Positions 1-64,000 of a stretch of DNA of 64,000 nucleotides are shown here, one piece after another. Below the pieces are notes generated by a model. That model was given only the letters and a program-made list of their open reading frames with translations, made no database searches and had not been told where the DNA came from. The stretch is from Paramarasmius palmivorus (taxonomy: Eukaryota; Basidiomycota; Agaricomycetes; Agaricales; Marasmiaceae), in NCBI GenBank assembly GCA_037176845.1, contig JAYKXP010000003.1, forward strand, positions 248,001 to 312,000, read 5' to 3'. How positions within the stretch are numbered: the first letter of the stretch is position 1; every line of letters starts with the position of its first letter. The position numbers were made by a program, and so were the translations under genes.

Positions 1-717
1 CGCATGAGCAGCCATCGAGTCCTGCTGCTCCTCATCGAGCAGATTGATATCTCGTGTTTATTATGAGTGCGATTCGATTACAGAAGACAGCTGCAGATGG
101 TTCTGTGGACCCATAATGATATCCACCCATGAGGCACGCCTCGAGGCGTCGTCATCCACAGGCAGTACCTTCGTCGTTCTTCAATGATCCGCGATGCCTC
201 TGGATCGCCAGATTCCGAGTGAATACGAACTTTTCGGTAGATCACGCAAAAAGTTGTGCGGTAAAGGCATTGCTTGCGATGGTTGTCGGGAACAAGTTTT
301 GTTAAGCGCTGGACACATGATGCGTGTCCGCCGGGGTTTGCCGAACGATGCCATTGATGGGCTACTGATGTGTGTATGTACGTTTTCATACTACTACATT
401 GTTGTCTTCACTTTTTGAGATTGAACTGTGGTGAGAATTCCAAGTCCACCCTTCTTCAAACCCGATCATGAATTGTTCACGCTATATCATTGTGACACTC
501 AGATGGAGAATACTCTTCCATAGGCTTCTTTTCGACGTCTTTGAATGACTTGTCAGTCACGGAAGACTATGATTGAACTCTGTTAGTCTTGACATGATTC
601 GATCAATGTTAAATATTCTTACATTGATTTCCCCGCTTCGGTCATTTCGATCTCGAACCATTTCATGGGTGGTGTCGATTTTAATTGAAATGTTGGCTGA
701 TCTTGACTAAATGTGGG
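1..717. other. left-edge intergenic stretch, no supported gene
   Basis: Short open frames occur on both strands, but none has a recognisable family, a believable splice pattern or biased composition. Nothing else is seen apart from A/T-rich sequence running up to the 3' end of the DUF6534 gene. Confidence 0.5.
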
Positions 718-2710
718 TCAGTGTCGGAATGTAATACACAAAGATAAGATTTGCATTCTGCTTACGTTCGCTGTCATATCGCGTTTGTGGTGTCTAGACT
801 TGAAGGTTTGTAAGGAGAAAGAAAGTTCGCCACCAGTCTCATCCGTTAGTCCTCTGTCAGAAGTCCTCAGATCCACATATACTGTTCGCGAACGTTGAGA
901 AGCCTACCTGATACTTTGGCGCGCATTCAAGGTTGCAAGCAACGAATTTGAGTATACTAATGATAATTCATCATTGACTTGTTCCGAAGCCACTGAAGAC
1001 GGGACTTACGTCGTCCAAGGCTAAAATAGAAAGCCACATATATCAGTGTATCTCCCCACACTAGAATCTGTCGAAATATTTGAAGAGCATCCGCAACAAC
1101 CAAGAGTGACCTACGGAGAATAGAGAGGCGATAGCGCAGATGCTTGTCAATAGACCCGTACTAACGCTAAACATGATCTTGAATAGGAATGGTAAGCCAG
1201 AATTCATCGTACTATGACAAACTGACTAATTTGCTGATCATCGTGTCTGATCTACGATGTTTTGCCAGTCAGAGAGACCGAGAAGAAATGATGTATGCGT
1301 TGTGTATGCGTACTTTTTGAAGCCCGTCCTGGACCGATGTAGGAAGAAAAATAACCCAGTAGCTATGAATACGTCTGCCACGGCACCAAGGACGTTGACG
1401 GTCATCGAGAGACCCTATAGCTATGGTCAGTCATGATGGATCACTGAACACTGCTACCAACATACTTTGAGCTTAGTAAGGTCTTGCCAGGTATCGAGCT
1501 TCATCCTACAAGGGTAGCAACAATTAACAGCGGATAGTCATTTCTCAAGAGCACTCACGATTGGATAGTGAATGCTGAAAGACGGCCTGAGTTACTACTG
1601 ATAGGAGGTTATTAGACGACATTTACTTACCAACAGAGCACGCTGTAGATACAATAGAAATTGGTGTCATGTTTGTCACTACTGGAGCAATCATATCGAA
1701 ATGAGAATAATCACCAAACTCCGCGAGAACCAGGGCAGCCTAAAGCAGCGGTCAACGTCGGCATCTCTGGGAAATAATAGAATCGACTGACAATGATTGC
1801 GGTGAGGGGAATGTTTTCCTTGCTCACTGTCCAGGAGCCATTAGCAGAGATGTAAACGCCATTGGGAATCAAACTTACGCCTCCAAACGCGCATAGTCAG
1901 AAAACTTTGAACGAGGAGCCCAATCAACCCCTAACGTAAAAAGTCAGCGGGATGTTTGCACGGATGAGCAGAGACGGCTCGCATTGAAGAGAACCTCTAG
2001 CTGTAAAATCATACAGTCAGCCAAGGACAGACGCTCGTGTTTAGGCTACGTACCAAAATGCTCCTACATGAATTCACTGAGTCATCGCTGAGAAATGCAG
2101 AGCAGCGAAAACGTACCAAACAAGAGTGGCTTGGATCGATACATTGTCATAATTAGTAACCACATAGAAGTATACTGTATAGCGATGAGAGGTTGTTTCA
2201 TAGGTAGATCGAGTATATTGTACCAGTGTGGGATATCAGGCCCTGATGTATACTGTCGAATATCCACACGACAAGTACCTGTGTGTATGCGCGTAAGGGT
2301 GATATTGGAAACAGTCATGGGCGACTAACCAATAATTTGATATACCAGACATCCTGCTCGACCTTGTGCTGAGTAAGGTGAAGAAAAAGAGAAAAGCCAC
2401 ATACGCAGGAGTACCGATTGAAATAGAACCACGTTTGAACACAGGACACTTTACAGGAGAGCTTAATGGATTTGCAATGGCTCTGCATCTAAGGTTCACA
2501 ATACCTCCATAGAGACTGAATGAGGCATCAGCGGCAAAGTCGAGATGATCTGACCTGACAGGAACACGTACCATGCTGCACATATAACGCCAATGAAAGC
2601 TGCTCCCATTCTACAGACAGACAGCTGTCAGTCAGATTCAAACCAAGAACGAAGTGGAAAAGCATGCACGTGTTGTCTATGACCAAGTGGTTCTGTTCGG
2701 TCGACGACAT
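718..2710 (-). CDS. DUF6534 integral membrane protein, many small exons
   Basis: Multi-exon gene for a seven-helix membrane protein of the agaricomycete DUF6534 family; the function of the family is unknown. The start at 2710 (MSSTEQNHLVIDNT) is followed after an intron by MGAAFIGVICAA. Later exons give VSCVQTWFYFNRYS, VLVVWIFDSIHQGLISHT, VYFYVVTNYDNVSIQ, LIGLLVQSFLTMRVWR, RLSKENIPLTAII, VNVLGAVADVFIATGLFFF, STGLLTSICAIASLFS and YSNSLLATLNARQSIR, in the family's usual order. Exons of only about 10-100 nt are separated by introns of about 50 bp. One junction after LEVLFN needs a GC-AG intron. The last exon (YVDLRTSDRGLTDETGGEL, stop at 718) joins the previous one in the wrong phase with the obvious sites, so a small frame disruption or an unusual splice is possible. 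Family identity is secure from the motifs; the exact exon chain is inferred. Confidence 0.75.
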
Positions 2711-4381
2711 TCTGGGCGAGTTACAGTTGTTAATAGCGAAAGGTTCGAGGGGAGATACGAACAGAGGAGAGGAGTTATTCGTCCTTTAAAAGTCTGCTAG
2801 GAGTTAAGAGAAGCTCGTTAGCTATGTAATCTTGGAGGCATGTGCCATACGCGAAGACGATGGAGCAACTACTTAGAACCCCGTACCTTCGACACCTGAA
2901 GTTATGCTTTCGGAGCGAAATTTACCTTCTTTGTCTGTTCTTAAAATTCAAACGTTCCACGAATGCCGTGCACGACAAGTCAATGGATGAAACAGCAGGC
3001 GTCCTCGTATAATCGAATCATCTTCTGCTCCACAGTGAAGAGTGCTTTTCATTGATTCTATCATCGGACGCTGCAGATATTCGCCGGTAAATAAAAGTGA
3101 AGAGAGTGATACGGAGAGTGGATGCATCGTCTGATAGGCAAGTGTCAAACAAGATTCAATACAATAGAGTGTACGCATAGTACTTACACATATTGTTTAT
3201 CCGTTCTGGGAGTGGCAATAAGCAATAGGGACACCAGGCTTTTACCATAACTCTCAGAATAGGAGAAAATTCCTCAATGATTTATACCAAGTACCAAGTT
3301 GCAGAGACACGCGTTCGGCAGAGGCTCACTGGCACTCACTCTCTTGAATTTGAGTCATCAAAAATAAGTTCTCCAAAGTTCTTCGTTTTCCTCGTCTAGG
3401 CTGCCAGTAACATCTAAAATTTATTGAGTCCAATAATTAGAAGTTGAGTATCTGGCTTACGCTTGAGAAGTAAAGCCAATGTTTGACCGAGCTCAGCTTG
3501 AAAGAAAAGCATGAGCTCTTGAAGTTGAGCATGAGTACCATTGACAGATTGTTTGGAATTCGAATGGACCGCGGACGAGCAGGTCAGCCCTCGCTCTTGT
3601 CGAGAGCCCTGGTCGAGACTCGGGGAGGGCTCAATGACTGTACTTGTCGCAAACTTGTCACACTACAACTCATCTGGTAAGGTTGAGGTGTCGGGGAGAA
3701 GAGTGTTTGTCGGCTCGGCAAATTTCTTGCCGGTTTTGCCCTCGACCGTCACGTCGCAATCAGGTAGACTCCAGCGTCAGCTGCATTCCACAGGCTTGCT
3801 CGCATTACTTCGCTTCTTTTCAACACGGGCTCTTAGCGGGCTTGGTCATAGTCCAAACACGTATCAAGTTGCGATGCCAGCGCTTGTGGGCAATGCAGAG
3901 AGGACCTGGACGATGAGTTGTCGGTATTCCTTGCTTTTATATTGACAATGACACGTTCGTTGACCCTGTGCAGCCCTTGTTTTCCGGCAGTCAACTTAGT
4001 GCATCGCAACGGTTCCATGGGGCTCAGGAAGAAACCGGCCTAACCACTGGAGAGCACACTATCATTTGATATGTCGATCACAGATCATCGCCTCAATCGT
4101 GATTCAGCGACTTTCATCTCCATTGAAACCTGCAACCTGAGCGGTCAATACGAAAGAAGCCTTCATTCAACAATCATGACACTGATAAAGCATGATGGCA
4201 TATTGCTCGGCATAGATTCAGTTTTGTCCAGATTGTTTTGCTGTCAGCGCCTTTCCGTCATTCCCCCTTGTTTTCGTCCTTCCACTGTCAACGCTCTGGC
4301 AGCAGACATTTTCTTCCTTGAAGCAGGCTTCAGCTTCATTTTGTCACTCGTTTGAAACCGGACGTACCGGTATCCACAGAA
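2711..4381. other. intergenic region between two receptor-like genes
   Basis: About 1.7 kb between the divergent DUF6534 and 7TM genes. Open frames of 60-134 codons exist (for example 3541-3945 plus), but none shows a recognisable domain or matching splice sites. It probably contains both 5' regions. Confidence 0.45.
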
Positions 4382-5997
4382 ATGGATGCAAACAGTGCGT
4401 ATATTTGCGAATTGGACGTCATTCAGTTGGCTTAATACTTTTGTAGGCACTATGCATGTTGAGTCCATCGTGCCTCACAATATCGTGAACGGAACGCATT
4501 CTCAGCTAATCGCCTTCCTTATTCTGAACATTTGGCCTGCCTTCTTCGCTTTACCAATACTCCTATTCATCGTTCTCACAAGGAAGGTTCAGCGTCATGC
4601 TACGTTCGCCAACCTCCTTGTTGTCTTCATCATAGTTGGAATGTTAGTACCGCCACGAGTACTTCATCATCCTTTACTAACACGCTCCAAGTTCATCAAG
4701 CCTTCTGTAACTGGATGGTTTTATATCAGCTATATCAAGATCCTGACAACCCCGTATCAGATTGTTCGCAGGAAAACATGAAGGCCCGGAGCCGTCCAAA
4801 ACTCTCTGTCTGTTCCAGGCGTCTCTGATGTATGGCGTACCAGCCATGTACGTCGACGTCTTTCCGGTGTCACTTTTTATTGATTGTCATCGCAACTCTA
4901 GATCGTCAATTGCTGCCCTCACGCTGGTTCTTCAGGTAAAAAGTCATGTCATGCCATTGGCGGGCATCTTATCGAGCTCCAAAACATAGATGTTCTTGGT
5001 CATTCGGGCCTCTTTCTATGGCCAGCCCTACCACGAACGGGATCACGTCTTGAGGACATGGATGGTCAGATTATAATATCACGCTTCTCCGCGGATACTC
5101 ATTTCTCCCTGGTCCAGATGATCGTAGCACCTTATGTAGTGTGGCTAATATGCATCGTTGTCACGGCAGCGGTAAGCAGTTTAAGCTTGATGTTGATACA
5201 CGGCATGACTGACGCTTGTCTTGCCCAAGATCGGAGCAGCGTACCCAGACCATGTGTCAAGAAACCGTCGTTTCTTCTATTGCTCGGTGTGGTCGGATCC
5301 CTGGTTAGTAAATCATCATTCTATTGCCACTAGGCGTAATCCATGTCGTTTCCAAAGGACAAATACAATCACTGTTACCGCCGCCTTGGTCTTGTTCGCA
5401 ACGATTGCTTTAGAGGGTTAGTGATCCGCCTTCTTCCTGATGATGCACGCAAAGGCCTATGCTTATGCCAACATAACAGTCGCCACCGTCGTGCTCTTCT
5501 ACAAGGGATGGCGGAAAATTCAGCAGGGTCACCGTCACCTTCGAAGGGCATTGAGCTCAACCTTCCAATTCGTATCCTTTCATTCGGGCTCTATTTAGCA
5601 CTTGCTATGAGGTTCGTCGTCGTTCTACTTCTACCCATCTCATCAAATGCTTATTTTCTTGGTTACAGTTTGAGTCTTCTCTCGGTAAAAACTCCGCAAA
5701 GCCCGGCCCCTGACCTTATCATTGCATCTGGTGAATGCCTCTTCCTCTCGGAAAGTTTGGACATAGCTGAGTCTTGTCTCCTCGTGATAGCTGCTTCGGT
5801 TGTAGTCTTCATCTTTGGAACCCAAAGGGTACGTTGTGATGGCCTTGTGCGTGTATTAACGTGATACTAAGAGATGACGCCGTTGTTCTTAGGATATCAT
5901 CCGAGTCTTCTGTTTCTGGAAATCGAGGCCTGAGAGCACGGCCACTGATGCGGCTAGTATTCGAAGTATAGCGAAGGAAAGACCGAGTTTGGGCTAG
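4382..5997 (+). CDS. agaricomycete 7TM receptor-like membrane protein
   Basis: Multi-exon seven-helix protein resembling the large uncharacterised GPCR-like families of mushrooms. A 13-nt first exon starting at 4382 splices to THMHV-like sequence and then HNIVNGTHSQLIAFLILN (TM1). A helix plus basic loop follows (LTRKVQRHATFANLL). Next come KTLCLFQASLMYGVPAM, SSIAALTLVLQ, MIVAPYVVWLICIVVTAA, the conserved loop PDHVSRNRRFFYCSV, NTITVTAALVLFATIALE and VTVATVVLFYKGWRKIQ-like segments. A basic tail IIRVFCFWKSRPES ends at a stop at 5997. The ligand and function are unknown. The exon chain around 4630-4770 and 5570-5700 is not resolved; two helices there lie in different frames, so a frameshift cannot be excluded. 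It is divergent from the DUF6534 gene. Confidence 0.65.
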
Positions 5998-6709
5998 GAT
6001 GTGCCGCCGCCTTCACGATATCTGTATTGGTCTCCGAGGAGGCTCTATTTATCATGTATGTATGTGGTGTACTTGTATCGATGGAAACCAACTTGCAATT
6101 GGTACTGTCCAGAACGATGGTAGAACGATGAATGAACGTTTTAAGTGGGCACGTTCTCCTAATCTCTGAAGTGATGGGAACGCGTGCCGATCCTGCTTTT
6201 TGGTGCGGAATAGCGGTAGAATTCAGCGGGTGTATTGTAATAACATTGAGTTCAATTGACCCTGCAGGGCCATACTTGACCACGCAACATTCAAGACAGT
6301 AAACCTTTGGAAACATACATTCAATGTTTGACTTGTTTATTAGTTTTGAAATGCAGCAGTCATCGTACAACAGCTAGCTATGAATTCTAACTAACACTAT
6401 GGAGCATTTGATACATGAATATGCTATAGGCGGGAGAGAAGGAGATTGAAAGGAATTAAAGCTATGTCACAAGAAAATCGAATAGAAGACGCAGGTACCA
6501 AAACCAAACAACAAATCGAATACGAAGATTGCACGGAGAAAGATGAGGAAGAATGATAGGTAAACATGTAAATCGCTCCACTGGAGTCCGACTCCAATCC
6601 CCAGCCCAAGTACAAGGGTTAACAAGAAATACAAGTTGGATTAATAAATCAAAGAGACGGGGAATGAAAAAAAAAAGAAACAGGTCCACCTAACCATTAA
6701 GAGTCATGA
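5998..6709. other. convergent intergenic region
   Basis: About 0.7 kb between the 3' ends of the 7TM gene (plus) and the Bem1-like gene (minus). It is A/T-rich with no supported gene and presumably carries both 3' UTRs. Confidence 0.5.
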
Positions 6710-8893
6710 TCAATCAGCATACAGCACATGCTTATCCGTCCCATCCATCCATTGCCTCAGTTGGCTATCACTATCCAGGGAGATAAACGTGTTGTTCACA
6801 CTATCCCTATATCTCAAATTAGACACATCCGAGCCCAACCTCGCTTGCACCTTTTCCATCAACTCTGAATGCGTTACACGCGGATGCACTCGTATCGCAA
6901 TCAAATCATCTGCCACCCGGTCAAAGATCTTGATCTTGACAAAGGCGGTTTGAGGATTTGCCGCCGATATTGGTGGGTTGTTGGCGTTGGATTGAGAACG
7001 TGAACGGCCTGTGGAGGTCGTTGAAGGCGCTGCCGAGCGAACGGAGGATATCGAGGGTGAGGAAGCATTATGTGTAAGTTGTACGCGGCCAGCTGCGCCT
7101 TGGCCTTGACCTGAGAGTCGGCTGGGGTGGTATGATTGATGAGGTGAGTAGGGATCGCTGTCGCGATCGGGTATCGGGGAGTTTGATCGTGAATTGGGGG
7201 AATAAGGTGATGGTGTACGGTGGAAAGAAGATGTAGAGCCGTTTCGGTTGTGGTTTTGTGAATGTGCTTGTAGACGAAGGCTACCATCTGACGGCCTGCG
7301 TTCATCCTCTGGACGAGTATACGGATGTCGGTCGTATGTTCGCCGTTGAGGGGATGGTGCATAGCCTTCGTCTTCGCCATAGTCTGATCCTTCTTCGTCT
7401 TCCAACTTTAGCTTGCCAAGTGTGCCTGGAACCTCAGTGTCATAGCCATTGGCGCCTTCGTCTGCGAATAGAGCCTCGATCTCCTCGACCCGAGGATCCG
7501 TGTCGTTCTCCACGTCACCGGGTTTCAAGGCGAGGAACTCGCGAACTGCGCGAGATTCGAGGATGTACTTCGCGCCGGCCTTGTTGAGGTCGCATAAAGC
7601 GTGCAAATATTCATCCAGCTCTCCTCTCCGCGTGGCTGTGAGAGCATCATTGACGCTCTGCGCAGGACCGGGCATGAAAGGCAGTATTCGTGGGTGTGCC
7701 GAGTCGCGCCCGGCTTCTCTTTGAAAGCTGTTGAGAAGGGAAACTTGGAAGTCGTAGAAATCGTTGTACACCCGGAATAGAATCAGCTGTTTGGCAGGGG
7801 GTAGATCGGCGCCTGGGGCTGGATATGGCTGGAACACTGCGTTGACACGGAACCAGTATTCCTCCATCTCATAATGGAAGGAGACGGCTTCGGCGAATAA
7901 GAGGATGCCATCTGGCAAGCAATCTGGCGTGGATGTTCGGACGGATCCGTTCGTAGGCGAATGGGCCTGTTTATTATTGGGAGAGGGGCCTTCAACGGTG
8001 ATAGCGGGTTCGGCGGATGGTGACAGAGGAGATGGTATTAAAGGAGATGGCATAGATTGCTGGTAGGGACTGGTAGGCATAGAGGAACGATTCGGGGAAT
8101 CGAGAACTCCGAGAGCAATACTATTTTGCTTGTAATTGAGCATCGCCCTTTTCCAATCTTCGACTCGTGGCAAGTCTCCTCTATCCATCAGGGATTCCAC
8201 ATCCGGGATGACTTCGCCGGTAGTGGGATCGTGGATTTCAACAAAGGAGACTGGGATTAGGCCTGGTCGTCCGAGCTTTCCAATTGGTTTGGCGACGAAC
8301 CATTCCCTATTAGATTGGGCGACGACGGTGATAGCGTCGCCACGTTTGGCGTCCAATTCATCAGCACGCTCTGCCTCAAAGTCGTGTAAGACGATGGCGT
8401 AAAAGACTTGTGACTTCGGGCCCTTGAGGTGTTGCGGCGGAACACCGGCATTTGTTGGCGAAAGATTCGGGGAACTTAAAGTGGGAGAACCTAGAGAGAT
8501 TGACTGGGAATGCCTGGTCCTGCAAATTAGAATTGAAAGAGAATTAGTAGCCGCATGTGAACTCGACCTAAAGATAGCGACGCACGATGATGTTTTGTTA
8601 AACTCTTCAAACAACGCTCTCGGAACCAAGCCTCGTGCCCCGGAGACAGGATTGTGAGCCTCGTACCAGGATCCCTGTTCGTTGACATCGCGAATGACAT
8701 AGAAAAAGTCGCCCTTTTTGAAAGATAATTCTTGTGGAGCCTGGGATCTGTACTCTGCAGTGGCCTTGATTACTTTCTGAGGAGGTAGAACAGCAGTATT
8801 TGGTTTTGATACTGAGGGGAGAGGCAATGGGGTAGAGATGTGATTTCTGACAGAATCCTTGTGCCCATTAAGGGACTTGCGAAGACTCTTCAT
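6710..8893 (-). CDS. BEM1: Bem1/Scd2 polarity scaffold (SH3-SH3-PX-PB1)
   Basis: Scaffold that links the Cdc42 exchange factor and PAK kinase at sites of polarised growth. The start is set at 8893 (MKSLRKSLNGHKDS). Domains in order: SH3-1 at about residues 39-100 (ATAEYRSQAPQELSFKKGDF); SH3-2 at about 150-210 (VLHDFEAERADELDAKRGDA); a PX domain at about 330-465 (FQVSLLNSFQ, then LPFMPGP and GELDEYLHALCDL); a Ser/Pro/Arg-rich linker; and a C-terminal PB1 domain (FVKIKIFDRVADDLIAIRVH, LRYRDSVNN). A 48-bp intron (8567-8520) with a good branch point is a multiple of three and is open in frame, so a naive translation reads through it. Spliced length is about 711 residues. The gene is divergent from NOT3. 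All four domains of the family are present. Confidence 0.93.
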   Translation of the reverse strand: MKSLRKSLNGHKDSVRNHISTPLPLPSVSKPNTAVLPPQKVIKATAEYRSQAPQELSFKKGDFFYVIRDVNEQGSWYEAHNPVSGARGLVPRALFEEFNKTSSCVAIFRSSSHAATNSLSILICRTRHSQSISLGSPTLSSPNLSPTNAGVPPQHLKGPKSQVFYAIVLHDFEAERADELDAKRGDAITVVAQSNREWFVAKPIGKLGRPGLIPVSFVEIHDPTTGEVIPDVESLMDRGDLPRVEDWKRAMLNYKQNSIALGVLDSPNRSSMPTSPYQQSMPSPLIPSPLSPSAEPAITVEGPSPNNKQAHSPTNGSVRTSTPDCLPDGILLFAEAVSFHYEMEEYWFRVNAVFQPYPAPGADLPPAKQLILFRVYNDFYDFQVSLLNSFQREAGRDSAHPRILPFMPGPAQSVNDALTATRRGELDEYLHALCDLNKAGAKYILESRAVREFLALKPGDVENDTDPRVEEIEALFADEGANGYDTEVPGTLGKLKLEDEEGSDYGEDEGYAPSPQRRTYDRHPYTRPEDERRPSDGSLRLQAHSQNHNRNGSTSSFHRTPSPYSPNSRSNSPIPDRDSDPYSPHQSYHPSRLSGQGQGAAGRVQLTHNASSPSISSVRSAAPSTTSTGRSRSQSNANNPPISAANPQTAFVKIKIFDRVADDLIAIRVHPRVTHSELMEKVQARLGSDVSNLRYRDSVNNTFISLDSDSQLRQWMDGTDKHVLYAD

Positions 8894-9461
8894 GATGGTA
8901 AGAGAGAAAGAAGGAAAATAAAAAAGGTCGTCGCAGTCGTGAGTGAAAACAGAGATTGTAACACTTGTTATTGTCTGCAACTTTAGCCAGTCACGCTATC
9001 CCCAATTGGAAATTTGATCATATCTCTCCTCCCTCACAACCACAATCCCAGGCTTACTGCCGCTTACTGTGACACAGCCAATCTGTCTTGCTGGCGTCCA
9101 TCCCATGCAAATCCACATTGCATAGTGGAGCCGGCCCTTGTTACCCAAATCTATCACTGTACAACTTGGCTTGTTCATCATTGCCTATCCGAACAGCATT
9201 CTATGTCTCGACCCCGACCCAATGGGGGTCGCATATAATTTCACATTTTAATTTTTAGCCATTGCCAGGGTGGCCGTAATCCTGAGAGAGGCCTAAGGGC
9301 GAGGCGGGTGCGGTGCGGTGCTTGCGGCGGGCTTCCAAAAAAGGGGACTTCTTTTTGTTTGGCTGTGTCCTCGAGTACAAACAAATCCACCGAAACCTCC
9401 ACCGACCAAGTCTTCGTCCCGTAACAATAGTTGTAACCACTCTCAATCTCATCCGCTCACC
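8894..9461. promoter_or_regulatory. divergent promoter region, BEM1/NOT3
   Basis: 568 bp between the two start codons, with CCAAT-like and pyrimidine-rich stretches on the NOT3 side. No specific regulatory site can be supported. Confidence 0.4.
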
Positions 9462-12301
9462 ATGGCGGCACGGAAGCTTCAAAGTATCCTTCATTTTCTC
9501 ACTATCCAATGCCATTCTTATCCTTCTGTCCTTCAGCCGAAATCGACCGCACGTTAAAGAAAGTCTCTGAAGGAGTCGAATACTTCGAGGCTGTCTATGA
9601 GAAGATGCAAGCTTCGACTAACCAAACACAGAAGGAGAAGCTCGAAACCGACCTCAAGACTCAAATCAAGAAACTCCAGAGACTGCGAGATCAAATAAAG
9701 AGCTGGATAACTAGCAATGACATCAAGGACAAGTCCCAGCTACTGGATAACAGAAAGTTGATTGAGACGGTGAGCGCGTTCGTTATCTTGTCGCGTCTTG
9801 TCTGTTATGGCTGCCATGGAGGGTTTTGGGCGGGACAGTAGGACGCGTCTTGCTACGGACCAATATGCTGACGTCTTCACTTGGAATGTTTAGCAAATGG
9901 AAAAGTTCAAGGCATGCGAAAAGGAAATGAAGACAAAGGCTTTCTCCAAAGAAGGTCTCATCGCAGCTACTCGTCTTGACCCCAAGGAACAAGAGAAGGA
10001 GGAAGAAGTCTCATGGTTACAGTCCAAGGTCGAAGAACTTCAGATACAAGTCGAACAGGCAGAAGCAGAAATCGAGTCGCTACAGGGCACAGGGAAGAAG
10101 CGGAATAAAGGAAGCTCTTCCGCACGGACGAGCGAATTGGAGGAATTGAATGAGAGACGGAAGTGGCATATTGGTCGTTTGGAACTCATACTGCGTCTAC
10201 TTCAGAACGGAACATTAGCACCAGAAAAGGTGGCTGACCTACATGAAGATGTGTCCTATTTTGTCGAGAGCAATACGGTTGGCTGCCCTTTATTCATCAT
10301 CCTTATTCCAAACGTTTTTGATGTATTCCCTCGTGTGAGCAGGAAGAGGACTTTGAGGAAGATGATGGAATCTATGATGAACTCAACCTCGACGAGGAGG
10401 AAGAGATGTTCAGAGGGCCTATTCATGACTCTGATGATAGTGACGAGTCCGACGGTGCGAGTGAAGGTAAGTTCCTCAAAGACTCTTATGCGTGCGTGGC
10501 TCAACTGGTGCTGTACAGATTTACCACCCCCTCGGACACCTAGCAAGAAACAGCAGCATGACGATGATAGCTCAAATAGCAAGGTTCACGAAAGTCCTAT
10601 ATTAAAGAAGGCGTCTGCGGCATTAAGAAGTATGATTCGCGACCCGATTTGCTTTTGTACGCTGACATTGTCAACCTGATTTCCCAGAGACATCAGTGGA
10701 CGGTAAGCCATCTGCAACCCCAAACACAACAGTCTCAATCATTCGCCTTTCAGCTAAATCTCAGCCGGTGAAATCAACAACTAGCCATCACACACCTTCA
10801 ACAACATCGGCACCAGCACCTCCGGCACCGAGACCACCAGCGCAGCTACCTCCTATACGATATGCAGCAGCGGCAGCGGCAGCTATCGCACCTACGCAAA
10901 CACCGGCAGCAACATCAACAGCAAGCACACCTGCAACGGCACCTTCAACAGCACCTTCAAATCCACCGCCTCAACAGCCTGCGCCTGCGCCGTCAATACC
11001 ACCTGCTACGCCAACACAAGACCATTCGTCTATTGCACCCTCGTCGCCTAGTATGACGCATCCTTCCGTAACCAGTCCTATGCTGTCATCGGTAGCTTCA
11101 GTGTCGTTTTCACAGCAGCCCGATGGATCGTTCTATTCAAGTCAAGAATCACCTGCGATTTCAGAGGCAATACCTAGTTCGGTCGGTGCACCTGCTGCAA
11201 CAAGTAGTCCCTTGGCTGGGAGGAAAGGTTAGCCACCCAGCTTCTTCGCATGAAAAGATGCTGACAAAACATCCCATCCAGAATCAATCACATCGCCTCC
11301 AGATACCCAATCTCCTATTGCAGTACGTAGTCCAACTCGAACTCATGTCATGAAACGTAATTGTGATTTCACAAACAGGTGTCTGCGCAACAGCCACAGC
11401 AAACGCAACAACAGGTCAATGGTAGTAACCCTCAACCAGCATCACAAGCAGCACCATCTCCGTTACCCACACAAATACAGCAGTATTCTGGTACTGGGTC
11501 GCCTGCACCTCAACAGCAACAACAGCAGCAGCTTCCACAATTCCCACCTGGGATGAAGGACCCACAAATGTTGGCGCCACATCAGCAAAGACCTCCTTCG
11601 GCTGCACAGGGACAGACGCAAGCGCCAGGAAGGATGCCAGGGTCGTTGTCCGATTTGGTTGTTTCTTTCGAGGGTGCTAAGCAGAAAGGTAGACTTCACA
11701 TTGGCTTTATTTGACGAGATGACTCAAGGTCGGTTAAATAGCGGCATTGAGGATGCAAAACCTCGACTCTGTACACAAGTACTTGGATAGCAGCTACGGA
11801 AACATGCCACAACCCCAGGATACTGAGAAGTGCGTCATTGTATTTTTTAATGATATACCTATGAAGCTGATGGATCTGCGTGTATAGGCCCAAGTATTAC
11901 GTCCCAAGGCACCCGTACACCACACCGGCATATTACCCACAGACGCCAAACCCGCTATTGAGCACACCTGCGATTTTCTCGCAGTTGGATGTGGAGACGC
12001 TCTTTTATGTGTTTTATTACTTGCCTGGGACCTATCAACAGTGAGTCCGCTCTTTTTCTTTATTAGGTTGTTGGACATGGGCTTATGAGGGAGCAGGTTT
12101 CTTGCAGCTCGCGAACTGAAACGCCAATCATGGCGCTTCCACATCAAGTATCTCACATGGTTCCAGAGGCATTCGGAGCCTCAAGCGATAACCGAGGAGT
12201 ACGAGCAGGGGGTCTATGTGTACTTTGACTGGGAGGGATCATGGTGTCAGAGGAAGAAGAGTGATTTCAGGTTCGAGTATAGGTATTTGAGCGAGGATTA
12301 A
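9462..12301 (+). CDS. NOT3: CCR4-NOT complex subunit NOT3/NOT5
   Basis: Subunit of the CCR4-NOT deadenylase complex, acting in mRNA decay and transcription. A 22-nt first exon (MAARKLQ) splices at 9484/9537 to the conserved N-terminal Not3 domain ([36 protein letters not shown], then [20 protein letters not shown]). It continues with coiled-coil and acidic segments and a long Ala/Pro/Ser/Gln-rich linker (about 10.7-11.65 kb). The C-terminal NOT box follows ([58 protein letters not shown]). There are about ten exons, most introns being 50-60 bp. The in-frame stretch at 10703-10753 may be an intron. The stop is at 12299-12301. Both conserved ends are intact. Confidence 0.95.
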
Positions 12302-12561
12302 GCGCACAGGCCAAGAGCTGGACTTGGAGCACAACTTGAATTCGTACATTCATTCACCGTTTCGTTTTGTTTCTTTGCATAATTATCTCTTTCATCGTGG
12401 GCTCCAGTTTGTAGGGATCCTCGTGAACACTGTATTTTACTTGCCTTTGTTACTTATGTCCAGTCTATCTCGACGTTTCAATGCGAACACAGCACAAGTG
12501 CAAATCCAGCAGAGTGAATATAAGGTCGTATTAGATGATGACGGTGTATAGGTAAAATAGT

Positions 12562-13378
12562 CTAATCCAGTTTGACAACAGCACCCAATGCCTCGAAAGT
12601 CTTTTGTAGCTTCTCAGCGTCCTCCTTGGGCAGATTTTCCTTGAGTGTCTGCGGTAGCGATTCAACGAGTTTCTTGGCCTGCAATAATTGTCGTCAGCAG
12701 CATAAACGCAGAGCAGATATTGAAACGCACGTCAATCAAGGTCAAGTTCGGGACTAAAGCCTTGACTTCACGAATAATCTTTGGTTTGGCGGCGGCATCG
12801 AAGGATTCGAGTTTTACGTTAAATATCGTTTTTTCGGCTGGTTTTTCCTGTTTTTGCAAATGAGTCAATATACAGATGCTTCGTGGGAGAGGTATGGAAC
12901 GCACAGCAGCAGGTTCGTCGGCAGGAGCGGCGGCGGCTGGTGCTGCTGCTGCAGCGGGCATGGCAATTTCCTGAATGTTCAGGCGAGACTGTGATACAAG
13001 CTCAGTCAAGCAGTACTTGGGGAGTAGTTGAATGCACGTACCTTGAGAGTCGCAACCAAGTCTGCTGCTTGCAGTAAGGTCAACTGAGAAATGTCATCCA
13101 CTATTTTGTTAATGTTGGCGTCTTTGGAAGGGATGTGTTCTGAAGGGGCTTCGGTTGCAAGGCATCTCCGCGAAGTAGTAGTTATTCTAGAGGAACTGTT
13201 GCAAAGGTACCAAATGAATTCATGACACTGAGCAAGAACATGGAGAACAAGACTGACGAGGCAAATGCCGTTCGTGGGGTTCGTGAAACAGCGCGGAAGA
13301 TGCCTGTGCAGCGACTCTGTGCATATAGTTAGTATTTCTGAGTGAATTCCTGGTGAATGAAGAAATACTTACAGCCAT
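12562..13378 (-). CDS. MRPL12: mitochondrial ribosomal protein bL12m (L7/L12)
   Basis: Stalk protein of the mitochondrial large ribosomal subunit. The start at 13378 gives a two-codon first exon spliced to an Arg/Ser-rich presequence (SRCTGIFRAVSRTPRTAFA). The N-terminal dimerisation region follows (NINKIVDDISQLTLLQAADL, SRLNIQEIAMP), then an Ala/Pro hinge (PAAAAAPAAAAPADEP). The C-terminal L12 domain comes next (EKTIFNVKLESFDAAAKPK, REVKALVPNLTLIDAKKLVE) and ends ALGAVVKLD at 12562. The gene is divergent from NDUFA12 across only about 150 bp. Confidence 0.92.
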
Positions 13379-13530
13379 GTCGAATTGTCAGAAGTAGTAA
13401 TGGATAACCCTGCGCGTCGCGTTCCGAATTCCTCAGAAGAAAAAATTTGGCATTGTTTGTATACCAAAAATGGCAGTACCCTTGCCGTCGTCGTCCGACG
13501 CGGAGCTCATCATCCTCAACGACCATCACA

Positions 13531-14107
13531 ATGGTCTCTTTCGCTAGAACTATTCGCAACATGCGCAGAGCGGGGCTCAGGGAATGGTGGAGACAGATGC
13601 AGTATATTGGTGATGCCAAACATGGAAGATTGGTTGGAACTGATCAGTGTGTTCTTACTTTCCTTCTCACTGAGCTCTGCTTCACAATTACTGTCGTTTA
13701 TAGGTTCGGTAACCGATACTTTGAGAATATGAATGCGGAAGAAGAAATTCCAGGACGTCACCGCTGGGTTGACTTCGCTCAAGTATGTACTGGGTGAATC
13801 CGGGGACGTTTAACTTCACTGAGAGATATTTGCAGCATGAATACCATGCCTCTCAAGTTCCACCTGAATGGCACGCATGGATTCATCACATTCGCGCCTT
13901 GCCACCGACGGAGGACCCAGTCGTTCAGCAAGTCACCCCGCCTTGGAAGGCTGTATGTGCTCTCTTATTTCACTCGGAGTAGATAAACTAAAGTCTCTTA
14001 AGGAATGGCGTGAAAACCTCACTGGAACTCGTGGAGCTTACAGGCCTTATAACACTGCTGCACCAAAGATCAACGCTTGGGAGCCAAAGACCACACTGCG
14101 GGCTTAG
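13531..14107 (+). CDS. NDUFA12: complex I accessory subunit NDUFA12 (B17.2)
   Basis: Accessory subunit of respiratory NADH:ubiquinone oxidoreductase. The start at 13531 encodes MVSFARTIRNMRRAGLREWW. Exon 2 continues FGNRYFENMNAEEEIPGRH and RWVDFAQ, exon 3 has PPEWHAWIHHIRALPPTEDP, and the last exon has EWRENLTGTRGAYRPYNT and ends ...TTLRA at 14107. These are the family's signature segments at the usual length of about 140 residues. Introns are about 55-65 bp. The 150-bp shared promoter with MRPL12 suggests co-expression of two mitochondrial genes; this is inference. Confidence 0.93.
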
Positions 14108-14231
14108 TGTACGAGTTTAGAAGACAGGAAATACACATTCCTTTCAGTAATGGACTTCGCCCCCGAAAACATCTCGTAGGAATCTATTCAGAACCAACTT
14201 ATACCAGCATCCAGCAAATGAATACTGAACT

Positions 14232-15704
14232 CTATGGTAGTACATTGGTAATAAGGTGTTCCGCAATAGCCATACTAGACGTCAGCCCCGGGCTCTCTAT
14301 TCCCAGAAGTGTCACCATCCGACCGTCCCTACGTATAACGAAATCCTGGAAGCCTCCGCTCGGTGGTACGAGCTTCGGCCTTACCCCTACATAGTCTGGA
14401 GCCATACCATCTAGCTCAACACCTGGCAAATACTTGGTGACTTCTCTATGCATTTGGGGTATCCGTTGATCGGATGGGACGAGGTGACGCTTCCAAAAGT
14501 CCACATTCGCCTCCTCGTCGTCTGAAGGCGGTGAGATCCACTCCAAGTCCGGTCCAAACCGAATCTTGCCATTCAAATCCAACGTGAGATGAGTCCCCAG
14601 ACTCGCAAATCCCGTTCCTGCAGACGTATCAGGGCATGGGTATATGAGATGATTGATACCTCGAACACCAGGACCACGATATGATGCATAATTCCCTCTT
14701 GCATACCATATCGGTATTCTCTTGTCCTCGGGTAATAGCGAGTTTAGAATGAACGGCGCTGACAACCCAGAGGCATTGATCAACGTTTTTGCCAATATGG
14801 CGTCAGTTTGTCCTTCAGTGAGTAACTGAACAACGAATCCCTCCTCTGAATCGGCAGGATCGACACGAACAACTTGTGTTCCATATGCCAATTCGCCGCC
14901 TTCAGAGCTCATGATCTCTGTCTCGAAACTCTCCATGAGAGTATGTGAATCCACTATCCCAGTTTGTGGCACCCACAAGGCAGCCTCTATCTCTTGCGAC
15001 AGTGCTGGCTCCATAGCGCGTGCTTTGTCTCCTGGGATGAGTTCGGTCGGAAGGCTAGGAGGAGTGTGGCCAGGCCATTGTAGGGATTTGGACTTCTTGT
15101 GCAGGTTTTGAATGTAAGGAACCTGATCTGCATGTGCTACGACTAATTTACCGGTTTGTCGATGGGGAACGTTGTGGGTTTGACACCATTCGTAGAGAAG
15201 ATCCCGACCGCGGATACATAGTCGGGTTTTGAGCGAGTCTGGAGGGTAGTATAGTCCTAGATCCCGAGTCATTCGAGGTTTGCGGGGATTGGAGTAGTGT
15301 TGGTGTTATACCTGAATGGATTACTTCGGAGTTTCGCGAACTAGAACGCTTTCAATACGTATCACAGAATCAGGAGGCCGTTCCAAACGCACCTAGTCTC
15401 TTCCCCGGCCCTTTCATGCCTCTCAACAACGTACGTCGATCTGTCCGGGAATTTTTCACATAGCCTTTGCGCTATTGCAAGACCCACTACACCTATTTGG
15501 CCAGATACATCGGTTAATCTAATAGGTTCTAGGAAAGCTTGAAGGCGCGCCTGCTCCTACCACTAGGTGGTCCACGGTGATTTCGGGTGACTATGGTCAA
15601 TGGTAAAGTGTATGTATATCAGAAGAGAAGTTGTGATATACCTTGAACTTGTACTTTCCGGCAGAGTTCAAAGAATACACCAAAGGTCGAATGGCACGCT
15701 GCAT
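14232..15704 (-). CDS. L2HGDH: L-2-hydroxyglutarate dehydrogenase, FAD-dependent
   Basis: Mitochondrial flavoenzyme that oxidises L-2-hydroxyglutarate to 2-oxoglutarate. Five exons: 15704-15642, 15590-15551, 15492-15393, 15340-15312 and 15256-14232, giving 418 residues with continuous phase. The N-terminus is a basic presequence (MQRAIRPLVYSLNSAGKYKF). The FAD-binding Rossmann motif is split by an intron (VDHLVVGAG/VVGLAIAQRL). The family motif EETSSRNSEVIHSG and the C-terminal GPDLEW and RMVTLLGIESPGLTSSMAIA follow. Intron 2 must use a GC donor (CAG/GCGCGC) to keep the frame. The start codon lies 60 bp from a MULE-type MITE. Confidence 0.9.
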
Positions 15705-15754
15705 GAGTGGTGGTAGACCAGGAAAGAGGCGCCGTTGTTATCGCGCCCGAGTCG

Positions 15755-15763
15755 AGTCACAAC
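15755..15763 (+). repeat. left 9-bp target-site duplication of MITE
   Basis: AGTCACAAC directly precedes the left terminal inverted repeat; the same nonamer follows the right repeat. Confidence 0.85.
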
Positions 15764-16408
15764 TAGGCCTGTGACCGACCCCTACGTGACGCGCAAGCGG
15801 AGTACGTAGGGGCCTGTCGAATTGGCAAAGATTTGGCTGAGGACATTTTAGGGATTTGCCGAACCGAAACAATCCTTATTGGGAAAGCAATGTGTCAAAT
15901 GTGATGACAAGATCACAAGCGCTCAGAGGCGCCTATACACTGTAAGAGACTTGTTGCAGGATTTTTGCGTACCTCAACACACATCCAGCATTGAATACTC
16001 ATTGTACCCATATAGTATGCAATTTTATGCGAAAAAGTTCTAAATAAACGCATTGGCAGGGTAGTATAGCGAAGATGCCTAGTAACTGGCTTAGCTGGAG
16101 ACCGTAAAAGGGATAGCGGATCATAAAAATCATCCAAAATACTTTGCGAACCATTAGATTGCTATTCTCTCAAAAGCCAAAGGGTTGAAGAGGCAGGAAA
16201 TCATAAATCGAGGTAGAGTATGTTTGCAGCCAATTACGCTGACGTGAAAAGATATGACAGATGACGTGAAACGTATGACATTACCGACCAAAAAAGGATT
16301 GTTTTGGCTCCGGCAAATCCCTAACATGTCCTCAGCCAATTCAAACCCAGATCGACAGGTCCCTAAGTACATGCTTTGCTCGTCACTTAGGGATCGGTTA
16401 CAGGTCTA
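15764..16408. mobile_element. Mutator-type MITE with long terminal inverted repeats
   Basis: A 645-bp non-autonomous DNA transposon. The left end begins TAGGCCTGTGACCGACCCCT. The reverse complement of the right end begins TAGACCTGTAACCGATCCCT. The two ends stay alignable for about 125 bp, through GGCTGAGGACAT and AGGGATTTGCCG to AAACAATCC (left about 15764-15890, right about 16282-16408). Perfect 9-bp duplications AGTCACAAC flank it. Long inverted repeats plus a 9-bp duplication are the hallmarks of the Mutator (MULE) superfamily. No transposase is encoded. It sits between the start of L2HGDH and the 3' end of the CAX gene, and the intact duplication implies a fairly recent insertion. Confidence 0.87.
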
Positions 16409-16417
16409 AGTCACAAC
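16409..16417 (+). repeat. right 9-bp target-site duplication of MITE
   Basis: AGTCACAAC follows the right inverted repeat and is identical to the nonamer at 15755. Confidence 0.85.
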
Positions 16418-16572
16418 CTCTACACATTCTTCGCGTAGTACATACCCCGATCCAGTTTCTCACAAAGATTCTTAGTTATTCTTGCTCTCACGGAGTGCCG
16501 TAGTCCCAATAAGTATTCCATGAAAACAACAGATACATGCACTAAAGCTCCAGATGGCTACATGGACGTGAC

Positions 16573-19105
16573 CTAATGACCTTCTCCGCCGCCACTTGAT
16601 CCTGATTCCGCACTCCCTTCAGACCCGTGTCCAGCAGCTGCGCACACCCCGTATCGAAGTAGTTGTCCAATCTCTTCTTGACCTTAGAAGATAATGAGTA
16701 CGTGGTATTAGCAGGTCGAGGGACAACTGACCATCATACCACCATGATATTAGGACCTAGACGGGAGTACCAGTTTAGCAGGAAAAACGAAAGCGTAATG
16801 TGTAGGAGGCTTACAATCATCGCGTAAAACGAAACCATTGTAACACCCTCTGCCCAGTTGGTCTTTGCGTCCTGGGTAACATAGTTGACCAAAAAGCAAG
16901 AGCCCAAGAGGATACAGATCTCGTAGAAATCTAAATGCATATTTCATCAGCTTCCGCAACCATAATTGCACCAGAACAACTAAAAGAACCCACCGAAAAG
17001 TAAACTCAAGGGCCGTCCGGCAATCCACCCCAAAATTACGATGAACGGCATCCAGAATAGTGTGAACTGGATAGATAAATCGATAGCTCTAGCACGAGCA
17101 ACTGTTGCCGGGGGCTTTTCTTTTCCTCGGCAATATTGAATGATGTATCGCGCGAAGTAGCCTACCGCCACTGCACCATCTGCAGCGAAGGATACAAATG
17201 GCAAGAGGATGAGGCCGAACCATCTGTTTGAGACCCCATCAATCAGTGAAGAAGACCGCAAAAAAGGGTGCAGATACGAACTCTTCTCTGATATTTGTGC
17301 TTCCATGCTCCCGTATCAGTTCCACACTTTCGACCAGCTGATTTCACGGTCAATGAAATACATTGCCTTGTAGGAACAGGAATGCTCACAAAGATCGCCG
17401 TGAACGACATCAACACCAACGTCAGGAAGAGCACTGGTATGCAAACCCATTGACTGATCTTTGGATCTCCGTACATCAACTCATCTTCCTCGTCTCTCAA
17501 TGAAAGCGGGACTTCGATATGGTCGGTTTCGGATGCGGGTGGGTGGTGAACATAAATTCTAGAGCAGACGTATCTAAATCAAAACGGTGAGAGACTACCC
17601 AGCCAAGATGGTGCAGAAGGCAGACGTACACAAATAATAAAATGAAGGCAACTCCACGACTCATCATTAAGAAGATCTCCCTCGTTTCATCATTGATCAC
17701 AGTGTGGGTTTGGCCGTCTGCGCCTACTGCGCCGGCATCTCCATGGTTGATGGCACTGAAAAAGGCTGCAGGTAGTAACAGGGAAAGCACGCTATCCACG
17801 TTCAAGTGTCAGTGCCTGATCAACCAATCGAAACCACTAAGAATTCACCCCATGAGCAATAGCGTGTGGTTCAGTTGCGTTAGGTGCGGGTGCAAGTCCT
17901 GGTGTGCTACCCTCGCGCCTCCTGTGATGAAGGATGTACCAGGTACGAGAAGTAAGTGGAGCATAACCACTCCGATGATTGTAGACTGAAGTAATTTTAT
18001 CCTATCTCCGATAAGTCGCGTTCGCGAAGAGAGAAACTACAACGACGTACTCGCATTTGATTAGCAGGATGATAGCCAGTGTTGCCTCAACGGCGCTATT
18101 TCAAACGCGTTCAGGAAGTTCGCGTCCGGAGGCTGAAAAATAACGAGACGTACTTGCTCAGAGTAACGACTAATAAATCACCAACGTCCTTCCCGACATA
18201 ATATGCCATCTGCTTTCCCCCATAGTCCAATAATCTTTGAAGTGGTATAATCGCCAAAAATGAAACTACCCGCAGGCCGATCAGATGAGTGATAGAGAAC
18301 GAAAAACAGCACGCACAAGCAAAAACAACCATGTATGGAAATTCGGCGGAGTTGTGGCTGAAGTGTGCTACCCATGCTACTGGGACAAAGACTAATAGCA
18401 AGTTCACCCCTAGCAGAAACTCAGACTGTAGTTCGGAGATGCATGACAAAGACACGTACACGAGGAGAACACGACGGTTTTCACACTTTGCCATATTCCA
18501 ATCTTTCTCTTTCCCTTTCGTAAAAATCTATGTGCAAATGGTTCCTTCGGGGGTGGAGGTGGGTATCCTAGTAGCGAGGCCCTCGACTGGACGGGATATA
18601 GCAGACTTTCACGTATTTGACTCGAACGCGTTTGGGTCGGGTAAAGTGGAATCTGCGACTGACTAGATGTTGACCAACTCCTATCATGTCCAGGCGAGCC
18701 TGCGTAAAACTTTTTCTGAGCCGCGTTCCGACGTTCGGTCAGGGTCGTATCGGAGTTCCTTGACTTGAGGGTGTGCAGAGGTATTTCACCGGCTGGAAGG
18801 GTTTGACTTGAAGAAGCCCGGTGGTGCGAAAGAAACGAGGCATTGTACGGTGCTGGTGACTGCGTCCGAGACGGTGGTGCTGAATTTAGCTCTCCGAACG
18901 AAGAAGAACGATGCTGCGAACTAGGAGGAGTTGGATTACGGGATTCTGTCGAGGTTGCGTCGTGAGGGAACGTCGAGTGGCGTAGTGGAGACTCCGTGCG
19001 AGACGGGGGTAAAGATGCAGTATTCGGAACTTCTTGGAGCAGTGATTGACTGGAAGACGATCTGTGGTGCTGGTGTAGGGGTGACTGTGGTCGAGACGTG
19101 GGCAT
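16573..19105 (-). CDS. CAX-type cation/proton antiporter, paralogue 1
   Basis: Membrane exchanger of the calcium/cation antiporter superfamily, probably vacuolar. The start at 19105 opens a roughly 200-residue Ser/Pro/His-rich cytosolic tail (MPTSRPQSPLHQHHRSSSSQ). Two homologous halves follow. The first has the helix VNLLLVFVPVAWVAHF, GKDVGDLLVVTL and, across an intron, an NAVE motif, then LNHTLLLMG and SLLLPAAFF. The second has LILLPFVSFAADGAVAVGYF and IDLSIQFTLFWMPFIVILGW. The C-terminal tail is Gly/Ser-rich and ends GGGEGH at 16573. In canonical CAX proteins the second half carries GNAAEH; here that position reads SFAADG. About ten introns. The paralogue at 58-60 kb shares structure and substitution. 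Transport activity is inferred. Confidence 0.82.
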
Positions 19106-19856
19106 GGAGGTTTGAGAGAGGGGTTAGAAGCGTCGCCAATGAAGAGCACGGATGAAATATTGATTCACATCCTGAGCGCTCGGATACATAAGCCTAAAAG
19201 TAAGACATTGATTCTGACCGTTGCGTTATCCCTGAGTGATCGGTGCGCCGTGTCGGTCGTTGCGGGACGCTGGTCTTGGCATCTGCATAGATGAATAACG
19301 GCTAAAAATATCGTAGCGACTTACCAGGAAAGGCTGGGCATTCTTCACAGCATTTTGACTGCGATTTCCCTGGCAGAATTGAGTCTATACACCTGTCCAG
19401 TGCTTCAGGCTATCAGCACGCTAATGGACTTGAGGATCTTCTCAATTCGCGAGACGGGGTAATGTGACCGAACCGCGAATTTGCTGACTGTCGTAGTCAA
19501 TTGGCAGTCAACAGCAGTCAACAGACTGAATGATATAAAACCATTCAAAGAGCGTCGTTGAGCGATTTGAAATAACAACGTTCGTCCCAGGGTAATGGCA
19601 GTCCGATGCTGTTTCATGAGGGCCTCATGAAGCAGCATGAAGCCCTTCCGATAAGAATTGTAATGCTGCTTGCCGAGAACGGTGAACACGGGTTTGGAGA
19701 ATGTGTACTGTAGTTGCTTCGCGGCCGATGAATCTATACAAGCGAGATCAAGCATGTTGAATACACATACGTACAACACAATCGGGCTTGATGCCTTCTC
19801 CGCCACAATTCGTTCACAAAGGGCTCGGGGACGGCGAAACCCCGAATCCGATAACA
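19106..19856. other. intergenic stretch, nothing recognised
   Basis: 750 bp between the CAX start and the TTC4 stop. Open frames of 60-150 codons exist on both strands but show no recognisable family, so I see no supported gene. Confidence 0.45.
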
Positions 19857-21117
19857 CTAACCTTCCCTCTCCCTCATCTTCTTAAAGTCCTCTACCCACT
19901 TCTTTTCGTAATCGCCTTTGGACACGACTGCCACTGTCAAATGCCCATCTACCAACTCCAAGCCATCTGGCTCCTTTGCTCCTTCTTTGGCTTTGGCAGC
20001 GTTGCACAAATCCCGTAGGGACATGTTCTTGCCGACTCTCAGCAGCCGCTTCTGCTTTGTGCTCGCATAGACCACCATATTCCCGTTCACATACTTCCCA
20101 TGCTTGTCCCATGCAGGCGAAGGTACCTTTGGCGGAAACATCTCTTCTAGGTGCAAAGCAAAAGGCGTATCTTCGACGAACTCAGGGATAACGTCGTATG
20201 TCCCGTATTCTGGGTATTCGAAGTAGACGGGGATGATCAGGGTGTTATATGAAGGATCTTCGGGATCGAAATGCGGATAGTCGTCTGGCTTTGGGATAGG
20301 ATTGTTCTTCAGCAAGGGAGGTAAGATGATATTCCGCGACTAGCCACCAAGATAATCTATATCAGCCATGCCATCTCAACGGGTGGAAAACTTAGAGACT
20401 GACTCGTAATGCCGCTCTCAACATCCTCTCCTGCAGCTTCTCCTTTTCTAGTTTGTCTTGCTTTTCTCTCTCCTTCCTCTCCTTCTCCTCTTTCTTTGTC
20501 TTGGCCTTTTCAAGGAGAACCTTGATGTCACTCGCTGGGTCATGCGATAACGCGCGGGTACAGCAGTCGATAGCGTCGTCCCATCTTTCAAGCTCTATCA
20601 AAGCTTGCGCAGAACGATAGTGTCCTTTCGGTGACCTGGGGTTCACCTTGATCGCCTCGGCGCAATCACGTAGTGCAGTGCCATAGTTTTCTACCTGCTT
20701 GATGAGTACGGTCGCGAAAAATGATTCAAAATCATAATGCATACTAAGAGCCAAGTTTGCAGCAGCCCGATTGCAGTATAATGCCTCTTTCAGTGATATG
20801 TCGGGCGGGTTGACATCAATGCCTTGGGTGTAGAAGCTTATTGCCTCTCGATATCGTTTGCCTTTGAAATACTCGTTACCGCGTTCCTTGAAGTTTTGTG
20901 CGACCTCTTCCTTTCCTCAGCCAAACATATTCGAGGATCATGCTGGGAGATACACACCGTCAGGAGGACCTTCGTAAGCGAGAGATTGTAGCGCAGCAAT
21001 GGTTGGATTAGATGCTTCATCCTCAGGAAGTGACTTCATAAATAGAGGGTGGTTATCAAAGTCATCTAGCTTTGCTTGAACTGTTTGTTGGTCTATGGGC
21101 TGGGGTCCTTCGGCCAT
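19857..21117 (-). CDS. CNS1: TTC4/Cns1 Hsp90 co-chaperone (TPR protein)
   Basis: Tetratricopeptide co-chaperone that binds Hsp90/Hsp70. The start at 21117 (MAEGPQPIDQQTVQAKLDDF) leads into DNHPLFMKSLPEDE. A three-repeat TPR domain follows (NFKERGNEYFKGKRY, NYGTALRDCAEAIKVNPRSP and KGHYRSAQALIELERWDDAI). Next is a charged helix (KTKKEEKERKEREKQDK). The conserved C-terminal wheel domain ends the protein (PIPKPDDYPHFDPEDP, LIIPVYFEYPEYGTYDVIPEF, HLTVAVVSKGDYEKKW), with the stop at 19857. Order and length match the TTC4/Cns1 family. This gene marks the left border of the secreted-protein array. Confidence 0.93.
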
Positions 21118-21447
21118 ATTGAAGTGAGAACAAGAGGTGAGTAATCGCGCGACCGTGAGAAGTGACGCAAAATTTGCAGTGGATCTATCTCTTATCTATC
21201 GGTTGCTGCTTCGCTGACTTCACTTCTTCATGTAGGATGTGCTAACTCGGTGTCCAGGTATGTTCACAACAGGTTCACAAACATGCAGAACGGGTTGACA
21301 TTTCTTCAGAGATAAACCCAAAAGTCCCCTGCAGGCTCTCCACCCTCTACAGATTCATCGCTTGAACTCCGGAACGCACACGCTGAACACCAAACTACTT
21401 TCCTGTGTCTATCCTTGTCTGTGCCGTCCATCTGCTACATATGTAGT

Positions 21448-21703
21448 CTAACATGGATCGCAGGGTCCGCCGTCTGGTGGACAAATAACACAATTTGGCT
21501 CAAGAGCTGGAAGTTCCTGCGTCACGTCGCGGCAAAAGCTGCATCCGTTGGGCGAACAGCATATCGCTGATGTATCTGGGAGTCTGAAGAAACGGAAAGT
21601 CAGACGTTTTCCATGACATGGAGTCATAATCGACATACGGGGTGGGATACGCTGCTACAAAGAGCAGAGGGAGTAGAAGGCTGAACAGGCGAGGGAATTG
21701 CAT
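21448..21703 (-). CDS. type-A secreted CxxC protein, copy A1
   Basis: Small secreted cysteine-rich protein of 66 residues, function unknown. Exons 21703-21639 and 21583-21448 keep phase exactly. A signal peptide (MQFPRLFSLLLPLLFVAAYP) is followed by DTSAICCSPNGCSFC (module 1), a spacer RDVTQELPALEP, and CVICPPDGGPCDPC (module 2), then the stop. The intron sits just after the predicted signal-peptide region, as in every copy. I do not recognise the family. Disulfide bonds or metal binding through the CxxC pairs are both possible. Confidence 0.78.
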
Positions 21704-21752
21704 CTCGGACTGGAGGATTGGGTGATATCAGAAGGTGTGGGTTGATTCCTCG

Positions 21753-21761
21753 TTCTTATAT
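21753..21761 (-). promoter_or_regulatory. TATA-like element of copy A1
   Basis: ATATAAGAA on the minus strand, about 50-58 bp before the ATG. Equivalent elements occur at similar positions in copies A2, A3, A4, A6 and A8. Confidence 0.55.
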
Positions 21762-21989
21762 GGTTCTATGAGTTACTTCCAAGTTTACATATATGGTCTC
21801 TTGCGGGTTCCTTGGTGTCCTGCTGGTCAGGTCTTCCGCCTTTGACGCACTTAAACGGAACCCATCTGTGGAGTACATCTGTTGGTACGGCTCTTGGGAA
21901 TTGATAGCCCTTGAGTACATATGATAACACTCCGTATCGAGCGTTCTCGAGGTCCAATAGTCGTTAAGGTAGCTCTGCGTGCATCCTAG

Positions 21990-22269
21990 GCACTTTCCGC
22001 ATGGTGATTCGGGGGCCTTTGGGTGTCCAAATCCCGGATTCTCACAGTGTGAGCACAGTGCGTTGTCCAAGATATTCTTCACTGACTGTAACAAACATAG
22101 AAGCCTCTCTCGAGCCGCAGTAGCAGCATCTGATCTTTGCTAAGTGCTACCGAAAAGAACACATCGTAAAAACGCATCAGCGAACAATCAGATTATCCAG
22201 TTACACGGGATACGCCACTGCCTTTATCACGAGAAGAGGCAGCGGAGTTTGGAGAAGTGCCCGAAGTGC
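21990..22269 (-). pseudogene. type-B secreted protein remnant, copy B1
   Basis: The signal-peptide exon starts at 22269 (MHFGHF...) and aligns with the intact copy at 28902, but small deletions shift the frame and give TGATAA before the cleavage region. The downstream exon pieces and GTCAGTGAAGAATATCTTGG are still recognisable; the CxxC exon is degraded. Confidence 0.6.
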
Positions 22270-22567
22270 ATTGGGGATCCAGTACTTTGGCATAGATGTG
22301 TTGCGGTCGGATCGCAGCACACAAGAGTTCACACTCATTTAATTATGCAAATTCCATTCTGTTACATTCACAGGGATAGGTCCATGCTGGCAGCTGGATA
22401 GCCATTTCGTGATCTATCCGTAGGCGGAAAGTTCAACGTACGCATGACCAATGAATCGGAAGGCCATAAACCTCAAGGCTTTGGTAGCTGCGGAAACCGG
22501 ACAGGAAAGATGATTGGAACCGCCCATAACGCTTGGAATTGGGGTAATTGATGGCAACAGTGCGAAG

Positions 22568-22748
22568 GAGTTACGTTGGGCTAGGAAGTGTACTACGGTG
22601 TGTTGCGTTTCAAACGACTTCGTAGCTGTTCGTGCAGCTCACATATTCATATCCATTTCTCGGGTGTTAAAGTCAGCTAACCATGCCCATTCCAGCTTAA
22701 CGAGGTTGAATTCGACGAAAACACCTCACTCAGCTATTTACTTCAAAG
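22568..22748. repeat. duplicated intergenic segment, copy 1
   Basis: This segment (GGCTAGGAAGTGTACTACGG, then TTTCAAACGACTTCGTAGCT and ACACCTCACTCAGCTATTTA) is matched by diverged copies near 24066-24236 and 25414-25580. It shows that the duplication units include non-coding flanks. Confidence 0.7.
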
Positions 22749-22934
22749 GTTTATCTACAATTTATCTAGCAAAAGCTCGCACGTTATTCCAACAACGAAA
22801 TTTTCAGAAATACAATGAACAGGATGCCTAGACCCAAACATGACAGAAACTCCCAAATTCGATGCGTAGACCCAACGATCAGAACCCGTTTTCCCCCGTC
22901 TGTTTTGGTGTGTCTTTGCCCTCTGGGTCTTGCT

Positions 22935-23187
22935 CTAACACTTCGTGCAGGGTCTACCGTCTGGCGGGCAAATAATGCAACCCGGCTCAAAGGTTGGAAC
23001 GTCCTGCTTCACTTCGCGACATGGTTGGCAATTTGTACCGTCTGGATTGCAGCATATCGCCGAGGTATCTGGTAATCTGAAGGCACGTCAGCGAGATGTG
23101 ATGACATCCGAGTAATGACTTGACGTACGGGTTCGCTGCAACTAGGAGCAGAGGAAGAAAGAGGCAGACTGTGCGAAGAAGTTGCAT
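22935..23187 (-). CDS. type-A secreted CxxC protein, copy A2
   Basis: 66 residues, exons 23187-23129 and 23076-22935. Signal peptide MQLLRTVCLFLPLLLVAA, then LPDTSAICCNPDGTNCQPC (module 1), REVKQDVPTFEPG, and CIICPPDGRPCTKC (module 2). It is the same length as A1, and about half of the mature residues are identical, including all cysteines. No disabling change is seen, so this is one of the two best-preserved simple copies. Confidence 0.8.
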
Positions 23188-23237
23188 CTCGGACTAGGGG
23201 GCTTTGAAGTGAGCTATAGCATGGGTTTCAACATGCG

Positions 23238-23245
23238 TTCTTATA
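23238..23245 (-). promoter_or_regulatory. TATA-like element of copy A2
   Basis: TATAAGAA on the minus strand, 51-58 bp before the ATG of A2, matching the position in A1 and A4. Confidence 0.5.
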
Positions 23246-23439
23246 CGATTCTTCGAGTTGTTACTGTTGTTGCATCTGATCCGAACACTCTGATATTAGG
23301 ACAGTTGGCGCGTAGACTATGACCCACAGTTGGTAAGAGCTTTGTTTTTTCATGATGGATGATTCTCAACAGCATTTATATTTGCTACAGCGGTTGATCA
23401 TTGCTGTAAACCATGCAATCGGAGGTACGTTAATTCCAG

Positions 23440-23530
23440 ACAAAGTAAGCACGGAAATGTGCAAGATATTCTTTACTGATCTGTTGTGATCACATAGGCT
23501 TCTTGTATGCTCCCTGTGTTCGTCAAAAAG
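23440..23530 (-). pseudogene. type-B remnant in unit 2
   Basis: Only a stretch around the second exon/intron border is recognisable. The GTAAGCACGG and AAGATATTCTTTACTGATC sequence matches the same part of B1, B3 and B5. No coding potential remains. Confidence 0.4.
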
Positions 23531-24065
23531 CTCGCAAAATAACTTTGACCTCAATGACAAAACATTTAGGCTTCGAACAAAACAGGTCATGACAGAAAGG
23601 CCTGATTCAAAAAATATTTTAGAATCTTCGCCTATCTTTCCCCGTGCCCTCGTCTTCAAGACTGGGACTGCCTTCAGTTGTCAAGCAACCTGGCTCCAGA
23701 GTCGGAACGTTCTGCTTCCCTATCTGGGAAGGTTGTTACTCACACGAACAGTAATGCAATCTTTCCCGTAGACCTACCTCGCCGCTCCTAATCAGCCCTC
23801 TGCGAATAGTTGACAGCCTACTCTGGATCCCCACAAGCTCAATTGCAGTGACCCGTCACGGTGACGGGAGTAATACAGGCAGAATAAGAGTCGTGTTTGT
23901 CCATGGGCAGAAACCAGACATCGATAAGCTGGAACGCCGCGATCTCCTGGTCAGTAAGGGACTGTTTACGCAAATGAGATGAGAAAGTTGCGGCCGGTGC
24001 CGTTACTCGTGTAATTGGTAGCATGCTGACGGCAGTGAATGGAACGCATGTTGGGTCAGGGTTTA

Positions 24066-24236
24066 TACGGTGCGCTAACTTTCAAACGCTTTGTGGTTAT
24101 TCATGGTGCTCACATATTGATCGCCATCTTTCGGGTCTTATTATCAGGAAGTTGTCTTCATTTCGGCTCAACTGCAAAGAGGTTGTCAGATTCGACGAAG
24201 ACACTTCTATCAGTTATCTGTTCATCCAGAGAAAGA
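24066..24236. repeat. duplicated intergenic segment, copy 2
   Basis: Diverged copy of the 22568-22748 segment (CTTTCAAACGCTTTGTGGTT, CTCACATATTGATCGCCATC, TTCGACGAAGACACTTCTAT). Confidence 0.6.
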
Positions 24237-24376
24237 TCCCATGGTACTTTCATGACAGGATTCAGATAAAATCGAGATCCTAGCGAAGGCCCAAACATGA
24301 CGGAACTTTTGGAATTTGATGCACGAATTCGACATTCCAGAACCCCCGGGCCGCTCTCCTCCATCCGTAGTCATAT

Positions 24377-24587
24377 CTAACATGGTATGCAGGGATGACC
24401 ATTTCCTGGACAGACAACACAATCCGGCTTGAGGGTTGGGACTTCCCGCTTCTTCAAGGACCCTGGGATCCTAGAGGCATGTCAGCGAAATACGTCGAAT
24501 GTCAAGTAATACCTCGACGTACTGGATAGGATTTGCTACCACTAGGAGAAGCGGGAGAAAAAGGCTGAGTATGTGATAGAGTTGCAT
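24377..24587 (-). CDS. type-A secreted CxxC protein, copy A3, module 1 lost
   Basis: 52 residues, exons 24587-24523 and 24470-24377, open throughout. The signal peptide MQLYHILSLFLPLLLVVA and module 2 (CVVCPGNGHPCIPC) are kept. The first cysteine module is absent: exon 2 goes from IPGSL straight to KKREVPTLKPD, which carries a dibasic KKR site. This could be a functional shortened variant or an early step of decay. Confidence 0.65.
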
Positions 24588-24879
24588 CCCGTAATAAAAT
24601 AGAGGACTAGGTTGCGAATAGGTTGTGCTAGGGCGTTGGTTCAGTTTTCATTCTTATATAGTTCTCTGGGCTATCATGATCCAAGCTGACATATGACATA
24701 TGTGGCAGATCTCTTACGAGTACCTTGGTGTCCAGTTGGGTGGGGTCTCCGCCTCTGATGCATGGTTATTGGACAGACCCGGACTGACTCGGATGTGACT
24801 TCTTGAGTACAGATGATAACTACGTATAGAACGGCTTTGAGATCCACTCGCACTCTACAAAGTTCCGTATGCACACCTT

Positions 24880-25172
24880 TACGTGCATTCTACTGGTGAC
24901 GATCGGGCGCACAAATCGGGAGTCACGTTCCTGAAACTACACAGAGTGGGTACAGTATGTTGTCCAAGATATCGTTTACTGACCGTATCAGACACAGAAG
25001 CCTCAGGCCGCAGTGATGCCACTGCGGTGTTTGGCCCTTGCCGAGCGCTAATGTTGAAGGGAACACATCGTGATTCGTGAATACGGCGCATCAGCAAACC
25101 AGCAGATTAAGATCATCCATTTACACGGGATATGCCACTGCATTGATCGCGGGAAGAGGCATCTGGGGTGCA
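24880..25172 (-). pseudogene. type-B secreted protein remnant, copy B3
   Basis: Starts at 25172 with ATGCACCCCAGATGCCTCTT. An internal deletion removes most of the hydrophobic core of the signal peptide relative to B5 at 28902. The following intron and exon sequence (AACACATCGT, AAGATATCGTTTACTGACC) is recognisable but the cysteine exon is not intact. Confidence 0.5.
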
Positions 25173-25413
25173 TTCCGAATCCAGTACTCTGATATAGATG
25201 TTGCAGTCTGATTGCAGTATGCAAGAGTTTGCACCCCCATGCTCACGCAAATTTCACTATGTTCAAGCACGGGTCTAAGGGAATACTCACTGGCAGAACA
25301 TACGCAATACTAACGAGTCGGAACGCCATCGATTTCGAGCTCTCGCATCTGCAGAAACGGTCAGGAAAGGAAATTGAGGTTGCCTATAAGGTAATTGGCG
25401 GGACGTTGGGCTA

Positions 25414-25580
25414 GGAAGTATGTTACGGTGGATCGCGTCTCAAACGACTTCGTAGCTATATCCACAGCCCTCTCTCGGGGTTTAGTATAGTAGCGGCTAG
25501 CCATGCTCATTTCAGCTCGAGGTTGTCTAATTCGACCAAAACACCTCATTGAGTCATTCGGCTATTTACACCAAAAATTT
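25414..25580. repeat. duplicated intergenic segment, copy 3
   Basis: Closest relative of the 22568 segment (GGCTAGGAAGTATGTTACGG, CTCAAACGACTTCGTAGCTA, ACCAAAACACCTCATTGAGT). Confidence 0.7.
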
Positions 25581-25751
25581 ATCTTGAGAGAGCGAGTAAA
25601 TTGCTTTCAATTCAATAAGTGATCAAACATCCAGAGGTAAACGCAACCAGAATGTCCAGACCGAAACACGATGAACAAGTTGATGCATAAGCCCAACATT
25701 TCCAAGCCCCATTTCCTTCATCTTTCCTAATGTGTATCTTCCACCTCCGAA

Positions 25752-26241
25752 TCTATACTATACGAAATTTAGAATGGAAGACAAACGGCTTAGACAAAGA
25801 ACAGCCGAGAAAATTCTAGAACTCGGGAATTATCTTTTGTCCGTTACAAGATCAGCAAGTTATCAGCAAACCGCTCGAAGCTTCGAGAACCTTCAACGTG
25901 TAACGGGTATTGATGAATGGTATTGAAGCAACCGAAGACTACGGTCTGCAGTCTTGGGATGGACATCAATGGGTATAGTACTAAACGAGCTAGCAATGAA
26001 AGTACTGATAAACAACAGGGTGTTCTTTTGATTGGTACATGTAAATTCTTTGCTTTAAGAGTGCTCTAAGATCACTCAGTGATACGTACTTACGATTATC
26101 GCAGGTTAGTTTGAATATGATTACACAATGGCATGCAAAGTGCATACAGGTGAGTATTAGCAGCTTTAACAACTGTGTAATATTGACTTCAAGTTCCTGG
26201 ATTTGTATAACTGCCGTGCGAAGCACGGGTTAGCGTTCTAG
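25752..26241 (+). mobile_element. non-autonomous Helitron, 490 bp
   Basis: The 5' end reads TCTATACTATACG immediately after an A (25751). The 3' end has a 6-bp-stem hairpin CCGTGC-GAA-GCACGG (26214-26228), then nine bases, then CTAG (26238-26241), followed by T. A 5' TC, a subterminal hairpin, CTAG and insertion between A and T without target duplication are the defining features of Helitrons. No RepHel protein is encoded. The 3' end abuts the coding end of copy A4, and sequence related to the missing end of A4 (CCTAATGTGTATCTTCCACC) lies just left of the 5' end, so the element is inserted in A4's second cysteine module. Confidence 0.8.
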
Positions 26242-26246
26242 TACTA

Positions 26247-26452
26247 TTAACAGCGTATATACAGCCCAGGTCGAGAGTTGGAACGTGCTTCCCTTCGTGG
26301 AAAACAGTCACCGGCTGGACTGCAGCATATCGCTGGGGCACTGGAGGCATGTGAGATGTGTTGAGTATCGAAAATGACTTCACGCACGGGACAGGGTTTG
26401 CTGCGACTAGGAGCAGAGAAAGCCCAAGACTAAGCATGCGAAGGAGTTGCAT
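26247..26452 (-). pseudogene. type-A copy A4, frameshifted and split by a Helitron
   Basis: The signal exon (26452-26388, MQLLRMLSLGLSLLLVAA) and the start of exon 2 (from 26340, APAICCSPAGDC) are recognisable. A frameshift inside the spacer then takes the frame to a stop at 26247. In the alternative frame the spacer KHVPTLDLGC is still readable. The element at 25752-26241 interrupts the remainder of module 2. This copy is dead or drastically altered. Confidence 0.7.
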
Positions 26453-26500
26453 CTCGGACTAAAGAATCGAGTTGAGCTAGAGCGTGCGGGGTATATCGTG

Positions 26501-26510
26501 TTCTTATATG
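26501..26510 (-). promoter_or_regulatory. TATA-like element of copy A4
   Basis: CATATAAGAA on the minus strand, 49-58 bp before the A4 ATG. Confidence 0.5.
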
Positions 26511-27967
26511 ATTCTCCGGGCCAGATGTGACAGCCTGAATAATAGCTTGGGAGTCCTGGACCTGAAATCCGACCAGTTGGATTTGTGACCCGCTGTTGGT
26601 GAGAAAATTGTTCTCTGAGATTTATTTCTCGTGGTTGATACACATCGATGTGCTATCAGGCTTTATTAGTACGGCGAGGGTTGAACGTTGAACGTTGAGA
26701 GCGCTGGCGAACCTGCGAGCACATTGTGAAAGCACGCGGTGCGTCGCCGCTTCGTGCCACGAGAAGAAGCATGCAGCTCATGTAATGAAATGCACATCCT
26801 GTAAGTATATATCGCCGCTTTTACAGGTACAATAGTTGAAGTCATTGTCTTGGAACTATTGATGGTGGCTGCCAAGTTTCCGAGTCACTGGGCGAAGATT
26901 TCAATCAAAAAAATCTCGTCAAGGAAGGAAGGACCGCTTACACATCAAACCTTTCACTTTCGATCCTGTCCAATTCGCTTGCTTGCTCGACATGTCTGAC
27001 GAAAGACGGAGGTTGAAACGTTGATCAAGAGGAGGTCAGGTAAGGACTCAGGCCCAGGAATCAGAATGGCTTGAGGCTGTTTGTTTTCCGTGGGAACGAT
27101 CGAGTCTCACAGTCACGTACTCATATACATAGCCTAGCCTGGCTTTACCCACTTGACAAGCTCAAGAGATTTTACTGGCACTCACCGATCCTCACAACAC
27201 TAAACGGGCTTGACACTACACCGCCCAAAGTGTCTCTTTTGGTCAATTGGTCAAAATCTCCAAGACGGGTAGCTTTACGATTTCCTCGCATGACATAGTG
27301 GTACAACCTCCAGCTATCCACAATCACCCTGTTGACGTTGTCGACATGAGGCACAATAGACTCTGGAGATAACGGCCATTCTTATATTTGGGCAGAACAA
27401 GGGCAGAAAAGGCGTCTTGAGTTGCAATACCAAGGTACGCTTTACTCTCTAGACTTTCACCTGGATGAGTTGTAATTGACCTTTGATCTAGATTGTACCA
27501 CGTATTGATGCAAGCAAGATCGTGGCATGTCAAATCCTGCGACCACATTCTTCCAGAATCCCGAAGTTTTTCTCCTTATCTGGGCAAACCTTTGTACTTG
27601 AATACGATATCCGAATGCAGACCAACTCCACTACCTCTAAACACGAGTGCACATTGCAGAGTTCCGTAACTGGTGCAATCCATGTTTCGTGATCTATAGG
27701 CGGAAAGCTGCCACTCGATATCACCGTGTTAGACCGCCGCGAACCTCCTAGTCAGTAGGGCAGATTTAAGGCTAGGACAATCGAAACGGGACGACGGGCT
27801 ATGGAATGTACACACTTTCATGAAGGTGGTAGGTAGTAGCAAGCGCAACATCTGGAAGTGCGTCGACGCATGGTAGTGCAGTCCCATAGATGGTACGGTT
27901 CAAATCCGGTGACACGTTCCGCCATGAGCGTGGTTGTCCCTTCGGCCCTTTCCCTCCAACTCCTGCG
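26511..27967. other. unit-4 flank, no supported gene
   Basis: About 1.4 kb upstream of A4. Open frames are short and unrelated to known families. I could not find a type-B relative here, unlike in units 1, 3, 5 and 6. Confidence 0.4.
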
Positions 27968-28284
27968 CTAGCATAACTTGCATTTCGCGCCATTACAAAT
28001 AATGCAGTTAGGCTTGGGGGGAAGAATGTCCTGCTTGGCTTCGCGACAAGGTATACAGGTGCCGTTCCCGCAGATCATACAGTTCGAATCGCGTTCCTGG
28101 ATCGATACAGGTGAATACGAATTGCAAAGGGGAATCGACGTAGTGCTAACGAACCTCTAGAGTAGCTGGGATTCTGAGCGGACGTCAGTTGTGTGCTGAT
28201 AATATACAGTTCGACATACCCAATAGGAGTTGCCACTACCAAGAGAAGAGGGAGCAAAAGGCTGAGTGTGTGAAGAAATTGTAT
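27968..28284 (-). pseudogene. type-A copy A5, start codon changed to ATA
   Basis: Three exons (28284-28220, 28173-28155, 28096-27968) give an intact 70-residue frame with an intact signal core (SLLLPLLLVVATP), module 1 CMICGNGTCIPC, spacer REAKQDILPPKPN, and module 2 CIICNGAKCKLC. The codon that is ATG in the other copies is ATA here (TCCGAGATACAATT against CCGAGATGCAA). The TATA element upstream has also drifted to TATGTG. Reading frame and splice sites are otherwise clean. The copy is either recently inactivated or started from a non-AUG codon; the next in-frame candidate is a TTG within the signal core. Confidence 0.65.
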
Positions 28285-28603
28285 CTCGGATTAGAGGTCT
28301 CAGTTGTGCTAGGGTGTTGTACGATTTCCATTCTTATGTGATGTTCCAGGTTACTAATCAAGTTGGCATATCTGGTAGATCTTTTACGGGTTCCTTGTGG
28401 CCAAATCGCGGGTTTTGTGCTTTTCACACATGGTTACTTGGACCAATTTATGAGATATACTTCTGATATTAGGGTGCTTGAGTATATATGGCTACAGAGC
28501 CTCGAGGTCCACGCAGCCGAGCTAAGGAGGCACCATACACCCATCGTAATAGCGGTTTACGTGCATCCCATACGCTTCCTTGGCGCATGTGTACACCTGA
28601 CTA

Positions 28604-28902
28604 TTAGCACCCGGCAGAACACCCAGTGGGTGTGCAAACCACACAACGTCTCTGAATTTATATAGAGTAAGCACAGTAGGTTGCCCAAGATATTCTTCGC
28701 TTACCGTTACAACTAAAGAGGCGGCTCTCAGGTTGATGCTATTCGAGTCATTTGGCTCTTTCAGAGCGCTAACAAGGGAACACATCGTCAGCACAGATCA
28801 GCGAGCGATTAAATTGTCATCTTACACGGGATGCGCCACGGCCTTGGTCATGAGGAAGGGCAAAAGCAGGCAGCTCAGTACGGAGAGGTGCGTGAAGTGC
28901 AT
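28604..28902 (-). CDS. type-B secreted cysteine protein, copy B5
   Basis: 62 residues in three exons (28902-28826, 28768-28705, 28651-28604), all phases consistent. Signal peptide MHFTHLSVLSCLLLPFLM with TKAVAHPV at its end; middle ALKEPNDSNSINLRAASLVV; last exon RRCVVCTPTGCSAGC, then stop. It has a single cysteine module resembling module 2 of the type-A proteins, so the two types are probably related. It precedes A5 on the same strand. Function unknown. Confidence 0.65.
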
Positions 28903-29535
28903 TTCGGAGGAGTCAGCGTTCAATGTTCAACGTGCAGGGCGGTGGATATGCTAGGGACGAGATGGGATATACAAGAATCTGCATTCCCCGTACTTATCCA
29001 TATTTCATTGTATTGCTTCTGTATGGGTGAGGTATACGGAGCATCTCATCGTGATGGTAGCTGGGGGTTGGCGGTTCGACTTGATGAGGAGCGGAAAGGG
29101 TATTCAGGAACACCTTTTTTCATCAATCGATGGCACCCGCTGGACAATAACTTGAAAAGGTCGGAGATGGCTTCCCGCATTTCGACTGTGTGTTTTCCAT
29201 TATTGCTTTCTGCTATGTATTTATTGAACCCTGTTGTAACGAAAGCACTGAGTATGATGAATTTACTGTCATGATTCAATCAAGCTAGAATCTAGAATCA
29301 ATCCTTCCTTTCCTTCTTCAGCCTTCTTTACCGAAACTTTCACGTTCAGCGCTTCAAAATATTAATGCTATTCTTGGTCTCTATCTCACCGTTCAGTCCG
29401 GGCACATCCAAGTACCGCAATGGTTGTCAGCTGCTTGTAAGCCTGAGACACATGCTTGCTTTTCTACACCTACTACAGAACTACAGAACCTTTTCTACCG
29501 TTGTCTTAGAATTCGAGCTCTTTCTCAATCAGACG

Positions 29536-29852
29536 CTAACACGGTTGGCAGTGTCCGTCGGATGTGCAAAATATGCACTCAGGTTCGAGTACCGGGACGT
29601 CTTGGACTTCACGGCAGCTCGTACAGATACCGTTTTCGCAGATTTGACATCGTCCCTATGTTAACAGAAGTTGAACGTGAGGCGAGTGAGAGGATTGAGG
29701 TATTGACGTGCCTCAAGGATATCTGGAAGTCTATGGGGATGTTTGGTTAGTTGTGTTGTACAAGCATGGAGTAACATCTCGACGTACGCGATGGGATTTG
29801 CCACTACCAAGAGGAGAGGGAGCAAAATGCTGAATACGCGGAGCAGTTGCAT
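29536..29852 (-). CDS. type-A secreted CxxC protein, copy A6
   Basis: 67 residues, exons 29852-29788, 29730-29712 (19 nt) and 29655-29536. Signal peptide MQLLRVFSILLPLLLVVANP, then LPDILE, GRCQICENGICTSC (module 1), spacer REVQDVPVLEPE, and CIFCTSDGHCQPC (module 2). Intron 2 runs GCACGT...CATAG, so it is a GC-AG intron; its position matches the canonical GT intron of A5, A7 and A8. The frame is otherwise undamaged. Confidence 0.75.
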
Positions 29853-30192
29853 CTCGGACTAGAGTGTGCTGCATGTCAGTTCAATGCAGACTCTTATATG
29901 ATATTTTCTAGTGGCGACGTCCATGATACACGTTCCTTGATGTTCAGTTGGCTGGGCTTGCCGCTCCACAGCCCATTGTCGAGCAAATTCATTTCTGGGA
30001 ACAACATGCGGACATGCTTGATGCAGGCAGTAATAGAAGGCGGCAGTGCCGGACATAGGAGAATCGCATAAAACAGCCTTCATGATACGGACATGCAGTT
30101 AAGGTTCTGAGATGGGTACGATGGATATACCCACTGCCCAAGTTAGCTTCATGAGCATCATTCTTCCTTAGATGTCTGTCATAATCAGGGCA

Positions 30193-30524
30193 TCAGCGGC
30201 ACCGCTTGGTATTCGAAGAGCATTGGCCTGATGGTGTACAGACTACACAGTCGGAGCCAGGTCCCTGAATTTGAGCAAAAATGAGCACGGGATGTAGTCT
30301 AAGATATTCTGGGAATTACGGACTTCTTCAACCACTGTCAGTGTTTCACTGACACTGGTCGCGGCCTTTGGTTCCTGCAGCGCACTGACGAAGAGCATCC
30401 ATCGTGAGCACATCAAAAGGAAGCCATTCAGAGGGTCATCTACACACACTGGATGCGCCGCCACCTGGATCATCAGGAGATATGAAATCAAGCAGCCCAG
30501 CACGGGAAGGCGAATAAGATACAT
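30193..30524 (-). CDS. type-B secreted cysteine protein, copy B6
   Basis: 69 residues in three exons (30524-30448, 30384-30324, 30264-30193). Signal peptide MYLIRLPVLGCLISYLLMIQ followed by VAAHPV, the middle exon ALQEPKAATSVSETLTVVEE, and the last exon GPGSDCVVCTPSGQC, then SSNTKRCR. It aligns with B5 at the signal exon, the ALxEP motif and CVVCTP. The frame is also open upstream to 30581 in exon 1, but the ATG at 30524 matches the start of B5. A TATATATA stretch lies about 70 bp upstream. It precedes A6. Confidence 0.6.
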
Positions 30525-31387
30525 CTTGAAGGCGTTTGGGGCTTGGAACTTGAAGCTTGAAGTGTCAATGCGGAAAGGCATACTGCTCCTATATATACCG
30601 TTATAGTCGTCGCATCGCTCCCAATTTCATATGCACATAGCCTGACTATTGGCTGCCAGACCGCAGCAAAGTGGTTCTGGCTGGAAGGCGACATTTCGAC
30701 CTGATGAAATTCAGAGACCCTTCTGTTGTCCATCTTTGGTGATGGAAGAGCGTATCCATCACCGTTTCCTATCAACGTTTCCTATTGTTACTGGCCTCCG
30801 GTCAACTGAAACCTGTTTCAACAAACATGACTACTTCAATACATACGAATTGAATAGACCGACCGTTGTAACGATTACATATAACCAAAATCGCTCTCGT
30901 TCATTCTCTTGTTCAGCTAGAATAGTAGCAAACCCATTTGTGTTGGCCGTTTGGTGGAAGTTGAAGCGTAAGGTTTGACGCGGCAAAGAAAGAAGGATCA
31001 GTAGGCAAAACAATCACGTCGGTCACGGTTTTGGTCAGATATAATAGGGCTGAAGAAAGCACTTCACAGGGCGAGATGTACCGTCTATTGGGAACGGTTG
31101 GGGGGCACATGCCGGACGTTCATTGTGCTCGGTACTCAGTGCTCAGCCATAATCGAGGTACGTCTCTGCCAGAGCGCGAGTCAGCGGAGAACCCCATAAG
31201 ACTCTGGGCCATACCCAACGTCTTGCAAAATTCTGGATGCCGGATGCCGGATGGATGAAGAGAATTTACAAGTGACTTGGCATGTTTACACGCGCAAAAT
31301 CTGTTCTGTCCTAATGTACGCCATGCATGCATGTATCATATTTTGTGGAAAGAAAAGCGAGGCCATAAGATAACAGCATGCGGATAT
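30525..31387. other. intergenic, array to RPS7
   Basis: No gene is supported. It contains a short CTCGGTACTCAGTGCTCAGC motif (about 31129-31148) that recurs near 33.85 kb and 45.3 kb. Confidence 0.4.
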
Positions 31388-32085
31388 CTACTCCTGCGCA
31401 ACAACGGGGAACTCGAAGACAACATCCTTCCCTGTGAGACGACGGTAGACGGAGGAGAACGAGTCGAGTTTGTACTCGAGAACGTTGGCGTCCTTGGAGT
31501 CGAGGAATCTAGACAGATCATAAGTCATCAATTGCGATAATGATGAATGGGAACATACACTCTCAAGAGCTTCGATCCGTCAACAGAAACCCTCGTCCGC
31601 TTTCCAACAATCTCTGTGGGGAAAACCAAATCCTCAAGAATCTTCTCGTGGACGTTGGTGAGAGTCCTGGAACGGGGTCTCTTTTGCTTGACACGGGAGT
31701 GCTTGGAGGGTTTGCGGAGCATGCGGCGCTGAGCGACAAAAACGACATGTCGGTCTGAGAATTTCTTCTCGAGTTCGCGGGTCAGCCTGTAAGATACGAT
31801 ACGATCAATAATCAAACAATTCGGACGATCGCTATCGTCGCACCTTTGCTGAACCTTGTGGAAAGCCTTCAATTGAGGAACGGGAACGAAAATGACAATG
31901 GCCTTCTTTCCTCCACGGACATCGACCTCTCGGGCAGCAGAAATTTGCAAAGGCCGTAACTCAGCCTTGAGCTCTGGAACGTTGTTTTCGAGGTCAACCA
32001 ATGCCTGAGCAACGCTTGTCTCGGTTTCATCGGGAGGAGTGTTGGGTGCATTGGCGGTACGAAGGATTTTGTTGTTGGCCGACAT
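31388..32085 (-). CDS. RPS7: 40S ribosomal protein S7 (eS7)
   Basis: Structural protein of the small ribosomal subunit. Exons 32085-31844, 31786-31559 and 31508-31388 give 196 residues. Family segments: [113 protein letters not shown]. Length and order are typical. It borders the right side of the secreted-protein array. Confidence 0.96.
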
Positions 32086-32942
32086 CGTGTCTTGTGTTCC
32101 TATCGAAAGTACATCCAAAGTCAGTCGCTTGAATCCACCAGTGAAATGGGTATCGTTTGACGCAGCATTACAGTATCTGCCGTCTCGAGGACTGTAGAAG
32201 CGTAATAAGGATAGAAATGAACTCACCGGGCCTCTTGACGGCGACGATGCTTGATTTTTTGTTGGGGTCGCTCGATGGCGTTGACTCGCAGGCTGTGACA
32301 AACAGTCGTGGGACACTATTCCTCGAGTTGGGCTGTCACACTCTGTCACGCTCACGGCGTCACCTAACCTTTACTTCGTCAGTAACCACGTCTGGTCTCC
32401 TCAGGGAAGAAATGAGAAAAATTCACCTTTTCTGGTCTTGAGTCGTCCCATCACTCTTTGTATGTTCTCGATCCTCACACTGCTCAGGCCCGTCGGTGTT
32501 TTGGGCACAACGGTGAGTCTTTCCAAATTCCGATACTCTGTCAGACTGTCTGACAGGTTCGTTTTCAGTCAACACGATCGTGATCTCAGAGAAGACTATC
32601 CCGGTCACATCTTTCCCGAGAGGAACTCTCGCATTACACTCGTGTCGTCTCTTCCGCATGCTCATGTTGATGATCATCCCGCTGCTGCCTGAGGATATCC
32701 GTTATGGTGATGATTACCTCAATGGACTTCAATCGAATTCAATCCTTTGCTCTATATACATCAATGAACTATCTCATTCGACCGGACGCTTACAAGAACC
32801 GTGCGCCACTTGATGTATACGACACGCCTTCCCGTTCGAAATCAAACCATATCTTGACAGTATGTGGATATGGGGTGTAAATTAATCATCCTGGGACGTT
32901 GAAAAGGGAGACATCTTCATCTTTGAAACCCCAGACTCAGAT
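32086..32942. other. RPS7 upstream region
   Basis: Divergent region between RPS7 and copy A7. It probably holds the RPS7 5' UTR with an intron. A plus-strand frame at about 32459-32692 has splice-like sites but no recognisable product. Confidence 0.4.
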
Positions 32943-33262
32943 ATGCATCCCCTTCGTATTATCAGCTTCGTTCTACCATTCGTGCTGATAGCAGCAAAAC
33001 CCATGTATGTCGTCTTGTTCTTTGCAAGTAGTGTCGTTCGCTAACTTACGTTTTCTTGCTAGTCCTGCAAACCAAGAGGTCTGTCAGTATCTGTTTCGAT
33101 GGGTACTATTCTTTAACAACCTGCTGATAGATTCAGACGCGCTGCCAAATATGTGATGCACATGGCCATTGCACAGAATGCCGAGATATACAGGATATCA
33201 CCCTTCTGAAACGCGACTCTAACTGCACCGTTTGCAATAATGGGAAGTGCTACTCATGTTAA
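32943..33262 (+). CDS. dispersed type-A secreted CxxC protein, copy A7
   Basis: About 70 residues, three exons (32943-33004, 33063-33078, 33131-33262), on the opposite strand to the array. Signal peptide MHPLRIISFVLPFVLIAAKP, then PANQE and TRCQICDAHGHCTEC (module 1), spacer RDIQDITLLKRDSN with a dibasic KR, and CTVCNNGKCYSC (module 2). The last exon could instead begin at 33137 (loss of two residues). Intron positions equal those of A5, A6 and A8. Confidence 0.75.
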
Positions 33263-34045
33263 ATGTGAGGCCTGTGAGGTTATGGATTGGGGAAGGACGT
33301 GGAACGATTTCATACCATATGTAATGCCCTTTGGTTGTACCAAGCAGCGGCGGTGTGGTTTTAGCCTGCTCAGCTTTTGACATTGGTTTCGTAGTCTACT
33401 TCCCCACTTGACAAGAACTTGGCTGTGGTATGAACTTGTCTTGTACAATTTGTGTGCTAGGGTCAAATCAGTGTGTCCCCAAATCTCTTTGCCTTCGAAC
33501 CTTATGCCAGTGATCAAAACCTAGCTGGCATTTGAACTATGCTTGCACCGTCGAATACGCCTAGTTGAATCTGGAGTTCCACCGAGGTTCTGCGATACGT
33601 ACCATGCCGAGAATGTTAATGAAGCTTGAAACATCTTCAACTTGATCTTGGATGGCGGGTCTAAGACGAGTTGTTGTGGTCTCATTCTTTGGGATGCTGT
33701 AGAATGCATACACTGGTGAGTATCATCGATATCATCTTCTGTTCAGCTGACGGTATTTCTTTTCAGTTTGGTTCGCACTGAAAATGGTCAGCACTACATT
33801 TTTTGCCCTAGGCGAAAGTTGCAACAATCTGCGACACTCAGTACTCAGCGCTCAGCGCTCAGCTGCAGTACTCAGTCTTAGACATCATCGACATTCAATG
33901 AAACAAGCCAGAGACACATTTCGCAACTTGTATAAAAGACCTTCGCCTTCGACCGATTAGTTCACCAAACTTGGACTCCCATATCCACTAGCCTCCTTGA
34001 GCCACTGCTCTACACATAACTATCATCGTATCAACCACAACCAAC
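33263..34045. other. intergenic, nothing coding recognised
   Basis: Contains repeated ACTCAG/GCTCAG units at 33835-33884 and the promoter of the next gene, with a TATAAAAG box at 33931-33938. Confidence 0.45.
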
Positions 34046-34852
34046 ATGAACATCCTCCTCGAAGACATGCTTACCTCGATCATCAACGCTTTCTCGGTGA
34101 TCTACATCGCTGTAGTCATTTCGGTGGTTAGTATTCTGTTGTCTGAGCACTCTACACTTCGTACTCACATCTTCCCGTAGGCCATCATGGGCATCATATC
34201 ATTTGTCGCCTGGATTCGAGATGTGCCTCAACCCCCACCCACTCGTGAGGTTGTTGAACCTACGACTCCTTTGCCCAAGTACCAGGAAACCATAGGTACA
34301 GACAGCGGTGGATCAGTCGACTCTGACACTACCGTTGTCGAGGACTCGCCTCGTTCTTCGATATCCTTCGATTCCTCCAGCTCTTCCACCGTGAAGGGCA
34401 TCAGCCGCAGCTCTAGTTTCAGGCTGAAACTCAAGTTCCTCAACGAACCCGGCTCAAGTGAGTGATATCCTTTCTTTCTGATTTCGAAACCCCTAACTGA
34501 CGTTCATTTACTATCAGACATCAAGAAGATCTCTCGTGGCCTAACCCAATCCGTAGTACCAGCTCTTCGCCGTACTCAAACGATGTCAAAGGAAGCTGCT
34601 GTTAAGCTAGTTGCTCCTTTTTCCAAGGAGAGACGTGACAAAACTTCGTCGTTGTCCCGTCCTTCTCGGCGTCTCAGTAGGACCTTCACTCATATCGTGA
34701 AGACTTGCAAGCTTGGCCAGTCGTCATCATCTGCGATAGACATGGTCAGAGAACTGTCGAATGGACACTGTAGAGAAATCACCTTGTCTGAGCAGGCGAT
34801 GGGAATGTCTCGTCAGCTGTCATCCAACCATGCGCTTTGCACTGGATGGTGA
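34046..34852 (+). CDS. hypothetical single-pass membrane protein, Ser-rich tail
   Basis: 230 residues, exons 34046-34126, 34181-34457 and 34518-34852. One N-terminal hydrophobic helix (IINAFSVIYIAVVISV, continuing IMGIISFVAWI) is followed by PQPPPTREVVEPTTPLPKY. A Ser-rich basic cytosolic-type tail follows (SRSSSFRLKLKFLNEP, RRLSRTFTHIVKTCKLG). A TATA box and a pyrimidine-rich leader lie just upstream. I do not recognise a family. Splice phases are exact, which supports a real gene. Confidence 0.65.
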
Positions 34853-35416
34853 CTAGAGGTGCTATGGCACAGTATTGACGTGATACCCACATCGAGTAAA
34901 TTATACCTATTTACGTTTTGCAATTGGAAACCATTTTTATACTTTGCAAGTGACACGAGCTTGGATCTGCAAAGCTCAGCTGCAGTAGACCCTTATGCTT
35001 CTTCCATCCACGACGCCTTCGACGGATACAAAGATATGAACCTATATTCAGATGTCCGAGAGGTTCGAGCACAAGATCATGCTAAATGATACGATGGTGG
35101 CGTAAACTATGGACATAAATGATATTGTGGGACAATATGCATAAAGTGTTGATATACTCGAAGGAAGGGTAGAAACTGAAAAAGAACGGTGCACGAGCTA
35201 AACTCATTTACATAAGTGGGTACTATGAATACGCGATGTGTAGTATATATCAGAGGGAAAGTGGGACTCAGCATGCATGAGAGATGGAAAATATTGATAA
35301 TGAATAAAAGAAGATCGTGAGTGAGCAGAGCAGTCGGACAGAGACAGAGACAGACAGGGACAGACAGATGAAAACGAGCGACGAATCAAAGACGAAATCC
35401 ACGGCGAACCTGCGCC
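34853..35416. other. intergenic, 3' regions
   Basis: A/T-rich convergent stretch between the hypothetical membrane gene and the Rab gene, with no supported gene. A short AGAGACAGAGACAGACAGGG repeat lies near 35340. Confidence 0.45.
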
Positions 35417-36830
35417 CTAACAACAGCTCGAGCTCCATCCTCCCCGGGCAGCTTCTTTCTTTTCTCGAGCCTCCTCCTCTTCAGCTTGGGCAGCCCATGT
35501 TGGTGTTGGCGTAGCGGACAGAAAAACGGAATCTCGCTTCTTTAGCTCATTCTCTGTTTCAATTACATCTCTGCGTTCGATGATCGCCTTGATGAGGTGG
35601 TCGAATAAATGGGCGATACCTGGTTCTGTGTTAACAGGGCCGAGGATGTGAGGGATAGACATGTGCTCACCTGAATCATCTTTCGCACTAACTTCGAATA
35701 GCTCCATTCCTTTACTCAGTCCCCACTCTTCTTCGTCTTCCCGTGTATCACCATCCTCGTCTTCCTCGTTGATACTATTGGTGCTATTGCTGTTACTCTT
35801 GTCCGACAGTGCCGTATATCCTTGTGAATTGAACCGTGACAGCTGCGGTCTTTGCAAGGCACTACTCGTGTTTGCTCTCGCCGGCTGATGCTGCTGTTGT
35901 TGTGTTTGACTTCGTCTTATACCGCTCGGTCTGCCAGACAATGAACTGGAGTGCGCCAAATCTCCGCTTAAACTGCTACTACTCGTTTGACCCTCTCCAA
36001 GTGCTATTTGTGGGCGGGGCGAGATCCCGGGAAAACTCGTGAACCGAGGCCTAATATAACTTAATGTTGATGGCTGTGGTGGCGGGGGCGGTGGTGGTGG
36101 TGCCTTTCTAGGCGGGGGAAACCAGTTGTGTAATGATAGACGTGCAAAGTCGGGGGTTACTTGTCGGTGTTTGGATAGGTCGGCTTTGGATCCAACGATA
36201 TAGATGATCAGGTCGGGTGGGCAATTTTTCTTTAGTTCTGGGTGTTAAAGAGGTAGGTAAGGTTTCCATGGAGAAAGAGTGGAAGAGTAGGCGCACCTTC
36301 CAACCAGCCTCGAACGTCCTGAAAAGTAGAAGAATTGGTAATGTCGTACAACACCAGAGCCGCATTCGCTCCTGATACCAAGGGCCTGAATTTAGAACTA
36401 TTGATAGCGAGTTTAATGTGAAGGGAAGCGTACCACGATAATACATGGGTGCCTTCACGACAACATGTCAACCAGATGACCAAAACTAGTCACATAGCAA
36501 AACACACACCATGCTCCGAAACCTCTCTTGGCCTGCTGTATCCCACAGCTGTAATCTGACTTTCACATTGTTCACAAACACCTTCTTGGTAACGAAGAAA
36601 GCTCCGCTGGTAGAAGTCGTGTTCTTCGGGTCAAATTTGTTTTGGGTGTACCGGTAAAGAAGGGAAGTTTTGCCAACACCTGTCCGAGAGAACAAGAGAT
36701 AACGGTTAATAACGCGCATTCAAGCTCAAGTTAATGAGAACGCACCGGAATTACCCATAATGACAATCTTGCTATCTATTCCTGCACTCTCGTATACATC
36801 GTATCTCGACCGGTGGGGGTATCCGTTCAT
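35417..36830 (-). CDS. Rab-family small GTPase with a large G4-G5 insert
   Basis: Six exons (36830-36746, 36679-36510, 36452-36434, 36371-36297, 36237-35671, 35619-35417) give 372 residues with consistent phases. G1 is GNSGVGKTS (residues 26-34), G3 is DTAGQERF (75-82), and YYRGANAALVLYDITNSSTF and GWLEELKKNCPPDLIIYIV follow. G4 reads SKAD (133-136) instead of NKxD. About 160 residues then separate G4 from G5 (FEVSAKDDS), where a normal Rab has about 28. The extra sequence has a Pro run (KAPPPPPPP), Ser and Gln runs and an acidic stretch (NEEDEDGDTREDEEE). The C-terminus ends SSSCC, a typical di-geranylgeranylation site. It probably acts in membrane traffic; the subfamily is not assigned. Confidence 0.88.
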
Positions 36831-37620
36831 GATGGGGGTGAAGGGGGCTAAGGAAAGGAGAGATGATGAGGGAAAGAGAGTGAAAAGGATGAAGGGGGAA
36901 GAAGGAGGAAAGCCCCCAACGGGCGTAACGGTATAGAAAAGAGAAGAGGACGAGAGAAGAAGCACTTGTTCGGCAGGCACTCTAGTAACTGCCCCTGTAT
37001 CGTTGTTGAGTTTCGGAGCACGTGCGTCCGTGGGTGAAAATCCTTCGGCTACGCTCAGCTCTAGTGTTTTATACGCCGCCAACAGCGCTGTTGTACCTAG
37101 AACTCGAAGGAATTACCGTGACAACTAGCAAGAATCATCGCTTGCTTATTGTAGCCCACAGCATTAGCCGGAGCTCCAAACAAGGAAACAAAAGCAAAAG
37201 TGAGTGGTAATGACTATGATCCGTGCACTCCACCTCCGTTTATCTATTCCTGGTAAACTATCACTTGGAATGCACATACGGCGTCATGTGCGCATGGCAT
37301 CCAGCCCAGGACGATCTTATCTCACCCCATTCTCCATCTTCTACTCCAAAGATCGCAAATTCCAGTGCATTCTTCGTCCACGGACCCTTTTGACAACCAC
37401 ACCGTAACCACTGCAACAAGGGAAGGGGGGAAAAACAACACCCCCACACTAGGTTCTGCGCTAATGCTAGATCGTATACCCATCGATGAAGCTTATCCGG
37501 TCTGGGCGCTTAGCTAAAATATGCAGGTCGGGATGTTCTTCCGAACGTTCGAGTCGCATCCCAAGATTCAATGACAACATCGCAAATGAAATCTGATTAA
37601 GCCACGGCCCACGGAGAAGC
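36831..37620. other. intergenic, Rab promoter and GH95 3' flank
   Basis: No supported gene. A pyrimidine-rich stretch on the minus strand precedes the Rab start. Confidence 0.45.
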
Positions 37621-40600
37621 TTACAGACACTGCGAGTAATACGTATTCTGGACTGTACACTTGTACGGAGATTCACAAACTAGGCAGAAGCTTGTCAGAC
37701 CGCAGTTTAACCACACGTCACCAAAATAAGAACATACCTGTCGGTCCAGTCCATCCAAGTCCACCGCACTGAGCCCAATGCGCTGCTGTTCCCGAAGATG
37801 GCGGGTTAGTCGGTACAGTACCCCCGGTTGTCGTCGTTGGCGGATTCTGGGGTGCAGTTCCACCAAAGTCGGTAGGAGAAAGTGTCCTCGATGCTCCTTT
37901 CTGCAAGGTCAGGTTGATGGCGGTACCGCGGTACCGCACCCTGGCGAATGTTCCTGATGTACTCTTCAAATTGGCTGACGTCAGGACGCCATTCGACCAG
38001 GCAATATCAACTGTAAAGCCACCGCGGGCTCGGAAGCCAGTCACTCGTCCTTCCTTCCACGAAGACGGGATAGCAGGAAGAAGGTGGATTTCACCATTGT
38101 GACTCTGGAGAATCATCTCCGCGACCGCCATCGCGCCACCTTGTAGCACCGCTCAGCATCGGGAGACAGGTTCAAAGAAACCGCACCGAGTAACGTACCG
38201 AAGTTTCCGTCGATCTGGAAGACGAGATTGATTGACCAAAGGTTGTCGTATGAGTAATTCTTGAGGAGTCTCTGCATGTAGTAGTAAGCCTTCTCGCCAT
38301 CCAGCAACCTAGCAAAACAGTTGGCTCTCCAAGCGGTTGGCCACCCTAGCACATGCGTCAGTCGATGCCCAGGCAAACAAAGTATGTCCTAACCATTCTC
38401 TGAATCGCCTCTCAGCTGAAGCGTCGTCTTGGCAGCATTGACGAGGTTCGTGTTGAACCGAGGATCGATTTGAGCTCCAGGGAATAGTGGATAAAGTTGA
38501 CTGATGTGATTGAACGCCCTGTGTAGAAAATCATGAGCCATACCTAGTTTGATCCGCCAATGGTCTAAAGCTTACCCGGTATTAATATCCTTCGCCCACT
38601 CTTGAATCTGGCCTTGTGAACCAACACGGATGGGGATAAGGCGGTCCATTGTCGTTGTGAGGTTATTGGCAAAGTCACTATCGATGCCGAGGTCTCGTGC
38701 AATACCTGCTGTGTGGTTGAAGAGATCTCGAAGCAAGCTAGGATAACAAAGGATGAAGCCTTGAGAAAAACTATCCAGAATGTAATGGACGAGCGGAGGC
38801 TCACGCGCTATCGATGGTCGGGCCTTTAAAAAGTATAAGCCGAGGATCAAGAATTAGCATAGGAACACGTACCGTATGTCAAAGAGGTACCACCTGGAAG
38901 TCTATTTTCCGGGCTCATACTTGGACTCGTAACGAGATAACGCTGAGATTCCACGCTCTGCGGGGTTTCTACCAAAAAGTCCAAGTAGAATTCCGCTGCA
39001 CCTTTCATCATCGGATACCCCACGTTCTTCACCCAGTCGGTATTGCTTGGATCGTAAGCATAGTGTTCCCAAACGTGTTGCATTAACCAAGCAGAGCCAG
39101 CTGGCCACATTCCATAGACGGCACCATCGATTGGCGCAGAATCACGCCAGAGGTTTGTGTTATGGTGGGCGACCCAGCCGCGTTTAATGTTGTAGTGGTC
39201 TGAAGCGAGCTGTTTGCCTCGTTCGGCCAACTCACCAAGCATGTTCCAGAGCGGATTGAGTGTTTCTGCAACATTGAGTGGTTCGGCGAGCCACGAGTTC
39301 ATCTATAATTCCATTGAGAACCTCAGCATAGAAATGGATCCTCGGGTCACACCTGTTGGTTAATGTTAATCGTGTATTTGCTGAACGAAGTCAAGTTAGC
39401 TTCAGAGTCCTAAAACAAGAAATATAAACTCTACCTTCCCCATGCTGGATCGGTACCCTCATTCCAGATACCTTGCAGGTTGGCTGGCTCCGTTTTCCGA
39501 GATGATGCAATCGAGAGATATCGTCCATATTGGGCGTAAAGAGCAAATACGTCCTGATCAGCATCAACACCTCCAGGGAAACTCTTTCGAGTGTTGGTGG
39601 TTTGATATGTATACTGCGACGGTGTTCCTGTATTCACCCATATCGTCAAACATCGTGAAGACCATGCAGAAGTTGACCAAACGCACCCAACGAAATGCTA
39701 ACCCTTCCGAATAACGCCTGGTAATCATTCAAATGGTTCGTCCTCAATTGATCCCATGTCTTGCCCCGAACCGCAGACAAAGTCGAGGAAACCTTCGAGT
39801 CGGGATTTGCTGACAGATTGTCGTACCGAACGAAGTTGGTGTCAATTGCAATGACGACCAAGGCTTCGTCTGCACCAGAAACCACTAACGTGCTGCCGGA
39901 AGCCCCAACAGAACCGCCTTTTGTAGTAATCTCTGCTCGGACGACGTACTTGATAGCACCAGCAAGACCGTTCTTCGACTGCCCAGCCGCAGTCATCGTG
40001 AGAAGGTTATTGGAGGCAGAGTAGGACTTTGATAGATGTCGTTAATCAATGTGTTTAGACTTCGAATAAAGGATCTTACAGGACTGGCCATTGGTGTTTT
40101 GAAAGAAGCAGTGAACCCAACCTTGCCCGCCTGATTGGCCGTAACCCGGTACACAATAACATTATCAGGGTAACTCGCAAAGGCTTGACGAGTGAATTGA
40201 ACGCCGTTGGAGTTGTAGGTAGTGCTTGCAATAGCCGTGGTGAAGTCAAGGCTGTGGTTCAGGTTGCTTACACCAGAGTTGCCAAAGGCGAGATCCATGC
40301 TTCCCGCAGCTGAGTGTCGACTATGAGCAAAAGGTTGACAACAAATTGTGAAAGCATACTTTGGAACATTTGTTGAGCGGGAGGGATACCCATGCAAGAC
40401 GCGTCGACTCGTGATTGAGCATCAGAAAAACTTCCTTGCCTGAAACAACACCAGTCATTACTTGCAAACCGGAGAAATGTTGACGAGAACTCACCAGATC
40501 AGGTTACGTATACCAGGCAGAGCAGCGGGGCAATTCTTGTTCGCTGGATTGTTGAGTGATCCTGACCAAATGTGGTCCTTTCGGAAGATGTTCGGCCTGA

Positions 40601-40918
40601 ATGCTTGCTTGTAGAGGTAAAACACTCACCTCATTCAGGAAGATAGTCTCGGTAGGATTCTTCCCCATAATTTCAGCACCTAAACGTCCGTTACCAATTG
40701 GAACAACTTGGGTAAATGTGTTAGTAAATGTAGGTACACTGGTGTGTGTTGACTCACTTGCAGATTTGTCAAACCACATGAGGGTCGACTAGTGGGATAT
40801 TAGTCTCAAAAGCAAGAAAGAAACTTACACGCACCGCATGAGCGCCGAGCAGTAAAGTGCCCAGCAAAAGTAGTACCGTCTGGACTAGCATGGTGACTAC
40901 GAGCTTGTTGTAGTTCAT
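37621..40918 (-). CDS. GH95 alpha-L-fucosidase-type hydrolase with CBM1
   Basis: Secreted plant-polysaccharide hydrolase. The start at 40918 (alternative at 40891) gives a signal peptide ([18 protein letters not shown]). The GH95 N-terminal domain follows ([35 protein letters not shown]). The catalytic (alpha/alpha)6 core has [33 protein letters not shown] (the NxN pair of GH95), [24 protein letters not shown] sequence and FQIDGNFG with the catalytic Asp. Then come [20 protein letters not shown] and a beta domain. A Pro/Thr linker leads to a C-terminal family 1 cellulose-binding domain ([33 protein letters not shown]). About 14 exons. GH95 members act on alpha-1,2-fucose or alpha-galactose; xyloglucan side chains are the likely target here, by inference from the CBM1. 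Confidence 0.9.
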
Positions 40919-41962
40919 AGTTGCACCATGCTGCTTAAATACGCGTGCGTTACATCTGCTTCATCCGAGCTACAGCGGCCCGCCATGGAAGTAGATGTTG
41001 TCCTGTGCCTTGATTTCCGTCATTCACATGAGCCTGCTTAACATATGGAAGATGCACGAGTTGGCTGCAACTTCTGCGAGCTTAAACTGTTTAGGCGTTG
41101 GATCTCCAAAAAAATGAATAGCACGGCTCTTTTTCGCGAGAGTGGACCTGAAGGTGACAGTGTCGAGACGTGATGGCGATGAGAGGAAGTTGTCAAGGCA
41201 TAATTAACTGCCAGTTGGAAGATGGCGACAAAAGTGCGAAGAAAATCCTAGCATGGATGATGCTGCTCGGGAGTAGGGATGTAAGGATTAGGATATGTAA
41301 GTGGGGCTTCGAAAATATGACCATTAGTCTAGAAGAATGCCGTGACTGAAGCTTTTGTTACTCACATAACACATGGTGTCCGTCGCGTTTTCGCCTTCGC
41401 TGTCTCATAACCTCCCAGTCACCTCTAGCGCGGCCATTGCCAGCAGATACGCGTTATCTTGCTTATATTCTTGAGATTTCATTTTCCCTCGTTGTACAGC
41501 AGAGTGTAGCGGAAAAATCATCTGTACTGTACCCGATGGTGGTGGTGAAAGTTTGGTGGAATCATCCGTCGCAAGTTGCCGACTCCGAGTCGGATGTCGG
41601 CAGTGATTTCCTAAACCAGAACCAGAACTTCCTCCACAGCGATGTAAGTAGACGAAACTCACACCTTCGGTTTGGGGATTGATTCAACTAATTTTTGGAA
41701 TTCTTTGAGATTGAGCTTCCAAGCTACGCGTAGTATAAAGCCCAAGAGGCTCCTTGAGGCTCCAGCAAACTAGCTGGCCAAAGTCATGTGTATAGACTGG
41801 TGTAGAAAAATAGGCTATAGTGACCTTTTGTGATGCGAAATTGCCCGAGAGATACTCTACAGTGCGATAAAGTCGACGATCAGAGGGTGTTATCGATACA
41901 GGCACCGAATGTGGGGCAAGAGTCGGCGCTTAACCCCACCTTGCACTCTCCTTTGTTCCTCG
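40919..41962. promoter_or_regulatory. divergent intergenic region GH95/AMMECR1
   Basis: 1.04 kb between the two start codons. An open frame on the minus strand (41405-41662) has no recognisable product. No specific binding site is claimed. Confidence 0.4.
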
Positions 41963-42713
41963 ATGAGCAAGAAGAACGAGGACAGCAGCAAGGACACTAC
42001 CTGTCTCCCAGAACATTGTTTCCATGCATTCGATGCACTGTACTGCTCTCTTGTCTCTTCAGCCACTGCTATAGAACCCAGTTTTCCTGATGACGAGTAG
42101 TGAGTACATTGCTCGCTCAAGCTTTGACCTCCGTTAACGCCTTGACAGCCCACTCTTCGTAACATGGAACAAGCTTTCTTCTCGGGGAAAACGCCTTCGG
42201 GGTTGCATTGGATCCTTTGAACCACTCTCCTTGCACACCGGTATTCCAGAATACGCCTTGATCAGTGCGTTCCGTGACCATCGCTTCCACCCTATCCAGC
42301 AATCCGAACTCGAGTCACTCGAATGCGGCATCTCTCTTCTTGTCGAATTCGAAGATGCAGAATCATATCTCGACTGGGAGATTGGGAAACATGGGATATA
42401 CATCAGCTTTCCACACCCCTCGACCATCAACAGCTCTGCTCCATCGCCGCTGTCGAGTCAGTCGTTGTTGTCATTGCCGTCTTTGGGCAGGAAGAAGACG
42501 TTCAACGCGACATACTTGCCTGATGTAATGCCTGAACAAGGCTGGGACAAGCAGGAGGCAGTGGATAGTGCTATTCAGAAGGCAGGCTGGAATGGGTTGA
42601 TCACGGAAGATATAAGGCGGAGCGTCAAGCTTAGAAGATATCAGAGTAGTAAATGTTCTGTAACTTGGGCAGAGTATTTAGAGTGGAGGCGACAGAAGGA
42701 GGTAGATCTTTAA
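41963..42713 (+). CDS. AMMECR1: AMMECR1-domain protein
   Basis: Conserved eukaryotic/archaeal protein of unresolved biochemical role. Exons 41963-42099 and 42149-42713 give 233 residues. The start MSKKNEDSSKDTTC is followed by CFHAFDALYCSLVSS. Family signatures: PLFVTWNKLSSRGKRLRGCI, GSFEPLSLHTGIPEYALISA, FRDHRFHPIQQSELESLECG, ISLLVEFEDAESYLDWEIGK, HGIYISF, NATYLPDVMPEQGWDKQEAV and the C-terminal RRYQSSKCSVTWAEYLEWR. A Ser-rich loop (STINSSAPSPLSSQS) is an insertion within the domain. Convergent with the next gene, 72 bp apart. Confidence 0.95.
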
Positions 42714-42785
42714 GAAAGCAGCGTATGATGATGTGTATCTAGCTAAAGTGAATATGACTGAATGTACAATAAATTTACTGCAAAT

Positions 42786-44570
42786 CTACCACGACACATC
42801 TCCATCATCCCAAGTATCCTCGTTCCTCATTACTCTGAAGCCCACTTCTTCTAAATACCGCTTTGCCTCCTCCACGTTGTCCTGGAATACGATATCCTTC
42901 AACACGGTGAGTCGGTTGTTTGGTCCTCCGAAATTTGTTCCGAGTTTCCTTCTTTCCAACTCTGCCCATACACGTCGCAACAACATCACATCATGCCCGG
43001 AACACTTGTTGAAGGCGGTCAGAATCCAGTATACCATCCACTGCGACATCTCAATAATCTCTTCCGACCTCATATACATCCCATAAATTTCTTCCAAACT
43101 CCCTAAATCCCACGCTTGCCCTTCACGACCGTTCTCCGCATGACCATGTCTCGCGAAGCCCAGGAACAAGGCCCTGAAAACTGCGTAAGTTGGGGCATAC
43201 TTCAGGTACTCTCCCTTTTCTGACACGCTTGCGCCCGGCTCTATGTTATCAGCTTGGAGCATATCCATGAACGTCTGCAATGCCGACTGCAAGTCTCCAT
43301 GATACGCCATGCTCTGGATGGTGGCAGTATATGTTACTTCGTTGGGTATCATCGCAGGATCAATGTATATCCCTTCATCCTTCAACATCTCTTCTATCTG
43401 TACCTCTACGTCAGCCCTGGCCCCAGCCAAATTGGCACGCAGAACCTTATAGATTTGTCTGACAACATTCAGCTCCCCCAGGACACTGTATCCCCAGATA
43501 CACGTATTCGCGCCGTCAAGACCCAACTCGAGGCCCTTGATCCGCATTTGCAGAAGCGTGTTGCGCATTCCATACAACTGGCGTACACCAATCCAGAAGT
43601 TTAACATGGACAAGTGCGTGATACGGTCGGGAGTGAGGCCCACGTTTGTGGTCAGGGTAGAGGCGCGTTTAACTGCGCGGCCATAGAGTGTTTTGGCGGC
43701 AATGGAGAGAAGGGTGTTGTAGGTGTATAAATCCGGAATGGTTTCGGTTGCCTGGGGGTAGGGAGCCGCCGAATTGGCGTAGTCGCCACTGAAGGAAGTG
43801 CCTGGAGATAACCCACTCATCATATCGTCGTAGGTGTTCAAGGCAAGACGCCAGTCCTGGGCTCGGGCTTTCCGCCACCCAGTTCCTGCATGCGAGATCA
43901 ACGCGTTCCATTGCCAGGTCTGCAGACGGCCCCCAGACGCGTGTAGCGTCGACATGACAGAGAGAATACGCAAGAACTGCGAGCGAGTTTTGGGCCGCTG
44001 AGTTGCAAGGAGACGGAGAAGGCGATGTAAATGGGAATATGGGATTTTGGGTTCATTAGATTTTTGGGGGTGAGGATGTGGTAGATTTACGAGGACTCCG
44101 TACGCGTCGTACGCCTTTTTGTGGTCTTGCGTGCTAGCAATGATGTGGAGGAGGTGATAGTATAATGATTCTTTCTCTGTTTCGGGATCCTGTTCTTTGT
44201 CGTAGAAAGGGTCGGACTTGACAAACTTCTTCCCATATTTGATCTTTCCACCATAAAGAGAAGGAATTGGAAGTCGGTAACGAGACTTCCCCGTGACGAA
44301 AGGAGGATGTGCAAGAGTCTGGTGGGTGTCGTGTTCGATGGTGTCTTGTTGTATTTTTTCGGGATGGGGTTGTTGTCTTTCGATACCCTGACTCAAAGTG
44401 CCACCACATTTCCGTATACCACCGCTTTTTACATGGTTTTGGTGAGGAGGTAACTCTTTGACTCTTCCGACGCCGCCGACACTGTACTTGCGAATTCTCC
44501 ATGAAATCCGTAACGGTAGGCGAATGCGTTGGACTTGGGTAATCGAGCCCAGCGAAAACGCTCTGAGCAT
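42786..44570 (-). CDS. PPR-like mitochondrial protein
   Basis: A single long exon of about 594 codons. The ATG at 44570 (MLRAFSLGSITQVQRIRLPL) gives a basic presequence without acidic residues, consistent with mitochondrial import. Helical repeats resembling pentatricopeptide units follow (DLYTYNTLLSIAAKTLYGRA, NEVTYTATIQSMAYHGDLQS, TYAVFRALFLGFARHG). Such proteins usually bind organellar RNA. The exact target cannot be inferred. A TTG three bases upstream is in frame but is not needed. It is rare here in having no evident intron. Confidence 0.75.
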   Translation of the reverse strand: MLRAFSLGSITQVQRIRLPLRISWRIRKYSVGGVGRVKELPPHQNHVKSGGIRKCGGTLSQGIERQQPHPEKIQQDTIEHDTHQTLAHPPFVTGKSRYRLPIPSLYGGKIKYGKKFVKSDPFYDKEQDPETEKESLYYHLLHIIASTQDHKKAYDAYGVLVNLPHPHPQKSNEPKIPYSHLHRLLRLLATQRPKTRSQFLRILSVMSTLHASGGRLQTWQWNALISHAGTGWRKARAQDWRLALNTYDDMMSGLSPGTSFSGDYANSAAPYPQATETIPDLYTYNTLLSIAAKTLYGRAVKRASTLTTNVGLTPDRITHLSMLNFWIGVRQLYGMRNTLLQMRIKGLELGLDGANTCIWGYSVLGELNVVRQIYKVLRANLAGARADVEVQIEEMLKDEGIYIDPAMIPNEVTYTATIQSMAYHGDLQSALQTFMDMLQADNIEPGASVSEKGEYLKYAPTYAVFRALFLGFARHGHAENGREGQAWDLGSLEEIYGMYMRSEEIIEMSQWMVYWILTAFNKCSGHDVMLLRRVWAELERRKLGTNFGGPNNRLTVLKDIVFQDNVEEAKRYLEEVGFRVMRNEDTWDDGDVSW

Positions 44571-45521
44571 CAATAGAGAAAGATGCAGTCATCCTACAAC
44601 CACGAAGCATGCTTCAGCACAATTTTCAACTCGCGACTATTGTGACAACTCACCGCGACTTGCACCCGAAATGAAAAGTGTCCCTCCGAGCGGACAGTGC
44701 TTTGTAGTTAACGGTTTATCAGGTGCAAGCTACGAGCATAAACAACGCGCTGAGCTCGTCGTTAGCGTCAGCGACGTCGAGGCTTCTCGACGAATGGAGC
44801 GGTGAGAGAACGAGTTCAGAAAGGTATTTCGTTCACACGCGGGACCTGGGAGCGAATGATAGGACACGGAATCATAAACCAATCCAGTTGCGACTTTCCT
44901 CCTTGTATTGAGTGTTCAGGAAACAGGGAAGTTCTACCTAGCCTTTTTACACCGTCTCTGACAGACCTGCAGCATTGGAGAGTTGAGACATTTGTCGCCA
45001 AAATTCTCGCCGACTGAGTCAGTGAAGATTGTTCAATGCATCGCATGCATCACACTTTATATAACTCAGCAAATGGCTCCCGTATGTGAAGAGTTGCTTG
45101 CATAGACCAAATTGATCTACGAACCCATTCGAATTCTGGAATCTAGATCTTACTTGCTAAGCATACGTCGAGCATATGCATGCCATCAAGAAACCTATTC
45201 CCTCGCAACACGGATAGCAGGTAGCTTGTGCACGTCCGGAGTTTGTCAAACCGTCTGCACAGACTCACATCCCGCGATCACTGGAAACAGCGCTCAGATC
45301 TCAGTACTCAGTCCTGTGTATTCTACGACGATATCAGATGATCAAGCCACCGAAATCTAAGAATAACGGAAAGCAAGCTAAACATAACGATTAACATTAA
45401 GATGATCTCAAGCCTTGGATCAGCCGGTACAATCGATAGCACTGTAAGTAGTACACCCATCTCTCGCCCATTTATACCATCAACATCTCCGGACAGTGAG
45501 TGGCCGTTTTTATATTCCTAG
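44571..45521. other. intergenic, PPR gene to copy A8
   Basis: No gene supported. A GCGCTCAGATCTCAGTACTC motif occurs at 45290-45309. Confidence 0.4.
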
Positions 45522-45842
45522 TTAACACTCATGACAAGTACCACCAGTGCAGATAAGGCAGCCCGAGCCACGTTTTTCGAGGGTGGTGACTTGTGCCTCT
45601 TTACACGCCCCACAGGTGCCGTTCGGGAAGCAAATTACACAGTTTGCACCCGGCTAGAGAGGGTCAACGTTGGGATGGTTTGACCTAACAGTTGTGTTAA
45701 CGAACCTCTTCACGGGTAGAAACACTAAGGGTCAGGAATGAGTTGGGGAATGACATCGATACAGCACAGAGGGAACATACATGGGTGTTGCTGCCACCAA
45801 GAAGAGAGGTAGAAAGAGGCTAAGAGCGGTAAGGAGGCGCAT
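45522..45842 (-). CDS. dispersed type-A secreted CxxC protein, copy A8
   Basis: 70 residues in three exons (45842-45781, 45724-45706, 45653-45522), all phases exact. Signal peptide MRLLTALSLFLPLFLVAATP, then IVSTREE, PGANCVICFPNGTCGAC (module 1), spacer KEAQVTTLEKRGSG with a dibasic KR, and CLICTGGTCHEC (module 2). It is the clearest statement of the two-module pattern and lies 15 kb from the array. A TATAAGAC element sits about 30-38 bp before the ATG. Confidence 0.8.
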
Positions 45843-46375
45843 AGCTAGCTGAGGAAGTATAACACGAATCAAGTCTTATAAACGCTCGAGGACACTGGTT
45901 TGTTTCAAGTTTGGCATCCATGCGCGCTGTGAAGTATTGATCTCGGGCAGGGGAGTCCATGCCTCATAAGACTCACTATAACGAAGTGAGTTGAGGCCGT
46001 GATAGGTACAAGTATGCCTACCGGTGTTCGAGGAGAGGCTACAGTCTGGGAAAACTATTCAATGATAGGCTAGTACTACGCCGAAATTCGGTACTGCGCA
46101 GAAAACGGTCCATCATATTCTCACTGTGGATGTCTTGCATCATGATCATGCCGCGCATCCCAATGGCACTGCACTCTAGGTACCAACGGGGTGATTATCA
46201 GCACAGGTATACTGATGACTCACTTCCCGATGCTAGAGGATGCTAGGCGCATCGTGTCTTAAGATCTAATCCCACTGAATATTCCGAGGCAGCATGCGAA
46301 ATAGCATATCGTGATGGTGGGGGTGAGTCATGTACATAAAAGTGCCTAAGAAAGGAGTGTAGATACATCCGACAC
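45843..46375. other. intergenic with imperfect hairpin
   Basis: No gene supported. An imperfect palindrome, GCCTCATAAGACTCACT and then AGTGAGTTGAGGC, occurs at about 45961-45995. Confidence 0.4.
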
Positions 46376-47882
46376 TCATGCGCGGGCCTTGAGCGTTCCG
46401 AGGAACGCACCCTTTTCTTCGGGGGTTTGGAAGGAACCGTGCTAGACAACAGTGTGAGCAATAACATCTCATGTCAATCAAGATGACAACTTACACCGAA
46501 CTTGGACGAGGTATCGATGAACTTGAGTTGGACCTTCTCCAAGTCACGACGGGAGGTATGGACCATGAGGGATTTACGGAGGGTGATGACACGCTTCTTG
46601 GTTCCAGGAATAGAGCCCTTAAGCATCAAGAAGTCATTCTTGACAACACCGTAGTGAGGGAAGCCACCCATGGGTGTGATGGGCTTCTTGGTGATGTCAT
46701 GCTCAGTCGAGGCGTTACCCTCATCAGAGCCAGAACCGATGCGGTAGATCTTCTTGTTGAGCTCAGTTCTGTGATGGTAACCGTCTAGAGGCAACCTTAG
46801 TAAAGATGCGTTTGCTGCATGGATAATGAGCGCTTACTTTGACCGGCACGAGCCACCGAGAACATGACCTTCGAAGGATGCCATGCACCGATACAGGCGA
46901 CCTTACGGAGACCCTTGTGTGTCTTCCTAGGAAGCTTCTTGGTTCCCCATCGGTGGGTAACACCCTCGAATCCATGACCCTTGGTCACAGCAATAACATC
47001 AATGTTCTCGTCCTGCTCGAACACTGATCCAACCTCAATCGACTTCTCGAACAAGCCGTGTGCGTATTCGACCTTGTCAGCGACCGAACCACCGTTAACT
47101 TGGATCTCCATCAAGTGAGCTTTCTTCTGGCTCAAACCCGTCTTGCGGATCTGAGTGTGTGCAAGGACACGGACGACAGTGCAGTATTTGCGGATACGCT
47201 CGAGTTCACGAGCAATAGATTTACCACCATCCTCAGCGTGCTTCTTGGCGTAGCGGGTGAAGGCCTTCTTCTTGGAACGGTACCAGTTCTTGTAGAATCG
47301 ACGCTTAACTTCGTCTGACAAGTGCGAGGCCCAGACAGTGGTGAGAGTGCGAAGACCACGGGGAGTCTCGACGTAGCCGACAACACCAACAACAACCATG
47401 GGGGGAGTCTCAATGATGCTAACGGCCTCCACAACTTCACGCTTGTGCATCTCTGTGATAAGACCCGTCAGAAAAAGGCCAAACGACATGGGATTTTGTC
47501 ACGCACTGGATCCGGGACGGTCGAGGTCACGGACAATGTGGGTCATACCGGCCTTGTAGCCCATCATAGCAGTCAAGTGAACAGGCTTCTTGGGGTCATC
47601 CTAAGTTGTAGGATATGTTTTTGAGTTCTGAAACTATATCTCAAGTGATCACTTCTACGCACCTTGGGGAAGGACTTGACCTTTCCACGATGACGAGCTG
47701 CACGCTTTCGCGGCAGGAATCCAAGGGAACCGTGACGGGGCTCTTCGTACTATTTGAACTTGATTTTAGTTTTCCGACCATTTTCTTCCAGATTTTTGCA
47801 ACAGACCTTACGGTGACTAGAGACGCAATACAGCAGTTAGCATCCATTTCTAATCTAGACATAGAGCACGAACATACCTCAT
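46376..47882 (-). CDS. RPL3: 60S ribosomal protein L3 (uL3)
   Basis: Core large-subunit protein at the peptidyl-transferase centre. Seven exons (47882-47878, 47816-47807, 47749-47663, 47600-47507, 47452-46838, 46784-46495, 46441-46376) sum to 388 residues, the usual length. It starts [20 protein letters not shown]. Further segments: [80 protein letters not shown] and [11 protein letters not shown] at the end. The first two coding exons are only 5 and 10 nt long (ATGAG, TCACCGTAAG). They are certain because together they restore the invariant MSHRK. Confidence 0.97.
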
Positions 47883-48466
47883 CTTGAGGGATCTTGAGGA
47901 CGGCGGGGGGAGTGTGCTTGGAGTCGATTGTCCGCAAATTTCGTGGTCGGCACAAAGATTCGCACGCTCTCGGCAGGTTCCGGTGGCTTGCGAGAACTGT
48001 ACAGTACCTTCAATTGGCAAAATATTTCCACGCATGAACGCCTCGGAGGGTACGAAGAGGTGCTCCCTTGCAAAGCTCCTGCTATGGAGCCTTTCTCAAC
48101 ATGCAATCTATTTTCCATGCTGCTGTCTATTTTTCTCGATGATTCTCGCTCTGACCATGTCCTCAATCTAGCCGATACAGCACCTCAGTATTCTCCGATT
48201 TCAATATTGCCGTCGTTTTTCTTGTCTTCCCACTGCGCATGCACTGCTGCTCTCGACTTCGTAACTTCGTTGCTGTTGATGGACGGCAGCAAGTCCAGCA
48301 TGCGATGCTGGGGCGATACACTTTCGCTCTATGTTTTCTAGGTCACGCGGACCGAGGATTGAGTTTTGACATCATCACCCCGCAGTCGCAGATGCACTTT
48401 GTCCTTCAACAGCACGACGGGCAATAAAACCTGTGCGGTGCTACCAAGCTATCTCCCTGACCCATT
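47883..48466. promoter_or_regulatory. divergent region RPL3/EH-domain gene
   Basis: 584 bp between the start codons. No separate gene is supported. Confidence 0.4.
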
Positions 48467-50884
48467 ATGATTCCACCCTCACCCGATGAAACTACCGTGT
48501 TAGATCGAATTCTTTCCAACGCGGCCAACGATACTTTGGAGCCCGATGCGGCGGTTGAACTATTCCTGCAATCTGGGTTGACGCCTGAAGTACTCGCGGA
48601 TGTATGGGGTTTGGCGGACAAGGAATCAAAAGGGTATTTGAGTCGTGAAGAGGTCATGGTTGCTTTGAGGCTAATGGGATGGGCTCAGCGAGGGGTACCG
48701 GTGAAGCATGAGCTATCGGACAAATGTATGTTTTCAGAACCATTAGCTGCGATCTATCACAGGTTCACCTTCGTAACTCCGCAAGGCGCTCCCATAGTGA
48801 TCTTGAGTAGCTTCAACCCACCTGCAGCCTCTGAAAAGTTCAGTCCGAATGACTACCCGCCGCTTTCACCCAGTGCTCAAGCTCAGTACCAAAGGATATT
48901 CGAGAGGGCTGGTGCATCGGAAGGTGTCCTAAGCTGTGGGTAAAGACCACCCGTATCTGTATTATCACTAATGCACAATGTACAGGTGAACGTGTCTGGC
49001 AATTATGGATCAAATCAGAGCTCCCTGTATCGACACTTGCTACCATCTGGTGAGTAACCGATAGTCTTGCAATGCATATGAGTATGCCAATATCCATTCT
49101 AGGGACCTCGTCGATAAAAGGAAAGAAGGATATCTGAATGCCGCTGAATTCTGCATGTCCATGTACTTCATTGAAGGGCTTCTGGATAACCATTTTACCA
49201 GCTTGCCGAACACTATTCCTCTTCACATACAGAATCAAGCATTCGAACCATTGCCATCGGTAGATGTTCAATCACCCAAAAGTCCGCTCTTTGCACACCA
49301 ACCTATCAAAATCAGCGACCTGGAAGCTTGGAACTTCTCGCCGTCGTTCCTAGATTTCACAAAAAGGCAGTTTACGGATTTGGATACCGCAGGATCGGGA
49401 TTCGTTACTGGAGATGCACTTGTCCCATTCTTGCTGCAGTCGACACTTTCACCCCACGCATTGTCATTGATCTGGTACGCGTAGTTTCTTGTCTCAACGG
49501 ACAGTATTTTGACAGATATCATTCAGGGACCTGGCTGATCCTTCTCATACTGGTCACTTGTCTTATCAGGGGTTCACTATCGCCCTGTTTATGGTTTACC
49601 GTGCACGTTGTGGTCTCGACATCCCGAATGCGTTGCCTTTGTCATGTAATCTCCTTCTCAGCGCTGTGAGTGAGGAAACCGGTAAGTCACAGAAGTTCAA
49701 GTCGCATATTTGCTCGTCAGCTAATATCGTGGTCGACTGCAGAAGGTACTGATCCCGAACAGCCGGAAGATGATGAGGCGCCTACTTCACCCTTCCTCTC
49801 CGTACATGAACCCAGAAGACGGGGTATGTCTTTGCAAATGACTGTGGCTTCTCCTTTATAATTGTTCCCGCAGACTCGTCTAAGGACCCGAGGTTATCGC
49901 TTTATGAGAATAAGCCACCTTCCCCTCCACCTAAGGATCGGACGCCTGGTATGTCCTCGTGCCGTCTAGGTGCCTCCAGCTGACATTGCAATAGACGCTC
50001 CAAACCAAGGTCGTAGCAGTAAATCACCGAGACGTACCCCCACGACACCAACAGTTCCGCCCAAGCCTGACGAATACTTCCATCAAAGCCCAGCGTCGGA
50101 TAACGATGCTCTTCATGCTGAGCTTCGGAGAATCAAGGACAGCCTATCCACAATGCGTCAAGAAAATGAGCATTTACACACGGCCTTAGAGGCAGCCCAG
50201 GAATTCCAAGCCCAGCTTGAGGAGGAGCGGGAGGAGTCTGCCCAGGCGTCTGCGAGGATTAATTACCTTCGCAAAGAGATACACAAACGGGATGAGAAGA
50301 TGTTGCAGCTCGAGGCCTCTTGCAAGGACAACGAACGCTTAGGAATGGAGAATGCCACGCTTCAAGCACGAGTACACGAACTCTCGACGAAGTTGCAGAA
50401 TTCCACTGCCGAACTCGAGGTTCAGAAGCTGGTGCATCATGAACTTCGGGAGGAGTCCGAGTCGTTGAGGCGCCAAGCCGAAGAGATGCGCGAATCGATG
50501 CATGTCCCATCTTCTGGAGGAGACGAAGAGCTGCAAATGTTGATCAACGAGGACTTGGCGCGGGAGAACACACGGCTTCGACGTCAGGTGCAGGAACTGA
50601 CTGAATCTGTTGCTCAGCTTCAGTCGGCTAGTGTTGAGCTGGATGCGCAGAAGCAGATCGAGAGGTCGTTGACGAGAGAGAATCGGAGGCTTCAGAGGCG
50701 TATAAGGGATATGGAGAGTGGCAATGTGGAGACACAGACACAGCTGAGAAGGCGGGTGGAGGAACTCACGACGGAGAATCAGCGACTAAGGCAACAAGCT
50801 AGTCACCAGACCGCGCCCCGAGTTCAAGAGGAAAGCTCAGATGTACCTCCTCCTGCGTACGAGGAAATCGCTGTTGTTTCATGA
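48467..50884 (+). CDS. EH-domain endocytic protein (Ede1/Eps15-like)
   Basis: Endocytic adaptor. The start at 48467 (MIPPSPDETTVLDRILSNAA) opens EH domain 1 (LEPDAAVELFLQSGLTPEVL, DVWGLADKESKGYLSREEV). EH2 is YQRIFERAGASEGVLS, VWQLWIKSELPVSTLATIWD and LVDKRKEGYLNAAEFCMSMY. EH3 is FTKRQFTDLDTAGSGFVTGD, SALPHALSLIW-like sequence and DLADPSHTGHLSYQGFTIA. Pro-rich segments (KPPSPPPKDRTP) and a long coiled coil (ELRRIKDSLSTMRQENEHLH onward) follow. The protein ends PPPAYEEIAVVS, a PPxY motif that binds Rsp5-type ligases. At roughly 700 residues it is much shorter than yeast Ede1, and I see no UBA domain. EH domains bind NPF peptides. Tandem with MRC1. Confidence 0.87.
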
Positions 50885-51128
50885 TATCTATCTTTTATTT
50901 ATACCCCAGTATATATTTTACTTTCCATACGTATTTGGTTTTACTTGTATCATCGTCCCAACAAAAAATACTCACATGAGGACGCGTCGGTGTTCCCGGA
51001 AGATGACGTTTTGTTTATGTCACAGACGCGCCCTGTCACACGAGGTCACTTGTCACTCCGTCTCACGTAGCCTCCCAGCTCACCGCCTTCTCCTCCGCCC
51101 ATTCCAGAGCACATTCCTCACTGGAAAC

Positions 51129-54100
51129 ATGCCCATTTCCAAGGAATACTCTATTGTTGCAGATTCTACTGCTTCTTCATCTCCTACCCGGCCAGTCACA
51201 CCCGTCAAACGCGCAGTTCGGACCTATGGTAGACCACGCGAACCAGCAGCTCTGGAAGCTGACGATCCAGATCATTCATTCTCTTCGGCGTCGAGCTCTT
51301 CGTTAAGAAGCAGTACATATCGGACGGGGCCACTTGATACTCAAGAGGAAATACCGCCCAGCTCCCCAGGAGCGTTTTCGTCGCCAGATCACACCTGTAC
51401 ACTAGGTGGGGAGGAGGAAGAGGACCAAGGAGGGCAGACTGACGCGTCTCCAGTGTTTGAGTACAGCTGGAAAGCGAAGTTGCGCGATATTGACAGTAGA
51501 GAGGATGAGGGTAATGCGGTTTTGGGTACTACGGAGAAGGCTACCGAAAAATCGAGGCGAGCATCGCCTTTCCAGGCTTTATCCTCAGAACAAAGCAAGA
51601 CTCAAAATGACGCTGCATCTCGACCCAGCATTACGCCACAAGCTTCTTTAATCGATGATATTTTCAATGGGTCTCTTTCAACATTAACCGCATCACAAGG
51701 GCCATCCAGCCCTGGAGAGCCAGACTCTCCCATTCCGACTCGTAGGCGCATCACAAACCGTGAAAGGCAGACCACCCTCCATTCAGATGCTGAAGAGGAC
51801 AGTGAAGATACTTCACCAACAAAACACTCTTTCCCTATTTTCACACCACCACAAGTCAAGTCACCTACACCTCCCACGCCTAGAGACGAAGACGACGACA
51901 TGCACTTGAAAGCGTCCGCCAAATCGAAAGGAAAGGCACCTGCGACGCGTCAAAGTGTTCCTCCTCTGCAATTTGAGAACGAAACGACGGATGCTTCACG
52001 GAAGCTCGGCACCAAGTCTACTGAGAAGCAACCAGTCAAGATCAAGGGCAAGGTATGGACCCTCGAGGTGTATTCTGCATAAAGCTAACTTTCCAGCAGG
52101 ATTCTAAGACTGCAAAGACAAAGGTAAAACATCAATGCACATTCCTCGTGACAGGCTTGTTGACGTGTAATTAGAAACCAACCGCAAGCGAACGCCGGGA
52201 AGCCGACAAGGAGAGAGCCCGTATGAAGGCGGAGAAGTCAGCAAAAGTCAATTGGGCATCCGGAAAAGTTAGAAACATGGCAACGTTCATGAGTTCTATG
52301 GCTTCAACCAACACCAGGTATGTCCATGAGGCTGTCCGTAATTGCGATTCTGACCGGAGATATTGTTTAGTCAAACCCCTGCTAATACGACAAAGGTCAA
52401 CTCCGAAGATAGTGATGTAGAGTCTAGTCCCATCATGGATTTTACTTCTCCGGTGAAGGCCCCCGTGTTAGCTGGATCCGCACCAAAGGATCTGCGAGCC
52501 ATCTCTTCCGACTCGGAAGACGAACTTCCTGATATCGGCAAAGTCCTAGCGGGTTATGACAAGAAGAAACTCCTCGACTACAAATTACGACTTGCAGCAC
52601 AGTCAAAGAAAGAAGCTGACGACGACGACGATCTAGAGATTGTACCATCTGATGCTCAGGTCTCCAAACCTTTGCTGAAGAAACCGATCCCTGCCACAGA
52701 AAACAAGGTTCTCCCGCCTCCTAAACATCGCGTCGCACCGATTGCCAAAAAGCCTGCCCAACCAAAGAGAGTCGACGACTACAACAAGGATTTGCTCGCG
52801 CGTATCCGTACAGAGGAAGACAGAGTACGGAAGCGAAAGGAAGAAGAATGGGTGAGGAGAGGTGGCCAGCTACTGAAGGTAGAACCCGAAACCGATGTTG
52901 CACTCAAGTTGGACTGGAAAGAAGCCCTTGCGAAGAAACATTTTGAAGCACTGCAAGCAGCGGGGGATGCTTCTGCAGCCAAAGACGAGGACGAAAGCGA
53001 TGAGGACTGGACGCCCAACGATGACCTCCGGGGCTCTGCCAGTCCCGAACCCGGCGACGACGCTGGTACGGAGGATGTGGACATGAAGGTAGAGGAGAAG
53101 GTAGAGGAAGATGTGATGGAAAATGATTCGGTGATTGAGGATGGTCCTTCTCAAGAGGACGCGCCTATGAGAGTTGCTCGTTCGCGTCCTAGGCGAGCGG
53201 TAGTCGGGTCAGATACAGAAGATGAGAACGATGAAAATCTGCCCAGTCGAGGACGGGATATTGGCAGGGTGCTTGTTCCAGGCACGTCCGCGATATTCGA
53301 TCCTGACGTGCCCATGGCTGGTCCCAGTCGTCTAGAGGCACGCCGTGGGTCTTGTTCGTCATTTGAAGGCGGTACGGAGGATGAATACGACAAGGAGAAT
53401 GATACTCGTCGTATGTATGACCACGGCGAAGATAAGGAAAACACTGCCGTTGTTCGCCATAGTGCGAACGATGTCCGCCCTCCGTTAGGTTCGCGACAAG
53501 GCTCGTTGCTCGGAGGACTAACAGATCGGTCATCCAACCGTTTGTCGATGTCGCCCGGAGGCTTAGTAGCGACAGACGACGAGAATGACGAGAATAACCC
53601 TGGGCCAACTCCAAGGCAGCCATTGAAGTTGTTGCGATCCGAAGACTCTTTGTTGACGTCTCCGTCAAAAAGCTTCTTCGAAAGACTCCAAGGTGCCGGG
53701 GCCCAAACGCATTCCCGTCCTGAAGGAGAGGCACCAGGCCCTTCTCTGCAGCCGGCTTTGAACCTTTCCCCTAACGTTGTCCCCCACAAAGGTGGTGGAT
53801 TCTCCCAATTTTCGGATGACGAGGCCGAAAACTTTGCTGCCCCTGCACTACAGTCCGGATTTGCAGACTTGTTCGATGCCAATACGCAGGCCAATCGAAC
53901 TCAGTCAGTCGGTGACGATGGCGGTTTTGGTAAGCCCGGAAAACTGCTCTCCTTGGGATTGACGCAGGATGTGGAAGCCCGTCCTGTACTGGCCATCAAT
54001 GAAGCCCTCAAACGCGAGGCTGACGAAATCTTCGAGAAAGAACAAGGTTATGTTGTAGAGCGGGCTCACAGAAAGATCGAGCATAAGCCAGAGCTATATA

Positions 54101-55844
54101 TTAATGATGCCGGGTTAGTACGACTCTTCCTTATTCAATAGCTGACTAGCTGATACTTTACACATTGCAGCTTTCTGACGCAGACCCGTCCTATCGATGG
54201 TACGCCCGTCATCTACCGTCCACTTCCAACACAGACCCAGTCTTTGTCGTTGTCGCGTAATGCTACTGAGACTTCACTCCTCTCTGGGACGCAGCGGGAA
54301 CAAGGATGGACACCATCAACCTCAACGCATCGAACGCCGTTCCGCGATATCTCCTTGTCTGGACCGGACTTTGAGAACACCCTCGTTGAGTCTCCAACAT
54401 CCGGCCCTCGACGAAGACGCTTGCTCAAGAGGCGGAGTTCCTCGCCCGAAGGTAGACAAGTGTCGCCGACCCCAAGCCTCACACCAGGAAGATCGTTGTT
54501 GGATGCCTTTGGGATCCAACAGAAGAAGAAACAGAAACGGGAACGAAAGCCTCTAGTTAACTCCGAGTTCGTCCAAGGAGAAGCGCAAGAAAGCGATGAG
54601 GAGACGTTCGGATTTGTGAAAAGTCGTGACGATGATGAGGATTTAAATGAGGATCTGGATAAGACACTTGAAACATTGGTCGATGATAAGGAGATGGACG
54701 AGGATACTGTTGCCGAGGACAAGGTCTTGGAGAAGTACAAGTAAGTGTTTGCTGGCCAATTGGCGTATTGTTAGCAATTAACTTTGTGGATCAGGGAACA
54801 GGCTGAACTAGATGACAAGGCGAACGAAGAGCTGCACATGAGAGCCATTCAGGGTGAACTTCGAAAGAAGAGAACCCATGGTCTCGGTATTGATGATAGT
54901 GATGACGAAGAGGACGACGAAGAAAGGGCTAGAAGGATCCGTCGTCGCATGGATCGCGGTGCAAGGATTGACCGTCAGAACATTAAGGAGCTTGGTATGC
55001 CTAATAACCTTCAGCCTTGACGATGACACTCATATGTCACTCACAGGGGATCATCCGGAGACTCTGGCGTTCTTTAATAGCTATACCAAAGGGGTCAAGG
55101 ACGACGACGACAATGATCTGGCATATCTTCAACAGCAGTCGGCTCCCGACTTTGTGATGGGAGAGGCCCTTCAGCACCAAGAAGGTGCAGATGACGAAGA
55201 GGACGAGGAGTCTTCCGGACCGGGAGAGGTCAACCGTAGTGAAATCCTAGCTCAGGTACGACAGATTGCACAGGAGAAACCGGCTGAGGTGAGTAGAAAC
55301 TTCGAGGTGCAGTTGCTCGGACTAATCTATATCTGGAACAGGATGAACCTGCTTTCAATCCGCGAGATGTGTCCTGGGCCGATGTAGACGATGAAGTGGA
55401 TGAAGCCAATGTCACAGTCAGGGTTTCGCTTGGAAAAGGTTCGAGAATCAGCGATCGGGGTGTCCGTCGTCGAGACACAGAGATTGACATGGACAGTCAA
55501 TATACCCAGGTACGTCCTCTGCCACAGAGAAAGCCTCCGTCCCTGACACTTGACGTTATCAGCTGGAAAGGTCGTCTTCAATCATGGATACCGAGGAAGG
55601 CCGAAGCAGAATGGAATCGTGGGCCAAAACCGAGGAACGAATGCGCACGAGAGGCGGCAATGGTCGTTCAGTTGCCGGAGCGGCTATTACAGGGCATCGA
55701 AAACTCGCGAACGGAGGAGGCTCGCTACGTCGAGGACACGGTTCTGCCTCTGCTACAAAACCAGCAGACACTCGTCCAGTACGAGCAGCACCAAGTCTCC
55801 TCAAAGCGCCTACGTTGGACAGAAGTTCCCGTTTTGGCCAATGA
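51129..55844 (+). CDS. MRC1: replication-checkpoint mediator Mrc1/Claspin
   Basis: Fork protein that links the replisome to the checkpoint kinase. The start at 51129 (MPISKEYSIVADSTASSSPT) opens a long disordered acidic protein of about 1.4 thousand residues in about nine exons. A basic helix ERREADKERARMKAEKSAKV is followed by KKLLDYKLRLAAQSKKE and VDDYNKDLLARIRTEEDRVR. SQ/TQ sites are present (DANTQANRTQSVG, LGLTQDVEARP, FLTQTRP). The MRC1-like domain follows (EDLNEDLDKTLETLVDDKEM, DEDTVAEDKVLEKYKEQAE, ELRKKRTHGLGIDDSDDEED, ARRIRRRMDRGARIDRQNIK, HPETLAFFNSYTKGV). It ends KAPTLDRSSRFGQ at 55844. The conserved domain makes the call secure; some exon borders are inferred. Confidence 0.92.
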
Positions 55845-56326
55845 GATTTTTCGTCAATATGACGCGACTTTCCATTTTTGTCCATTTCGCTCTCATGTTG
55901 TACTACTAGTCATGCATCTATGGACTCTTATGTTTCTTATCTTTGTTGTGTAACTTACATGCTATCTATGTAGCCCGAACAATGAATATGATTGTAATCA
56001 ACCGTGTGTTCCCAATTATTCATATTCAAAATATTTCCAGTTTAAAAGCAAGCAAACGAAGGCTCGATAAAGGGTAGGTATACAAAGGTTTAACTCGGTG
56101 GATAAGTATGAAGGGTATAAAGTTTACAATTAGATAGTGTCGTCGATGAATCGTCTCCTCCTCCATAAGTCAGTGATGTTGTTTGCCAGAAAAAGGTCGG
56201 CCAATTCGTAACCAGGGCGCCTTGGATGGACGCGACTGGGGGACAACGTAGGGTCGTGAAGATTGGCGCGCGACAGATGAGCTGCGCCTTTTTCTGTTTG
56301 AATTTTGTATCTGGAGACAAAGAAGA
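55845..56326. other. convergent intergenic region
   Basis: 3' flanks of MRC1 and of the small membrane gene. An open frame (56090-56320 minus) could be a missed 3' exon of the latter, but this is not supported by splice phase. Confidence 0.35.
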
Positions 56327-56777
56327 TCAGAGGCTATTTCCAGTGAGACTGCGAAGGATGATGACCTTGTGACGGAGGAGGATGAGTTTTGCCATGTTCG
56401 CTGGAGGGCCCGTTTCCCTGAAGGGATTTCCTGTACACAGAAAGCATGGTGAGTATGAATACTGACCAAGACCTTGTGTCTACGCACGAGCAGCCACGAG
56501 AGCCAAACTAGATTCATGAGCGTCGCAGTCGTCTGCAGCAATTAATGATCTCCATAGTGCTGGCATGAACAGATAGACGAAGAGAAGAATGGCAGAAAAG
56601 GAGCTGAGAGCGAGGGCCAACATCGTGCAACTCAATGAAGAGTGTGTATGGGCGACGTAGAGGGCGACGACGGCGACGTAGAGGGCGACGACGGCGACGA
56701 CGTGGTGGAACGGGATCAAAGTCCAACACTAAGGCAACGACGGGATGGGGCAGGGTAAGTAATCGAACCTTACTCAT
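56327..56777 (-). CDS. possible small membrane protein with an expanded 24-bp coding repeat
   Basis: Tentative gene. ATGAGTAAG at 56777, a putative 40-bp intron, then two hydrophobic segments (PFHHVVAVVALYVAVVALYV and CTMLALALSSFSAILLFVYL), a second intron (GTGCGT...GTACAG), and a tail NPFRETGPPANMAKLILLRH, with the stop at 56327. The first helix is encoded by a tandem repeat of about 24 bp (GACGTAGAGGGCGACGACGG on the plus strand, 56655-56700), so it may vary between strains. The first intron is unusually short and the 3' structure has alternatives, so confidence is low. Confidence 0.35.
56652..56702 (+). repeat. 24-bp tandem repeat, about two copies
   Basis: GGGCGACGTAGAGGGCGACG and the following bases are repeated almost exactly with a 24-bp period. 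Read on the minus strand it encodes VAVVALY twice. Confidence 0.75.
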
Positions 56778-56902
56778 TTTTATTTTCTCAATCCGTTGGG
56801 GTTACCAACTTTGATTGAATCAGCCGCCCATTGGCATCCGCTTGTTCCCGTTTAACAGCCATCTTGCCTCCGCGGACAGGGTTGCCCATTGGTTCCCCTC
56901 GA

Positions 56903-58030
56903 ATGTTTCTGTCCCCTGCAACCGTCGCTACTATCGGGTTAACTTGCAAGGCTTTTATCAAGCTCGGGTTCTGCTCAGTCTCTGTTTCTGGTTTTCAAAA
57001 TCTTCGCCAAGCCTTGGAAAGTAATGAAAGGAATAATGGAAGAGGAATCGTGACCGGTAAGTTCATTCAACGTTGCAAACCGGAACTGCATGGCTGAATT
57101 ATTCCGATAGTGTCAAACCACATTTCAACGTAGCTAAAAATTTCTTTCTCTTTTGACAGCGCTAGAATAAACCCTCGGATATGTAACCAACAGCCTAGAT
57201 GACCCTCTCACTTGGGGAATCCTTCCCGCAAAGTACTACTTCAAATCACGGCTGACTCGGTGGACTCTTGGCGCCTCGGATATCATGTTCACTAATCCGT
57301 ATGGCCTTTTTACCTATGAGCTAACCGACGCATACTCAGTCATTATCTTCGTCAGAACAGGATATTCTCTACGTTTTTCCGATACGGCCAAGTCCTAGAA
57401 ACCTTTCGTGGTAAAGGCATATATCAACCTGCAGTAGACACTGCCATAGAAAAGCTCAACAAAGGCGACTGGGTAAGCTGTACGTGGCCAACATTACGGG
57501 CAAAGCTTCAAATCTGCCTTTCAGATACACCTCTTTGGAGAAGGCAAGGTAAACCAATCAAATACATACCCAATTGGAGAGGATGGCCGAGCCAGACTCC
57601 CAAGATTCAAGTGGGGAGTGTATGTGCTATTCCTGAATCTCCTTGGGCATGACTGACTCTACTTCCTTGCAGAGGGAGAATAGTAGCGTCTACTTCAACT
57701 CCTCCGGTTATCATACCAATGTGGATAACGGGCTTTGACAGGCTGATGCCCGAAGGTCGCTCGTTCCCTTACAAGTATTTTCCTAGGCCGGGCGCTCGCC
57801 TTAGCGTTGCTTTTGGAGTGCCGATTCCTATTCAAGAAATTCAAAACACCATAGAGACCATCTCGCGTCAACATTCATACCCTCGCGCAGAAACCAAGGA
57901 GGAGGATACCCTACATAAATTAGAGTACGACCGAATAGTTCGGACAGAGATAACTGCAATGGTCCACCGGGCTGTAGAAGCTTTGGGTAGATCGGTCTCT
58001 GGCGATACACTCGCCAAGAACCCTGAGTAG
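56903..58030 (+). CDS. TAZ1: tafazzin, monolysocardiolipin transacylase
   Basis: Mitochondrial acyltransferase that remodels cardiolipin. Exons 56903-57056, 57111-57129 (19 nt), 57194-57298, 57361-57472, 57525-57619 and 57673-58030 give 280 residues. The start is set at the ATG 56903 (MFLSPATVATIGLTCKAFIK). The acyltransferase motif HX4D is NHISTLDD, assembled across an intron. Next come LTWGILPAKYYFKSRLTRWT, FFRYGQVLETFRGKGIYQPA, the block WIHLFGEGKVNQ (FPEG-type motif), RFKWGVGRIV, TPPVIIPMWITGFDRLMPEG and the C-terminal RLSVAFGVPIP. All catalytic blocks are present. Convergent with the CAX paralogue. Confidence 0.93.
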
Positions 58031-58103
58031 ACGTATATAGCTATCCTAATAGATAAGAACTGCATTGTTCAACCTATTGTGTTTTTAGGTACTTGAGTAT
58101 CAA

Positions 58104-60475
58104 TTACTCGCCACACCCTGAAGTACATACAAGAATATCAGCAAGCATACCATGAGATACAAAACATCGCTCATCGTCTAAACCTGTCATACAAACTGCC
58201 GAAAGGTACAACATCAATGTCCTCCGCCACCCGTTGCAGCACCCGCTTCTGCACCCGGCGACGCTACCTACACAGCTTCCGAACTGCACCAATTCCTCTA
58301 TCTCCGGCTGGCCTATATGTTCGGGGAAATTCGTCAGAACCCGACGACAGCGCAAGAAAAGGTGGCTTACCGTTATAGAACCAAGTCGTGAGAGCCTGTC
58401 GTCGCGATGTTGAATACCTATAAGCACCGGATAATAACGGAAGAGCTCACAATCATTATATAGAATGCCACCATGGCAAACCCTTCAGCCCAATTCGTTT
58501 TAGCATCTGCTGTGACGTAGTTGACGAGGAAACATGAACCAATGAGGACGGCGACTTCGTATAGGTCTATGGAGCTTTATCAATGCCGGAGTATCCAGAA
58601 CATTGTCAAGTGTATAGCCTCACCGAATAGCAGAGATAAAGGTTTGTTTGTCCACCACCCAAGCAAGACAAAGAAAGGCATCCAGAAGAGTGTAAATTGG
58701 ATGGACAGATCGATACCACGCGCTTTTGCCAACGTTCCAGGAGCCGTCTTGCGGCCGAATATGTGCCTTACTAACCATTTGGCAAAGACACCGATGGCTA
58801 CCATGCCATCGGCAGCGAAGGAGACGACTGGGAGTAGGATCAAGCCAAACCATCTAAGAAGTCGAAGTAAACTTGTGCACTATAATCAAGCTAGAAAGTG
58901 CGCACTCTTCTGTGACCCCTCCTCTCTCTCTGACAAACTCAATACTATCAACAAGCTTGAGAATGAAAGTCAGTCTCCTGTTGGATACTAACTCGCAAAG
59001 CTCACCCATTCCGCCGTAACCGCCATCAGCGCAATTGTAATAACCAACATCCCAATACAAACCCATTGATTCACTTCCGGCTTCGCAGCATAGAGTTTGT
59101 CTTCTTCGCGTTTTAAAGCTGCCGGTGCGTTTGGCTGATGATTGGTTTGTAATGCATTGTCATCTCCAGGTGGGTTATGAAGGAAAATGCGAGAACATAT
59201 GTACCTGTTTGAGGATTGAATGAGTATATAGGAACAACGGAGGGGCTTCTGTCACTCACACTACCAAGAGAATGATTGCAAATCCGCGACTTATGGTCAG
59301 GAACGTCTGGCGTGTCTCGTCGTTGACAATGAAAGTGGCTTCTGTGCTGATAGATTCTGTTCCGCGGTCCACAGCAGCGAAGAAAGCAGCTGGAAGGAGG
59401 AGAGACAGGACACTAGGGAACGATTATTTAGGTCTAGTTATCTTTGAGAAGATAGGATGTTTGCGAACCCCATGACAAGTAACGTATGGTTGAGTTCGGT
59501 GATATGAGGATGCAAATCCTGGTGTATCACACGAGCACCGCCAATGATGAATGCTGTTCCTGGAATGAGTAGAAGGTGCAGTATAACGACGCCTTGAAAA
59601 GGTGGTGTTAGCCTGAAGAGTTACGCGCCAACCGCTAGTCCCAAGATTCACCGATTATAGTTGACTGCAGGAGCCGAATTCTATTGTGCAAAACCGTACT
59701 CCAGTCAGTACGACAGACAGCCAAGGGGGTAAGTACTCACTCGCATTTCGTCAACAAGATTATAGCCAAAGTAGCTTCCACGGCACTAGTAGCAATATTC
59801 TTTAATGGTGAGATGAGAAGTAGATGTCAATGGTACTCACTTATTGAGCGTGATTACAATAAGGTCACCCAAATCCTTCCCAACATAGAATGCCATCTGT
59901 TCGCCGCCATAATCGAATAGTTTTTCCAGAGGTATGATAGCAAGCAAAGAAACTGTAAAGCGATGGTCAACCGGGAAGGCTCTGGAAGCCTGAGGAAATG
60001 TCGTTACATGCAAACGTAAGTGGAAACGGAAAGTTCTTCTCTGGATCCTCGTTATGGTCGTGTAGAGCCTCGTTGTTGAAGTGAGCTACCCATGAAAGTG
60101 GAATGAAGATGATGAACACGTTGAGCCCTGCCAGGGTTGAACCATGGTTTCAGTTCCACGCATTGAAGGAGCAGAACAGGCCGATCACTCACAAGACGAA
60201 AATGCGATTGCGCTCAAACTCTCGAGCGTGCCCACTCTCTTCTTGAGAAATCGGTCCTTGAATCGAATTAGGCTTCCACGAGTTGGATAGTAATGGTGTT
60301 CGATTGAGGCGCCGTCTACACCGTGGTTGTAGTTGTCGTAATTGAGAGGTTCGCGGCTATTGTTGCCAGACGAGGCAGCGTGTGGGCGAAGACCTTCCTC
60401 TTCATCTGGAGCGCGTGGGGTTGTTAGACGTTGGCGGGGTCCATCCTTTTCGCTGAACTGCTGGTTCGACGACAT
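58104..60475 (-). CDS. CAX-type cation/proton antiporter, paralogue 2
   Basis: Paralogue of the gene at 16.6-19.1 kb. The start at 60475 (MSSNQQFSEKDGPRQRLTTP) gives a shorter hydrophilic tail of about 90 residues. Segments: GKDLGDLIVITLN-like sequence with an NAVE motif, LLQSTIIGVVILHLLLIPGT-like sequence, HPHITELNHTLLVMGF-like sequence, LVSNRRLTF, AEL/VDSIEFVRE and LILLPVVSFAADGMVAIGVF. GIDLSIQFTLFWMPFFVLLG follows, then WFYNGQPEIEELVQFGSCV. The second-half motif is SFAADG, as in paralogue 1. The reading frame then runs to a stop at 58104, but a single-base shift near 58273 would give a tail ending GGGGH* at 58214, like the GGGEGH* of paralogue 1. The C-terminus is therefore uncertain. Confidence 0.82.
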
Positions 60476-60934
60476 ATAGCAGTATTATTTCCCGAGTACG
60501 TCGTGTCCTGCTCGACTGCTTGTGGGTATAGAATTATATAGTATAACAGGTATAGGTCGACAATGAGCTTAGAGAGAATGAGTACGCCAAAGATGATGCG
60601 CTGACGGGATATATGTTATATGTATTCGGTACGGGAACGTGTAGTGACGCTATAGTGGCACATGGAAACCGTCCTCTACAGCTTTGAATTTAGTTTCAAC
60701 AGACCTCAGTTTGTATCATGATCTCATTTCTTCGTGAGTGCGGAGCGTAACAGAAAGCACAGGAAACGACAATTCAACGCGACTTCGTGGTGTTCACCAG
60801 TCAGGCACTCGTGTGCCTGTGCCTAGATCCAAAAGCAATGTTGGAACTCTAAGATTTATCTTGTTAGTACATACATCTACATATTGACCCTACATTTTCA
60901 ACGCTGCCTGGAAGGTTTACCACTGTGAGTACGT
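60476..60934. other. intergenic, CAX2 promoter
   Basis: A/T-rich upstream region (TATAGTATAACAGGTATAGG near 60535) with no supported gene. Confidence 0.45.
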
Positions 60935-62677
60935 TCAATTTCTTTGTCGCAGCTGACAGAATGAACGTCCTACAATATCCGAGTTTTGACCGGTCTGGTC
61001 TCCATCCCCGTTGCCCTCTGTGGAATTTCCCCTGATGTGCGCTGCGTAGTCCCTCCACGCTGCATGTAACATGAGCACAAAGGCCTGGCCTTCTGGGCTG
61101 TGTGACCCAGCCTTACTAGGCGTGCTGAAGGTATATGGATCGACAGTTTGCTGGAGCCATCCTTCCTCATCGACATTGTCCTTTACGAGCGCTAAAGCTT
61201 TTTCCGCGTTTTCGACATATGTTGTGTCATTCGTGTAGATGGCCATCCGGTAGGTGACTGAGGCAAGTAGAGCGGTGGCTGATGTATCTACGAATGATGT
61301 CGAGTTGTCTATGACATTGAGGAGAGCACCATCTTCAGCCTGCGAGAGCAATTGGTGAGAATGACGATGTGTCCGGAAAAAGAGTGGGCATTGTACCTGA
61401 TATCTCCATGCAGAGGATATTATCTCTTGTACCCAGTCGGTGAGATTTGACCGGTGGGAGGTGAAGTTCTTGGCGACCGAAGAGTGTTCAATTGTCTGTA
61501 GAACCCGATACATGCCCGCTGCCGCCCATGCATTACCTGATAATTAAGGGGATACTATCAGTGTCAAAGTACAGAGAACATAATGGGTATGTTACCTGTC
61601 GCCCAGTGGCTGCAAGGTGGGAACTGTTAGTAACCTCTAGGATCAATGTAATAGTAAGATGTTGATGTACGAACGTGTTATCTTGCCAGCTGCCAAGTGT
61701 AACGTGTCTCCAAAGGCCATTTTCGTCCCTTAGGGCATCTCTGTAAAGAGAGCTCTGTGTATATGCGATCTGGAGTAGATCTGCGCCATTTTTCCCTTGC
61801 AAAGCTCCATAGTACGCGATGAAAGGTGGAACCATGTACATGAAGTCTGCCCTATGAAAAAGTGGACTCAACACGCATGATATTTAGCAAGTGCAATGAC
61901 AGGATCACTTACCAAAGCTGAGTTTCATCCGCTCGATGGGAAATGGCCCCCGAATCTGCAATGGCATTGATACATCAGAATGAGCGGGAGTAGAAGTATA
62001 CAGGATATCCGAACCAGATCGCGATACATGATTTAACAGATAATCAAGCTGTTTGCCGGCAGCGTCACTGTAGGCAGTGTATGATAGATTCGTTCGAGTC
62101 CAATTGGCGAGAAGGAAGGAGACACCAAGGGAGGCCGGGTCTGCGGCAGAACCGTCACCATCGACCAAGGCTAGACTATCACTTTTCTTAAAAGCGAGGG
62201 TCCTGCCAAGGTAAGCCATAAGTGGTTATGTTTTAGCAGACAATCCAATCTTACTCGTTCACAATTTTCAGCACTTCGGTCGGCTGAGACGTCGCGTTTA
62301 GCTTCGATGGAGGAGGGATCGAGTTGTTGTGAAACACGGTTAATGCAGGCCAGTCCAGTTCCAACAGGCCTTGTGCTGCGGTGCCACGTTCCCAACTAGA
62401 GCGTGAAGGTTAACATGAGTCCACGATATGAAAGGAATGACGCCCGATACCTCGCATTTGCAACTTGCAGGAGATTCCGGCGCACGTTGGTGATAGTCGC
62501 GTTCTCGAAGCCCGATTGAAGTGCGGAAAGTGCTGCCAACGACTTTGTTATAAAGTGAAGGGCAGGAGCAAGTGGGGCCATAAGGAAATCCTGGGCAATC
62601 TCGAAAAATGCGTGTTCGCATTGCTGCGTTATATATGTTGGCAGGGTCTGCCCTGAGCTATCGCCGAGCCCAGGAGG
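60935..62677 (-). CDS. GH105-like six-hairpin glycosidase
   Basis: Probable secreted unsaturated-glucuronyl/rhamnogalacturonyl-type hydrolase. Segments in order: ITQQCEHAFFEIAQDFLMAP, WERGTAAQGLLELDWPALTV, SLGVSFLLANWTRTNLSYTA, LDYLLNHVSRSGSDILYTST, ADFMYMVPPFIAYYGALQGK, LYRDALRDENGLWRHVTLGS, HWATG/NAWAAAGMYRVLQTI, SSFVDTSATALLASVTYRMA-like sequence, HSPEGQAFVLMLHAAWRDYA and the stop at 60935. WATGNAWAA and the W.R.. helices fit the (alpha/alpha)6 fold of GH105. Several N-glycosylation sequons (NWT, NLS, NDT, NST). The 5' end is unresolved: the frame opens after a TAG near 62690, so an upstream signal-peptide exon ending at a CCGTAG acceptor is likely but was not identified. Confidence 0.7.
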
Positions 62678-63168
62678 CACAATCTTTTTCCCCTACGGCA
62701 TTCTACAAACTGAGTTAAAACCAGAAACGTCGAATTTTCTACTGGCATGCTTGAGTGGTTCCCCCGCCGTTTGCATCAACGTGCTGATTGATTTGGGTGG
62801 TGCCGGAATAACCGTTTGGGTTTTTATTATCGCCATGGTGTGTACAACAGACACCCGTCAAAATTGCATCACCGGTTCAGAAGGGTCGAAAATTCCCGGT
62901 GACAAGCCTTGAAGCTTGAAGCTTGAAGCTCGAAGTTTGAAGAATCTGCTAGAGTTTACAAGCAATTGGCAGTGCCAGTCTGAGGATTATGGGAAAAAGT
63001 CAAGTTGCCGAGAAGAGCTCCGGCAAACGCGCTTGGCACTTTGGTTTGTTCTGAAGGCCCAAGGTAAACAAGACTCATACTCTTCACCACTGCACCGACC
63101 TTGTTCAGGGCACTCTCAGCCGTTGGAACGACCTTACGCCTCGTTTGGAAACCTAGAGAATAGGGCCC
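62678..63168. other. divergent region GH105-like/THO2
   Basis: Likely holds the missing first exon of the glycosidase and the THO2 promoter. A short tandem repeat AAGCTTGAAGCTTGAAGCTC lies at 62910-62945. Confidence 0.4.
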
Positions 63169-64000
63169 ATGGATGTGGTCAAGACCGTGCAGAGCTACTT
63201 GTGTCGTTGGAAAAGTGGAGGAGAGGAAGAATGGTATGTTCTTTTGTCGCGTGGATGTATTGTGGAACTGACGTCCTTCAGTCGCAAACTTGTAATTCCT
63301 CATCACTGTAATCCTCTTGATGCTTCATGCGTTGACGTGCTGGTTACCGTCTACGAAACCCTCTTCCTTGCAACTTTCGCTTCCCGGACACCAAAACATC
63401 CCCTTACTATTGACGATTTCGTCGCTTTTGTTCAGTCCGTCTTGGACCATTTACCTTCGTCGTCTTCATCCTCTTCTACCCGTTCGTCAAATATCTCGGT
63501 TTTTGGAGAGCATTTGGTGGATATTGTATGGTCGCTGGATGCGGGGTTGGACGAGGTTCTGGTTGAGGCAAAAACAGTCGTTACAGCCTGCGAGCAGAAT
63601 GGCGGCGACATGAATGCAACATTGGCGAAGGCAGCCAAAGTAAAGCAACAAGCAGAGGCAGACAAGAGTACGATATGCAGCATTGTCAAGAAGCTTCTGG
63701 TAGGTCGCCACAGTCTATACCGTATCGCTTTGTAACATCGGCGCTTAGGAATTGGGCATACTTAATCCCACGTTCTGTCGAGAACGATTAGATTCGGCAA
63801 CTCTAGAGAGCGTTGGGTTGATTCCAGACAAGCTGGCTTTGGAAAAGAGGGAGATTCGGACGAGGACGGGGTTATTGTGAGTGCTCGAATTAATGGCTAC
63901 CTTCGGGTCATTGAGTATCGTTACAGCTACAAACAAAACAAGTTCAACCTCCTGCGCGAACAGAGCGAGGGCTACAGCAAGCTGACTGTCGAGCTCACCA
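63169..64000 (+). CDS. THO2: THO complex subunit 2, 5' part (runs off the edge)
   Basis: Subunit of the THO/TREX mRNA-export complex. From 63169 (MDVVKTVQSYLCRWKSGGEE), exons 63169-63230, 63282-63699 and 63749-63877, and a fourth from about 63927 to the edge. Segments: VTVYETLFLATFASRTPKHP, LLELGILNPTFCRERLDSAT and VGLIPDKLALEKREIRTRTG. The hallmark FYKQNKFNLLREQSEGYSKL follows, continuing to the window end. That last segment is diagnostic of THO2/THOC2. The first exon is less certain because the start region is poorly conserved. Confidence 0.88.

Follow-up and report, generated by a model that had tools for sequence, protein, structure and literature searches.

A candidate family of secreted four-cysteine mini-proteins in tandem clusters of the mushroom-forming fungus Paramarasmius palmivorus

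The genome of Paramarasmius palmivorus, a mushroom-forming fungus, carries what our gene models support as a family of secreted mini-proteins without described relatives in the collections and literature searched. The genes are tiny and lie in tandem clusters, and they encode secreted-type peptides with a small loop of four cysteines at the end. Three separate loci carry them: one on C3, in the window (the whole stretch of DNA analysed, 64,000 nucleotides of contig JAYKXP010000003.1), one on C21 and one on C6. Models were obtained for 19 genes, 13 with one module (A3, B5, nine on C21 and two on C6) and six with two (A1, A2, A5, A6, D1 and D2), the two-module forms being seen on C3 only. They measure 52-89 aa with 4-9 cysteines, secretion being judged by eye. 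An earlier note on this DNA had taken two modules as the mark of the family and called it undescribed; its observation is real and no convincing database match has appeared, but its boundaries were wrong and the two-module definition is too narrow.

Results

Splicing by hand in the C3 window gave five intact-looking two-module genes. Three of them belong to the A units, of which the earlier note counted six: A1 (21448..21703, minus strand, 66 aa; exons 21639-21703 and 21448-21583), A2 (22935..23187, minus strand, 66 aa; exons 23129-23187 and 22935-23076) and A6 (29536..29852, minus strand, 67 aa; exons 29788-29852, 29712-29730 and 29536-29655), the last with a GC donor at its second intron. 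The first module of A1 is of the CC type and the second of the CxxC type, its GT-AG intron of 55 nt is in phase 2, and a TATAAG lies 57 nt upstream of its ATG. The other three A units did not stand as described: A3 (24377..24587, minus strand, 52 aa; exons 24523-24587 and 24377-24470) has one module, A4 (26247..26452, minus strand) is a decayed relic in which the signal peptide is kept and the modules are broken, and A5 (27968..28284, minus strand), a two-module copy of three exons with introns in phases 2 and 0, begins with ATA and therefore has no ATG start. The two remaining intact-looking genes, D1 (32943..33262, plus strand, 69 aa) and D2 (45522..45842, minus strand, 70 aa), are dispersed and have three exons each. 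A relic of an A-type second exon (23677..23733, minus strand, 57 nt, 65% to A2), recognised through the repeat family labelled D2, has an unrecognisable module.

Type-B units are interleaved with these. B5 (28604..28902, minus strand, 62 aa; exons 28826-28902, 28705-28768 and 28604-28651) bears a single module directly after RR, and its intron phases (2 and 0) are those of A5, A6, D1 and D2. Position 30524, previously given as the end of the A units, is the start codon of another type-B unit, B6 (30193..30524, minus strand), and A6 ends at 29852; B6, a unit of uncertain status, has a start codon and a signal peptide together with a weak donor at its second intron and an altered module. Two decayed type-B units, B1 (approximately 21990..22271, minus strand), with an early stop in the signal peptide, and B3 (approximately 24925..25172, minus strand), were recognised through repeat families D3 and D5.

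Elsewhere in the genome we found nine one-module genes on C21 (the E series) and two on C6 (F1 and F2). The C21 cluster came to light with A2 as own-genome query; among the C3 queries only A2 reached it, matching only E3 and E4, and B5 matched no copy but itself. E0 and E8 were recognised only by reading the C21 sequence, and E0, E2, E3 and E8 were not among the queries. Because the reach of the queries was limited in this way, our genome-wide gene counts are lower bounds. A weak match to E7 was also seen at C5:959069 (E 0.07, 31% identity, a 365 aa frame with one stop).

The repeats, the signal-peptide-like N-termini and the phase-2 intron reported earlier were borne out. A hydrophobic N-terminal stretch was recognised by eye in 17 of 17 models (A5 lacks the ATG and F1 part of the cleavage region). 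Intron 1 follows the signal peptide in phase 2 in 17/17 models and intron 2, present in A5, A6, D1 and D2 among others, lies beside the module in phase 0 in all eight three-exon models, an agreement that is partly one of choice because several C21 genes allowed two to five splice models each and those with the family's phases were taken. For E8, one-intron and two-intron models both fit. Introns are 46-58 nt long (n=25), and the family includes GC-AG introns as well as micro-exons (16-19 nt).

Since B5 has the same exon layout with one module and the one-module genes of C21 and C6 agree in their intron phases, the shared unit is best taken as one C-terminal four-cysteine loop with a glycine, and the type-B units and the C21 and C6 clusters as members, a definition that the models support. 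In a hand-compiled list of modules, glycine occupies the central loop in 25 of 25, the final C-x2-C is present in 24 of 25, and a hydrophobic residue precedes the second cysteine in 17/17 alpha modules. Two modules of the form C-x2-C...C-x2-C or CC...C-x2-C, as first noticed, do occur, and they run up to the stop codon: the window holds six such patterns, shuffling it 200 times with dinucleotides preserved gave none, and 200 kb of flanking C3 sequence likewise held none. A strict module pattern gave eight matches in the window and none in the same 200 kb, with a sensitivity of only four of seven genes in L032 and none of two in L033; one of the eight (21204, plus strand) is a chance string with no family layout by eye. 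When loosened, the pattern gave 13 matches in the C3 flanks, 12 of which were judged by eye from sequence context only. The thirteenth, L017:5370, is a perfect look-alike of a module but was rejected: it lies in another frame of an RRM-like gene, and no splice model fits the string. The loosened pattern revealed no further module within 10 kb on each side of the C6 genes.

The signal peptides had been described as far better conserved than the mature parts. The direction was right and the difference mild: mean pairwise identity among six genes was 55% over the first 20 alignment columns and 45% over the rest, or 33% over the rest without the shared cysteines. Diversifying selection between copies, which had been expected, was not seen as a whole-gene average, dN being below dS in 11/11 pairs compared (dS saturated in two). 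The dN/dS values were 0.27/0.77 for A1/A2, 0.37/0.89 for E4/E6 and 0.03/0.10 for F1/F2, and constraint was moderate for E6/F2 (0.24/0.34). These whole-gene averages suggest purifying selection on the family. Among one-module members the linkers vary and the module is kept.

Searches for a named family, which had been proposed as a check, returned no convincing match. None of the 19 models had a Pfam hit at or below E 0.001, and the 12 of 19 scanned against NCBIfam had no convincing one. PDB sequences gave chance-level rows only (E 0.15 and 0.59; none in a second search), and the window had no Rfam match at the gathering score. Alignment searches of a 5.8-billion-protein collection with seven and 12 sequences, drawing on 182 and 424 word-sharing candidates and with E0, E8, F1 and F2 in neither query, gave none at E 0.1 or better. 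A neighbouring PPR gene used as control query found at least 56 proteins (the window's own included) among its best 7996 word-sharing candidates; those named were, judging by their names, from Agaricomycetes except one Calocera, the nearest named relative among them being Moniliophthora roreri. Agarics are thus covered by the collection, in which tiny genes may be unannotated. Several weak rows were taken as chance: the NCBIfam chryseobasin precursor (E 0.017, one of 12), Pfam PF10588 (E 0.22 and 0.009), PF23667 (0.76) and FeoC (0.091), and for E8 MF_alpha_N (0.0078), Peptidase_M35 (0.01) and Meg (0.026). No description of a four-cysteine family of this kind appeared in the literature searched, which consisted mostly of listings and abstracts.

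In nine of the 19 genes a KR or RR occurs among the 14 residues that precede the last module; the other ten (A1, A2, A5, A6, E0, E1, E2, E8, F1 and F2) have none there. Among 17 genes tested, the nine [KR]R sites compare with a shuffle mean of 1.5, and none of 5000 shuffles reached nine. For ten one-module genes, K and R account for 34 of the 140 linker residues in this stretch before the module and for 16 of the 249 other linker residues. Among the six two-module genes, KR lies between the modules only in D1 and D2. AlphaFold2 models, which are weak (mean pLDDT 64.9 and 58.0), place strands in the mature part of D2 at 6-8/13-16 and 33-36/39-42, with a linker (21-29) below pLDDT 50, and show clear hairpin strands in only the first module of A2.

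Discussion

The KR and RR sites ahead of the final module, which the earlier note had not remarked on, shift the interpretation towards processed peptides. With confidence that we put at about even, the genes encode secreted preproproteins, many of them trimmed by Kex2, that would release disulfide-stapled hairpin peptides acting outside the cell. Signal peptidase would take off the N-terminus, and in roughly half of the members a kexin (Kex2-type) protease could cut at a KR or RR that lies a short way ahead of the final module; because ten of the 19 lack such a site nearby, release by Kex2 cannot be general. The product would be a short C-terminal peptide of roughly 12-25 residues closed by two disulfides, its likeliest fold being a stapled beta-hairpin that turns at a glycine. 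Local duplication multiplies the members, and copies decay; on C3 a second module may have been gained, which would join two hairpins through a flexible linker, and in D1 and D2 the KR in this linker would let them separate. Clustering, secretion and decay are the grounds for taking other organisms, met outside the hypha, as the most likely targets, whether in antagonism or in host interaction; signalling to the fungus itself comes next in likelihood. More tentatively, the family may represent an undescribed Agaricomycete class of single-core, disulfide-stapled hairpins, 12-25 residues long and released by Kex2, whose genes lie in tandem clusters. Such a class would have two cysteine frameworks that can replace each other (CxxC...CxxC and CC...CxxC) and a derived tandem-hairpin form, which Kex2 could split again in some copies, and it would provide the fungus with an arsenal of peptides or a set of signals.

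Such precursors resemble the KEX2-processed repeat proteins (KEPs) of fungi, Agaricomycetes included, in their short cores and dibasic Kex2-like sites, found here in about half of the members, and probably in a signal peptide, for which a hydrophobic N-terminus was judged by eye; KEP functions are largely unknown (PMC6339444, PMC9769878). By definition, however, a KEP repeats identical or nearly identical cores and has Kex2 sites separating them, whereas 13 of our 19 genes are single-core, the two modules differ in all six two-module genes, and a KR separates them in two genes only. The paper on agaricomycete KEPs (PMC9769878) uses neither the word cysteine nor the word disulfide in its main text.

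It is possible, though somewhat doubtful, that the proteins act whole and uncleaved as apoplastic effectors or antagonists, their basic residues serving for charge only. The ten members without a nearby dibasic site and the four two-module proteins without KR between modules would fit such a role, as would the kinship of the PPR control with M. roreri, a cacao pathogen (PMC10468315); the excess of [KR]R sites ahead of the last module and the one-module linkers that vary beside a kept module argue against it. With small secreted cysteine-rich proteins, the effector-like fungal orphans, the family shares a length below 100 aa, a signal-peptide-like N-terminus, abundant cysteines, clustering, the lack of a known domain and of relatives in the collections searched, secretion again being judged by eye. 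It differs from them by the fixed four-cysteine module with glycine at or near the C-terminus, the fixed intron phases and, in roughly half of the members, the Kex2-like sites that precede the module.

That the products are the fungus's own hormone- or pheromone-like signals, processed by Kex2, we consider unlikely. A prepro layout with a single C-terminal core suits this role, Agaricomycetes do have Kex2-processed peptides of largely unknown function (PMC9769878, PMC6339444), and E8 resembles the N-terminus of the alpha mating-factor precursor below threshold (16.5 bits, cut-off 22), a match that may reflect only its signal peptide. On the other hand, no receptor gene was recognised in the 20 scanned of 41 listed ORFs in the window (eight of the 20 being matchless), an outward role fits repeated duplication and decay better, and basidiomycete sex pheromones are given as a-type only in PMC6339444.

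Zinc or copper can be coordinated by CxxC motifs that occur in pairs, and fungal metallothioneins have CxC motifs and no signal peptide. A role as secreted metal-binding peptides, metallothionein- or zinc-knuckle-like, would agree with the CxxC pairs and with the weak PF10588 profile match, which touches an Fe-S region, in one of 12 models; it is nonetheless improbable, since a signal peptide would bring the thiols into oxidising surroundings, CC-type modules alter cysteine spacing while keeping cysteine number, N-termini are signal-peptide-like, and CxC and metallothionein Pfam matches occur in none of the 19 models. Hydrophobins have eight cysteines with two CC pairs. They too are secreted, and our two-module forms also have eight cysteines in their modules, yet none of these forms carries more than one CC; in F1 and F2 a second CC is present, with only five cysteines in all. 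No protein combines eight cysteines with two CC pairs, and no Pfam hydrophobin match was obtained. A decaying repeat with chance open frames would account for the relics A4, B1 and B3, the missing ATG of A5 and the lone module-like strings at window 21204 and in L017, but is hardly credible beside the failure of 200 shuffles to give the two-module pattern, the agreeing intron phases, dN below dS and the three separate loci.

Since these genes are tiny, with micro-exons and GC-AG introns, and are easily missed by annotation, mushroom genomes may commonly hold such families without their having been seen. Their layout provides a search rule: a signal peptide, a phase-2 intron, a phase-0 intron or none, and a C-terminal four-cysteine module with glycine followed by the stop. 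The preproprotein reading would also make the path from precursor to peptide open to testing, in a species that the PPR control places nearest, among named relatives, to the cacao-pathogen genus Moniliophthora.

Gene models at the array

Copies in the window were spliced by hand, one by one, and each was read for its modules, the four-Cys loops at or near the C-terminus. Among the type-A units, A1 and A2 (both 66 aa, two exons) and A6 (67 aa, three exons) look intact and carry two modules, and A5 also has three exons and two modules, with ATA as its first codon. The earlier note had described all six type-A units as two-module genes; that description fits these four, but A3 (52 aa) has one module and A4 retains a signal peptide ahead of broken modules. 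The two dispersed members it had named were borne out by hand splicing, as D1 (69 aa) and D2 (70 aa) are intact-looking genes of three exons and two modules. Type-B units are interleaved with the type-A units and have their layout in common; B5 looks intact (62 aa, three exons, one module immediately behind RR), the status of B6 is uncertain, and B1 and B3 are broken. The micro-exons of A5 (28155-28173), A6 (29712-29730) and D2 (45706-45724), of 19 nt each, and of D1 (33063-33078, 16 nt) are likely to be overlooked by automatic annotation.

The array, in a window that covers bases 248001-312000 of contig C3, is flanked on one side by a CNS1/TTC4-type gene with TPR and Wheel domains (19857-20916) and on the other by the gene for ribosomal protein S7 (31528-32370). 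In a control search with the single-exon PPR protein of the window (42786-44588, minus), the best of the matches listed after itself was from Moniliophthora roreri (61% identity, 99% covered), with Marasmius species next at 40-44%, which makes an agaric near Moniliophthora the most likely source of the DNA. The ribosomal protein L3 gene (46797-47498, minus) lies near the PPR gene, and both domains are joined in two database proteins, P0024 (Favolaschia) and P0040 (Antrodiella), hinting at a conserved neighbourhood or at merged gene models. A glycoside hydrolase family 95 gene was also seen (37718-39302, minus; Pfam match over 38847-39302), where the end of the neighbouring ORF at 37718-38152 resembles, by eye, a cellulose-binding tail.

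A wider family in the genome

Five window proteins were used to search the 68.3 Mb genome itself. D2, A6, D1 and B5 found no match beyond the window; with A2 as query, contig C21 came up twice, both times weakly (E 0.002 and 0.01). Reading of C21:303001-313000 revealed seven genes on the same strand; their N-termini resemble signal peptides, and every one carries a single module that lies at the C-terminus or close to it. One extra gene on either side (E8 and E0) brings these to nine in ~15 kb. With E4 as query, contig C6 was reached (E 0.03), where F1 and F2 lie in tandem units of ~4.2 kb; queries E7, E1, F2, E5 and E6 yielded no additional locus except one weak match on C5. Altogether 19 genes were modelled at three loci, eight on C3 (including A5), nine on C21 and two on C6, a lower bound because the searches treat each exon separately and have little power on sequences this short. 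The earlier note's two-module mark applies to A1, A2, A5, A6, D1 and D2, but A3, B5 and the genes of C21 and C6 have one module.

A tandem repeat adjoins F1 and F2 within C6:980001-990000, at 1294-4113 and 5588-8384 of that segment (90% over 2.85 kb), with a shorter third copy at 8472-9270 (77-78%). It bears other secreted-looking proteins, with an N-terminus MRLSATLTLLAIAAATYAAPQ and then KRKNVDRPDPANL; a Pfam scan of three of these ORFs gave no hit at E 0.01.

A raw motif scan placed TATAAG 38-71 nt upstream of the ATG in A1, A2, A3, A6 and D2 and CATAAG at that position in A5, and no scanned promoter motif upstream of D1 or B5. TATAAA, TTTAAA or TTTTAA lies 25-84 nt upstream in 9/9 scanned C21 and C6 genes, again as raw matches.

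Modules, introns and common descent

The pattern of two modules plus a stop occurs six times in the window, against none in 200 dinucleotide-preserving shuffles, and is absent from 200 kb of C3 flanks. One module plus a stop occurs eight times in the window, in seven family members and in one chance string at 21204 (+), compared with a mean of 0.055 per shuffle (maximum 2). A loosened one-module pattern had 13 matches in the same flanks. One of these, at C3:203370 (+), is a perfect module of the CxxC (alpha) type that arose by chance: it sits within an RRM-like gene but in a different reading frame, and none of the family's gene models can be fitted to it. On its own, then, a module is no evidence, and the signal peptide and intron layout must be present as well; the C3:203370 case cautions against module-only searches.

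The phase-2 intron that the earlier note placed after the signal peptide was found as intron 1 in all 17 genes with hand models (E0 and E8 outside this set), although E1-E6 each allowed two to five splice models, some with other phases, and were chosen for good splice sites and the family phases. Intron 2 is in phase 0, beside the first module, in 8/8 three-exon genes. E0, and E8 as a two-intron model, fit the family phases, the only ones scanned in them. In the models, E3-E6 (minus strand of the C21 segment), F1 and F2 have in common an unusual GC-AG first intron with donor GCAAGT, which is retained through duplication.

We tallied 25 modules from the modelled genes, leaving out decayed units and B6. 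Seventeen are alpha modules, C-x2-C-x(4-6)-C-x2-C (one ending C-x3-C), all with a hydrophobic residue ahead of the second Cys, and eight are beta modules, CC-x(4-6)-C-x2-C, with one extra terminal Cys in F1 and F2; a Gly stands within the central loop of all 25. On C21 and C6, genes with a beta module are modelled without a second intron, as are A1 and A2, whose module 1 is of the beta type. Because the residues behind module 1 of two-module proteins (CRE, CRD, CKE) resemble the ends of E3 and E5 (CRK, CRE), the sequences suggest that the two-module form may have been built upon a one-module gene.

Selection and predicted structure

Whole-gene Nei-Gojobori estimates gave dN below dS in all 11 pairs compared, for example 0.27/0.77 for A1/A2, 0.37/0.89 for E4/E6 and 0.03/0.10 for F1/F2, with E6/F2 the most relaxed (0.24/0.34) and dS saturated in A6/D1 and A2/A6. 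The diversifying selection anticipated in the earlier note is thus not seen in these whole-gene averages. The first 20 residues of F1/F2 differ by one nonsynonymous and zero synonymous changes. The mature part does diverge more than the signal peptide, as had been proposed, but the gap is modest: the six two-module genes share on average 55% identity over the first 20 columns and 45% over the remainder, which falls to 33% once shared Cys are excluded.

For the mature exon of D2 (43 residues), supplied together with six sequences from the window, AlphaFold2 reached a mean pLDDT of 64.9. Each module was predicted as a pair of strands, and the KR falls in the linker (21-29), where pLDDT is below 50. 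With A2 first, the mean pLDDT was 58.0 and three-residue strands appeared in module 1 only. These models lend weak support to a possible picture of two small hairpins on a string.

Dibasic sites and the likely product

Nine of 17 genes (A3, D1, D2, B5 and E3-E7) have KR or RR no more than 14 residues ahead of their last module; shuffled linkers averaged 1.5 such genes and 0/5000 shuffles reached nine, a figure that overstates the independent evidence because some sites are common by descent among related members. A1, A2, A5, A6, E1, E2, F1, F2, E0 and E8 have neither dipeptide there, giving 9/19 overall; E0 and E8 have a single R directly before the module. In ten of the 13 one-module genes (E1-E7, F2, B5 and A3), K or R accounts for 34/140 residues of that 14-residue stretch vs 16/249 in the remaining linker.

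Most likely, these genes encode a secreted preproprotein family that yields the small C-terminal four-Cys loop as its product, which a kexin could release in about half of the members. The layout is reminiscent of the KEX2-processed repeat proteins (KEPs) of fungi (PMC6339444, PMC9769878), but the repeats that define KEPs and the Kex2 sites between them are absent in most members, so the product may act like a KEP product without being one. The proteins also fall under the broad label of small secreted cysteine-rich proteins. Literature searched mainly through listings and the openings of abstracts contained no description of this family. Because of the clustering, decay and secretion, we infer an outward action, in antagonism or host interaction, as the first choice for these peptides.
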